Source of the DNA: Nautilus pompilius
Lineage: Eukaryota; Mollusca; Cephalopoda; Nautilida; Nautilidae
Direction of reading: 5' to 3'
NCBI GenBank assembly: GCA_018389105.1
Contig: JACATO010000149.1
Coordinates: forward strand, 1 to 64,000
Length of the DNA: 64,000 bases
Position 1 is the first letter of the stretch; each line of letters begins with the position of its first letter. A program made the translations under genes and the position numbers. Shown here one piece after another: positions 1 to 64,000 of the stretch. The notes beneath the pieces were generated by a model. That model was not told where the DNA came from and made no database searches. It saw only the letters and a program-made list of their open reading frames with translations.

Positions 1-3000
1 TGGCGAGGTGTAAACCTCCAATTATGTAGCATCTGTTGGTCATCGATCCAAAGGCAAAATCTTTGAAGATCTGGCTGATCTTCCCACATCCCTCCATTTC
101 CTTTGCTAAGCAGGTCACAGTGGTCGCCAGGTCGCTGAAAGGTTGAAAATATTTTGCCGAGTAAAATTTACATTGATCGTGACGTACATAAATATGCAGA
201 AATAATCTCAGGTGCATCACTATTCTACAACTAAAGGTTCTACTCGAATCTGAGCCAGTTTTCCTCTTTCGAATACCAAATTGTTTCCGACAGGTGAATG
301 ATAAGGAAGATGTCATCACATTCCTAACAGTAAAGGTAACAAAGAGATCAAACATTTTTAGTCAGCCCTGAAGATATTATCATATTGTAGCATCCAAGAT
401 TTACGTTTTCAAGTGTCACCTGCCCTTAATGGGTCAATACCTGTCAGAGTTGTACGAGGTCTGTGCCATGGTCTCTACTGACAAGCGGTGTCCTTCCAGC
501 CAGCTCCTCATATGGCCCGGCACCTCCGGCTTCGTTAGAAAGGAAAAGATCTAAGCTGCAGGAAGGAAGCCAGGCGGTCGGACTGATGTTACAGAATGTG
601 GGGATGGCGGCCTGGTCAAACCGAGACGCTCGGACATCCTACCACAAGAGGTCTGCACGTCAGATGCTCGACCGGCCGCCATGATCGCTCCTCATTTCCA
701 CCTGCGCTCACGGGAGACAGCAGCGAGTTTACTACAAGCACAGACTCGGTTTCTGTCGGCCTCAATGGCCATAAACGCACAGCTGACATGAACTCAGGAT
801 GTTCCCCTATTCCTGGATCGATGACAGCGCCCACTCACGGACAAAGAACGTACTTACGAGCACAACTCGTTGCCAGCAGGGGCAGGTAAACCACTCTGTT
901 TCAAGAGCAGTTCTTGAAAAGAGTCGCTGTAACCGATCACGCACAGCTGCCATTTCCTCACAAGCTCCGGTCTCCTCATCACACACCTGAGATCGTCGTA
1001 AATACCTGAAAGGAAATTAAACCGGATGCCAACATCTGTGAGCGTTCAGACGGACGACCTGACCTACATATACACGACTCCCTGAAAAAGGATGGAATCC
1101 CGGGGGTGTTTCCACATCACCTAATCAATAGTATTTGTATTCGCCTCCAGCCTCGGTCTGACCACCTCACTGACCGACGCCCCTAAGTACGTACAATGTC
1201 CGAACGTATCCCTCAATCCTCACAGTCTCCAAGACAACACGATAGCCCTAGAGCAGAAGAGGATAATACCTGCGAGAGTCACAGCAGCAAGGCTGGCGGT
1301 ACTGGCCGCCTGCCCAACTCAGCTCCGCAGCGATGACTGCATCCTGTGCTCTCTTACTTTAGACAGCTGCAATCCTCGGCAGGGCCTGAATCTAAAACGT
1401 CTGGCAGCTTCCCGCGGTTGGACCATCAGATAAACTAACTTATTTACACTGGACATTCAAATTTTCTCAAGTTTCGGAAAAGTAACCAGCTGTTATTGTG
1501 GCCATAGTGACCCTGACTCCCGCCATCCGTGGTTTGTTGGAGGTTCGGTCCTAACCTGTCGTTTATTTAACGTGTCATGTTTCCGGACTATTCCAAGTCA
1601 CGTGACGATAGTCTTGAGTTAATTGAAAAGGGCTAACCTGGGTCAGCTGTCGGGATTTCGATTTCCAGGTAAAAGACGCTGGATTATATCGTAGTTGAGA
1701 TTGATGCAGTCATTTTAAATGATTAATGGTGAGAAACACACACATGGTAAAGTGTACCTAGTGATCCGGCTAATAAGGGGCTCAAAGGAGGAAACGGCTG
1801 AGGAATAAGGTGGGGACTAGGGGAGAAGAGAGAAGCTCCCTGGAAGGATCCCTCGGGTCTTTGTGAGCGCTGACATAATGATTGGAGAAAGCGTTCTGTC
1901 CATTTTGGGTTTCATAAAGCCCTTTGTTCACCTGAGCCTACCCATTACATATAGTTTTACCTCGCTAATGCCCTCGAGTACATATCATCGGGGTCAGGGA
2001 GCATTATGGGATTGCACATGTCTGACTTACTGTCTTTCGATTTGCAGAACCACTCCGTAGCTGATTTGGAATACTCCAGATTGAAACCCATTAAGTCCCA
2101 CGTCTCCCTGATCGACGGACAGCTGGCAGTGAGGTTTATCTGGCAATCGATTATAGCTCGGTATTGCCTACAATAGAAATAAAACCGTGATAAACAGAAC
2201 AGCAGCAGAAACTCTGTCGTGTCGTTATTCTCGTGCATGTGTGTAGATTTTCTAACGTCCTACACTTGTTTGCCTGTGAGCTAATTACCTGGTCTATGCA
2301 TGAGAATGTGGAGATCATTGGTGGGGCCGTAACCATGTAGAGTATCAGGGTGGGATCCGAAGAGAGGCAGGGAGGGCTGTCGAGATGGTCGACCAATAGG
2401 TTCTACTATTGGCATTTAAAAGAAGAAATCGAACCTATCATTGGTGCCTGACTTCTTCCCAACGTAGTCTTTATTTTCTCTGCTCTCTCGGGATTATCTT
2501 CATCGCTGTGTCGTTCATTATTCAGACGTAGAAAAGTCAGAGAGAGAAGGTGAAAGTCAGTACGCTTCATGCTTGTATGGTTTTACGCTGGACATGAAGG
2601 TCCTGGGCAGCTGTTAAGCAATAGATTAATAATGGATTCTCAGACAGACTTACCTGCACGTTTTGTCGAAGATGTCAGAGGTCTGTAGAAGGTCAATCAT
2701 ATCTCCGATGGTCATCTGATCGTTGACGTTCGTCAGTAGTGGCCCATGTCAATATGGGACATGCACTTTTCAATGACGTCTCCACTCACACTCGAAGTAC
2801 ATGCATCAATGGAAGCTGCCCTCTCAGCTGTTTAATTTTAAAAATACACAACAATAGAAGCAGCAAATAATGGTTGTCAGACCTAATGAAATGGCATCTT
2901 ACCACTTTAGAGACGTAGAAGGCAGGCGGCAAAATGTATAAAGAATTTGAGTTTCACTAGGAAGGCAATTTAAGGTAAAGCAGCGTACACTCAGCCACCT

Positions 3001-4736
3001 TTTGTTAGACAGTATTCAAAGTTTGGCAAACTACAGTAAATGATGGTATTTCTGTGTCTATGAAAATCTTGTGCCAGACCTCCTTACGGTATTTAAGGGG
3101 CAACTACTCGTCACAAATTCGACCAAGTTCCTTTGACCTCTTACCGTGGTCGATTTGTGGACCTTTTAGTGGTCATATCATTTTGTGTTGTTTGCGGACT
3201 CCATCTTCCGGAAAGATCGCACGCTTCGTTGCCTACTGATGGTAGGGCTTAAGGCCGGCCACCTGTCTGACCGTGGTCACGTGCTCCGTGTCCTTAGGAT
3301 GCTGATTTCCGCGGGACACCAAAAAGCCTGATTGGATCCCATTGCACGTGCAAACGCCGGCCGTCAGTTACCAGGAGCCTCATGAGTTGTCGCCACACCC
3401 ACTTCGCGTCTTGTTTTCTTTTCAATAAAATATCACAGCTGGAATTAACGGAATTACTGGTACCGTATTGTCAGGGTCGGTCTGGCGCTACCATGGCCGC
3501 CATTCCCGCCCGTGTCTGATAAACGGGTTATTTCCTACATTAGCCGATTCTGTGGAAAATGGTCGCATCCTAATTTCTGCACGGCCAGTAGGGGCGCTGC
3601 TGTCGTCAGTGTTTAATTTTTTTTATGAAAGATGAAGGTCCGTAGACTTTAGGATTTGTCGCGGTTGTTACAAACCGACCGACCCTGGGGTCCGCGAAGG
3701 TAGCGTCGGACTGAGCCCTTGTGCAACGAGAGACGAGCAAGAAGAAGATAATGCGGGCGGCTGTCCATCTTGCGTTCATTGTTCTCCTCGGGTGACGAGA
3801 TACAGACAGAGGCGGAATCATTTTCATCGTAGACCCTCAGCAGCGCCGACAGAGTGGATCGGCGTCAGGGATCGGGGTCTCGGTTTTATTGGTGATGATT
3901 TCAGGGACGGTCCAACTGGTAATGCTCCCAGACCCCGACGGCCCCTTAGTACGTGGTTAAGCCCACTGGTGCATGAAAGTCCACCATCTTCCTCAATAAC
4001 CAAAGGTTTTCCACCACCTATGAATAAACAAAATCTACCTTCAGATCGCGACCCTCGCCCCCGCTTGATGCTGCACCCCACCCCTCGTCGTCATAATTCA
4101 TCAGGTCTCGCAATCATGAATTTTCATGTTAGTTTCCCAAATTTCCCAGCTTCGCTCTCCCCCATTAACTAAGGAAACCACAAAGCGGTTTACTCGTCAG
4201 TCAAGGCATTGACGTGACATCAACAGGAAAACTTAGTAGACTTTAATTTGACCCTCCTATAATCGCAATTTGAATATTCTAGATGATGCATAACTTCTGG
4301 CTAAGGTTACAGGGGCAGATTAACACCCCGCTCCGCTCTTCTGTGGCCGGAGTCCATCATACTTCCCATAACACGTGACCGACTCCGTTACCGTTCTGAA
4401 GCCCGGATTTCCGGGTTGACGACATAGATTCAATAATCAAATGGATTTAGGTGAGGCTTAATATGGTTACCCAGGCACCTAGAGGTGTTCGCTTCAGTGG
4501 CACGGAAATGTCCTCGGGCTGAAATGGAGAACGAGTCGGTTCTTAAACGTCCGCTGGTTGTGGAGGGAAGTGGAATCCTGGTTGTCCACACCTGTCGTTC
4601 TTAGGTCAGGTGATGGCAGTTAGGTCAGCGAGCAGAGAGAACATACAACAAACACAGCACAGTCGCACATAACAGCAATTTTCTCACCTGGCCAAAGAAG
4701 TAGCGGACAAATTACAGCGAACAGTGTTATCCACAT
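1..4736 (-). pseudogene. Type A 12-cysteine secreted protein gene, copy A-1, broken and cut by window edge
   Basis: Five exons read on the minus strand: 4736-4688 (signal peptide starting MWITLFAVICPLLLWP), 2827-2654, 2167-2031, 1005-858 and 134 to beyond base 1. All introns are GT-AG and the phases are 1-2-1-2. Each of exons 2-5 encodes three cysteines, the hallmark of this cluster. The start is the only ATG between a TATA box at 4780-4789 and the exon 1 donor. Exon 2 is 174 nt where the other two copies have 175: one T is missing near 2736, which breaks the frame. Exon 5 has an extra base near position 13 (GGTTTACACC against GGTTACACC elsewhere). The GPI-type tail lies outside the window. 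The product would be a secreted, probably membrane-anchored protein of unknown role. The indels could be real decay or assembly errors. Confidence 0.72.
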
Positions 4737-4779
4737 TCCTTCCTCCGACAAAACAAACAATCACGGGTCACGTCGCTTC

Positions 4780-4789
4780 TATTTATATA
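4780..4789 (-). promoter_or_regulatory. TATA box of type A copy A-1
   Basis: The minus strand reads TATATAAATA about 45 bp upstream of the ATG at 4736. The same box lies at the same distance in copy A-2. A start of transcription about 30 bp downstream would leave a 5' UTR of only about 20 nt. The array TR-1 begins on the other strand about 240 bp away. Confidence 0.6.
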
Positions 4790-5025
4790 TTCTAAGCTGA
4801 GGTACCTATGAGGAATAAACTCGCCTCGGCCTACGTGAGCACATTGGAGATAGCTAACCCTTTACCTGCGACATGGGAATGAATAGTGTATGTAAAGCAG
4901 GTAGGTTACGGCCAGAGTCGTCATGGTCGTGTTTGATAAGCTTTCCTACACTACACAGCCAATGGACCTTCCACGATCACGTGCTACGACGGGTTAGTTC
5001 GTTAACGCGCGGTACTCGTTTATTA

Positions 5026-6302
5026 CTGTCGTCCGTGTACACCTCTCCCTCTCCGGGAGACAGCTCGGCTGTCAGCCTGTCGTCCGTGTACACCTCTCCC
5101 TCTCCGGGAGACAGCTCGGCTGTCAGCCTGTCGTCCGTGTACACCTCTCCCTCTCCGGGAGACAGCTCGGCTGTCAGCCTGTCGTCCGTGTACACCTCTC
5201 CCTCTCGGGGAGACAGCTCGGCTGTCAGCCTGTCGTCCGTGTACACCTCTCCCTCTCCGGGAGACAGCTCGGCTGTCAGCCTGTCGTCCGTGTACACCTC
5301 TCCCTCTCGGGGAGACAGCTCGGCTGTCAGCCTGTCGTCCGTGTACATCTCTCCCTCTCGGAGACAGCTCGGCTGTCAGCCTGTCGTCCGTGTACCCCTC
5401 CCTCTCAGTGAGACAGCTCGGCTGTCAGCCTGTCGTCCGTGTACACCTCTCCCTCTCGGGGAGACAGCTCGGCTGTCAGCCTGTCGTCCGTGTACACCTC
5501 TCCCTCTCCGGGAGACAGCTCGGCTGTCAGCCTGTCGTCCGTGTACACCTCTCCCTCTCCGGGAGACAGCTCGGCTGTCAGCCTGTCTACCGTGTAATCC
5601 TCTCCCTCTCGGGGAGACATCTCGGCTGTCAGTCTGTCGCCCATGTACACCTCTCTCTCTCTCGGGGAGACAGCTAGGCTGTAAGTCTGTCGTCCGTGAA
5701 CGCCTCTCTCTCTCTCTCGGGGAGACAGCTAGGCTGTAAGTCTGTCGTCCGTGTACGCCTCTCTCTCTCTCTCAGGGAGACAGCTAGGCTGTAAGTCTGT
5801 CGTCCGTGTACGCCTCTCCCTCTCGGGGAGACAGCTAGGCTGTAAGCCTGTCGTCCGTGAACGCCTCTCTCCCTATCGGGGAGACATCTCGGCTGCCAGT
5901 CTGTCGTCCGTGTACGCCTCTCCCTCTCGGGGAGACAGCTAGGCTGTAAGCCTGTCGTCCGTGAACGCCTCTCTCTCTCTCTCGGGGAGACGGAGAGACA
6001 GCTAGGCTGTAAGTCTGTCGTCCGTGAACGCCTCTCTCCTCGGGGGAGACCTCGTCTGCCGTGTCTGTCCTCGGTGCTAGTCTGTCGTCCGTGTACGCCT
6101 CTCCCTCTCGGAGGAGACATCTCGGCTGTCAGTCTGTCGTCCGTGTAACCTCTCCGTCTCGAGGAGACAGCTCGGCTGTCAGTCTGTCGTCCGTGTACAC
6201 CTCTCCCTCGGGGAGACATCTCGGCTGCCAGTCTGTCGTCCGTGTACACCTCTCCCTCTCGAGGGAGACAGCTCGGCTGTCAGCCTGTCGTCGGTATACA
6301 CC
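5026..6302 (+). repeat. TR-1: 51-bp coding-type minisatellite, about 25 units
   Basis: Units of 51 bp encode LSSVYTSPSRGDSSAVS in one frame (Ser/Thr/Pro-rich, some units with RGD, others SPGD). The first seven units stay in frame. A shortened unit near 5350 then shifts the frame, and several units between about 5660 and 6010 read CTAGGCTGTAAG, which puts TAG in the mucin-like frame. CT runs start to lengthen here (about 5655-5770 and 5975), foreshadowing the giant array at 37121. The array ends in VYTTRIVILM and a stop TAG at 6348-6350, homologous to the GPI-type tail of type A exon 5. It is therefore an exon 5 stalk whose 5' exons are absent: the plus strand upstream is the promoter side of copy A-1. 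A coding function for this copy is unlikely. Confidence 0.9.
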
Positions 6303-6350
6303 ACACGGATCGTAATTCTCATGTGTTTTCCATTAGATGCTCTTTTGTAG

Positions 6351-7605
6351 TTCTATCACTTGTGTAATCAGTGCCAAACTAATTAAAGAAATGTCTGTAG
6401 CGTTTTACTGTTATGGAGTCTAAAATAATTTTCTTGTTGTAAGGAAAATAAAGGAATCCATCTTTCATGATGCTTAATCACTCAAACAGCTCGTGTACCC
6501 TTAAGTTTTCCTTCGTAATAACACGGATACAGGTTTCCACTGTGGTTAAATGAGGAAAACTACAGGAGCCCGGTATTCCATGTTGTCGCCTCTGTATCTC
6601 CTGTACCCCATCACTACGATGAGACTCCAGTATCCTCCTCCTCTTATATGGTTTTCTCATTATGTGTATATTTCGCAATTGTGAATAAAAATATTAGACC
6701 TGTTTGTGTTTTTTTCCAGACTTCTGTACATTTTCCCTTTATTCCCTTGGATTCCTTCAAGTTTTTTGAATCTTGTCCGTCTTCCATTACTCGTAAATTC
6801 TACTTTACTGAATATAAATCTTAAATTCTTTTCCTTTAAGATGCGTGACAATGCGATATAATCCCTTTAATCTCTCACGTGCAGGAACTCATCCACGTAT
6901 TGAATTTTCAGATACAGCAAAAGAAAAAACATCGGTATTAGAATTATGCTTCCCAGTTATAAAGGAGAACCACAAAACTAGTTCTTAATATTTCAACATG
7001 GGTTTTTTAAAGTCCGTGAAACTAAAGTGGATCAGCAGAGCCGACCTGTATCTCATGGTTGAATGGCTCTTCCTTTGTCTGTTGGTGTCGCAGTTAGAGA
7101 GAGAGCGAGAGGGAAGAAATGACGATAGCCTGGGTGGAGGGAGATGAGGCAAATTCCCTGTACACGGTGGAAATAAAAACAAATGTTTTCGTGTCTGTTT
7201 TTATGACTGGAATTCGTGTAAAACTCCAAAGTCTGGGAGTGGTGTCGTATCTTCAGCCGTTTATTCAGGGCTGTCGGCCAGTGGAAGGTAAGTGGAGAAC
7301 CCAGTGTAAATACCTGCAGCCAGGTGGTGAATAATCAATACACCTGGAAACATACATATATAGGTATATATAATTTATTGGATGTTACAATGAGCAAATA
7401 TTTACTTAATTGTGCACCAACTTTTCTCTTTCCTCACTTTGTCACAGATGTTTCCATGGAAACATGGACTTCCGGAAACACTATGTGGATGGGCAGAAAT
7501 GACACGAAGGTGGAAATCATAATTAATGAATGGACCGTATGAAGCAAGTTTATAATAAATGATTCCCCTGAATAATTGTCTGACTTGAGTGGAAACAGTT
7601 GCCTC
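6351..7605 (+). repeat. Array 3' flank block F1, no supported gene
   Basis: This 1.25 kb block follows the stalk arrays and recurs at 17330-18601 (-), 24621-25870, 41245-42512 and 54682-55926. It is AT-rich 3'-flank-like sequence with a GA-rich patch near 7096-7115. Open frames such as 7119-7334 are not kept in step between copies: the AATAAAAACAAATG run here is one base longer than in several others. I see no coding gene in it. Confidence 0.75.
6447..6452 (+). terminator. Poly(A) signal AATAAA after TR-1
   Basis: AATAAA lies 97 nt beyond the TAG at 6348-6350, about the same spacing as in copy A-3 (95 nt). The same signal follows TR-4 at 41341. The match supports the reading that TR-1 is a former terminal exon. 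Confidence 0.5.
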
Positions 7606-7921
7606 TCTCCTTACCCCAGGTCCCTGTCAACGCCTCGTGCGACAGCTTCCATTAATCACTGACGCCCCCACTTCAGGTTCTGTGGTAACCTGGAGCGCTC
7701 CTGAGGTCGCGGTGCAATGAATCCACCCCTGCCGTTATCCAAACAGACTCTACGGAAAAGAGTCTGGATGGCGAAGCTGAAAGAGAAATAACATGAACGG
7801 AAGGTATGGGTCGCCGCTCAAAGCACAAACTGTGTACGTACCTTGAGGGTCAACTGCCAGCAGAGTTGACCGACAACTGCCGCCAACACTCACTACGACC
7901 CCTCTTTGTTGTACAGATGGC

Positions 7922-8275
7922 ATGGCTCTGCGTGTTCAAGTGAAGCAAAACCGGAAATGCTCAAAGCTGTTTGATCTTCATATTGAATCAGGTGAGAAGC
8001 TACAAAACCATTTGGTAAATGCACCAGCCAGTGTTCGCTATACATCTGTGATCCATGTAGAAAATGAACTAATCAGTGTCTGAGAGGAAGAAATACTTTC
8101 TTTGGCAAACAATTCCACAGGATCTTTAATAGTTTATGATTAAAGAGCCGACATCTCTGGAAAGGAGCAATTGTCACTTCATGTGTCGTTCATCAACACA
8201 ACGACCACTGAAAATATCATCCGAGAAGAATTTTTGGATTCACAGACTATGAGAACCGGATGCTACTTCCATTGC
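7922..8275 (+). pseudogene. Old hAT transposase relic (DUF4371 / ZMYM type), copy 1
   Basis: Two pieces in different frames resemble the DUF4371 region of ZMYM-type hAT transposases. The first runs from ATG 7922 and contains HLVNAPASVRYTSVIHVENE. The second, around 8150-8250, contains DISGKEQLSLHVSF followed by a REEFL motif. Stops and a frameshift separate them. The same relic is in three other units, so it predates the duplications. It is much older than the hAT element in the type B introns at 29428 and 60152. Confidence 0.6.
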
Positions 8276-9396
8276 TGATATTATCATTGATAGATGGTGC
8301 GCATTAGTGCAAAGAAGAAGATTAAAAATGGGGCTAAAGTCAAGGTGGTAGACGATTGTTGTGTGGAATGGTAGTTTTAAGTGTTCATAGATCAAAAGTT
8401 ACAGCAAACAAATACCTACTTATTCAGGAAGTAAAGGAAGATTTGGAGAAGACCAGAGATGTTCACGATTTGTTCTGAATAAAAAATGTTGTTTTATCTT
8501 ATTATTGAAAGATCTGAGGGGATAGCACAATAACAAAGGGAGCAGACTAAGGTCGGATAATAAATTAGATTTTTAAAAATTGTGAATGAGTAAGAAAAAT
8601 ATTTCTAAGTTTACACAAACTTGTGAATTAAGTCAACCACCTTGAGAGAAGAAGAAAAACAAATTGGTGTCTCCTCATTTTGTGACATCATCTGGGAAAG
8701 CAGGTCGGCCTCGTCAGCAAAACATACATAGACATCTAGGATACCAGGTCGGTCTGCTCTGGAAGAAGTTTTCCAAAAAAAAATAAATACAGGCCAAAGC
8801 CTGTTTTAGTGCTATTGTTTGGTTAAGGAGGGGAAGGGGGGAGGGAGTTGTTGCTCTACTGGTTCAGAGAAGTCGATGGAAAACCTGTCAGATATGTATA
8901 ATAATGCTACACAAAACTATTGAGGCGCAGACCGTTTTTTTTTTGTTTGTCCTCAAATGAGAAAAAATCAAAACCGGAAGCTGTCCAGCTTTAAAAATCA
9001 ATGGGGTAGCACACGATTTACAAACAAGACTCGTAAATTAGGTCGGCAGGGGGCGCGGCTCGAGTCGTAACGAAGTGTTGTTTGTTCGGTCGTTGTAACC
9101 GGAGCTGTCGACGGTGAGAGTGTTTTGTTAATGGCAGCATCGCCGGTAGCTTTCCTCTGGGTTGAGCCGGAAATCCGGTCACCCAACTTCTTCAAAAAGA
9201 CCGTAACATAGATGTAGAGGGTGCAAGGTGTACTGCATCATGTATAAAGGGTCAGGACGTATATATACATAAGAGCTTTATACAGACCCCCCCCTGTACA
9301 TTAACTGGGTCAGGGGGTTTATTAATCCGGAAGAAATATCCTTCCACAAATTACCTAGGAATCCGAGTGACGTCACTAACCTAAAACCAATTATAC

Positions 9397-9795
9397 TTGA
9401 AGTGATACTGTGGCCGATTTACAGCGACGACCGATACTTTATTAGGTAGAGACAAGAAGTCGCCAAAGTCAATGGGTGCAGCCTCAGGAAAAATAAATAC
9501 TCATCCAAACAATTCCCTAATTGATAATGGCACCACCATTAAATCGCTCCCTTCATTAACAGATCTGTTATTGTTAATAAACATCTACTGATAATTAACC
9601 GTGCTGGAATGTTATCCAATCTGTAATGAGAACCCCTAGTATCAGTAACTGAAGATATCTCTAAACATTGTCTACCACAAACACATTGAAAAGCCCCGAC
9701 CGTCAAGGAGGTCTGACCATTTGGCCTATACTCTGGTATTAGTGATCGAAGATGACGATCAATAAATTCAAATTTTAAATGAGTTTCTATCTTTT
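9397..9795 (+). repeat. Dispersed repeat, copy upstream of type B gene B-1
   Basis: This roughly 400 bp stretch has a diverged inverted copy inside intron 1 of the PFAS fragment (about 44930-45308). Shared landmarks in order are CTGAAGTGATACTGT-like sequence, ACTTTATTA, AGACAAGAAGTC, TTAACAGATCT and CATTTGGC. Copies also precede the other type B genes (about 27655-28060 and 58375-58785). No coding content or terminal repeats are evident. It is probably a small interspersed element. Confidence 0.65.
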
Positions 9796-10102
9796 CTAAA
9801 TGGTTCTCTGATGACTCAATTCAAGTCTCATATGAAAGGAGTCGTCAATCATGGAGGTTGAGTCGATATTTTCAGTCCAGGTAAGAATAGATGTAAGTCA
9901 GGTTGATATCCGCCGACACGTTTAGCACATAATCCTTCCTGTAACGATACACGATGTGCACATTTGGTGAAGAAGCTGACGAGGCGAGGAAGCTCTGTTT
10001 TTGACAGCAACCAGTCACAGAACTTTCTCTCTCCAGTTGCCAATTACACGCAATGAACAATGAACCTGTCCAAATTGAATTTTTCACTTCCCGATGGAGA
10101 CG

Positions 10103-10110
10103 TATAAATA
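10103..10110 (+). promoter_or_regulatory. TATA box of type B copy B-1
   Basis: TATAAATA starts 47 bp before the ATG at 10150. The same box precedes the other type B copies at 28374 and 59097, at nearly the spacing seen in type A genes. This implies a very short 5' UTR of about 17-20 nt. Confidence 0.6.
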
Positions 10111-10149
10111 CCCCGCCCGTAGATGGGGTAACTCAAACAGATCGGAAGT

Positions 10150-13100
10150 ATGTGGAGGCCAACAAGTTCAGGTGTGCTGATCCTCTTGCTCGCGTTATCA
10201 GCAGGTAAGAGAATTTCTATGTCTCCCTTTGGGGCCCAGGAACACGACAGGGGAAGGCCGAGGGTAGACTTTTTTCCTGTTACAAATTCAGTTCGCAGCC
10301 GTGAAAACGTCCAAGCTGCAGCAAACGGGCGCAGGTGTCCGCCGCCGACTGATCGTCACAATCTTTCCAGAACCAGGTGTTTTCAGTGCAAACAAACAGA
10401 ACCGAATACTCCTTCGTAACCCATCGATGCACGTTAAGCAAACCGGGCTACCAAACTATACGATTTTGATGGCGGCGGGAAGGAATATTCATTTCGAAAA
10501 GCCAGGCAGAGCGCAGTAGGAAGGGGCGGATATTTCCTCGACTGGTTCGTTGTCAGACCTGATACCGCACCTAACGGAATAATGCGGGTCGGACAAGCAG
10601 AAATACCGCACCCTCTCCGTCAATGAACGGAGCTTCATGGCTTCTCTTGAAATAGGCAGTAACCCTATTGATAATCCACAGCCGATTATCCAATGTTTTT
10701 TCGCAGATTTTCCATCCGTTCATCGACGTCTCAACGTCCAACTATTCACCTCTTGATCGAAGTCCATTGGTTCCCCTGATCTGTGTTTTGTCTACCTATA
10801 GAATCTCCTCACCTGGTTATATATAGTCCACAATCGCGGGTGACCGGAATATTCTGCCAGAGTCCTGGAGGCTGTTTCTTTACTTCTGCCAAACGTTTAC
10901 TTTTATTTTAAATTTTCTTTGCTCGAAAAATATTGTAGATTTCTCATCTTCTGATTAAAGAAGACGGACGGAAGGATGGACCCACTCAGCAGTAACTCTT
11001 AGAATACCCTGCTCATATCGATCCCTCTGCTTCAGATCCCACATTACAAATTTATAGACTTTCCTGGGAACCGTACAAAAAAGGGCTCACTGATCTGTAC
11101 AACTGGTTTATTTCGGGTCTACCAAACGTACACCAGTTCAACTGGTCACAAGATTTCGATTTTTAAACGACCGATGATAACAGACTAATACAAAAAATCA
11201 ACGATTCACGGGTTTCGTCCTCTGGAAATTTCGATCCGTTTTCTTATCGAACTCGATTACTAAACCATTTATATTTGTTCGTATCAGTTACAAGGATTAG
11301 TGACTCAGCGTCTCGCTCGATTAATTTGCGCTCATCGACTCCTTGTAGCGAGTTCTGTTGATGCGAGAGTCCATGACATTTGAAACGAACTTTTAGAATC
11401 CTTTTTGCCTTTTGAATTGCAAACGCGGACGTAGAAGCGAAGATTAACTCTTGGAGTTGTAGTTAGGTCCAGTGTTGAGCCATTTCTCTGGGTTTTGATA
11501 ACATTATCTTGAGTGGTGAAAATCCACCTTTCGCATTAAAGTTTATTTACTCCAACCCCCGACACATGACTATTACACGATATTTTTATCTAGTTGACAG
11601 TATCTTTTCTGATGACGAAGATTGCGTGAAGAATGCTCTGAAGGAAATTGCAGACTGTGGCGTTGACATTGGCGTGGAGCTGATAAATAGAATTATAAAC
11701 TTGGCAGTAGAAGGAAAACTGAAACATACGATGGACGAAACATGCAAGTAAGTATTATGAACATTGGGCTATAGACACGTGTGCAGTATCGTTACAGCGA
11801 CGGCGGTATTGTAGTTATGTAATCATTAGCTTTTATTGAATCCTTGTTCTGACATTCGAGGTCAAAGGTAAATTCACATCAGTAATGGTATTAACCATGT
11901 TGCCCGGGCAAGTCAGCAAGGTACGGTTGTCTGGGGAGGTTAAAGTCAGGATAAATCTGCACGGGCACGGAAAATCTCCACGAGAACATTACTTTCATAT
12001 CTGCTTCTGCTCAGTGTACAATAAACGGGACTTTTGCGGACAGGGACTCGACCCCGGGCTGTCACTCATTGCATTCCAAATATCTATAAACTAGCGAGCC
12101 GGGTTCTGATCTAACCCGGTCCTCTGGACAGAGGTCACTCGTCTCCTCCCTGTTATATAAACTTTAATATTTCCATTATATCATCTCTAATGGCTTCTCA
12201 TCTCCTGGACAATTGCTGGATGGACTTTACATCGTCAGCAGAGCAGCAGCATCTCAGACCGGATCAGATTAATCTAGCAAGAATTTCATCGTGAGCTTCC
12301 TTGCTATATATCCGCATCATATTTCCTGAATCAGACAGGAAAACTCCAATGTATTTGTATCTTTTCTTATTTGCAGACATGTTACTAAAGCATCCGATTG
12401 TTTGGTTAACTATGCCGACCGGTGCGAGAATTATAAAAAGTTGGTAGAATTGGGTGGTTTCAGTACCAGATACTTTAAATCTGCCAACCGCGGTCTTTGC
12501 AAATCTTCTTCCGGTAAGTAAACTACAAGAGCATTTAGCACGAGATCAGCTTAGAAAGCTGATATAAGGGGGCCGTCTTTTAATTTAGATAAACGCGGAC
12601 TCTGGTTTTCACCAGTTTCTTCTTAATGCTGCGATTGTTAGAAAGAAATTAAATAGACGTTCTCTCACCAAATCTACGAATCCGGCTTCAAGAGAATCGC
12701 AAAGTAGTGAAGTACGAATTTAAGACGACACCGACAGCCACTCAGAGGGGTCCTCACCTCGGCGAATATGCCCTCCACGTTTATCAGTCCTGGTAATCTC
12801 GTGGATGTGCAGGAGTTTAGATTATTTGGTATATTCCAAGTTGCTTGGTGTAAGGCTCCCAGCTGCGTCAATTGCACATTAAAGGGAAATACAAAGTTTA
12901 CCTTTCTGTCAGCGTTTTGAGTTTGGATGTAGAGAAAATCGTATTGAATCCACTTGTATCAATGGATCTCCCAAACTCAGCAGAGTCTGGTCAGCCAAAC
13001 GGTTGATTTCCATGGATGATCAACTAAGAAAAATTTCAAAACGTAACTTAGCGAGGTTTTCTGTAATTTGGATTCTTCAGAAGTGAACCAAAGTGTACAC

Positions 13101-14572
13101 GTGGAGATGACTTACCTCTGGTATTGATTCCTTTAGCATTAGCGAACATTTTCGATATGGACGATCCATAATAGGTAAACACGATTATTTCATTTGTCGG
13201 AGAAGGATGCGCCGACAGGTGTAGTTAGGGAAGCCAGACGGACGAAAGTCTCAATTTTCTCGTGCAGCAATAAACAGTCACTTTCTGGAGGGCCACCGAC
13301 AAGATTTCTTCTACATTTTATACATTTGAATTCGAACAATGATTGTTCAGGGTCAGTGCCTAGCGATAGTTTATCCTTGTTTAATACACAACGGGGAACT
13401 AACCGTAAAGGGGTCTCTCCTTTTATAAAAGCTTCCATAGATATCGCATCATACCTGATCGACCGCCCCCGGTATATAGTCTCTTCTCTTTTCCAGATAT
13501 TGTGAAAGAAACCAGCTGCCTAATAAAGAAACACTACTCGAGTAGGTCTGATGGGGTGTTTCCGAAATTATTCCGTTATCTCTTCACGTTACCTGAAGGG
13601 AGGTATCAGCAAAGTACCTGAACAAGGTTACGATGCCGTGTGCAGGTTAGTAAGGAAAGAGTTAATCGTTTTTGTTTTAGCTGAAAAGGAATCTCGTTGT
13701 CAGTTTGTCAGGTGCAGGGAAAATTCGTCACCCATGGTGTCATTCAACCAGCTGTTTGTTTTCATTAAAAGGTAAACGATCGCTCAGATTACAGGAAATA
13801 AAATCGCCTGTTTGTAGGTTATGATCCAGAAGTTCGGTAAGTTTACTTATGAAAGCTATCAACATTTTTGTTCTGTTTGGAATCGTTGGAGACGTGAAGC
13901 TTTTAAAGGAAACAATGCAACGGTAATCTGAGCGATCGGGGGAGACAGATTTTTATACAAAAGAAGGCAATGATATGCTGATTAGTCCGAGTAAGAAGTC
14001 GTGTAGGGCGGACAAATTACAGGTCGGGCCGAGACTGGTGCCTTATTTGACGCCAAGGGACGGTACTCTTGTGTTCTATTTAGCTGTGGTATGAATACTA
14101 CTTCTGATACTGGAGATAGTTCGGTTTGAGGAGCTGATAGATAAACGGGAGATGTTGTCAAAGTCAATAGATATCCAGTTATTTCGGTCTGATCAGCCAA
14201 CAGACTGCCTATTTTACGTCAACTCCTCATCAGGTTTACTTTTAAAGCTGTAAAGGTACCACACATTTCGTTCAGCTGCTATTTATAAACTTAACATCCT
14301 ATTTCTCTTTTTAAAGTGTAAATAGCTGCACATTTAGTTAACCAATGAAAATGTCTGTTGCAGAATCCTTAACCAGCGTTGATTGTGGGGCGACGGAATT
14401 GGTAGAGTGCGGCAATTTGGGTCAGATCTTCAAAGACTACATTACCTCTTCCATGTCGCAAAGATGCTACAAGATTTCAGGCTACAAGTCACCGACTCGT
14501 GGATCAGCTTCCGCCCAAACCTCAGCTCAGGCCACTCTGTTGGCTATTGCCATTGGTTACCTTCTGTTCTGA
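10150..14572 (+). pseudogene. Type B 12-cysteine GPI-type protein gene, copy B-1, frameshifted
   Basis: Exons are 10150-10204 (signal peptide MWRPTSSGVLILLLALSAG), 11594-11747, 12377-12513, 13497-13645 and 14364-14572, with GT-AG introns and phases 1-2-1-2. Exons 2-5 each encode three cysteines, and exon 3 is 137 nt, exactly as in type A. Exon 4 is 149 nt where every other copy has 148: a base was gained near 13530. Exon 5 lacks two bases just after the acceptor relative to copy B-2. The net frame is broken and meets an early stop. The tail ATLLAIAIGYLLF after a small-residue stretch (GSASAQ) looks like a GPI-anchor signal. An AATAAA is at 14856. It is a paralogue of type A. Function is unknown. 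If the indels are sequence errors the product would be about 234 residues. Confidence 0.74.
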
Positions 14573-14855
14573 CCACTCTTACTACTTCCATTTAATTCCG
14601 TAAATCTTAGCTCCCCTGACAACTTCTGTGCTGAAGAAATACCTTCCCTCCAATTGGATTCTTACTCTTTTTATTGCTTTCATTCTGAAAAGTTTAATTT
14701 TCATTAAAAATTAAATATTTACTTTGCATTTTCCCATCATTTTCGTTTATTAACAGGTTTTATCTCTTTACTTCCCTTCTAACCTGTCAGTTAATTCCTG
14801 TTTGGAAGGCTTCTCCTAAAACTGATCTTCCTTCAGATCATTTTGTAATTTTTTT

Positions 14856-14861
14856 AATAAA
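14856..14861 (+). terminator. Poly(A) signal of type B copy B-1
   Basis: AATAAA lies 284 nt beyond the stop of exon 5. The matching signal of copy B-2 is at 35775-35780, at a similar distance. Confidence 0.5.
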
Positions 14862-15307
14862 GAATTTTTACAAAAAACCATGAAATTTTCGTTTCTCTCC
14901 GATGTGAGATCAACAGAATGAAACCTGAACAGATGATCGGTCAGACTGGGCCAAAGTCTTCATTTTCTTATCTGATACAAGCAAAATAATTTAATTCCGA
15001 TTTCTTTTCAACGTTGGATTAGTACAATTTGGTTTGCACTCTTTAATTCCTTTTCTTAAAATTATTAACCGCCGCCAGCCAGGTACCGATGTCTAAACAT
15101 GGACACAAGTCTGGTAAGATGGCAACCTGCCGCGCTTATCCAATCAGAAAGCGACACACATCCCGGTCCGTGAAGGGTTCGCCACTTCCTGGTTTGGTAG
15201 AAAAACTCTAAATGGATCTCTTACTTTTTCAAATGTCGGATAAAACACGTGACTACCTGGTAATGAACGAAAAGAAGCCATACCACACAGGTGAGTCAAA
15301 CGGAGTC

Positions 15308-15372
15308 GGTGCCGATGCGGATTCGAACCCACAAACTTCAATCTTACAGTTCTGTACCCCGACTGTGGCACC
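15308..15372 (-). other. tRNA-like relic, copy 1
   Basis: On the minus strand a GGTGCC...GGCACC pair closes a 65 nt segment holding GGGTTCGAATC, a good T-loop and B-box core, and ACTGTTAG in the anticodon position. It is too short for a normal tRNA and the D arm is not recognisable. The better-kept copy is at 36228-36291. It is most likely a decayed tRNA or tRNA-derived SINE. Confidence 0.3.
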
Positions 15373-16687
15373 GATCTGCTATTAACCCTTTAAGAAATAT
15401 TAGATTTTCATATCTCCCTTCTGTTTTTATCGACTGTAATAAATTTTAATGTCGTCGACTAAATTAACAAGAGCACATTGGATCGCTATTTTCACCACAG
15501 CTCACATCTTCTTCCTTCCATGTAAATAAATTCCTGTCCGTCCTGGCGTCGCCTTGTAGAAACTTGTTCCCTATTCGAATGTGCACGGGCGCCACCTGCC
15601 AGGACATTCGTCAGTCATGCGTAAGACAGGGTACTGCCCCAGTTAATGTACAGGGTGGTCTGTATAAAGCTCTTATGTATATATACGTCCTGACCCTTTA
15701 TACATGATGCAGTACACTTTGCACCCTCTACATCTATGTTACGGTCTTTTTGAAGAAGTTGGGTGACCGGATTTCCGGCTCAACCCAGAGGAAAGCTACC
15801 GGCGATGCTGCCATTAACAAAACACTCTCACCGTCGACAGCTCCGGTTACAACTGAAGAAACAACACTTCGTTACGACTCGAGCCGCGCCCCCTGCCGAC
15901 CTAATTTACGTCTTAAATCGTGTTTGTAAATCGTGTGCTACCCCATTATTTTTAAAGCTGGACAGCTTCCGGTTTCGGTTTTTTTCTCATTTGAGGACAA
16001 ACAAAAAAAAAACGGTCTGCGCCTCGGTAGTTTTGTGTAGCATTATTATGCAAATCTGACAGGTTTTCCATCGACTTCCCTGAACCAGTAGAGCAACAAC
16101 TCCCTCTCGCCTTCCCCTCCTAACCAAACAATAGCACTAAAAAAGACCTTGACCTGTATTTATTCTTTCTTGCAAAACCTCTTCCAGAGCAGACCGACCT
16201 GCTATCCCGGATATCTATGTATGTTTTGCTGACGAGGCCGACCTGCTTTCCCAGATGATGTCACAAAATGAGGAGACACCAATTTGTTTTTCTTCTTCTC
16301 TCAAGGTGTTTGACTTAATTCACAAGTTTGTTTAAACTTAGAAATATTTTTCTTACTCATTCAGAATTTTTAAAATCTAATTTATTATCCGACCTTAGTC
16401 TGCTCCCTTTGTTATTGTGCTATCCCCTCAGATCTTTCAATAATAAGATAAAACAACATTTTTATTCAGAACAAATCGTCAACATCTCTGGTCTTCTCCA
16501 AATCTTCCTTTACTTCCTGAATAAGTAGGTATTTGTTTGCTGTAACTTTTGATCTATGAACACTTAAAACTACCAAGTCCACACAAACAATCGTCTACCA
16601 TCCTTGACTTTAGCCCCATTTTTACTCTTCTTCTTTGCACTAATGCGCACCATCTATCAATGATAATATCAGCAATGGAAGTAGCAT

Positions 16688-17022
16688 CCGGTTCTCATAG
16701 TCTGTGAATCCAAGAAATTCTTCTCGGATGATATTTTCAGTGGTCGTTGTGTTGATGAACGACACATGAAGTGACAATTGCTCCTTTCCAGAGATGTCGG
16801 CTCTTTAATCATAAACTATTAAAGATCCTGTGGAATTGTTTGCCAAAGAAAGTATTTCTTCCTCTCAGACACTGATTAGTTCATTTTCTACATGGACCAC
16901 AGATGTATAGCGAACACTGGCTGGTGCATTTACCAAATGGTTTTGTAGCTTCTCACCTGATTCAATATGAAGATCAAACAGCTTTGAGCATTTCCGGTTT
17001 TTCTTCCTTGACCACGCAGAGC
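16688..17022 (-). pseudogene. Old hAT transposase relic, copy 2 (inverted arm)
   Basis: This is the reverse-complement counterpart of the relic at 7922. Here the initiating ATG is gone (GCAGGG replaces GCATGG), but the HLVNAPAS-like and REEFLGFTDYE-like pieces can still be read. Confidence 0.55.
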
Positions 17023-17329
17023 CCTGCCGTCTGTACAACAAAGAGGGGTCGTAGTGAGTGTTGGCGGCAGTTGTCGGTCAACTCTGCTGGCAGTTGACCC
17101 TCAAGGTACGTACACAGTTTGTGCTTTGAGCGGCGACCCAGAGCTTCCGTTCACGGTATTTCTCTTTCAGCTTCGCCATCCAGACTATTTTCCGGAGAGT
17201 CTGTTTGGATAACGGCAGGGGTGAATTCATTGCACCGGGACCTCAGGAGCGCTCCAGGTTACCACAGAACCTGAAGTGTGGGCGTCAGTGCTTAATGGAA
17301 GCTGCCGCACGAGGCGTTGACATGGACCT

Positions 17330-18601
17330 CGGATGAGGAGAGAGGCAACTGTTTCCACTCAAGTCAGACTATTATTCAGGGGAATCATTTATTATAAACT
17401 TGCTTCATACGGTCCATTCATTAAATATGATTTCCGCCTTCGTGTACATTTCTGCCCATCCACTTAGTGTTTCCGGAAGTCCATGTTTCCATGAAACATC
17501 TGTGACAAAGTGAGGAAAGAGAAAAGTTGGTGCACAATTAAGTAAATATTTACTCATTGTTTAATTAGCATCCAATAAATTATATATGCCTATATATGTA
17601 TGTTTCCAGGTGTATTTGATTATTCACCACCTGGCTGCAGGTATTTACACTGGGTTCTCCACTTACCTTCCACTGGCCGACAGCCCTGAATAAAAGGCTG
17701 AAGATACGACACCACTCTCCCAGACTTTGGAGTTTTACACGAATTCCAGTCATAAAAACAGACACGAAAACATTTGTTTTTATTTCCACCGTGTACAGGG
17801 AATTTGCCTCATCTCCCTCCACCCAGGCTATCGTCATTTCTTCCCTCTCGCTCTCTGTCTAACTGCGACACCAACAGACAAAGGAGGAGAACCATTCGAC
17901 CATGAGAGACAGGTCGGCTCTGCTGATCCACTTTAGTTTCACGGACTTTATAACAAAACCCATGTTGAAATATTAAGAACTAGTTTTGTGTGTTCTCCAT
18001 TATAAACTGGGAAGCATAATTCTAATACCGATGTTTGTTTCTTTGCTGTATCTGAAAATTCAATACGTGGATGAGTTCCTGCACGTGAGAGATTAAAGGG
18101 ATTATATCGCATTGTCACGCATCTTAAAGGAAAAAGAATTTAAGATTTATATTTAGTAAAGTAGAATTTACGAGTAATGGAAGACGGACAAGATTCCAAA
18201 AACTTGAAGGAATCCAAGGGAATAAAGGGAAAATGTACAGAAGTCTGGAAAAAAACACAAACAGGTCCTAATATTTTTATTCACAATTGCGACATATACA
18301 CATAATGAGAAAACCTTACTAAGAGGAGGAGGATACTGGAGTCTCATCGTAGTGATGGGGTACAGAGATACAGAGGCGACAACATGAAATACCGGGCTCC
18401 TGTAGTTTTCCTCATCATTAACCACAGTGGAAACCTGTATCCGTGTTATTACGAAGGAAAACTTGAGGGTACACGAGCTGTTTGTGTGATTAAGCATCAT
18501 GAAAGATGGATTCCTTTGTTTTCCTTACAACAAGAAAATTGCACTTTTGTCTCTATTTAGACAGGCTCTGATTATACAAGTGAATAATTTTATAATTTAA
18601 T
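17330..18601 (-). repeat. Array 3' flank block F2 (inverted)
   Basis: Reverse-complement copy of the block at 6351-7605, lying 3' of array TR-2 on the minus strand. No gene is supported in it. The long minus-strand frame at 18500-18168 recurs in other copies only because the block is duplicated. Confidence 0.75.
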
Positions 18602-18906
18602 CTAAAATACAGAAATGAGAAATGCGATCAGCGTTGTGTACACGGATGTCAGACTGGCAGCTGAGCTGTCTCCCCGAGAGGGAGAGGTGTTCACGGACGA
18701 CAGCTGACAGCCGAGCTGTCTCCCCGAGAGGGAGAGGTGTACACGGACGACAGCCTGACAGCCGAGCTGTCTCCCCGAGGGGGAGAGGTGTACACGGACG
18801 ACAGCCTGACAGCCGAGCTGTCTCCCCGAGAGGGAGAGGTGTACACGGACGACAGGCTGACAGCCGAGTTGTCTCCCCGAGAGGGAGAGGTGTACACGGA
18901 CGACAG
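18602..18906 (-). repeat. TR-2: short stalk array with RGD units and GPI-type tail
   Basis: About five 51-bp units on the minus strand (array proper 18906-18636) encode VYTSPSRGDSSAVSL-type repeats, at least four of them with RGD. The last units drift in frame. The final coding stretch reads SASLTSVYTTLIAFLISVF and stops at 18602, the hydrophobic tail of type A exon 5. As with TR-1 there are no upstream exons on this strand: the next sequence upstream is the divergent promoter of copy A-2. Confidence 0.85.
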
Positions 18907-19143
18907 TAATAAACGAGTACCGCGTGTTTAACGAACTAACCCCTCGTAGCACGTGATCGTGGAAGGTCCATTGGCTGTGTAGTGTAGGAAAGCTTATCAA
19001 ACACGACCATGACGACTCTGGCCGTAACCTACCTGCTTTACATACACTATTCATTCCCATGTCGGAGGTAAAGGGTTAGCTATCTCCAATGTGCTCACGT
19101 AGGCCGAGGCGAGTTTATTCCTCATAGGTACCTCAGCTTAGAA

Positions 19144-19153
19144 TATATAAATA
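19144..19153 (+). promoter_or_regulatory. TATA box of type A copy A-2
   Basis: TATATAAATA starts 51 bp upstream of the ATG at 19195. It is identical to the box of copy A-1. Confidence 0.6.
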
Positions 19154-19194
19154 GAAGCGACGTGACCCGTGATTGTTTGTTGTCGGAGGAAGGA

Positions 19195-22100
19195 ATGTGG
19201 ATAACACTGTTCGCTGTAATTTGTCCGCTACTTCTTTGGCCAGGTGAGAACAATTGCTGTTATGTGCGACTGTGCTGTTGTTTGTTGTATGTTCTCTCTG
19301 CTCGCTGACCTAACTGCCATCACCTGACCTAAGAACGACAGGTGTGGACAACCAGGATTCCACTTCCCTCCACAACCAGCGGACGTTTAAGAACCGACTC
19401 GTTCTCATTTCAGCCCGAGGACATTTCCGTGCCACTGAAGCGAAACCCTCTAGGTGCCTGGGTAACCATATTAAGCCTCACCTAAATCCATTTGATTATT
19501 GAAATCTATGTCGTCAACCCGGAAATCCGGGCTTCAGAACGGTAACGGAGTCGGTCACGTGTTATGGGAAGTATGATGGACTCCGGCCACAGAAGAGCGG
19601 AGCGGGTTGTTAATCTGCCCCTGTAACCTTAGCCAGAAGTTATGCATCATCTAGAATATTCAAATTGCGATTTGTAGGGTCAAATTAAGTCTACTAAGTT
19701 TTCCTGTTGATGTCACGTCAATGCCTTGACTGACGAGTAAACCGCTTTGTGGTTTCCTTAGTTAATGGGGGGAGAGCGAAGCTGGGAAATTTGGAAACTA
19801 ACATGAAAATACATGATTGCGAGACCTGATGAATTATGACGACGACGGGGTTAGGGGTGCAGCATCAAGCTGGGGGCGAGGGTCGCGATCTGAAGGTAGA
19901 TTTTGTTATTTCATGGGTGGTGGAAAACCTTTGGTTATTGAGGAAGATGGTGGACTTTCATGCACCAGTGGGCTTAACCACGTACTAAGGGGCCGTCGGG
20001 GTCTGGAGAGCCATTACCAGTTGGCACCGTGAAATCATCACCAATAAAACCGAGACCCCGATCCCTGACGCCGATCCACTCTGTCGGGCGCTGCTGAGGG
20101 TCTACGATGAAAATGATTCCGCCTCTGCCTGTATCTCGTCACCCGAGGAGAACAGTGAACGCAACAAGATGGACGGCCGCCCGCATCTTCAGCTTTCTAG
20201 CTCGTCTCTCGGTTGCACAAGAGCTCAGTCCGACGCTACCTTCGCGGACCCCAGGGTCGGTCGGTTTGTAACAACCACGACAAATCCTAAACAGTCTACG
20301 GACCTTCATCTTTCATAAAACAAATTAAACACTGACGACAGCAGCGCCCCTACTGGCCGTGCAGAAATTAGGATGCGACCATTTTCCACAGAATCGGCTA
20401 ATGTAGGAAATAACCCGTTTATAAGATCACGGGCGGGAATGGCGGCCATGGTAGCGCCAGACCGACCCTGACAATACGGTACCAGTAATTCCGTTAATTC
20501 CAGCTGTGATATTTTATTGAAAAGAAAACAAGACGCGAAGTGGGTGTGGCGACAACTCATGAGGCTCCTGGTAACTGACGGCCGGCGTTTGCACGTGCAA
20601 TGGGATCCAATCAGGCTTTTTGGTGTCCCGCGGAAATCAGCATCCTAAGGACACGGAGCACGTGACCACGGTCAGACAGGTGGCCGGCCTTAAGCCCTAC
20701 CATCAGTAGGCAACGAAGCGTGCGATCTTTCCGGAAGATGGAGTCCGCAAACAAACAAAATGATATGACCACTAAAAGGTCCACAAATCGACCACGGTAA
20801 GAGGTCAAAGGAACTTGGTCGAATTTGTGACGAGTAGTCGCCCCTTAAATACCGTAAGGAGGTCTGGCACAAGATTTTCACAGACACAGAAATACCATCA
20901 TTTACTGTAGTTTGCCAAACTTTGAATACTGTCTAACAAAAGGTGGCTGAGTGTACGCTGCTTTACCTTAAATTGCCTTCCTAGTGAAACTCAAATTCTT
21001 TATACATTTTGCCTCCTGCCTTCTACGTCTCTAAAGTGGTAAGATGCCATTTCATTAGGTCTGACAACCATTATTTGCTGCTTCTATTGTTTATTTTAAA
21101 ATTAAACAGCTGAGAGGGCAGCTTCCATTGATGCCTGTACTTCGAGTGTGAGTGGAGACGTCATTGAAAAGTGCATGTCCCATATTGACATGGGCACACT
21201 ACTGACGAACGTCAACGATCAGATGACCATCGGAGATATGATTGACCTTCTACAGACCTCTGACATCTTCGACAAAACGTGCAGTTAAGTCTGTCTGAGA
21301 ATCCATTATTAATCTATTGCTTAACAGCTGCCCAGGACCTTCATGTCCAGCGTAAAACCATACAAGCATGAAGCGTACTGATTTTCACCTTCTCTCTCTT
21401 TTCTACGTCTGAATAATGAACGACACAGCGATGAAGATAATCCCGAGAGAGCAGAGAAAATAGAAGACTACGTTGGGAAGAAGTCAGGTACCAATGATAG
21501 GTTCGATTTCTTGTTTAAATGCCAATAGTAGAACCTATTGGTCGACCATCTCGACAGCCCTCCCTGCCTCTCTTCGGATCCCACCCTGACACTCTACATG
21601 GTTACGGCCCCACCAATGATCTCCACATTCCCATGCATAGACCAGGTAATTAGCTCACAGGCAAACAAGTGTAGGACGTTAGAAAATCTACACATGCACG
21701 AGAATAACGACACGACAGAGTTGCTGCTGCTGTTCTGTTTATCACGGTTTTATTTCTATTGTAGGCAATACCGAGCTATAATCGATTGCCAGATAAACCT
21801 CACTGCCAGCTGTCCGTCGATCAGGGAGACGTGGGACTTAATGGGTTTCAATCTGGAGTATTCCAAATCAGCTACGGAGTGGTTCTGCAAATCGAAAGAC
21901 AGTAAGTCAGACATGTGCAATCCCATAATGCTCCCTGACCCCGATGATATGTACTCGAGGGCATTAGCGAGGTAAAACTATATGTAATGGGCAGGCTCAG
22001 GTGAACAAAGGGCTTTATGAAACCCAAAATGGACAGAACGCTTTCTCCAATCATTATGTCAGCGCTCACAAAGACCCGAGGGATCCTTTCAGGGAGCTCC

Positions 22101-24620
22101 TCTCTTTCTTTCTCCCCTTAGTCCCCACCTTATTCCTCAGCCGTTTCCTCCTTTGAGCCCCTTTATTAGCCGGATCACTAGGTACACTTTACCATGTGTG
22201 TGTTTCTCACCATTAATCATTTAAAATGACTGCATCAATCTCAACTAAGATATAATCCAGCGTCTTTTACCTGGAAATCGAAATCCCGACAGCTGACCCA
22301 GGTTAGCCCTTTTCAATTAACTCAAGACTATCGTCACGTGACTTGGAATAGTCCGGAAACATGACACGTTAAATAAACGACAGGTTAGGACCGAACCTCC
22401 AACAAACCACGGATGGCGGGAGTCAGGGTCACTATGGCCACAATAACAGCTGGTTACCTTCCGAAACTTGAGAAAATTGAATGTCCAGTGTAAATAAGTT
22501 AGTGTTTCTGATGGTCCAACCGCGGGAAGCTGCCAGACTTTTAGATTCAGGCCCTGCCGAGGATTGCAGCTGTCTAAAGTAAGAGAGCACAGGATGCAGT
22601 CATCGCTGCGGAGCTGAGTTGGGCAGGCGGCCAGTACCGCCAACCTTGCTGCTGTGACTCTCTCAGGTATTACCCTCTTCTGCTCTAGGGCTATCGTGTT
22701 GTCTTGGAGACTGTGAGGATTGAGGGATACGTTCGGACATTGCACGTACTTAGGGGCGTCGGTCAGTGAGGTGGTCAGACCGAGGCTGGAGGCGAATACA
22801 AATACTATTGAATAGGTGATGTGGGAAACACCCCCGGGATTCCATCCTTTTTCAGGGAGTCGTGTATATGTAGGTCAGGTCGTCCGTCTGAACGCTCACA
22901 GATGTTGGCATCCGGTTTAATTTCCTTTCAGGTATTTACGACGATCTCAGGTGTGTGATGAGGAGACCGGAGCTTGTGAGGAAATGGCAGCTGTGCGTGA
23001 TCGGTTACAGCGACTCTTTTCAAGAACTGCTCTTGAAACAGAGTGGTTTACCTGCCCCTGCTGGCAACGAGTTGTGCTCGTAAGTACGTTCTTTGTCCGT
23101 GAGTGGGCGCTGTCATCGATCCAGGAATAGGGGAACATCCTGAGTTCATGTCAGCTGTGCGTTTATGGCCATTGAGGCCGACAGAAACCGAGTCTGTGCT
23201 TGTACTAAACTCGCTGCTGTCTCCCGTGAGCGCAGGTGGAAATGAGGAGCGATCATGGCGGCCGGTCGGGCATCTGACGTGCAGATCTCTTGTGGTAGGA
23301 TGTCCGAGCGTCTCGGTTTGACCAGGCCGCCATCCCCACATTCTGTAACATCAGTCCGACCGCCTGGCTTCCTTCCTGCAGCTTAGATCTTTTTCCTTTC
23401 TAACGAAGCCGGAGGTGCCGGGCCATATGAGGAGCTGGCTGGAAGGACACCGCTTGTCAGTAGAGACCATGGCACAGACCTCGTACAACTCTGACAGGTA
23501 TTGACCCATTAAGGGCAGGTGACACTTGAAAACGTAAATCTTGGATGCTACAATATGATAATATCTTCAGGGCTGACTAAAAATGTTTGATCTCTTTGTT
23601 TACCTTTACTGTTAGGAATGTGATGACATCTTCCTTCATCATTCACCTGTCGGAAACAATTTGGTATTCGAAAGAGGAAAACTTGGCTCAGATTCGAGTA
23701 GCAACCTTTAGTTGTTAGAATAGTGATGCACCTGAGATTATTTCTGCATATTTATGTACGTCACGATCAATGTAAATATTTACTCGGCAAAATAATTTCA
23801 ACCTTTCAGCGACCTGGCGACCACTGTGACCTGCTTAGCAAAAGAAATGGGGGATGTGGGAAGATCAGCCAGATCTTCAAAGATTTTGCCTTTGGATCGA
23901 TGACCAACAGATGCTACATAATTGGAGGTTACACCTCTCCGTCTGGGATTGAAAGCTCCTCTGCCAGCCTGACATCCGTGTACACTTCTCCGTCTCTGGG
24001 CGACAGCTCTGCTGCCAGTCTAGCGACCATGTACACCAATTCGTCTCGAGGCACCAGGTCGTCTGCCAGTCTGACATCCGAGTACACACTCCCTCTCCGG
24101 GAGACACTTCGCTACCATCTGACAACGTGTATACCACTCCGTCTCGGGCTGACAGCTCTGCTGCCAGTCTGACATCCGACACACCACTCCCTCTCTTGGC
24201 GACACTTCGTCTACCAGTCTGACAACAATGTTACCACTCCGTCTCGGGCTGACGCTTGCTGCCAGACGACTCCGAGTACACCATCCCTCTCTTGGCGACA
24301 CTTCGTCTACCAGTCTGACAACAGTGTATACCACTCCGTCTCGGGCTGACAGATCTGCTGCCAGACTGACATCCGAGTACACCACTCCCTCTCTTGGCGA
24401 CACTTCGACTACCAGTCTGACAACGGTGTATACCACTCCGTCTCGGGCTGACAGCTCTGCTGCCAGACTGACATCCGAGTACACCACTCCCTCTCCTGGT
24501 GACACTTCGTCTATCAGTCTGATAACGGTGTACACCACTCCGTCTCAGGATCACAGCTCGGCTGCCAGTCTGACATTCCTGTACACTACGCTGATGGCAT
24601 TTCTGATTTCTGTATTTTAG
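19195..24620 (+). pseudogene. Type A gene copy A-2 with amplified stalk; donor lost and frameshifted
   Basis: This is the only copy in which the type A exons run directly into an amplified stalk. Exons: 19195-19243 (signal peptide), 21110-21284, 21765-21901, 22932-23079 and 23810-24620. Exons 2-5 each carry three cysteines. The exon 2 donor, GTAAGT in A-1 and A-3, reads TTAAGT here at 21285, so normal splicing should fail. Exon 5 lacks one base near 23849 (ATGGGGGATG against ATGGAGGGATG), and later units shift frame again near 24090 and 24250. The stalk is Ser/Thr/Pro-rich, about 13 units, and ends VYTTLMAFLISVF then stop, a GPI-type tail. If repaired by splicing or polymorphism it would encode a mucin-like stalked ectodomain. 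As read it is probably a pseudogene. Function is unknown. Confidence 0.75.
23931..24588 (+). repeat. TR-3: diverged stalk repeats inside A-2 exon 5, about 13 units
   Basis: Units of about 51 bp encode variants such as TSVYTSPSLGDSSAASL, TTVYTTPSRADSSAARL and TSEYTTPSLGDTSTTSL. From about 24180 on, two alternating unit types form a 34-residue period. The units differ more from each other than those of the other arrays, which suggests an older expansion. None contains RGD. Confidence 0.85.
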
Positions 24621-25870
24621 ATTAAATTATATAATTATTCACTTGTATAATCAGAGCCTGTGTAAATAGAGACAAATCTGAAATTTTTTTTTTGTAATGT
24701 AAAAAAGGAATCCATCTTTCATGATGCTTAATCAAACAAACAGCTCGTGTACCCTTAAGTTTTCCTTCGTAATAACGCGGATACAGGTTTCCACTGTGGT
24801 TAAATGAGGAAAACTAAAGGAGCCCGGTATTTCACGTTGTGGCCTCTGTATCTCCTGTACCCCATCACTACGATGAGACTCCAGTATCCTCCTCCTCTTA
24901 TTAAGGTTTTCTCATTATGTGTATATGTCGCAATTGTGAATAAAAATATTAGGACCTGTTTGTGTTTTTTTCCAGACTTCTGTACATTTTCCCTTTCTTT
25001 CCTTTGGATTCCTTCAAGTTTTTGGAATCTTGTCCGTTTTCCATTACTCGTAAATTCTACTTTACCAAATATAAATCTTAAATTCTTTTTCCTTTAAGAT
25101 GCGTGACAATGCGATATAATCCCTTTAATCTCTCACGTGCAGGAACTCATCCACGTATTGAATTTTCAGATACAGCAAAGAAACAAACATCGGTATTAGA
25201 ATTATGCTTCCCAGTTTATAATGGAGAACACAAAACTAGTTCTTAATATTTCAACATGGGTTTTTATAAAGTCCGTGAAACTAAAGTGGATCAGCAGAGC
25301 CGACCTGTCTCTCATGGTTGAATGGTTCTTCCTTTGTCTGTTGGTGTCGCAGTTAGAGAGAGAGCGAGAGGGAAGAAATGACGATAGCCTGGGTGGAGGG
25401 AGATGAGGCAAATTCCCTGTACACGGTGGAAATAAAACAAATGTTTTCGTGTCTGTTTTTATGACTGGAATTCGTGTAAAACTCCAAAGTCTGGGAGTGG
25501 TGTCGTATCTTCAGCCTTTTATTCAGGGCTGTCGGCCAGTGGAAGGTAAGTGGAGAACCCAGTGTAAATACCTGCAGCCAGGTGGTGAATAATCAAATAC
25601 ACCTGTAAACATACATATATAGGCATATATAATTTATTGGACGTTAATTAAACAATGAGTAAATATTTACTTAATTGTGCACCAAATTTTCTCTTTCCTC
25701 ACATTGTCCCATCTGTTTCCATGGAAACATGGACTTCCGCAAACACTAAGTTAATGGGCAGAAATGACACGAAGGTGGAAATCATAATTAATGAATGGAC
25801 CGTATGAAGCAAGTTTATAATAAATGATTCCCCTGAATAATAGTCTGACTTGAGTGGAAACAGTTGCCTC
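24621..25870 (+). repeat. Array 3' flank block F3
   Basis: Direct copy of the block at 6351-7605, lying directly 3' of the A-2 stop codon, so it is genuine 3' UTR and flank of a type A gene. The AATAAA seen after TR-1 is here degraded (GTAAAAAAGG). Another AATAAA is near 24940. No coding gene is seen. Confidence 0.7.
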
Positions 25871-26183
25871 TCTCCTTACCCCAGGTCGCTGTCAACGCCT
25901 CGTGCGGCAGCTTCCATTGAGCACTGACGCCCACACTTCAGGTTCTGTGGTAACCTGGAGCGCTCCTGAGGTCCGGGTGCAATGAATTCACCCGCCGTTA
26001 TCCAAACAGACTCTCCGGAAAGAGTCTGGATGGAGCGAATCTGAAAGAGAAATACCGTGAACGGAAGCTCTGGGTCGCCGCTCAAAGCACAAACTGTGTA
26101 CGTACCTTGAGGTCAACTGCCGACAAGTTTACCGACACTGCCGCCAACACTCACTACGACCATCTTTTTGTTGTACAGACGGC

Positions 26184-26530
26184 ATGGCTCTGCGTGGTCA
26201 GGGAAGCAAAACCGGAAATGCTCAAAGCTGTTTGATCTTCATATTGAATCAGGTGAGAAGCTACAAAAACCATTGGTAAATGCACCAGCCAGTGTTCGCT
26301 ATACATCTGTGGTCCATGTAGAAAATGAACTAATCAGTGTCTGAGAGGAAGAAATACTTTCTTTGGCAAACAATTCCACAGGACAAAATCTTTGAATAGT
26401 ATCTGATTAAAGAGCCGACATCTCTGGAAAGGAGCAATTGTCACTTCATGTGTCGTTCATCAACACAACGACCACTGAAAATATCATCCGAGAAGAATTT
26501 CTTGGATTCACAGACTATGAGAACCGGATG
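26184..26530 (+). pseudogene. Old hAT transposase relic, copy 3
   Basis: Same relic as at 7922. This copy keeps a clean reading of DISGKEQLSLHVSF followed by REEFLGFTDYENRM, typical of the DUF4371 region of ZMYM-like hAT transposases. It has no complete reading frame. Confidence 0.6.
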
Positions 26531-27654
26531 CTACTTCCATTGCTGATATTATCATTGATAGATGGTGCGCATTAGAACAAATAAGATGAAGAGTAAAAAT
26601 GGGGCTAAAGTCAAGAATGGTAGACGATTGTTTGTGTGGACTTGGTAGTTTTAAGTGTTCATAGATCAAAAGTTACAGCAAACAAATACCTACTTATTCA
26701 GGAAGTAAAGAAAGATTTGGAGAAGACCAGAGATGTTCACTATTTGTTCTGAATAAAAATGTTGTTTTATCTTATTATTGAAAGATCTGAGGGGATAGCA
26801 CAATAACAAAGGGAGCAGACTAAGGTCGGATAATAAATTAGATTTTTAAAAATTGTAAATGAGTCAGAAAATTATTTCTAAGTTTAAACAAACTTGTGAA
26901 TTAAGTCAAACACCTTGAGAGAAGAAGAAAAACAAATTGGTGTCTCCTCATTTTGTGACAACATCTAGGATAGCAGGTCAGCCTCGTCAGTAAAACATAC
27001 ATACACATCTGGGATAGCAGGTCGTTCTGCTCTGGAAGAGGTTTTGCAAGAAAGAATAAATACAGGCCAAGGCCTTTTTTAGTGCTATTGTTTGGTTAAG
27101 GAGGGGAAGGGGAGAGGGAGTTGTTGCTCTACTGGTTCAGGGAAGTCGATGGAAAACCTGCCAGATTTGCATAATAATGCTACACAAAAATATTGAGACG
27201 CAGACCGTTTTTTTTTTGTTTGTCCTCAAATGAGCAAAAAACAGACACCGGAAGCTGTCCAGCTTTAAAAATCAATGGGGTAGCACACGATTTACAAACA
27301 GGACTCGTAAATTAGGTCGGCAGGGGGCGCGGCTCGAGTCGTAACGAAGTGTTGATTGTTCGGTCGTTGTAACCAGAGCTGTCGACGGTGAGAGTGTTTT
27401 GTTAATGGCAGCATCGCCGGTAGCTTTCCTCTGGGTTGAGCTGGAAATCCGGTCACCCAACTTCTTCAAAAAGACCGTAACATAGATGTAGAGGGTGCAA
27501 GGTGTACTGCATCATGTATAAAGGGTCAGGACGTATATATACATAAGAGCTTTATACAGACCCACCTGTACATTAACTGGGGCAGGGGTATTATTAATCC
27601 GGAGAAAATATCCTTCCACAAAGTGTCTAGGAATCCGAGTGACGTCACTAACCT

Positions 27655-28060
27655 AAAACCAATTATACTTGAAGTGATACTGTGGCCGATTTACAGCGAC
27701 GACCGATACTTTATTAGGCAGAGACAAGAAGTCGCCAAGGTCAATGGGTGCAGCCTCAGAAAAAATAAATACTCATCCAAACAATTCCCAAATTGATAAT
27801 GGCACCACCATTAAATCGCTCCCTTCATTAACAGATCTGTTATTGTTAATAAACATCTACTGATAATTAACCGTGCTGGAATGTTAGCCAATCTGTAATG
27901 AGAACCCCTAGTATCAGTAACTGAAGATATCACTAAACATTGTCTACCACAAGCAGATTGAAAAGCCCCGACCGTCAAGGAGGTCTGACCATTTGGCCTA
28001 TACTCTGGTATTAGTGATCGAAGATGATGATCAATAAATTCAAATTTTAAATGAGTTTCT
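27655..28060 (+). repeat. Dispersed repeat upstream of type B copy B-2
   Basis: Copy of the roughly 400 bp element at 9397-9795, at the same place relative to the type B promoter. Confidence 0.6.
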
Positions 28061-28373
28061 ATCTTTTCTAAATGGTTCTCTTATTACTCAATTCAAGTCT
28101 CATATGAAAGGAGTCGTCAATCATGAGGTTGAGTCGATATTTTCAGTCCAGGTAAGAATAGATGTAAGTCAGGTTGATATCCGCCGACACGTTTAGCACA
28201 TAATCCTTCCTGTAACGATACACGATGTGCACATTTGGTGAAGAAGCTGACGAGGCGAGGAAGCTCTGTTTTTGACACCAACCAGTCACAGAACTTTCTC
28301 TCTCCAGTTGCCAATTACACGCAATGAACAATGAACCTGTCCAAGTTGAATTTTTCAGTTCCCGATGGAGACG

Positions 28374-28381
28374 TATAAATA
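28374..28381 (+). promoter_or_regulatory. TATA box of type B copy B-2
   Basis: TATAAATA starts 47 bp before the ATG at 28421, as in the other type B copies. Confidence 0.6.
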
Positions 28382-28420
28382 CCCCGCCCGTAGGTGGGAT
28401 AACTCAAACAGGACAGAAGT

Positions 28421-31400
28421 ATGTGGTGGCCAACAAGTTCAGGTGTGCTGATCCTCTTGCTCGCGTTATCAGCAGGTAAGAGAATTTCTATGTCTCCCTT
28501 TGGGGCCCAGGAACACGACAGGGGAAGCGGCCGAGCGTAGACTTTTTTCCTGTTACAAATTCAGTTCGCAGCCGTGAAAACGTCCAAGCTGCAGCAACGG
28601 GCGCAGGTGTCCGCCGCCGACTGATCGTCACAATCTTTCCAGAACCAGGTGTTTTCAGTGCCAAACAAACAGAACCGAATACTCCTTCGTAACCCATCGA
28701 TGCACGTTAGGCAAACCAGGCTACCAAACTATACGATTTTGATGGCGGCGGGAAGGAATATTCATTTCGAAAAGCCAGGCAGAGCGCAGTAGGAAGGGGC
28801 GAATATTTCCTAGACTGGTTCGTTGTCAGACCTGATACCGGAGCTAACGGAATAATGCGGGTGGGACAAGCAGAAATACGGCACCCACTCCGTCAATGAA
28901 CGGAGCTTCATGGCTTCTCTTGAAATAGGAAGTAACCCTATTGATAATCCACAGCCGATTATCCAATGTTTTTTCGCAGATTTTCCATCCGTTCATCGAC
29001 GTCTCATCGTCCAACTATTCACCTCTTGATCGAAGTCCATTGGTTCCCCTGATCTGTGTTTTTGTCTACCTATAGAATCTCCTCACCTGGTTATATATAG
29101 TCCACAATCGCGGGTGACCGGAATATTCTGCCAGAGTCCTGGAGGCTGTTTCTTTACTTCTGCCAAACGTTTACTTTTCATTTTAAATTTTCTTTGCTCG
29201 AAAAATATTGTAGATTTCTCATCTTCTGATTAAAGAAGACGGACGGAAGGATGGACCCACTCAGCAGTTACTCTTAGAATACCCTGCTCATATCGATCGC
29301 TCTGCTTCAGATCCCACATTACAAATTTACAGACTTTCCTGGGAACCGAACAAAAAAGGGCTCACTGATCTGTAGAACTGGTTTATTTCGGGTCTACCAA
29401 ACGTACACCAGTTTAACTGGTCACAAGCAGAGCCGGATTAAGGCCAGGGCTTTAGGGGCTGCCACCCAGGGACCTTACTTCATTTGTGAATTCAGAATCA
29501 AAGTATAAGTATTCTAAATCATCTCTTTAAAAAGAGCTCCATTAATACACTGTGTATATATTTGTAGTTAGCATAATACGGCAGAAATAAACACTGGGCA
29601 GTAGATCTCAAAGTGAGGGTCGCGATAAATGGTAACAGACCACGTGATAATAGGGCTGAGCGGAGGGAGCTGGGCCGTTGGTATGGACTCACGATTTTAA
29701 GGGGGCTATTCCCCTCGTTAGAGCCAAACGGGGAAACCTTTTGTAGAGAATTATACATAGATTTCATGCTCCTTTGAATTGGAAGAATTCAAATTGCCGC
29801 CTTAAATATTTTGGTAAAGGGGAAACAGGCCCTTTCGTTGTTTCTGTTCTCCTCCGTTAACTGACAGGAGCCAGGTACTCGAGAACAGTGTGGCGTCAGA
29901 GAGAAGCGTCTCAGCACAGGAAGTGTATAATTAAAAAGTGAACTTTAAGGTTACGGTATTTTTTTCCTTTTTTAGCTGATAGGGACAGATACTACCAGCC
30001 ATGATCTTGTCTTCTATTGTCAGACATGTTTAAGTCGGGACCGCTGTTACTAAATTGTGTTGTGATCTTTTTCTGTCTTTCACCGGTCCCATCACGTGGC
30101 TGCTGGCCGGTCACGTGATCCTGTTGCTTTCGTTATGGCTGATAAAGGAAACAAAATTGAGTTCCGAACTTTTGAGAGTTGCGGAAAGTCAGACATCATT
30201 AGTCATAAAACGTTGAAAGGAGGAGAATGAACTTATGTCAATTTTATCTGGTGTAAAGTAGGCGAAAGGAATAAGGAAATTATTCTCAACGATCCATCTA
30301 TCAAGACCTCGGTAAGTGTACAAAATAGGGTTACTATAAATGTTTATATTATTTTTAATTTTCTATATTTGGGGGTTAGAATCTACTATACCAGTAGCTA
30401 TTTTGTCATCCCTCTAAATATAACTGATATAGAATTATAGATAAACCGATGCTATGAATTCTATTTTGATATCATGAGAAATATTGTCTTCAAATAGTCA
30501 GCCGCCCCGCAGACGTGTGTCCTGGTTATGGAACAGACCTCTGAGGTAACTCACAGTTGCATCACTGGCCCCAGAAACTTCTTGTAAATCCACCAGCCTT
30601 CGAGAAAGATGGACAGTACAGGCTACCGATAGGGGCCGGTCTTCGTAGCTAATTTAAGAGGACAGTCTTATGACAACGCATCAAAAATTTCAGGATGCTA
30701 TAAAGGGCTTCAAGCGCACATATTCTCATTATCAATCAACTTGCCTATTACTTAATATGGTAGGTATATGTGCTGTGGACAGCTGCACTGGAGCAGTTTC
30801 ATTCTTTGGTCTTATACAAAAACTTTACAATTTTTTTTTTTCTGGTCAGCCCAACAATGGTCAGTAATGCCTCAGTGCCTTAAAGCTGAAAGTGGAAGTG
30901 AATCTACATTGGTAGTTAAGAGCATCAGACAATTGATGGTCTGCGAGGGCCGATGCCACAAAAGCTGTACCATTAAGACGAGGTTATTTTCAAGAAGCTT
31001 TGAAGTTCATCACAGAAGATGTAAATCAGGAGGCTGACACACATTATGAAGCTAACACTATACTCAAGCAGCTATCAACATTGGAAACAGTTCTCTTGGC
31101 AGACTTCTGGGCTGTCATACTGGAGAGGTTCAATCAAGTCAGCAAATCACTTCACTAACATGAAACACTGGAGCGTCAATTAGCAATTAAACTTCTTAAA
31201 TCTCAATGGAATGTTTGATGTTGTAGCGGGATCAGTTTGAAGTGTTTGAAAATAAAGCAAAAGACAACGCAGAAAATATGGAATAATGTGACGATCAAAA
31301 ACGAGAGCATAGGGGAAAATGATGGTAATGCTGAAGATGTTGCTTTGTGAGGAAGACAGAAGTTCAAGGTGGAAACATATCTACTCATCATAGACAAGTT

Positions 31401-34400
31401 ATGCTCAGCTCTTTCTCATCGCATTGAAGCATATAAAAATGTTCATTCATTGTTTGGTTTCCTGGTCGAATTTCCAACAATGAATGGAAGACATTTCAAC
31501 AGCTGCAGCCAAGTTTCAGAAGATTTACTCAGATGACATCGAGCCTGAATTTGTGCCAGAAATTCTTCACTTAAACCTTTGTTGGGCAATTTGATGAAGT
31601 CAGGTACAAGCATGAAACACTGCAAGCTTCTGATATCTACACCCTTGTAGTAAACAATGGATTAACTTCTTCATTCCCTGATGTTGAAATAGCACTACGG
31701 ATTTACTTGTGTTTAATGAAAACTAATGCGAGTGGAGAGAGGAGTTTCTCCAAGATGAAACACCTAAAGAACATACACAGATCGACAATGGCACAAGAAC
31801 GACTAAACAGGCAGGCTCTCATGGCAATTGAAAATCATGTTCTCAACAGCTTACAATTTATTGATGTTTTGGAGAAATTTGTTTCCAAGAAATTATGGAA
31901 AGCAAATGTTTGAATTTTAAATGTGATAGGCCTTGTATTAATAAATTTGATATTTATTTACCTGTTTTTCCTTTTGAACATATCACTGGGGGCCTCACAG
32001 TACCTGTAGCCCAGGAGGCCTACAAATCTTAAACCGGCTCTGGTCACAAGATTTCGATTTTTCAACGACCGATGATAACAGACTAATACAAGAAAATCAA
32101 CGATTCACGGGTTTCGTCTTCTGGAAATTTCGAACCATTTTCTTGTAGAACTCGATTATTTAACCATTTAACTTTGTTCGTATCAGGTACAGGGATTAGT
32201 GACTCAGCGTCTCGCTCGATTAATTTGCGCTCATCGACTCCTTGTAGCAAGTTCTGTTGAAGCGAGAGTCCATGACATTTGAAAAGAGCTTTTAGAATCC
32301 TTTTTGCCTTTTGAATTGCAAACGCGGACGTAGAAGCCAAGATTGACTCTTGGAGTTGTAGTTAGGTCCAGTGTTGAGCCATTTCTCTGGGTTTGGATAA
32401 CATTATCTTGAGTGGTGAAAATCCACCTTTCGCTGTAAAGTTTATTTACTCCAACCCCCGACACATGACTCTTACACGATATTTTTATCTAGTTGACAGT
32501 ATCTTTTCTGATGAAGAAGAATGCGAGAAGAATGCTGAGAAGGAAATGGCAGACTGTGGCGTTTACCCTCGCGAGGAGCTGATGAAGAAAATTATAAAGC
32601 TGGCAGCAAAAGGAGAACTGAAACATACGATGGTCGCAAAATGCAAGTAAGTATTATGAACATTGGGCCATAGACACGTGTGCAGTATCGTTACAGCGAC
32701 GGCGGTATTGTAGTTATGTAATCATTAGCTTTTATTGAATCCTTGTTCTGACATTCGAGGTTAAAGGTAAATTCACATCAGTAAAGGTATTAGCCATGTT
32801 GTCCAATCCACTCAGCAAGGTACGGTTGTCTGGGGAGGTTAAAGTCAGGCGAAATCTGCACATGCACGGCAAATCCACACGAGAACATTACTTTCATCCC
32901 AGCTTCTGCTCAGTGTACAATAAACGGCACCGTTGCGGACAGGGACTCGACCCCGGGCTGTCACTCATTGCATTCCAAATATTTATAAACTAGCGAGCCG
33001 GGTTCTGATCTAACCCGGTCCTCTGGACGGAGGTCACTCGTCTCCTCCCTGTTATATAAACATTAATATTTCCATTATATCTTCTCTAATGGCTTCTCAT
33101 CTCCTGGACAATTGCTGGATGGACTTTACATCGTCACCAGAGCAGCAGCATCTCAGACCGGATCAGATTAAACTACCACGAATATCATCGTTAGCTTCCT
33201 TGCTATATATCCGCCTCATATTTCCTGAATCAGACAGGAAAACTCCAATGTATTTGTATCTTTTCTTATTTGCAGAAATATTGCTAAAGCAACCGATTGC
33301 TGGATTAACTACACCGACCGGTGCGAGAATTATGAAAAGATGGAAGAATTTCTGGGTTTCAGCACCAGATTCTCTAAATCTGCCAACCTCGGTCTTTGCA
33401 AATTTCTTTCGGTAAGTAAACTACAAGAGCATTTAGCACGAGATCAGCTTAGAAAGCTGATATAAGGGGGCCGTCTTTTAAGTTAGATAAACCCGGACTC
33501 TGGTTTTCACCAGTTTCTTCTTAATGCTGCGATTGTTAGAAAGAAATTAAATAGACGTTCTCTCACCAAATCTACGAATCCGGCTTCAAGAGAATCTCAA
33601 AATAGTGAAGTACGAATTTCAGGAAACCGTGTATCACAGCTGACATGATGGGTAGACCACACCGACAGCCACTCAGAGGGGTCCTCACCTCGGCGAATAT
33701 GCCCTCCACGTTTATCAGTCCTGGTAATCTCGTGGATGTGCAGGAGTTTAGATTATTTGGTATATTCCAAGTTGCTTGGTGTAAGGCTCCCAGCTGCGTC
33801 AATTGAACATTAAAGGGAAATACAAAGTTTACCTTTCTGTCAGCGTTTTGAGTTTGGATGTAGAGAAAATCGTATTGAATCCACTTGTATCAATGGATCT
33901 CCCAAACTCAGCAGAGTCTGGTCAGCCAAACGGTTGATTTCCATGGATGATCAACTAAGAAAAATTTCAAAACGTAACTTAGCGAGGTTTTCTGTAATTT
34001 GGATTCTTCAGAAGTGAATCAAAGTGTACACGTGGAGATGACTTACCTCTGGTATGGAATCCTTTAGCATTAGCGAACATCTTCGATATGGACGATCCAT
34101 AATAGATGAACACGATTATTTCATTTGTCGGAGAAGGATGCGCCGACAGGTGTAGTTAGGGAAGCCAGACGGACGGAAGTCTCAATTTTCTCGTGCAGCA
34201 ATAAACAGTCACTTTCTGGAGGGCCACCGACAAGATTTCTTCTACATTTTATACATTTAAATTCGAGCACTGATTGTTCAGGGTCAGTGCCTAGCGATAG
34301 TTTATCCTTGTTTAATACACAACGGGGAACTAGCCATAAAGGGATCTCTCCTTTTATAAAAGCTTCCATAGATATCGCATCATACATGATCGACCGCCCC

Positions 34401-35500
34401 CGGTATATAGTCTCTTCTCTTTTCCAGATATTGTGAAAGAAACCAGCTGCCTAATAAAGGAAACTACTCGAGTAGGTCTGATAGGGTGTTTCCGAAATTA
34501 TTCCGCTAGCTATAGACCTTACCTGAAGCGAGATGTCAGCACATTCCATGAACGAAGTTACGATGCCGTGTGCAGGTTAGTAAGGAAAGAGTTAATCGTC
34601 TTTGTTTTCGCTGAATAGGAATCTCGTTGTCAGTTTGTCAGGTGCAGGGAAAATTCGTCACCCATGGTGTCATTCAACCAGCTGTTTGTTTTCATTAAAA
34701 GGTAAACGATCGCTCAGATTACAGGAAATAAAATCGCCTGTTTGTAGGTTATGATCCAGAAGTTCGGTAAGTTTACTTATGAAAGCTCTCACATCTCGTT
34801 CTGTTTGGAATCGTTGGAGACGTGAAGCTTTTAAAGGAAACAATGCAACGGTAATCTGAGCGATCGGGGGAGACAGATTTTTATACAAAAGAAGGCAATG
34901 ATATGCTGATTAGTACGAGTAAGAAGTAGTGTAGGGCGGACCAATTACAGGTCGGGCCAAGACTGGTTTCTTATTTGACACCAGCGGATGGTACTCTTGT
35001 GTTCTATTTAGCTGTGGTATGAATAGTACTTCTGCTGCTGGAGATAGTTCGGTTTGAGGAGCTGATAGATAAACGGGAGATGCTGTCAGTGTAGATAGAT
35101 ATCCAGTTATTTCGGTCTGATCAGCCAACAGACTGCCTATTTTACGTCAACTCCATCAGGTTTACTTTTAAAGCTGTAAAGGTACCACACATTTCGTTCA
35201 GCTGATATTTATAAACTTAACATCCTGTTTCTCTTTTTAAAGTGTAAATAGCTGCACATTTAGTTAACCAATGAAAATGTCTGTTGCAGAAACCTTTCGA
35301 CCAGCGTTGATTGTATGGCGACGGAATTGGTAGAGTGCGGCAATGTGAGTAAGATCTTCAAAGACTACATAACCTCCTCCATGTCGCAAAGATGCTACAA
35401 CATTTCAGGCTACAAGTCACCGACTCGTGGATCAGCTTCCGGCCAAACGTCAGCTCAGGCCACTCTGTTGGCTATTGCCATTGGTTACCTTCTGTTCTGA
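28421..35500 (+). CDS. Type B 12-cysteine GPI-type protein gene, copy B-2 (one frameshift)
   Basis: Best preserved complete type B gene. Exons: 28421-28475 (signal peptide MWWPTSSGVLILLLALSAG), 32493-32646, 33276-33411, 34428-34575 and 35290-35500; GT-AG introns, phases 1-2-1-2. The 12 cysteines are spaced C-x10-C-x28-C-x8-C-x7-C-x24-C-x11-C-x12-C-x27-C-x8-C-x7-C-x18-C. Exon 5 ends with a KSPTRGSAS stalk and the tail ATLLAIAIGYLLF, so a GPI-anchored cell-surface protein is likely. Exons 4 and 5 match type A lengths exactly (148 and 211 nt). The only lesion is in exon 3: 136 nt instead of 137, a base lost in a T-rich run near 33405, which would shift exon 4 into a stop. A sequencing error there would restore a 234-residue protein. 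Intron 1 carries the hAT element at 29428. Role unknown. Confidence 0.75.
29428..32042 (+). mobile_element. hAT transposon (ZMYM-like) in intron 1 of B-2
   Basis: Element of 2615 bp with terminal inverted repeats CAGAGCCGG...CCGGCTCTG. It is flanked by an 8-bp target duplication GTCACAAG at 29420-29427 and 32043-32050, the size expected for hAT elements. The unit at 10150 has the empty site (single GTCACAAG near 11144). A second copy sits at the identical site at 60152-62769, so one insertion was carried along by the later duplication. Confidence 0.93.
30135..31913 (+). pseudogene. hAT transposase remnant, ZMYM/DUF4371 type
   Basis: Plus-strand fragments in changing frames follow the order of a ZMYM-like hAT transposase. 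From ATG 30135 there is an N-terminal piece. At 30670-30860 a piece contains AVDSCTGAVSFFGLIQKLYN, matching the catalytic-core region with its conserved AV.SC...FF...LY pattern. Around 31380-31580 come middle pieces. At 31650-31913 the C-terminal hAT dimerisation region contains LMKTNASGERSFSKMK and ends in TGA at 31911. Frameshifts and stops make it inactive. Confidence 0.88.
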
Positions 35501-35774
35501 CCACTCTTACTACTTACATTTAATTCCGTAAATCTTAGCTCCTCCGACAACTTCTGTGCTGAAGAAATACCTTCCCTCCAATTGGATTCTTACTCTTTTT
35601 ATTGCTTTCATACTGAAAAGTTTAATTTTCATTAAAAATTAAATATCTACTTTGTATTTTCCCATCATTTTCCGTTTATTAACAGGTTTTATCTCTTTAC
35701 TTTCCTTCTAACCTGTCAGTTAATTCCTGTTTGGAAGGCTTCTCCTAAAACTGATCTTCCTTCAGATCATTTTG

Positions 35775-35780
35775 AATAAA
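35775..35780 (+). terminator. Poly(A) signal of type B copy B-2
   Basis: AATAAA lies 275 nt beyond the exon 5 stop, the equivalent of the signal at 14856. Confidence 0.5.
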
Positions 35781-36227
35781 GAATTTTTACTAAAAACCAT
35801 CAAATTTTCGTTTCTCTCCGATGTGAGATCAACAGAATGAAACCTGAACAGATGATCGGTCAGACTGGGCCAAAGTCTTCATTTTCTCATCTGATACAAG
35901 CAAAATAATTTAATTCCGATTTCTTTTCAACGTTGGATTAGTACAATTTGGTTTGCACTCTTTAATTCCTTTTCTTAAAATTATTAACCCGCCGTCAGCC
36001 AGGTACCGATGTCTAAACATGGACACAAGTCTGGTAAGATGGCAACCTGCCGCGCTTATCCAATCAGAAAGCGACACACATCCCGGTCCGTGAAGGGTTC
36101 GCCACTTCCTGCTTTGGCAGAAAGACTCTAAATGGATCTCTTACTTTTTCAAATGTCGGATAAAACACGTGACTACCTGGTAATGAAGGAAAAGAAGCCA
36201 TACCACACAGGTGAGTCAAACGGAGTC

Positions 36228-36291
36228 GGTGCCGATCCGGATTCGAACCCCGAACTTCAATCTAACAGTTCTGTACCCCGACCGTGGCACC
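36228..36291 (-). other. tRNA-like relic, copy 2
   Basis: On the minus strand a GGTGCC...GGCACC closing pair surrounds GGGGTTCGAATCCGG, a T-arm whose five-pair stem can be drawn, and ACTGTTAG as a possible anticodon loop with GTT (Asn). The segment is only 64 nt and has no clear D arm. A tRNA-derived SINE fossil is more likely than a working tRNA. Confidence 0.33.
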
Positions 36292-36556
36292 GATCTGCTA
36301 TTAACCCTTTAAGAAATATTAGATTTTCATATCTCCCTTCTGTCTTTATCGACTGTAATAAATTCTAATGTTGTCGACTAAAATTAACAAGAGCATATTG
36401 GATCGCTATTTTCACGTCTCACATCTTCTTCCTTCCATGTAAATAAATTCCTGTCCGTCCTGGCGTCGCCTTGTAGAAACTTGTTCCCTATTCGAATGTG
36501 CACGGGCGCCACCTGCCAGGACATTCGTCAGTCATGCGCAAGACAGGGTACTGCCG

Positions 36557-37120
36557 TCAAGGCTTCACGACCTCCCATCAGCGCGGCGTCTTCCGTAACC
36601 GGCAACAGTGGAGAATATTGCCGATAGATTTAACAATTTGTGCTTAGTAAAGTTAAATATGAAATTATAAATGGTAATATTGCTACAGCTGGACCTTGCT
36701 GAAATGTAGGCTTTCATCCGGCGAACAGATCTTACTGCCAGCGAAGATGGGCCGCCTCCAAACAACGTGGAACCGAGCACTGGAACATGATCTGAAAGAG
36801 AATCCATGGCACGGCATACTGCCATCCATGACATCGAAACCGAGGCTCGAGTTCTTCATCAGTCGAATTAGCAGATCGACGGCGTGATTCCTCCCCCCAC
36901 CTTTAGCTTCCGGCTGTAGTCTGTAGACACAAGTGTCGCGCCTCGCTGAGGTAAGAGAAGGAAAGCACCTGTTAGCGATAACCTTCGCACTGCGCTATTG
37001 TTTAACATCTGGTAAGATTTGATACATGTGAAGCGCTCCGTGACAGTCGAGAATGACAGATTTATCAAAACTGCTGACAAACAGATGTAGCAGGAATGGA
37101 GGCCGACCAGTCACTCTTGG
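36557..37120 (+). other. Junction sequence with possible LINE reverse-transcriptase tail
   Basis: This stretch is unlike the other units and marks where copy B-2's block ends and the giant array begins. Around 36750-36810 one frame reads MGRLQTTWNRALEHDLKE. This faintly resembles the Gly-Arg-Pro...Thr-Trp...Asp-Leu-Lys tail found in many LINE reverse transcriptases. The match is short and I give it low weight. Nothing else is recognisable. Confidence 0.3.
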
Positions 37121-40100
37121 CTGTCAGCCTGTCGTCCGTGTACACCTCTCTCTCTCTCTCTCGGGGAGAGAGCTCGGCTGTCAGCCTGTCGTCCGTGTAC
37201 ACCTCTCTCTCTCTCTCTCGGGGAGAGAGCTCGGCTGTCAGCCTGTCGTCCGTGTACACCTCTCTCTCTCTCTCTCTCGGGGAGAGAGCTCGGCTGTCAG
37301 CCTGTCGTCCGTGTACACCTCTCTCTCTCTCTCTCTCGGGGAGAGAGCTCGGCTGTCAGCCTGTCGTCCGTGTACACCTCTCTCTCTCTCTCTCTCGGAG
37401 AGAGCTCGGCTGTCAGCCTGTCGTCCGTGTACACCTCTCTCTCTCTCTCTCTCTCGGGGAGAGAGCTCGGCTGTCAGCCTGTCGTCCGTGTACACCTCTC
37501 TCTCTCTCTCTCTCTCGGGAGAGAGCTCGGCTGTCAGCCTGTCGTCCGTGTACACCTCTCTCTCTCTCTCTCTCGGGGAGAGAGCTCGGCTGTCAGCCTG
37601 TCGTCCGTGTACACCTCTCTCTCTCTCTCTCTCGGGGAGAGAGCTCGGCTGTCAGCCTGTCGTCCGTGTACACCTCTCTCTCTCTCTCTCTCGGGGAGAG
37701 AGCTCGGCTGTCAGCCTGTCGTCCGTGTACACCTCTCTCTCTCTCTCTCTCGGGGAGAGAGCTCGGCTGTCAGCCTGTCGTCCGTGTACACCTCCTCTCT
37801 CCTCTCTCTCGGGGAGAGAGCTCGGCTGTCAGCCTGTCGTCCGTGTACACCCTCTCTCTCTCTCTCTCTCGGGAGAGAGCTCGGCTGTCAGCCTGTCGTC
37901 CGTGTACACTCTCTCCTCTCTCTCTCGGGGAGAGAGCTCGGCTGTCAGCCTGTCGTCCGGACACTCTCTCACCTCTCTCTCTCTCTCTCTCTCTCGGGGA
38001 GAGAGCTCGGCTGTCAGCCTGTCGTCCGTGTACACCTCTCTCTCTCGGGGAGAGAGCTCGGCTGTCAGCCTGTCGTCCGTGTACACCTCTCTCTCTCGGG
38101 GAGAGAGCTCGGCTGTCAGCCTGTCGTCCGTGTACACCTCTCTCTCTCTCTCTCTCGGGGAGAGAGCTCGGCTGTCAGCCTGTCGTCCGTGTACACCTCT
38201 CTCTCTCGGGGAGAGAGCTCGGCTGTCAGCCTGTCGTCCGTGTACACCTCTCTCTCTCTCTCTCTCTCGGGGAGAGAGCTCGGCTGTCAGCCTGTCGTCC
38301 GTGTACACCTCTCTCTCTCTCTCTCTCTCTCGGGGAGAGAGCTCGGCTGTCAGCCTGTCGTCCGTGTACACCTCTCTCTCTCTCTCTCTCGGGGAGAGAG
38401 CTCGGCTGTCAGCCTGTCGTCCGTGTACACCTCTCTCTCTCTCTCTCTCTCGGGAGAGAGCTCGGCTGTCAGCCTGTCGTCCGTGTACACCTCTCTCTCT
38501 CTCTCTCTCGGGGAGAGAGCTCGGCTGTCAGCCTGTCGTCCGTGTACACCTCTCTCTCTCTCTCTCTCGGGGAGAGAGCTCGGCTGTCAGCCTGTCGTCC
38601 GTGTACACCTCTCTCTCTCTCTCTCTCGGGGAGAGAGCTCGGCTGTCAGCCTGTCGTCCGTGTACACCTCCTCTCTCTCTCTCGCTCGGGAGAGAGCTCG
38701 GCTGTCAGCCTGTCGTCCGTGTACACCTCTCTCTCTCTCTCTCTCGGGAGAGAGCTCGGCTGTCAGCCTGTCGTCCGTGTACACCTCTCTCTCTCTCTCT
38801 CTCGGGGAGAGAGCTCGGCTGTCAGCCTGTCGTCCGTGTACACCTCTCTCTCTCTCTCTCTCGGGGAGAGAGCTCGGCTGTCAGCCTGTCGTCCGTGTAC
38901 ACCTCTCTCTCTCTCTCTCTCGGGGAGAGAGCTCGGCTGTCAGCCTGTCGTCCGTGTACACCTCTCTCTCTCTCTCTCTCGGGAGAGAGCTCGGCTGTCA
39001 GCCTGTCGTCCGTGTACACCTCTCTCTCTCTCTCTCTCGGGGAGAGAGCTCGGCTGTCAGCCTGTCGTCCGTGTACACCTCTCTCTCTCTCTCTCTCGGG
39101 AGAGAGCTCGGCTGTCAGCCTGTCGTCCGTGTACACCTCTCTCCTCTCTCTCTCGGGGAGAGAGCTCGGCTGTCAGCCTGTCGTCCGTGTACACCTCTCT
39201 CTCTCTCTCTCTCTCGGGGAGAGAGCTCGGCTGTCAGCCTGTCGTCCGTGTACACCTCTCTCTCTCTCTCTCTCGGGGAGAGAGCTCGGCTGTCAGCCTG
39301 TCGTCCGTGTACACCTCTCTCTCTCTCTCTCTCTCGGGGAGAGAGCTCGGCTGTCAGCCTGTCGTCCGTGTACACCTCTCTCTCTCTCTCTCTCTCGGGG
39401 GAGAGAGCTCGGCTGTCAGCCTGTCGTCCGTGTACACCTCTCTCTCTCTCTCTCTCTCGGGGAGAGAGCTCGGCTGTCAGCCTGTCGTCCGTGTACACCT
39501 CTCTCTCTCTCTCTCTCGGGAGAGAGCTCGGCTGTCAGCCTGTCGTCCGTGTACACTCTCTCTCTCCTCTCTCGGGGAGAGAGCTCGGCTGTCAGCCTGT
39601 CGTCCGTGTACACCTCTCTCTCTCTCTCTCTCGGAGAGAGCTCGGCTGTCAGCCTGTCGTCCGTGTACACCTCTCTCTCTCTCTCTCTCTCGGGGAGAGA
39701 GCTCGGCTGTCAGCCTGTCGTCCGTGTACACCTCTCTCTCTCTCTCTCGGGGAGAGAGCTCGGCTGTCAGCCTGTCGTCCGTGTACACCTCTCTCTCTCT
39801 CTCTCTCTCGGGGAGAGCGCTCGGCTGTCAGCCTGTCGTCCGTGTACACCTCTCTCTCTCTCTCTCTCGGGGAGAGAGCTCGGCTGTCAGCCTGTCGTCC
39901 GTGTACACCTCTCTCTCTCTCTCTCTCGGGGAGAGAGCTCGGCTGTCAGCCTGTCGTCCGTGTACACCTCTCTCTCTCTCTCTCTCTCTCGGGAGAGAGC
40001 TCGGCTGTCAGCCTGTCGTCCGTGTACACCTCTCTCTCTCTCTCTCTCGGGGAGAGAGCTCGGCTGTCAGCCTGTCGTCCGTGTACACCTCTCTCCTCTC

Positions 40101-41195
40101 TCTCTCGGGAGAGAGCTCGGCTGTCAGCCTGTCGTCCGTGTACACCTCTCTCTCTCTCTCTCTCGGGGAGAGAGCTCGGCTGTCAGCCTGTCGTCCGTGT
40201 ACACCTCTCTCTCTCTCTCTCGGGGAGAGAGCTCGGCTGTCAGCCTGTCGTCCGTGTACACCTCTCTCTCTCTCTCTCGGGAGAGAGCTCGGCTGTCAGC
40301 CTGTCGTCCGTGTACACCTCTCTCTCTCTCTCTCGGGGAGAGAGCTCGGCTGTCAGCCTGTCGTCCGTGTACACCTCTCTCTCTCTCTCTCTCTCGGGGA
40401 GAGAGCTCGGCTGTCAGCCTGTCGTCCGTGTACACCTCTCTCTCTCTCTCTCTCGGGGAGAGAGCTCGGCTGTCAGCCTGTCGTCCGTGTACACCTCTCT
40501 CTCTCTCTCTCTCTCTCTCGGGGAGAGAGCTCGGCTGTCAGCCTGTCGTCCGTGTACACCTCTCTCTCTCTCTCTCGGGGAGAGAGCTCGGCTGTCAGCC
40601 TGTCGTCCGTGTACACCTCTCTCTCTCTCTCTCTCGGGAGAGAGCTCGGCTGTCAGCCTGTCGTCCGTGTACACCTCTCTCTCTCTCTCTCTCGGGGAGA
40701 CAGCTCGGCTGCCAGCCTGTCGTCCGTGTACACCCTCTCTCTCTCTCTCTCTCGGGGAGAGCTCGGCTGCCAGTCTGTCGTCCGTGTACACCTCCTCTCT
40801 CTCTCTCTCGGGGAGAGAGCTCGGCTGCCAGTCTGTCGTCCGTGTACACCTCTCTCTCTCTCTCTCTCTCTCTCGGGGAGAGAGCTCGGCTGCCATCTGT
40901 CGTCCGTGTACACCTCTCTCTCTCTCTCTCTCTCTCGGGGAGAGAGCTCGGCTGCCAGTCCTGTCGTCCGTGTACACCTCTCTCTCTCTCTCGTCTCGGG
41001 AGAGAGCTCGGCTGCCAGTCTGTCGTCCGTGTACACCTCTCTCTCTCTCTCTCGGGGAGAGAGCTCGGCTGCCAGTCTGTCGTCCGTGTACGCCTCTTCC
41101 TCTCGGTGAGACAGTTAAGCTGCCAGTCTGTCTCCCATGTACACCTCTTCCTCTCGGTGAGACAGCTCGGCTGTCAGCCTGTCGTCGGTATACAC
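37121..41195 (+). repeat. TR-4: giant stalk minisatellite, about 70 units with inner CT microsatellite
   Basis: About 4.1 kb of units derived from the 51-bp stalk repeat, now mostly 50-65 bp because the CTCCCTCT segment has become a (CT)n run of variable length. In most units GAGACAGC has become GAGAGAGC, which turns RGD into RGE. All three plus-strand frames stay open for over 1,270 codons because the unit has no stop in any forward frame. Constant CT-length changes cycle the frame among SSAVSL, RARLSA and ELGCQP-type readings, so it is not a plausible single protein. From about 40690 the units return to older variants (GACAGC, GCTGCCAGT). The last reads into VYTARIVILM, the type A tail. Confidence 0.92.
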
Positions 41196-41244
41196 CGCAC
41201 GGATCGTAATTCTCATGTGTTTTCCATTAGATGCTCTTTTGTAT

Positions 41245-42512
41245 TTCTATCACTTGTGTAATCAGTGCCAAACTAATTAAAGAAATGTCTGTAGCGTTTT
41301 ACTGTTATGGAGTCGAAAATAATTTTCTTGTTGTATGGAAAATAAAGGAATCCATCTTTCATGATGCTTAATCAAACAAACAGCTCGTGTACCCTTAAGT
41401 TTTCCTTCGTAATAACACGGATACAGGTTTCCACTGTGGTTAAATGAGGAAAACTACAGGAATCCGGTATTCCATGTTGTCGCCTCTGTATCTCCTGTAC
41501 CCCATCACTACGATGAGACTCCAGTATCCTCCTCCTCTTATTAAGGTTTTCTCATTATGTGTATATGTCGCAATTGTGAATAAAAATATTAGGATCTGTT
41601 TGTGTTTTTTTCCAGACTTCTGTACACTTTCCCTTTATTCCCTTGGATTCCTTCAAGTTTTTGGAATCTTGACCGTCTTCCATTACTCGTAAATTCTACT
41701 TTACCAAATATAAATCTTAAATTCATTTTCCTTTAAGATGCGTGACAATGCGATATAATCCCTTTAATCTCTCACGTGCAGGAACTCATCCACGTATTGA
41801 ATTTTCAGATACAGCAAAGAAACAAACATCGGTATTAGAATTATGCTTCCCAGTTTATAAAGGAGAACACACAAAACTAGTTCTTAATATTTCAACATGG
41901 GTTTTGTTATAAAGTCCGTGAAACTAAAGTGGATCAGCAGAGCCGACCTGTATCTCATGGTCGAATGGCTCTTCCTTTGTCTGTTGGTGTCGCAGTTAGA
42001 GAGAGAGCGAGAGGGAAGAAATGACGATAGCCTGGGTGGAGGGAGATGAGGCAAATTCCCTGTAAACGGTGGAAACAAAACAAATGTTTTCGTGTCTGTT
42101 TTTATGACTGGAATTCGTGTAAAACTCCAAAGTCTGGGAGTGGTGTCGTATCTTCAGCCTTTTATTCAGGGCTGTCGGCCAGTGGAAGGTAAGTGGAGAA
42201 CCCAGTGTAAATACCTGCAGCCAGTTGGTGAATAATCAAATACACCTGGAAACATACATTTATAGGCATATATAATTTATTGGATGCTAATTAAACAATG
42301 AGCAAATATGTACTTAATTGTGCACCAACTTTTCTCTTTCCTCACTTTGTCACAGATGTTTCCATGGAAACATGGACTTCCGGAAACACTAAGTGGATGG
42401 GCACCAAACTACACGAAGGTGGAAATCATATTTAATGAATGGACCGTATGAAGCAAGTTTATAATAAATGATTCCCCTGAGTAATAGTCTGACTTGAGTG
42501 GAAACAGTTGCC
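41245..42512 (+). repeat. Array 3' flank block F4
   Basis: Direct copy of the block at 6351-7605, following TR-4, with the AATAAA kept at 41341-41346. No gene is supported. Confidence 0.7.
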
Positions 42513-43050
42513 ATGGCGAAATTGTCGCTATATTTCAGTTACACGTTTGACTGCATTTCAATGTCTTTGTGTGTGTGGTAAAAACATCTTAAAGGGAGAC
42601 AACTACCTTTGCCTCAAAGTTCACCAATAAAGAAGCTTTTTGATTCTGACGGGATTAAGTTCAGTTTATGTTAAATAAAACAATTAATTTGGTATCAATC
42701 GCATGACCGATCCTACATATTTCTAGTTAAACTTTCCCTGTTATTTAGATCATCTACGAGTTTAATCGAGCTGTCAGCATTTTAAAACAAATTCCCCGCC
42801 ACAGGGTTAGGGAGACAGAGGCGGATGTGAAAATGAGGAAAGTTTAGACTCCAATCGAACTTCGCCATCAGAGTGGAACGGACGGTTTATGGAGAAAATT
42901 ACATCTGGGGACAGGGAGCCAGGCGACATGCGGACTGGGATAGAGCAGGGGCAGGTAACCACGGCTGACTGTCTTAGCAAATGACGGGAGGTAATTACCG
43001 CCACCTCTCATCATCAGCTCAAAATATACATACATTCATCAATTATTAAT
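42513..43050 (+). repeat. Inserted segment shared with 55929-56555
   Basis: Between the flank block and the next segment, this unit and the one at 55929 carry extra sequence starting ATGGCGAAATTGTCGC. The units at 7605 and 25870 join directly (CAGTTGCCTCTCTCC). It contains AAGGGAGACAAC at 42592-42603, which from memory resembles a repeat core common in molluscs. The two copies diverge after about 43050, where the foreign PFAS region begins here. I see no terminal repeats. Confidence 0.6.
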
Positions 43051-43092
43051 GTTATTACTATATTATTACTATATTAATATTATTATTATTCT
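43035..43092. repeat. AT-rich trinucleotide stretch
   Basis: Short imperfect ATT/TTA repeats lie exactly where the duplicated sequence gives way to the PFAS-bearing stretch. Confidence 0.6.
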
Positions 43093-43283
43093 AATGTTTG
43101 CAGATACTAGGTAGGTTTCGCATGGATCCTCTCCCGTCGATTTTCTGCCGGATGAACATTCGCCCGGTCACTTTGTTTCGCTAACACCGCCGGTGGCTCT
43201 CTGAAGAATCCCCTGAATACCGGGTGCTGTTAGGTGAGTACTGACTAACTCTAAGCTGGACGGACGGCTCAGCGGCCCCTTTA

Positions 43284-43320
43284 ACACACACACACACACA
43301 CACACACGTGTGTATGTGTT
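43284..43320. repeat. (AC)n-(GT)n microsatellite able to form a hairpin
   Basis: About twelve AC dinucleotides run into GTGTGTATGTGT, so the two halves are partly self-complementary. Confidence 0.8.
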
Positions 43321-44710
43321 TTTACCTACCTTCTGCCGCCTGTGGTGAGACTCTTTGTGCTGCCGGTGACATCTAACCGACCCCGGCTGCCCTGTATCCC
43401 CTGGCCCCAGTCCCGTCTGGCCAAAGGTGATCTTCCTTTGCAGGTCGCCCTGCTGTCAGCTCCCTCGACAGGGGGTTGGTCTGATCTGCTCTGCAGGCTG
43501 GCGATCACCTGTCGTTCTTCTTCGGCTGCGCTCGCACCTGTCAGCTGTTTGCAGGAACCTTGGTCCCCCTTTATGATTTCGTATAATGTCAACAGCGGGT
43601 TTTGTCTAATATTAAGGGGCCAAAATTGGCAAAAGTATTCCAAAGGGGGCAAACAGTCAGCTCGTTCATTACATACGGTCCGACTGCGAATGCTGCCTTC
43701 TGTGCAGTAACTTACGGAATAAACGTTTTTTCTTTCAAGTTATTTATTCATTTTCCTGTGGTAGTGATCCCCTTTTATTCTTATGTTGAACCTAAATTAA
43801 AGTATTGTGTGTGTGAGGATGGGGGGGGCTCAGTTAAATTAGTGCAGAGAGAGAGAGGCACCAAAATGGTATTTCTTAGTATAAAGGTCACAGGAAGTAT
43901 GTCCTGTCTGTATCATAAAGAACTGGAAATATAATAGAACTTCGTTTTCCGTCCAGTTTTCATGGGCAGTGATGAAGACAGACATTGTGGGTGACATACG
44001 GTAGAGGGTACATTGCCCTAGTCTCAAGATGGATGTTCACTGTTGTTGTTATTATTGTAGATAGAGTAACAAATCTCTGTGTGTGAAGGAACGTTACTTT
44101 CAAATACTTACCGTTATCAGCCACACGAAGAATTTCAAGAGAAAAATACTTTGTACCTAAAGATGATAAAGTTAATATGTGGAGTTCCTCAGGTCTTTCT
44201 TGTAGATGTTGTGGTGTGCGGCCGAAAATCTAAATCTGTGCAGTATTGACGTAGAGCTGGGTTAGCTTGCGAATAAAGTGAAATTGATAAGCGGTCTGCC
44301 AACTTATAATGGGAATTCTGAAGGAATGGGTGGAAATTACCTAGGATTCCAAGTTTCACCTCTATATCTTTATTGGGTGGCCAACTGTGACTGTTGAAAC
44401 TATAAAAAACAGGCTCTTCATTTATGAGTGGGCCTGGCAGCCTAGTATCAGGTGGACACAACACTGAATATTGTTGGGGGGTCAGTTTACCACTAAGACT
44501 ATGTTTTTAGGACGTTTTTTTCTCAGATAATTATGCAAAATGTTATTGAATAACAAATTTTTTTGCATTAATTTTGCCTTTAAAAATTACTATAAAAATC
44601 TTGAAATTTCAATCTTGTATGAAATGATCTTTGGTAATACATTATATCTTGTGGTGTACAAGTACCAATCATGCAGTGGACTGAGTTGGAATGTTGTTTT
44701 CAGTTTTAGT
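43321..44710. other. Unassigned stretch upstream of the PFAS fragment
   Basis: Open frames exist (43342-43710 on plus, 43652-43326 and 44464-44189 on minus), but none contains a motif I recognise and none has supporting splice structure. AT content rises towards 44500. Confidence 0.4.
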
Positions 44711-47681
44711 ATGGTGGTGTTGAAATTTTTCCGGAGACCAGCCCAGAGTTCAGGAGCTCATGAAGTCTCTCTTGGGAAAATTTCCAGCGTTGTTGGAAAG
44801 AACCGCATCAAATATCTAGACACTGAAATTTGTTTTTATGTTTTGGTTGAATGTGAAGGTAAGTGCTGCGCTATGGTTTGGCCTTCTTGACTTGCATTGA
44901 GTAATAAGAGTAACCATTTAGAAATGAAAGAAACACATTTGAAATTTGAATTTATTTTTTTTATCATCTACGATTACTCATACCAGAGTATAAGCCAAAT
45001 GGTCAGACCTTCATGATAGTCAGGGCTTTTCAATCTGCCTGTGGGAGACAATGTTTTCAGCTATCTTCAGTTACTAATACTAGGGGTTCTTATTACAGAT
45101 TGGCTAAGTTTCCAGCACAGTTAATTATCAGCAAATGTTTATTTACAATAATAGATCTGTTAATGAAGGGAGCAATTTAATGGTGGTGCCATTATCAATT
45201 TGAGAATTTTTGGATGAACATTTCTTTTTCCTTGGTGACTTCTTGTCTCTACTTAATAAAGTATTGGTTGTCATTGTAAATTGGCTACAGTATCACTTCA
45301 GTTTGACTAATTTTTCCTGTTTTGAATTAAAATTGTAAATTAATAGATTAAAAAGCAATTGTTAAGTAATTGAGAAAACAGATTTAAACATCTGTTTTTA
45401 AAGCCATTGCTTGATCAGGAGGAGGACTCTTCCTGTGTCAGCCAACCTGTATTGACAGCAGAAGAGAAGCATTTAATGTAGACAAGTGGCCAATAGTGAG
45501 ATTTAGTTTTTGTTTCCACCACTTGACTTTTTCAGAGATCTCAGCAGCAGATGAGGAGAAATTTTTGTGGGTTTTCATGACACCGTTCCAAGCAGCCTCA
45601 ATCAAAAGGCACAGTTTTTTTCAGGAAGAACCACAACAGGGTTCTCACCTTCTTGAGATAGGTCCAAGGTGGGTAATGACAGTTACATGGGCAAAATGGT
45701 AGATTGTTTCCAGATGCATTCCCAACCCTAACACTCAGTGGTCAGGTATCAATTCAGGTTGTGACTGGTTGTGCCAATGAAACTAGTAGTATTTTAATGT
45801 CTCATTGATTTGCTTTAAATAGCCTAACACTATCTTCCTCTACTTGCTGGAAATCGCATAAAGTTCCTTTGGTTTCTGGTCAGACCACAAAAATAATTAA
45901 CTCAAATTTACTATGTTTTTTACATGGATATTTTATTTTCCTTTGCTATTTTTTGTCTGTTAATAATTTATGTATTGACATGGATTAGCTCCCTTAGCAC
46001 TGTCTGGAAACACTCATTCGCTGCCTATTCCTCATTTTTGTGTTCATGCTGTGAAGCCAAAGACTATCCTCGATGTAGAAAGTGGTGAGAAATTGATGTA
46101 TCTGCATTAGAATTTCAGAGCTTCTGACTTTAAATACTAAGTTATACTTTTGACAGTTTAATGAAGCCTAAAAATCAGCCAATTATTCTTTATTTGCTAA
46201 TTAATCAGCACTTCCCAAGTTATCATAGTAGAGTTGGGTTCCACATGATTTAAATACCTGTGTCGCCTTCTCTTCTATCCTTACAGACACAGGTAATGAC
46301 TGTTCATGTTGTATTTTTCAGATTGATCTTAGAGAAGAAATGGTTCTCTACACCTTCACCATACCGTACATTTGAAAATACAGTAGTTTTAGGTTGCCGC
46401 ATAACATAAAATAATAACCAGAAGCTAGATGGCTGCTTTAGACCGCTTTAAATGGTCAGATATAAAAGGCTTTTAGCGTTTTAGAGATGGTGGGTAGGTA
46501 TGACTGCTGCTCGCACCTGGGGAAGTAAAATAACAAGGGAGACAACCTTTCTGGTTTGGATATACTTTGCTTTGGTGGACTGGTCTTAAACTCTGGCACT
46601 ATCCAATGATATGAAACATTGCCAACCATCATTAATACTGAAATCGTTTTACAAGATAATGGAAATTGATAGATCTAAGCCAAAGCCATCCCTCTTGGCT
46701 GAAATGACCCAAATTGCAAAAAGAAAGTGATGCCAGCTCAGTAAGGTTGATATCCTGCATGGGCACACATCAAGAAACTGAAACAGCAATTTTTGACTGC
46801 ATTCATCTGCCTCTTGTTACCAATGATCCCCTACAGAGACGTTCTGTCCCACTGCTTTGCGTTCCATTCCTGCTGATGGTTGTTTAATTTACTTATGCAT
46901 ATGTATTTTTTAAAATATTTATTTCAGACTGAATTTTTTGACATAATTCTCAACTTATGCTGCTTCCATCTGTCATTCCCATGGCTTGAAGAACACCACC
47001 CTGATGTAACAACAGACCCTGTGTTTGAAGTAGATGTTCAGGGAGAAGGTCGACTGGCTATGGAAAGGATCAACAAGAAACTAGGTAAGTTCCTGTACAC
47101 ATTAGTTACATTTTTTATTCAAGTTCCATTGAACGACAATTATTTTATTCTGCTTTTTTCTTATTCATTTAAAAGGGAATTCTTTAATTGATCATTTTTA
47201 AAAAATTAATTTCATATCTATTCTTGTTAATGGTTTCTGGCTGAACACACAATATTCCAGGTTTCGCTTGTGCTGTAGGTAACTTGAATGTCTGTCTTGT
47301 TGTTTCTACCCGTCAGCAGTTATACCTTCATTTGATGTTCAGCTGATGAATTCTCTGAGAACCATCAATACGGAGATCCACAGCCAGAGCTTCGGTGGTT
47401 GGTAGCGGACAAAGAGATTTGCAGATGTTCACCTCGCTACTCTGACCTTTGAGGAATTTTTGAAGAAATGCTTTGTTTTTTCCTTTATCTATTGAAAGAA
47501 AATTGTTTACCTGGCTGACAAACGGTTGGTTGTTCTGGACATTTCCTGTTTTAATTGAAATGTTATACACAGGTTTGGCTTTTGATGACTGGGACCTTGA
47601 GTATTATTGCAAGTTGTTCAAAGAAAAGATTGGACGAAATCCAACCGGCATTGAATGCTTTGACCTCGCCCAGTCCAACAG
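44711..47681 (+). CDS. PFAS: FGAM synthase (PFAS), N-terminal exons only
   Basis: PFAS catalyses the ATP- and glutamine-dependent conversion of FGAR to FGAM in cytosolic purine synthesis. The protein is about 1,300 residues. Here only about the first 200 are seen. Exon 1, 44711-44858, starts MVVLKFFRRPA and has the DTEICFYV segment. Exon 2, 45536-45668, has EEKFLWVF and ends LLEIGPR. A later exon ending at 47084 (acceptor probably 46927) has FEVDVQGEGRLAMERINKKL. The next, 47573-47681, has DDWDLEYYCKLFKEKIGRN and FDLAQSN. Donors and acceptors are GT-AG and phases fit. The exon expected after GPR (starting LNFST in animals) is not found. No further exon occurs before the type A copy at 49648. 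Either this is a truncated copy, or the rest lies beyond the window with the duplicated cluster inside an intron. Confidence 0.85.
44930..45308 (-). repeat. Dispersed repeat in PFAS intron 1
   Basis: Inverted and diverged copy of the element at 9397-9795. The divergence is clearly greater than between the copies in the cluster, so this is an independent genomic copy. Confidence 0.65.
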
Positions 47682-48430
47682 GTGAGTTGTTCCCCTTTCA
47701 TACTTTATGAACATTCGCATTACATCTCCTGTGCATTATTTCCTCAAGTTTTCAGATTGGTCTCCAATTTTTCTTTTCTTATTTTTTTGGTTTTCTCTCA
47801 GAATCAGTTTGTATTGTTTGTTCTTGGCCTGATTTGATCCCTGGAGCCCTCTCTTTATTATTGCCAAATGTATCACACTACATATTTTCTTAATGCTATA
47901 GTTATATTATTATTAATTAAAAACAATATCTTTATGGTTTTCGAACTAAATTATTTATTCTTATATCTAAGATTAGTTTTCTTCAGAGCAGTGTTCTTAT
48001 TTTCTTCTTAATATTAGAAATTTTCATTTTTAAAACATAGAATTGAAAGTTCTGTACATCAGAGTTAATTTACAATTTATTTTTCTGTTCTAACAATTTT
48101 TTTTGTATTAATTGATTTCTGATTTCTCCTTCATTTCCAAAACACGTTACCTATAATATTTTGTTTTTTCAAAGGTGAGTGGTGATATCAGTTGAGTCGA
48201 TCTTATTTGCATATTCAGTCTTCTTTCTTTCTTTTCTTCCTTTGGAGTTTTTGACATTTGTCTTTCAAAATTATTTGCTCATAGAATTTTTTATTTTAAA
48301 CTTACTATTTATTGAGGGTAAAGAATACTTAGCGATGGTGTGAGGATGTGGGTATCACCTTGGAGAGAAATTAGTGATTACTAATAATAATTAGCGCAGA
48401 GCATCACCACCTGTCCAGGTAAATAATATC
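47682..48430. other. AT-rich sequence after the last visible PFAS exon
   Basis: T-rich, intron-like sequence beginning at the exon donor GTGAGT. I find no further PFAS exon and no other gene. Confidence 0.5.
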
Positions 48431-48439
48431 TCTCTTTTG

Positions 48440-48900
48440 ATTGTTTTCCAACTGCTATTTCACTCAGTGTGACATCCAGACATTGGAATTCCCCAATAAC
48501 TAAAAGGTTCACTCCATGGCTGTCTGCTGCATCAGCACAGTCAGTTGGTCTTTAATTTCTTCACCTGCAGCCGCTAAGTTTGAAGTAAGCAAACAGCATC
48601 TCGAGATAGGCTGGCTTCATCAGCGTTGTATATTTGATGTGCTGGCAAATCATGATCTACAACTAACTTAGGGAAGAATTCGCAATACTTTTCAGCAGCT
48701 TCATGACCGGCAGACTTCTGTTCGACTGATACACCAATGCCCTGGTGAATGGGGCAGCCTCAGCACATTTCAATGCAAAACCATCATATAGAACAGAAAG
48801 TATCAAGCTGTTCAAGTCAGGTTTACAATGACTATAGCTCCACAGTTCCACGGAGATCTGTTTCCAAACTTACGTGAAACTCCATTAACTTATCTATTTT
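48440..48900 (-). pseudogene. Tigger/pogo-type DDE transposase relic
   Basis: On the minus strand, 48706-48606 reads [13 protein letters not shown] and then [11 protein letters not shown]. This matches the segment around the first catalytic Asp (NADE) of Tigger/pogo transposases. Just upstream, in another frame, [15 protein letters not shown] fits the residues that precede it in the family. Downstream, a KLKPLVIG-like region is only vaguely visible near 48490-48550 (FSYWGIP). Several stops and frameshifts show it is dead. Confidence 0.65.
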
Positions 48901-49547
48901 ACTGCTTGATGTCAAAGATGGTAAACGACCCAATACTGAATTCTCATTAATCCATTCTTATTTAAACTTTAGAAAAGTCTCTTATGTGTGTCTGCTTTTT
49001 GATATATTGTTGGAGTCTGTCTCCCTCTCATCACTTTTATTTGTTGATGGCTCATTTGATGCCATGTTCCGTTGATGATCCATGATAAATACAGAACAAA
49101 CAGACAATGGCAGCCATGGAGAAGAACAATAAGCAGCACCACAACAATTAAGCCTGGTACTCATTCGGCTCACAGAACCATTGACCTATGCTGGCAGTGT
49201 TCATTTGGATGATGGTTATCAAAGTACCGATCTGTATTGTGATATTTTTTTATTGAAGGCTAATGAAATACCAGAAAATAAAGCTGTTACTCTATTATGT
49301 TTCTCTTAAAATTCTATGGTACTCAAGTGAATTTGAAATGGAAAGAAAAGTGGTCATGTGAACTGCAATTTGTTCAGAAAAATCTCCCGTGATTCGGTGA
49401 AGCTGTAGGTGATGTTGTACTCGAATATGTTATCATTTAGACAATTTCCAGAACAGAGTTATAATATAGATGTTTCACCGTGTTTATACCTTATTCAAGA
49501 TTATCACCGAAATATTGATCCGTAAAATTACAGAAATTCTTCGATGC
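48901..49547. other. AT-rich spacer between the Tigger relic and copy A-3
   Basis: No coding or repeat structure recognised. The boundary back into the duplicated cluster lies just before 49640. Confidence 0.4.
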
Positions 49548-49553
49548 TTTATT
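49548..49553 (-). terminator. Poly(A) signal of type A copy A-3
   Basis: Minus-strand AATAAA, 95 nt beyond the stop of exon 5 at 49648. Confidence 0.5.
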
Positions 49554-49647
49554 GTATTGCATACATGATGCAGAAATTTTACAAATCTTTGATGCATCAA
49601 TATGTTTTGTATCGATTTTGGTTGTAAAATGTGCTGATTAATAGCAT

Positions 49648-52556
49648 CTAAAGAAAACCGATGAGAATTGCGATCAGTGTGGTGTACACGGATGTCAGGC
49701 TGGCAGAGGAGCTTTCAATCCGAGACGGAGAGGTGTAACCTCCAATTATGTAGCATCTGTTGGTCATCGATCCAAAGGCAAAATCTTTGAAGATCTGGCT
49801 GATCTTCCCACATCCCTCCATTTCTTTTGCTAAGCAGGTCACAGTGGTCGCCAGGTCGCTGAAAGGTTGAAATTATTTTGCCGAGTAAATATTTACATTG
49901 ATCGTGACGTACATAAATATGCAGAAATAATCTCAGGTGCATCACTATTCTAACAACTAAAGGTTGCTACTCGAATCTGAGCCAAGTTTTCCTCTTTCGA
50001 ACACCAAATTGTTTCCGACAGGTGAATGATGAGGAAGATGTCATCACATTCCTAACAGTAAAGGTAAACAAAGAGATCAAACATTTTTAGTCAGCCCTGA
50101 AGATATTATCATATTGTAGCATCCAAGATTTACGTTTTCAAGTGTCACCTGCCCTTAATGGTCAATACCTGTCAGTGTTTACGAGGTCTGTGCCATGGTC
50201 TACATGACAGCGGTGTCCTTCCAGCCAGCTCCTCATATGGCCCGGCACCTCCGGCTTCGTTAGAAAGGAAAAAGATCTAAGCTGCAGGAAGGAAGCCAGG
50301 CGGTCGGACTGATGTTACAGAATGTGGGGATGGCGGCCTGGTCAAACCGAGACGCTCGGACATCCTACCACAAGAGGTCTGCACGTCAGATGCCCGACCG
50401 GCCGCCATGATCGCTCCTCATTTCCACCTGCGCTCACGGGAGACAGCAGCGAGTTTAGTACAAGCACAGACTCGGTTTCTGTCGGCCTCAATGGCGATAA
50501 ACGCACAGCTGACATGAACTCAGGATGTTCCCCTATTCCTGGATCGATGACAGCGCCCACTCACGGACAAAGAACGTACTTACGAGCACAACTCGTTGCC
50601 AGCAGGGGCAGGTAAACCACTCTGTTTCAAGAGCAGTTCTTGAAAAGAGTCGCTGTAACCGATCACGCACAGCTGCCATTTCGTCACAAGCTCCGGTCTC
50701 CTCATCACACACCTGAGATCGTCGTAAATACCTGAAAGGAAATTAAACCGGATGCCAACATCTGTGAGCGTTCAGACGGACGACCTGACCTACATATACA
50801 CGACTCCCTGAAAAAGGATGGAATCCCGGGGGTGTTTCCCACATCACCTATTCAATAGTATTTGTATTCGCCACCAGCCTCGGTCTGACCACCTCACTGA
50901 CCGACGCCCCAAAGTACGTACAATGTCCGAACGTATCCCTCAATCCTCACAGCCTCCAAGACATCACGATAGCCCTAGAGCGGAAAAGGATAATACCTGC
51001 GAGAGTCACAGCAGCAAGGCTGGCGGTACTGGCCGCCTGCCCAACTCAGCTCCGCAGCGATGACTACATCCTGGCCTCTCTTACTTTAGACAGCTGCAAT
51101 CCTCGGCAGGGCCTGAATCTAAAACGTCTGGCAGCTTCCCGCGGTTGGACCATCAGATAAACTAATTTATTTACACTGGACATTCAATTTTCTCAAGTTT
51201 CGGAAAAGTAACCAGCTGTTATTGTGGCCATACTGACCCTGACTCCCGCCATCCGTGGTTTGTTGGAGGTTCGGTCCTAACCTGTCGTTTATTTAACGTG
51301 TCATGTTTCCGGACTATTCCAAGTCACGTGACGATAGTCTTGAGTTAATTGAAAAGGGCTAACCTGGGTCAGCTGTCGGGATTTCGATTTCCAGGTAAAA
51401 GACGCTGGATTATATCTTAGTTGAGATTGATGCAGTCATTTTAAATGATTAATGGTGAGAAACACACACATGGTAAAGTGTACCTAGTGATCCGGCTAAT
51501 AAAGGGGCTCAAAGGAGGGAAACGGCTGAGGAATAAGGTGGGGACTAAGGGGAGAAAGAGAGGAGCTCCCTGAAAGGATCCCTCGGGTCTTTGTGAGCGC
51601 TGACATAATGATTGGAGAAAGCGTTCTGTCCATTTTGGGTTTCATAAAGCCCTTTGTTCACCTGAGCCTGCCCATTACATATAGTTTTACCTCGCTAATG
51701 CCCTCGAGTACATATCATCGGGGTCAGGGAGCATTATGGGATTGCACATGTCTGACTTACTGTCTTTCGATTTGCAGAACCACTCCGTAGCTGATTTGGA
51801 ATACTCCAGATTGAAACCCATTAAGTCCCACGTCTCCCTGATCGACGGACAGCTGGCAGTGAGGTTTATCTGGCAATCGATTATAGCTCGGTATTGCCTA
51901 CAATAGAAATAAAACCGTGATAAACAGAACAGCAGCGGCAACTCTGTCGTGTCGTTATTCTCGTGCATGTGGAGATTTTCTAACGTCCTACACTTGTTTA
52001 CCTGTGAGCTAATTACCTGGTCTATGCATGAGAATGTGGAGATCATTGGTGGGGCCGTAACCATGTAGAGTATCAGGGTGGGATCCGAAGAGAGGCAGGG
52101 AGGGCTGTCGAGATGGTCGACCAATAGGTTCTACTATTGGCATTTAAACAAGAAATCGAACCTATCATTGGTGCCTGACTTCTTCCCAACGTAGTCTCCT
52201 ATTTTCTCTGCTCTCTCGGGATTATCTTCATCGCTGTGTCGTTCATTATTCAGACGTAGAAAAGTCAGAGAGAGAAGGTGAAAGTCAGTACGCTTCATGC
52301 TTGTATGGTTTTACGCTGGACATGAAGGTCCTGGGCAGCTGTTAAGCAATAGATTAATAATGCATTCTCAGACAGACTTACCTGCACGTTTTGTCGAAGA
52401 TGTCAGAGGTCTGTAGAAGGTCAATCATATCTCCGATGGTCATCTGATCGTTGACGTTCGTCAGTAGTGTGCCCATGTCAATATGGGACATGCACTTTTC
52501 AATGACGTCTCCACTCACACTCGAAGTACAGGCATCAATGGAAGCTGCCCTCTCAG
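49648..52556 (-). pseudogene. Type A gene copy A-3: intact exons 2-5, promoter and signal exon deleted
   Basis: Minus-strand exons 52556-52382 (175 nt), 51897-51761 (137), 50731-50584 (148) and 49858-49648 (211, with stop) join without any frame break. They give a mature domain with 12 cysteines spaced C-x11-C-x35-C-x8-C-x7-C-x24-C-x11-C-x13-C-x26-C-x8-C-x7-C-x18-C. The stalk is a single unit, YTSPSRIESSSASLTSV (49737-49687), followed by the hydrophobic tail YTTLIAILIGFL, a GPI-type signal. Exon 1 and the TATA box are absent: at about 53622 the sequence jumps from intron 1 to the array leader, removing about 1 kb present in A-1 and A-2. It is probably a 5'-truncated pseudogene, unless an unseen alternative first exon lies elsewhere. 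It is the cleanest record of the ancestral protein in the window. Confidence 0.78.
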
Positions 52557-53756
52557 CTGTTTAATTTAAAAAAAACAACAAAATAGAAGCAGCAAATAAT
52601 GGTTGTCAGACCTAATGAAATGGCATCTTACCACTTTAGAGACGTAGAAGGCAGGCGGAAAAATGTATAAAGAATTTGAGTTTCACTAGGAAGGCAATTT
52701 AAGGTAAAGCAGCGTACACTCAGCCACCTTTTGTTAGACAGTATTCAAAGTTTGGCAAACTACAGTAAATGATGGTATTTCTGTGTCTGTGAAAATCTTG
52801 TGCCAGACCTTCTTACGGTATTTAAGGGGCGACTACTCGTCACAAATTCGACCAAGTTCCTTTGACCTCTTACCGTGGTCGATTTGTGGACCTTTTAGTG
52901 GTCATATCATTTTGTGTTGTTAGCGGACTCCATCTTCCGGAAAGATCGCACACTTCGTTGCCTACTGATGGTAGGGCTTAAGGCCGGCCACCTGTCTGAC
53001 CGTGGTCACGTGCTCCGTGTCCTTATGATGCTGATTTCCGCGGGACACCAAAAAGCCTGATTGGATCCCATTGCACGTGCAAACGCCGGCCGTCAGTTAC
53101 CAGGAGCCTCATGAGTTGTCGCCCCCACACTTCGCGTCTTGTTTTCTTTTCAATAAAATATCACAGCTGGAATTAACGGAATTACTGGTACCGTATTGTC
53201 AGGGTCGGTCTGGCGCTACCATGGCCGGCATTCCCGCCCGTGGTCTGATAAACGGGTTATTTCCTACATTAGCCGATTCTGTGCAAAATGGTCGCATCCT
53301 AATTTCTGCACGGCCAGTAGGGGCGCTGCTGTCGTCAGTGTTTAATTTGTTTTATGAAAGATGAAGGTCCGTAGACAGTTTAGGATTTGTCGTGGTTGTT
53401 ACAAACCGACCGACCCTGGGGTCCGCGAAGGTAGCGTCGGACTGAGCTCTTGTGCAACCGAGAGACGAGCTAGAAAGATGAAGATGCGGGCGGCTGTCCA
53501 TCTTGTTGCGTTTACTGAGATACAGACAGAGGCGGAACCATTTTCATCGTAGACCCTCAGCAGTGCCGACAGAGTGGATCGGCGTCAGAGATCGGGGTCT
53601 CGGTTTTATTGGTGATGATTTCACGCAGGTAGGTTACGGCCAGAGTCGTCATGGGTCGTGTTTGATAAGCTTTCCTACCCTCAAACACAGCCATTGGACC
53701 TTCCACGATCACGTGCTACCGAGGGGTAGTTCGTAACGCGCGGGTACTCGTTTTTA

Positions 53757-54648
53757 CTGTCGTCCGTGTACACCTCTCCCTCTCGGGGAGACAGCTCGGC
53801 TGTCAGCCGTCGTCCCGTGTACACCTTATCCTCTCCGGGGAGACAGCTCGGCTGTCAGCCTGTCGTCCGTGTACTCCTCTCCCTCTCGGGGGAAACAGCT
53901 CGGCTGTCAGCCTGTCGTCCTTGTACACCTCTTCCCTCTCGGGGAGACAGCTCGGCTGTCAGCCTTCGTCCGTGTACTCTTCTCCCTCTGGGGAAACAGC
54001 TCGGCTGTCAGCCTGTCGTCTTGTACACCTCTCCCTCTCGGGGGACAGCTCGGCTGTCAGCCTGTCGTCCGTGTACTCCTCTCCCTCTCGGGGAAACAGC
54101 TCGGCTGTCAGCCTGTCGTCCTTGTACACCTCTCCCTCTCGGGAGACAGCTCGGCTGTCAGCCTGTCGTCCGTGTACTCCTCTCCCTCTCGGGGAAACAG
54201 CTCGGCTGTCAGCCTGTCGTCCTTGTACACCTCTCCCTCTCGGGGAGACAGCTCGGCTGTCAGCCTGTCGTCCGTGTACTCCTCTCCCTCTCGGGGAAAC
54301 AGCTCGGCTGTCAGCCTGTCGTCCTTGTACACCTCTCCCTCTCGGGGAGACAGCTCGGCTGTCAGCCTGTCGTCCTTGACACCTCTCCCTCTCCCGGGAG
54401 ACAGCTCGGCTGTCAGCCTGTCGTCCGTGTACACCTCTCCCTCTCCGGGAGACAGCTCGGGGGCTGTTGTCAGCCTGTTGTCGTCCGTGTACACCTCTCC
54501 CTCTCCGGGAGACAGCTCGGCTGTCAGCCTGTCGTCCGTGTACACCTCTCCCTCTCCGGGAGACAGCTCGGCTGTCAGCCTGTCGTCCGTGAACACCTCT
54601 CCTTCTCGGGGAGACAGCTAGGCTGCCACTCTGACATCCGTGTACACA
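53757..54648 (+). repeat. TR-5: stalk array with 102-bp dimer pattern, about 17 units
   Basis: 51-bp units, many with one-base indels in the first 300 bp. From about 53990 to 54370 two unit types alternate: VYSSPSRGN (ACTCC and GGGGAAACAGC) and LYTSPSRGD (ACACC and GGGGAGACAGC). The last unit leads into ATLTSVYTTLIAFLNSVF and a TAG at 54679-54681, the type A tail. There are no upstream exons on this strand. Confidence 0.88.
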
Positions 54649-54681
54649 ACGCTGATCGCATTTCTGAATTCTGTATTTTAG

Positions 54682-55926
54682 ATTAAATTATATAATTATT
54701 CACTTGTATAATCAGAGCCTGTGTAAATAGAGACAAATCTGAAATTTTTTTTTTAATGTAAAAAAGGAATCCATCTTTCATGATGCTTAATCAAACAAAC
54801 AGCTCGTGTACCCTTAAGTTTTCCTTCGTAATAACGCGGATACAGGTTTCCACTGTGGTTAAATGAGGAAAACTACAGGAGCCCGGTATTTCACGTTGTC
54901 GCCTCTGTATCTCCTGTACCCCATCACTACGATGAGACTCCAGTATCCTCCTCCTCTTATTAAGGTTTTCTCATTATGTGTATATGTCGCAATTGTGAAT
55001 AAAAATATTAGGACCTGTTTGTGTTTTTTTCCAGACTTCTGTACATTTTCCCTTTATTCCCTTGGATTCCTTCAAGTTTTTGGAATCTTGTCCGTCTTCC
55101 ATTACTCGTAAATTCTACTTTACCAAATATAAATCTTAAATTCTTTTTCCTTTAAGATGCGTGACAATGCGATATAATCCCTTTAATCTCTCACGTGCAG
55201 GAACTCATCCACGTATTGAATTTTCAGATACAGCAAAGAAACAAACATCGGTATTAGAATTATGCTTCCCAGTTTATAATGGAGAACACAAAACTAGTTC
55301 TTAATATTTCAACATGAGTTTTGTTATAAAGTCCGTGAAACTAAAGTGGATCAGCAGAGCCGACCTGTATCTCATGGTTGAATGGTTCTTCCTTTGTCTG
55401 TTGGTGTCGCAGTTAGACAGAGAGCGAGAGGGAAGAAATGACGATAGCCTGGGTGGAGGGAGATGAGGCAAATTCCCTGTACACGGTGGAAATAAAACAA
55501 ATGTTTTCGTGTCTGTTTTTATGACTGGAATTCGTGTAAAACTCCAAAGTCTGGGAGTGGTGTCGTATCTTCAGCCTTTTATTCAGGGCTGTGGCCAGTG
55601 GAAGGTAAGTGGAGAACCCAGTGTAAATACCTGCAGCCAGGTGGTGAATAATCAAATACACCTGGAAACATACATATATAGGCATATATAATTTATTGGA
55701 CGTTAATTAAACAATGAGTAAATATTTACTTAATTGTGCACCAACTTTTCACTTTCCTCACTTTGTCCCATCTGTCTCCATGGAAACATGGACTTCCGGA
55801 AACACTAAGTGGATGGGCAGAAATGTACACGAAGGCGGAAATCATATTTAATGAATGGACCGTATGAAGCAAGTTTATAATAAATGATTCCCCTGAGTAA
55901 TAGTCTGACTTGAGTGGAAACAGTTG
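54682..55926 (+). repeat. Array 3' flank block F5
   Basis: Direct copy of the block at 6351-7605, closest to F3 because both begin with the ATTAAATTATATAATTATT form. No gene is supported. Confidence 0.7.
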
Positions 55927-55928
55927 CC

Positions 55929-56555
55929 ATGGCGAAATTGTCGCTATATTTCAGTTACACGTTTGACTGCATTTCAATGTCTTTGTGTGTGTGGTAAAAA
56001 ACATCTTAAAGGGAGACAACTACCTTTGCCTCAAAGTTCACCAAATAAAGAAGCTTTTTGATTCTGACGGATTAAGTTCAGTTTATGTTAAATAAAACAA
56101 TTAATTTGGTATCAATCGCATGACCGATCCTACATATTTCTAGTTAAACTTTCCCTGTTATTTAGATCATCTACGACTTTAATCGAGCTGTCAGCATTTA
56201 AAACAAATTCCCCGCCACAGGGTTAGGGAGACAGAGGCGGATGTGAAAATGAGGAAAGTTTAGACTCCAATCGAACTTCGCCATCAGAGTGGAACGGACG
56301 GTTTATGGAGAAAATTACATCTGGGGACAGGGAGCCAGGCGACATGCACACTGGGATAGAGCAGGGGCAGGTAACCACGGCTGACTGTCTTAGCAAATGA
56401 CGGGAGGTAATTACCGCCACCTCTCATCATCAGCTCAAAATATACATACATTCATCATTATAAATAGTTAGCTTACTATATTACTGTCGCTGGTCTCCCA
56501 GACCCAGCGGTGTGGCCACGTGCACGGGACACCTACGCGACGGTAAGACCCTCCC
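55929..56555 (+). repeat. Inserted segment shared with 42513-43050
   Basis: About 627 bp lie between CAGTTGCC and TCTCTCCTTACCC, which are adjacent in the unit at 7605. It contains AAGGGAGACAAC at 56009-56020. No clear inverted ends are visible. The origin is unknown. Confidence 0.6.
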
Positions 56556-56873
56556 TCTCTCCTTACCCGAGGTCCATGTCAACGCCTCGTGCGGCAGCCT
56601 CCATTAAGCACTGACGCCCACACTTCAGGTTCCGTGGTAACCTGGAGCGCTCCTGAGGTCGCGGTGCAATGAATCCACCCCTGCCGCAATCCAAACAGAC
56701 TCTCCGGAAAAGAGTCTGGATGGCGAATCTGAAAGAGAAATACCGTGAAGGGAAGCTCTGGGTCGCCGCTCAAAGCACAAACTGTGTACGTACCTTGAGG
56801 GTCAACTGCCAGCAGAGTTGACCGACAACTGCCGCCAACACTCACTACGACCCCTCTTTGTTGTACAGATGGC

Positions 56874-57216
56874 ATGGCTCTGCGTGTTCAAGTGAAGCAA
56901 AACCGGAAATGCTCAAAGCTGTTTGATCTTCATATTGAATCAGGTGAGAAGCTACAAAACCATTTGGTAAATGCACCAGCCAGTGTTCGCTATACATCTG
57001 TGATCCATGTAGAAAATGAACTAATCAGTGTCTGAGAGGAAGAAATACTTTCTTTGGCAAACAATTCCACAGGATCTTTAATAGTTTATGATTAAAGAGC
57101 CGACATCTCTGGAAAGGAGCAATTATCACTTCATGTGTCGTTCATCAACACAACGACCACTGAAAATAGCATCCGAGAAGAATTTCTTGGATTCACAGAC
57201 TATGAGAACTGGATGC
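56874..57216 (+). pseudogene. Old hAT transposase relic, copy 4
   Basis: Same two-piece DUF4371-type relic as at 7922, with the first piece starting at ATG 56874 and stopping at the same TGA, and the second piece in another frame. Confidence 0.58.
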
Positions 57217-57647
57217 TACTTCCATTGCTGATATTATCATTGATAGATGGTGCGCATTAGAACAAAAGAAGAAGAGTAAAAATGGGGCTAAAGTCAAATG
57301 GTAGACGATTGTTTGTGTGGACTTGGTAGTTTTAAGTGTTCATAGATCAAAAGTTACAGCAAACAAATACCTACTTATTCAGGAAGTAAAGAAAGATTTG
57401 GAGAAGACCAGAGATGTTCACTATTTGTTCTGAATAAAAATGTTGTTTTATCTTATTATTGAAAGATCTGAGGGGATAGCACAATAACAAAGGGAGCAGA
57501 CTAAGGTCGGATAATAAATTAGATTTTTAAAAATTGTGAATGAGTAAGAAAAATATTTCTAAGTTTACACAAACTTTGAATTAAGTCAAACACCTTGAGA
57601 GAAGAAGAAAAACAAATTGGTGTCTCCTCATTTTGTGACATCATCTG

Positions 57648-57745
57648 GGATAGCAGGTCGGCCTCGTCAGTAAAACATACATAGTTATCTAGGATAGCAG
57701 GTCGGCCTCGTCAGCAAAACATACATAGACATCTAGGATAGCAGG
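57648..57745. repeat. 44-bp minisatellite, three units
   Basis: AGCAGGTCGGCCTCGTCAG and the following AAACATACATAG segment recur at about 44-bp spacing. Three partial units are present here, fewer at 8700 and 27000. Confidence 0.65.
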
Positions 57746-58374
57746 TCGGTCTGCTCTGGAAGAGGTTTTCTAAAAAAAAATAAATACAGGCCAAGGTCTG
57801 TTTTAGTGCTATTGTTTGGTTAAGGAGGGGAAGGGGGGAGGGAGTTGTTGCTCTACTGGTTCAGAGAAGTCGATGGAAAACCTGCCAGATTTGCATAATA
57901 ATGCTACACAAAACTATCGAGGCGCAGACCGTTTTTTTTTGTTTGTCCTCAAATGAGAAAAAACCAAAAACCCGAAGCTGTCCAGCTTTAAAAATCAATG
58001 GGGTAGCACACGATTTACAAACAAGACTCGTAAATTAGGTCGGCAGGGGGCGCGGCTCGAGTCGTAACGAAGTGTTGTTTGTTCGGTCGTTGTAACCAGA
58101 GCTGTCGACGGTGAGAGTGTTTTGTTAATGGCAGCATCGCCGGTAGCTTTCCTCTGGGTTGAGCCGGAAATCCGGTCACCCAACTTCTTCAAAAAGACCG
58201 TAACATAGATGTAGAGGGTGCAAGGTGTACTGCATCATGTATAAAGGGTCAGGACGTATATATACATAAGAGCTTTATACAGACCCACCTGTACATTAAC
58301 TGGGGCAGGGGTATTATTAATCCGGAGAAAATATCCTTCCACAAAGTGTCTAGGAATCCGAGTGACGTCACTAA

Positions 58375-58785
58375 CCTAAAACCAATTATACTTGAAGTGA
58401 TACTGTGGCCGATTTACAGCGACGACCGATACTTTATTAGGCAGAGACAAGAAGTCGCCAAGGTCAATGGGTGCAGCCTCAGGAAAAATAAATACTCATC
58501 CAAACAATTCCCAAATTGATAATGGCACCACCATTAAATCGCTCCCTTCATTAACAGATCTGTTATTGTTAATAAACATCTACTGATAATTAACCGTGCT
58601 GCAATGTTAGCCAATCTGTAATGAGAACCCCTAGTATCAGTAACTGAAGATATCACTAAACATTGTCTACCACAAGCAGATTGAAAAGCCCCGACCATCA
58701 AGGAGATCTGACCATTTGGCCTATACTCTGGTATTAGTGATCGAAGATGATGATCAATAAATTCAAATTTTAAATGAGTTTCTAT
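58375..58785 (+). repeat. Dispersed repeat upstream of type B copy B-3
   Basis: Copy of the element at 9397-9795 in the same promoter-proximal position. Confidence 0.6.
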
Positions 58786-59096
58786 CTTTTCTAAATGGTT
58801 CTCTGATGACTCAATTCAAGTCTCATATGAAAGGAGTCGTCAATCATGAGGTTGAGTCGATATTTTCAGTCCAGGTAAGAATAGATGTAAGTCAGGTTGA
58901 TATCCGCCGACACGTTTAGCACATAATCCTTCCTGTAACGATACACGATGTGCACATTTGGTGAAGAAGCTGACGAGGCGAGGAAGCTCTGTTTTTGACA
59001 CCAACCAGTCACAGAACTTTCTCTCTCCAGTTGCCAATTACACGCAATGAACAATGAACCTGTCCAATTTGAATTTTTCAGTTCCCGATGTAGACG

Positions 59097-59104
59097 TATA
59101 AATA
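59097..59104 (+). promoter_or_regulatory. TATA box of type B copy B-3
   Basis: TATAAATA starts 47 bp before the ATG at 59144. Confidence 0.6.
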
Positions 59105-60151
59105 CCCCGCCCATAGGTGGGGTAACTCAAACAGATCGGAAGTATGTGGTGGCCAACAAGTTCAGGCGTGCTGATCCTCTTGCTCGCGTTATCAGCAGGT
59201 AAGAGAATTTCTATTTCTCCCTTTGGGGCCCAGGAACACGACAGGGGAAGCGGCCGAGGGTAGACTTTTTTCCTGTTACAAATTCAGTTCGCAGCCGTGA
59301 AAACGTCCAAGCTGCAGCATACGGGCGCAGGTGTCCGCCGCCGACTGATCGTCACAATCTTTCCAGAACCAGGTGTTTTCAGTGCCAAACAAACAGAACC
59401 GAATACTCCTTCGTAACCCATCGATGCACGTTAGGCAAACCAGGCTACCAAACTATACGATTTTGATGGCGGCGGGAAGGAATATTCATTTCGAAAAGCC
59501 AGGCAGAGGGCAGTAGGAAGGGGCGAATATTTCCTCGACTGGTTCGTTGTCAGACCTGATACCGGAGCTAACGGAATAATGCGGGTGGGACAAGCAGAAA
59601 TAACGCACCCACTCCGTCAATGAACGGAGCTTCATGGCTTCTCTTGAAATAGGAAGTAACCCTATTGATAATCCACAGCCGATTATCCAATGTTTTTTCG
59701 CAGATTTTCCATCCGTTCATCGACGTCTCATCGTCCAACTATTCACCTCTTGATCGAAGTCCATTGGTTCCCCTGATCTGTGTTTTTGTCTACCTATAGA
59801 ATCTCCTCACCTGGTTATATATAGTCCACAATCGCGGGTGACCGGAATATTCTGCCAGAGTCCTGGAGGCTGTTTCTTTACTTCTGCCAAACGTTTACTT
59901 TTTATTTTAAATTTTCTTTGCTCGAAAAATATTGTAGATTTCTCATCTTCTGATTAAAGAAGACGGACGGAAGGATGGACCCACTCAGCAGTTACTCTTA
60001 GAATACCCTGCTCATATCGATCGCTCTGCTTCAGATCCCACATTACAAATTTACAGACTTTCCTGGGAACCGAACAAAAAAGGGCTCACTGATCTGTAGA
60101 ACTGGTTTATTTCGGGTCTACCAAAAGTACACCAGTTTAACTGGTCACAAG

Positions 60152-62769
60152 CAGAGCCGGATTAAGGCCAGGGCTTTAGGGGCTGCCACCCAGGGACCTT
60201 ACTTCTTTTGTGAATTCAGAATCAAAGTATAAGTATTCTAAATTACCTCTTTAAAAAGAGCTCCATTAATACACTGTATATATATATTTGTAGTTAGCAT
60301 AATACGGCAGAAATAAACAGTGTGCAGTAGATCTCAAAGTGAGGGTCGCGATAAATGGTAACAGACCACGTGACAATAGGGCTGAGCGGAGGGAGCTGGG
60401 CCGTTGGCATGGACTCACGATTTTGAGGGGCCTACTCCCCTCGTTAGAGCCAAACGGGGAAACCTTTTGTAGAGAATTATACATAGATTTCATGCTCCTT
60501 TGAATTGGAAGAATTCAAATTGCCGCCTTAAATATTTTGGTAAAGGGGAAACAGGCCCTTTCGTTGTTTCTGTTCTCCTCCGTTAACTGACAGGAGCCAG
60601 GTACTCGAGAACAGTGTGGCGTCAGAGAGAAGCGTCTCAGCACAGGAAGTGTATAATTAAAAAGTGAACTTTAAGGTTACGATATTTTTTTCCTTTTTTA
60701 GCTGATAGGGACAGATACTACCAGCCATGATCTTGTCTTCTATTGTCAGACATGTTTAAGTCGGGACCGCTGTTACTAAATTGTGTTGTGATCTTTTTCT
60801 GTCTTTCACCGCTCCCATCACGTGGCTGCTGGCCGGTCACGTGATTCTGTTGCTTTCGTTATGGCTGATAAAGGAAACAAAATTGAGTTCCGAACTTTTG
60901 AGAGTTGCGGAAAGTCAGACATCATTAGTCATAAACCGTTGAAAGGAGGAGAATGAACTTATGTCAATTTTATCTGGTGTAAAGTAGGCGAAAGGAATAA
61001 GGAAATTATTCTCAACGATCCATCTATCAAGACCTCGGTAAGTGTACAAAATAGGGTTACTATAAATGTTTATATTATTTTTAATTTTCTATATTTGGGG
61101 GTTAGAATCTACTATACCAGTAGCTATTTTGTCATCCCTCTAAATATAACTGATATAGAATTATAGATAAACCGATGCTATATATTCTATTTTGATATCA
61201 TGAGAAATATTGTCTTCAAATAATCAGCCGCCCCGCAGACGTGTGTCCTGGTTATGGAACAGACCTCTGAGGTAACTCACAGTTGCATCACTGGCCCCAG
61301 CAACTTCTTGTAAATCCACCAGCCTTCGAGAAAGATGGACAGTACAGGCTACCGATAGGGGCCGGTCTTCGTAGCTAATTTAAGAGGTCAGTCTTATGAC
61401 AACGCATCAAAAATTTCAGGATGCTATAAAGGGCTTCAAGCGCACATATTCTCATTATCAATCAACTTGCCTATTACTTAATATGGTAGGTATATGTGCT
61501 GTGGACAGCTGCACTGGAGCAGTTTCATTCTTTGGTCTTATACAAAAACTTTACAATTTTTTTTTCTGGTCAGCCCAAAAATGGTCAGTAATGCCTCAGT
61601 GCCTTAAAGCTGAAAGTGGAAGTGAATCTACATTGGTAGTTAAGAGCATCAGACAATTGATGGTCTGCGAGGGCCGATGCCACAAAAGCTGTACCCTTAC
61701 GACGAGGTTATTTTCAAGAAGCTTTGAAGTTCATCTCAGAAGATGTAAATCAGGAGGCTGACACACATTATGAAGCTAACACTATACTCAAGCAGCTATC
61801 AACATTGGAAACAGTTCTCTTGGCAGACTTCTGGGCTGTCATACTAGAGAGGTTCAATCAAGTCAGCAAATCACTTTAACATGAAACACTGGAGCGTCAA
61901 TTAGCAATTAAACTTCTTAAATCTCAACTGGAATGTTTGATGTTGTTGTAGCGAGATCAGTTTGAAGTGTTTGAAAATAAAGCAAAAGACAACGCAGAAA
62001 ATATTGAATAATGTGACGAACACAAACGAGAGCATAGGGGAAAATGATGGTAATGCTGAAGATGTTGCTTTGTGAGGAAGACAGAAGTTCAAGGTGGAAA
62101 CATATCTACTCATCATAGACAAGTTATGCTCAGCTCTTTCTCATCGCATTGAAGCATATAAAAACGTTCATTCATTGTTTGGTTACCTGGTCGAATTTCC
62201 AACAATGAGTGATGAAGACATTTCAACAGCTGCAGCCAAGTTTCAGAAGATTTACTCAGATGACATCGAGCCTGAATTTGTGCCAGAAATTCTTCACTTA
62301 AAAACTTAGTTGGGCAATTTGATGAAGTCAGGTACAAGCATGAAACACTGCAAGCTTCTGATATCTACACCCTTGTAGTAAACAATGGATTAACTTCTTC
62401 ATTCCCTGATGTTGAAATAGCACTACGGATTTACTTGTGTTTAATGAAAACTAATGCGAGTGGAGAGAGGAGTTTCTCCAAGATGAAACTCCTAAAGAGC
62501 ATACACAGATCGACAATGGTACAAAACGACTAAACAGGCAGGCTCTCATGGCAATTGAAAATCATGTTCTCAACAGCTTACAATTTATTGATGTTTTGGA
62601 GAAATTTGTTTCCAAGAAATTATGGAAAGCAAATGTTTGAATTTTAAATGTGATAGGCCTTGTATTAATAAATTTGATATTTATTTACCTGTTTTTCCTT
62701 TTGAACATATCACTGGGGGCCTCACAGTACCTGTAGCCCAGGAGGCCTACAAATCTTAAACCGGCTCTG
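60152..62769 (+). mobile_element. hAT transposon in intron 1 of B-3
   Basis: 2618 bp, ends CAGAGCCGG...CCGGCTCTG, target duplication GTCACAAG at 60144-60151 and 62770-62777. It is nearly identical to the element at 29428 and occupies the same site, so it was copied with the gene and did not insert independently. Confidence 0.93.
60861..62640 (+). pseudogene. hAT transposase remnant, second copy
   Basis: Same order of fragments as at 30135. Two parts are better kept here: 61396-61580 with VDSCTGAVSFFGLIQKLYN, and 62094-62309 with RIEAYKNVHSLFGYLVEF. The C-terminal dimerisation region ends in TGA at 62640 and has its own frameshift near 62525. It is not functional. Confidence 0.85.
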
Positions 62770-64000
62770 GTCACAAGATTTCGATTTTTCAACGACCGAT
62801 GATAACAGACTAATACAAAAAATCAACGATTCACGGGTTTCGTCTTCTGGAAATTTCGAACCATTTTCTTGTAGAACTCGATTATTTAACCATTTATATT
62901 TGTTCGTATCAGGTACAGGGATTAGTGACTCAGCGTCTCGCTCGATTAATTTGCGCTCATCGACTCCTTGTAGCAAGTTCTGTTGAAGCGAGAGTCCATG
63001 ACATTTGAAACGAGCTTTTAGAATCCTTTTTGCCTTTTGAATTGCAAACGCGGACGTAGAAGCCAAGATTGACTCTTGGAGTTGTAGTTAGGTCCAGTGT
63101 TGAGCCATTTCTCTGGGTTGGGATAACATTATCTTGAGTGGTGAAAATCCACCTTTCGCTGGCAAATGTATATTTACTCCAACCCCCGACACATGACACT
63201 TACACGATATTTTTATCTAGTTGACAGTACCTCTTCTGATGACGAAGATTGCGAGAAGAATGCTGAGACGGTAATTGCAGACTGTGGCGTTGACATTGGC
63301 GTGGAGCTGATAAATAGAACTATAAAGCTGGCAGTAGAAGGAAAACTGAAACATACGATGGTCGCAAATGCAAGTAAGTATTATGAACATTGGGCCATAG
63401 ACACGTGTGCAGTATCGTTACAGCGACGGCGGTATTGTAGTTATGTAATCATTAACTTTTATTGAATCCTTGTTCTGACATTCGAGGTCAAAGGTAAATT
63501 CACATCAGTAAAGGTATTAGCCATGTTGTACAATCCACTCAGCAAGGTACGGTTGGCTGGGGAGGTTAAAGTCAGGAGAAATCTGCACGGGACGGAAAAT
63601 CTCCACGAGAACATTACTTTCATATCTGTTTCAGCTCAGTGTACAATAAACGGGACTTTTGCGGACAGGGACTCGACCCCGGGCTGTCACTCATTGCATT
63701 CCAAATATTTATAAACTAGCGAGCCGGGTTCTGATCTAACCCGGTCCTCTGGACGGAGGTCACTCGTCTCCTCCCTGTTATATAAACATTAATATTTCCA
63801 TTATATCTTCTCTAATGGCTTCTCATCTCCCGGACAATTGCTGGATGGTCTTTACATCGTCAGCAGAGCAGCAGCATCTCAGACCGGATCAGATTAAACT
63901 ACCACTAATATCATCGTTAGCTTCCTTGCTATATATCCGCATCATATTTCCTGAATCAGACAGGAAAACTCCAATGTATTTGTATCTTTTCTTATTTGCA

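Follow-up and report, generated by a model that had tools for sequence, protein, structure and literature searches.

DUF1397 (PF07165) is presumably the family of the insect 27 kDa haemolymph glycoprotein, and DUF19 (PF01579, T20D4.11-like) is a secreted domain with many cysteines. We compared these families and chondroitin proteoglycan 4 (CPG4, PF15481) with a family of twelve-cysteine proteins encoded in Nautilus pompilius at positions 1 to 64,000 of contig JACATO010000149.1, referred to below as the window. The Nautilus family resembles DUF19 in being rich in cysteines and apparently secreted, and a DUF19-like domain had been suggested for comparison in the preliminary description. However, no Pfam scan made at E 10 listed a DUF19 match (HMMER's filters remove the majority of matches with E above roughly 0.1), and this lead was rejected. 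A genome scan with PF01579 had no match, nor did its controls, and it carries no weight. CPG4 was approached by weak matches of types D and B near exons 4 and 5, but even the best of them (E 0.016, 16.1 bits) was far under the cut-off of 32.7.

DUF1397 was the best Pfam match of type A (E 0.0019, two stretches, 18.0 bits compared with a curated cut-off of 25.7). At E up to 10 it was matched by three of five family members; none of ten shuffled sequences with fixed cysteines hit it. All matches scored 13–18 bits and were collinear, the first halves matching profile positions 29–86 and the second half of B-2 positions 128–188. This recurrence beyond cysteine pattern and composition suggests a distant relation and not membership. 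The Nautilus family differs from DUF1397 in its scores below the cut-off, its GPI-type end and repeat stalk, and in being molluscan and not arthropod. The genome gave 14 matches of the molluscan haemocyanin domain, seven on each of two contigs, and an arthropod origin was set aside; the lack of Chitin_bind_4 matches adds little to this, as the controls of that scan gave none either. Since the matches are collinear over both halves, the two modules together may form one DUF1397-like domain. That the whole unit is a single divergent GPI-anchored DUF1397-like domain without internal duplication is conceivable, but we rather doubt it, as every match stays below the cut-off and neither the single halves of A nor types C and D were matched. 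The one-domain and the duplication readings are not exclusive, since a DUF1397 domain may in turn consist of a duplicated unit. In the scans made, the defined twelve-cysteine domain was reached by no Pfam model at its cut-off.

Members of the family and structure of the genes

The twelve-cysteine family is real and extends beyond the window. It consists of types A and B, arranged in an amplified, partly inverted cluster, and of two diverged relatives, C and D, each found once elsewhere in the same genome and sharing 23–30% identity with types A and B. The cysteine spacings of all four types are nearly identical. A five-row alignment of these types showed that all 12 cysteines are invariant at 22–34% identity to A and hence that the shared pattern, as judged from the aligned sequences, is not due to chance; in an alternative A–D alignment the first two cysteines of C are out of register. 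In type A the cysteines are spaced 11-35-8-7-24 / 11 / 13-26-8-7-18 (first half / between halves / second half), and the splice sites of this type give intron phases 1-2-1-2. Over exons 2–5, as far as readable, matching phases occur in D at the three later introns and in C at these and at the acceptor of exon 2. The spacings described earlier were confirmed for type A and for a B copy outside the window which is open in exons 2–5 (10-33-8-7-24 / 11 / 12-27-8-7-18), and the phases for type A. B-2 as assembled departs from the earlier description. Its exon 3 has 136 nt compared with 137 nt in B-1; the missing base puts the end of this exon in phase 0, and a stop follows in the spliced frame shortly after it. 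In B-1 the spacings of the first half are 10-28-8-7-24.

Exon 3 was found at no fewer than 12 A-type and 16 B-type places in the genome, with a stop in two of the 16 B-type places. The family tally leaves out weak hits with E values of 0.96–4.9 (C1513, C120, C351, C588, C2314, C2011, C933, C334 and C661). C836, a weak hit of the search with D (E 1.1), lacks the cysteine pattern and was rejected. No relative was detected when viral contigs were scanned with the five-row alignment, and no credible one by a sequence search of solved structures. A literature search for diversifying tandem arrays of molluscan GPI-anchored proteins found no relevant paper.

Hydropathy analysis, in which C and D were read at the C-terminus only, revealed a hydrophobic N-terminal start in A and B. 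In all four types the C-terminal 14 residues are hydrophobic (mean hydropathy 1.56–3.36; 1.89 in B-2) and there is no cytoplasmic tail. The A and B products are apparently surface ectodomains, with a putative GPI anchor. Together with the multiple genome copies, these data support the earlier view of a cysteine-rich cell-surface family in a duplicated cluster. A signal-peptide-like start and a GPI-type tail, as proposed before, are present in A and B, the tail also in A-3. As assembled, however, A-3 itself lacks exon 1: the 991 bp which at A-2 (approximately 19037–20027) contain this exon are missing, and therefore no signal peptide can be read from A-3, whereas exon 1 is found at A-1 and A-2.

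Table 1. Genes and repeat array in the window.
Feature	Position	Strand	Description	Basis
A-1	14..4738	-	exon 1 ~4690-4738, exon 2 partly readable 2656-2745, exon 3 2032-2166, exon 4 860-1006	
B-1	10150..14572	+	exons ~10150-10204, 11594-11747, 12377-12513, 13497-13645, 14364-14572	
A-2	19195..24611	+	exons 19195-19243, 21110-21284, 21765-21901, 22932-23079, 23810 onward	
51-nt (17-aa) repeat array, A-2 exon 5	23930..24586	+	frame-broken here	
B-2 exon 1	28421..28475	+	signal-peptide-like start MWWPTSSGVLILLLALSA, phase 1	sequence; donor GTAAG
B-2 exon 2	32493..32646	+	C-x10-C-x28-C, ends phase 2	splice sites; tblastn
B-2 exon 3	33276..33411	+	C-x7-C-x24-C; spliced frame breaks here	
B-2 exon 4	34428..34575	+	C-x12-C-x27-C	
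B-2 exon 5	35290..35500	+	C-x7-C-x18-C, GPI-type tail ending GYLLF*	
A-3	49648..52556	-	exons 2-5: 52382-52556, 51761-51897, 50584-50731, 49648-49858; open, GPI-type tail	
B-3	59144..64000	+	exon 1 59144-59198; exon 2 ~63221-63368	

Exon 5 of A-1 is cut near the contig start, and A-2 has an altered exon 2 donor and an indel in exon 5, followed by the 51-nt repeats. Certain other A copies keep the repeat array in an open frame; it there encodes a stalk composed of 17-aa repeats, Ser/Thr-rich by eye, whose length varies between copies. The open frames of exon 5 comprise 69, 120, 273 and 377 aa in different A copies. The 273-aa copy (contig C146, at 82 kb) has lost the first exon 5 cysteine, and the 377-aa copy (C1208) has a broken exon 3 and an end out of frame with the anchor. 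The 120-aa copy (C2284) shows five exons and, as matched in the search, no stop in exons 2–5. B-1 carries frame-breaking length differences in exon 4 and at the start of exon 5; exon 2 of B-3 is one base short, and its exons 3–5 lie past the window end on the same contig. Each of these three B genes has a frame break as assembled, and exons 2–5 were open in only two of the 11 B copies examined; intact B copies lie on contig C146 at 94–97.7 kb and on C511.

Similarity of the two halves

The preliminary description had proposed that the two halves arose by duplication of a six-cysteine module. Using hhalign, the halves of A and B aligned only in the C-x8-C-x7-C core (E 0.0034, probability 9%), and those of A–D over 38 columns around it (E 0.0098, probability 4%). 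These scores were reached by none of 200 free shuffles, and by cysteine-fixed shuffles in 3/200 (A+B) and 6/200 (A–D) cases. BLASTP gave no alignment between the first and the second half of A. The intron phases agree between the halves. Structure prediction was applied to fragments of exons 3 and 5 taken from the window; helices were predicted at residues 2–15, 17–25 and 30–43 for exon 3 (pLDDT 82) and at 2–15 and 19–27 for exon 5 (pLDDT 55), so that the first two helices agree, for exon 5 at low confidence. Support for an internal duplication is thus only modest.

Divergence of exons and introns

Exons 2–4 of B-1 and B-2 differ by 15.2% (60/395), compared with 3.7% (87/2363) for the introns. 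The corresponding values are 8.5% and 2.5% for B-1/B-3 and 14.3% and 2.7% for B-2/B-3, i.e. exon divergence is 3.4–5.3 times intron divergence in these pairs (counts rebuilt from a rounded table; exons 3–5 of B-3 lie outside the window). Among 11 B copies, divergence was 0.154, 0.098, 0.100 and 0.042 in exons 2–5 and 0.040 in introns; this set leaves out two partial copies (C2529 from 577 and C1145 from 43018) as well as the copies of contigs C1208, C1531, C412 and C1857. Values of pN/pS were 1.68, 0.73, 1.30 and 1.08 for exons 2–5, based on 11, 10, 7 and 5 of the 11 copies after frame-broken or truncated exon copies had been dropped. Third positions of B exons were variable at 34/139 sites. 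In seven A copies (a set without the cut A-1 and the copies on C1208, C1531, C1686 and C412), the diversity of exons 2–4 was 0.006, 0 and 0.010 compared with 0.016 in introns, and that of exon 5 was about equal (0.015). Exons 2–4 diverging above the introns in B and below them in A are new in this analysis, as is the A repeat stalk. B coding parts that are more divergent than the adjoining non-coding DNA resemble some recognition proteins.

Exon 2 of a seven-copy B subgroup was reached by 99 of 1798 same-length intron windows, and in a four-copy subgroup no exon exceeded all such windows; for all 11 copies, exon 3 was reached by 130/1851 and exon 4 by 218/1812 intron windows. Moreover, synonymous divergence is raised to 0.095–0.107 in exons 2–4 compared with 0.040 in introns, a rise that amino-acid selection alone does not produce. 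A mosaic, in which gene conversion evened the introns or imported exon blocks of older lineages without continuing selection for change, has a little less than an even chance in our view. The raised synonymous sites fit such a mosaic, as does the four-copy subgroup with its distinct exon 2 and intron 2. On the other hand, divergence in the seven-copy subgroup falls at the exon 3 donor, rises only within exon 4 from its left edge, and to the right of exon 4 is 0 for 20 bases and then 0.04–0.06; this, and pN exceeding pS in exons 2 and 4, argues against a mosaic.

Nearly balanced as well, and likewise just on the doubtful side, is the explanation that the array consists mainly of pseudogenes or residual long-read indels and that few loci make protein. 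Small frame-breaking indels occur in nine of the 11 B copies, including B-1, B-2 and B-3, so much of the array may be decaying or mis-assembled. Damage is present in type A too, in A-2, A-3 and further copies. Repetitive DNA is difficult to polish. The window probably comes from an assembly made with PacBio reads (PMC8257504). Yet two B copies are open in exons 2–5, the A copy on C2284 has no stop there as matched, and decay would let exons diverge at about the intron rate, whereas B exons lie above it and A exons 2–4 are steadier than introns. Structural glycoproteins of mucus or shell, in which a small head rich in cysteines would sit on a mucin-like stalk, are improbable. They would suit the Ser/Thr-rich stalk of variable length and the biomineralization sentence in the abstract of the genome paper, which calls repetitive low-complexity domains essential (PMC8257504), but all four types have a membrane-anchor-like tail, and diversification of the B exons is not expected from structural proteins.

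A possible role of the A and B ectodomains

The best reading, to which we give an even chance, is that the genes encode GPI-anchored ectodomains of which A is conserved and B diversifies, perhaps for recognition, a function we infer from sequence. The products would be secreted ectodomains of about 190 residues, probably disulphide-rich and largely helical, with twelve cysteines in two similar halves, both split by introns of the same phases. Type A would be held constant, some A ectodomains being carried on stalks of 17-aa repeats in copy-specific number. In B, exons 2–4 would diversify, with less change in the cysteine frame and in the anchor-bearing exon 5, which makes it probable that the B domain has a changing cell-surface binding partner, such as a microbe, a gamete or a self marker. 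The broken copies of both types, the intron windows that reach the divergence of B exons, the pN/pS below 1 in exon 3 and the raised synonymous divergence of exons 2–4 count against this reading. It is unlikely, though worth stating, that B is a hypervariable tandem array for cell-surface recognition, with ectodomain exons diversified by selection and exon-limited exchange, constant introns, anchor and partner A, and a variable A stalk. Variable exons, steadier introns and a constant anchor point to a binding face pressed to change and name the candidate exons. Should intact alleles confirm this pattern, the cluster would become a candidate locus of immune, gamete or self recognition for a shelled cephalopod.

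Layout and extent of the twelve-cysteine family

The genome scanned comprised 727.6 Mb in 2558 contigs (C numbers), in which the window corresponds to C146:1-64000. The window contains three A-type and three B-type copies of a gene family for putative twelve-cysteine surface proteins, together with large repeated blocks (at offsets of, e.g., 18.3, 20.9 and 30.7 kb) and inverted copies. A full gene consists of a signal exon and four exons with three cysteines apiece, the final one also coding for the tail. The cysteine spacing of type A is 11-35-8-7-24 / 11 / 13-26-8-7-18, with intron phases 1-2-1-2. A B copy outside the window, open in exons 2-5, has the spacing 10-33-8-7-24 / 11 / 12-27-8-7-18 and exon lengths compatible with the same phases. 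The cysteine pattern and exon plan reported for both types in the preliminary description are therefore essentially correct.

Positions of features in the window (genes in their order) and elsewhere in the genome
Feature	Position	Strand	Remark
A-1		-	
B-1		+	
A-2		+	
B-2	28421..35500	+	
A-3	49648..52556	-	
B-3		+	extends beyond window end
Insertion in B-2 intron 1	about 29428-32092		
hAT dimerisation region inside this insertion	within 31575-31910		E 2e-10
Stretch with tRNA box-B-like motif	about 36220-36260		GGATTCGAACC, read by eye
Minisatellites	5026-6302, 18636-18906, 37119-41104, 53757-54647		51 nt, and 59 nt with CT run
Best COX1-like match	C112:262789-263529		
Molluscan haemocyanin beta-sandwich domain	C557:780470-791999		seven matches
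Molluscan haemocyanin beta-sandwich domain	C1362:511129-522124		seven matches

Exon 3 was found at no fewer than 12 A-type and at least 16 B-type places spread over several contigs, some of which are perhaps alternative haplotypes. Two diverged members, C (contig C610) and D (contig C1685), were detected in the same genome. Both keep 12 cysteines, a hydrophobic end and, where readable, splice phases like those of A; in C one gap measures 6 residues, not 7, and the frame is broken in exon 4. Pairwise identity among types A-D is 23-32%. Genome searches using C and D as queries yielded no additional clear type; of several weak matches, the one inspected was dismissed as a family member.

Several other features were recorded. 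The insertion in B-2 intron 1 is apparently also present in B-3 and not in B-1, and the stretch with the box-B-like motif is perhaps a tRNA-derived SINE. The genome contains 61 COX1-like matches, mostly fragments with stops, which suggest abundant mitochondrial insertions; the best match reads well under the invertebrate mitochondrial code and has ND2-like sequence immediately upstream (by eye). The two haemocyanin loci represent either two genes or the two haplotypes of one gene. These domain matches support a molluscan source well. Possession of seven haemocyanin functional units is a sign of Nautilus or Octopus, and the layout agrees with Nautilus pompilius as the probable source.

Similarity between the halves and to known families

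BLASTP of one half of A (exons 2+3) against the other (exons 4+5) gave no alignment. Profile-profile comparison brought the C-x8-C-x7-C cores into register in an alignment of 37-38 columns, with a score of 21.3 for five A/B rows (E 0.0034, hhalign probability 9%) and of 19.0 for six A-D rows (E 0.0098, probability 4%), the signal being no stronger when C and D were included. Free column shuffles never matched these scores (0/200 for either alignment); with the cysteine columns fixed, 3/200 (A/B rows) and 6/200 (A-D rows) reached them, showing that the cysteine pattern supplies much of the signal and that the remainder is borderline. AlphaFold2 predicted helices 2-15, 17-25 and 30-43 for the exon 3 fragment (pLDDT 82) and 2-15 and 19-27 for the exon 5 fragment (pLDDT 55), the first two having an identical register relative to C-x7-C. 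The internal duplication of a six-cysteine module, as proposed earlier, has modest support and is likely but unproven.

DUF19, the comparison then suggested, was absent from every Pfam scan of family members at E 10; this annotation does exist for an oyster protein (PMC10058639). DUF1397 was matched by A (E 0.0019), a B copy (0.032) and the second half of B-2 (0.053), first halves being placed on profile positions 29-86 and the second half on 128-188. At E up to 10, three of five members matched DUF1397 and two of five CPG4; no match reached the curated cut-off, and none of ten cysteine-fixed shuffles matched either family. The A halves scanned singly, C and D did not match DUF1397 in Pfam. 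Genome profile scans with PF01579 (DUF19) and PF07165 (DUF1397) gave 0 matches, but the controls were equally silent. The twelve-cysteine family is probably a distant relative of DUF1397 rather than one of its members. Studies on centipede venom and mosquito peritrophic matrix list DUF1397 proteins (PMC5869384 and PMC5865745).

Damaged copies and the type A stalk

In B-2, the gene at the coordinates given earlier, exon 3 measures 136 nt versus 137 nt in B-1, and owing to this one base fewer the spliced frame closes shortly downstream; A-3, taken earlier as the model gene, is without exon 1, as the 991 bp of A-2 holding it are absent there. B-1 and B-3 have separate frame breaks of their own; in A-2 the donor of exon 2 is altered and exon 5 contains a small indel. 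Among 11 B copies, assembled from the window contig and five others with B-2 exon 1 prefixed to each, two keep an open frame through exons 2-5, including all 12 cysteines and the tail, and the remaining nine do not. The frame breaks may reflect either true decay or long-read error in repeats. The published Nautilus pompilius assembly has 730.58 Mb and is based on PacBio reads (PMC8257504).

Beyond its last cysteine, type A exon 5 reads into Ser/Thr-rich units of 17 aa (by eye). The open frame from the exon 5 start spans 69 aa in A-3, with zero added units, 120 aa in an A copy on C2284, 273 aa in the A copy at 82 kb of C146 and 377 aa in one on C1208. A hydrophobic tail terminates this frame in the first three; the 82-kb copy has lost the first exon 5 cysteine, and in the C1208 copy exon 3 is broken and the end is out of frame with the anchor.

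The minisatellites of the window lie outside genes and are related to the type A exon 5 tail. Some adjoin an A gene in opposite orientation, and several finish in a tail-like stretch carrying an in-frame stop. These arrays look like escaped exon-5 repeats.

Divergence of B exons and proposed role

Exons 2-4 of the pairs B-1/B-2, B-1/B-3 and B-2/B-3 differ by 15.2, 8.5 and 14.3%, respectively, versus 3.7, 2.5 and 2.7% for introns, with counts rebuilt from rounded values and B-3 partly beyond the window. Over the 11 B copies, mean divergence was 0.154, 0.098, 0.100 and 0.042 for exons 2 to 5 and 0.040 for introns; variable sites in exons 2-4 numbered 92/278 at codon positions 1+2 and 34/139 at third positions, and 255/2209 in introns. 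Exon 2 exceeded every same-length intron window (0/1806), whereas exons 3 and 4 did not (130/1851 and 218/1812 reached their values), because intron 2 differs between subgroups. Within a seven-copy subgroup, exons 3 and 4 exceeded all windows (0/1852 and 0/1810) and exon 2 did not (99/1798); no exon did so in a four-copy subgroup. The pN/pS values were 1.68, 0.73, 1.30 and 1.08 for exons 2 to 5, and synonymous sites of B exons were likewise raised. On this basis, both selection and sequence exchange are plausible sources of the divergence. In contrast, diversity among seven A copies was lower in exons 2 to 4 (0.006, 0 and 0.010) than in introns (0.016), exon 5 (0.015) being about level with the latter.

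A disulphide-locked helical head would be displayed at the outer membrane leaflet via a GPI anchor and, in some A proteins, would be raised on a long stalk. A would hold one sequence, whereas B would vary its head. We infer that a variable partner is recognised; rival readings are a structural role of the proteins and an array made up mainly of pseudogenes.
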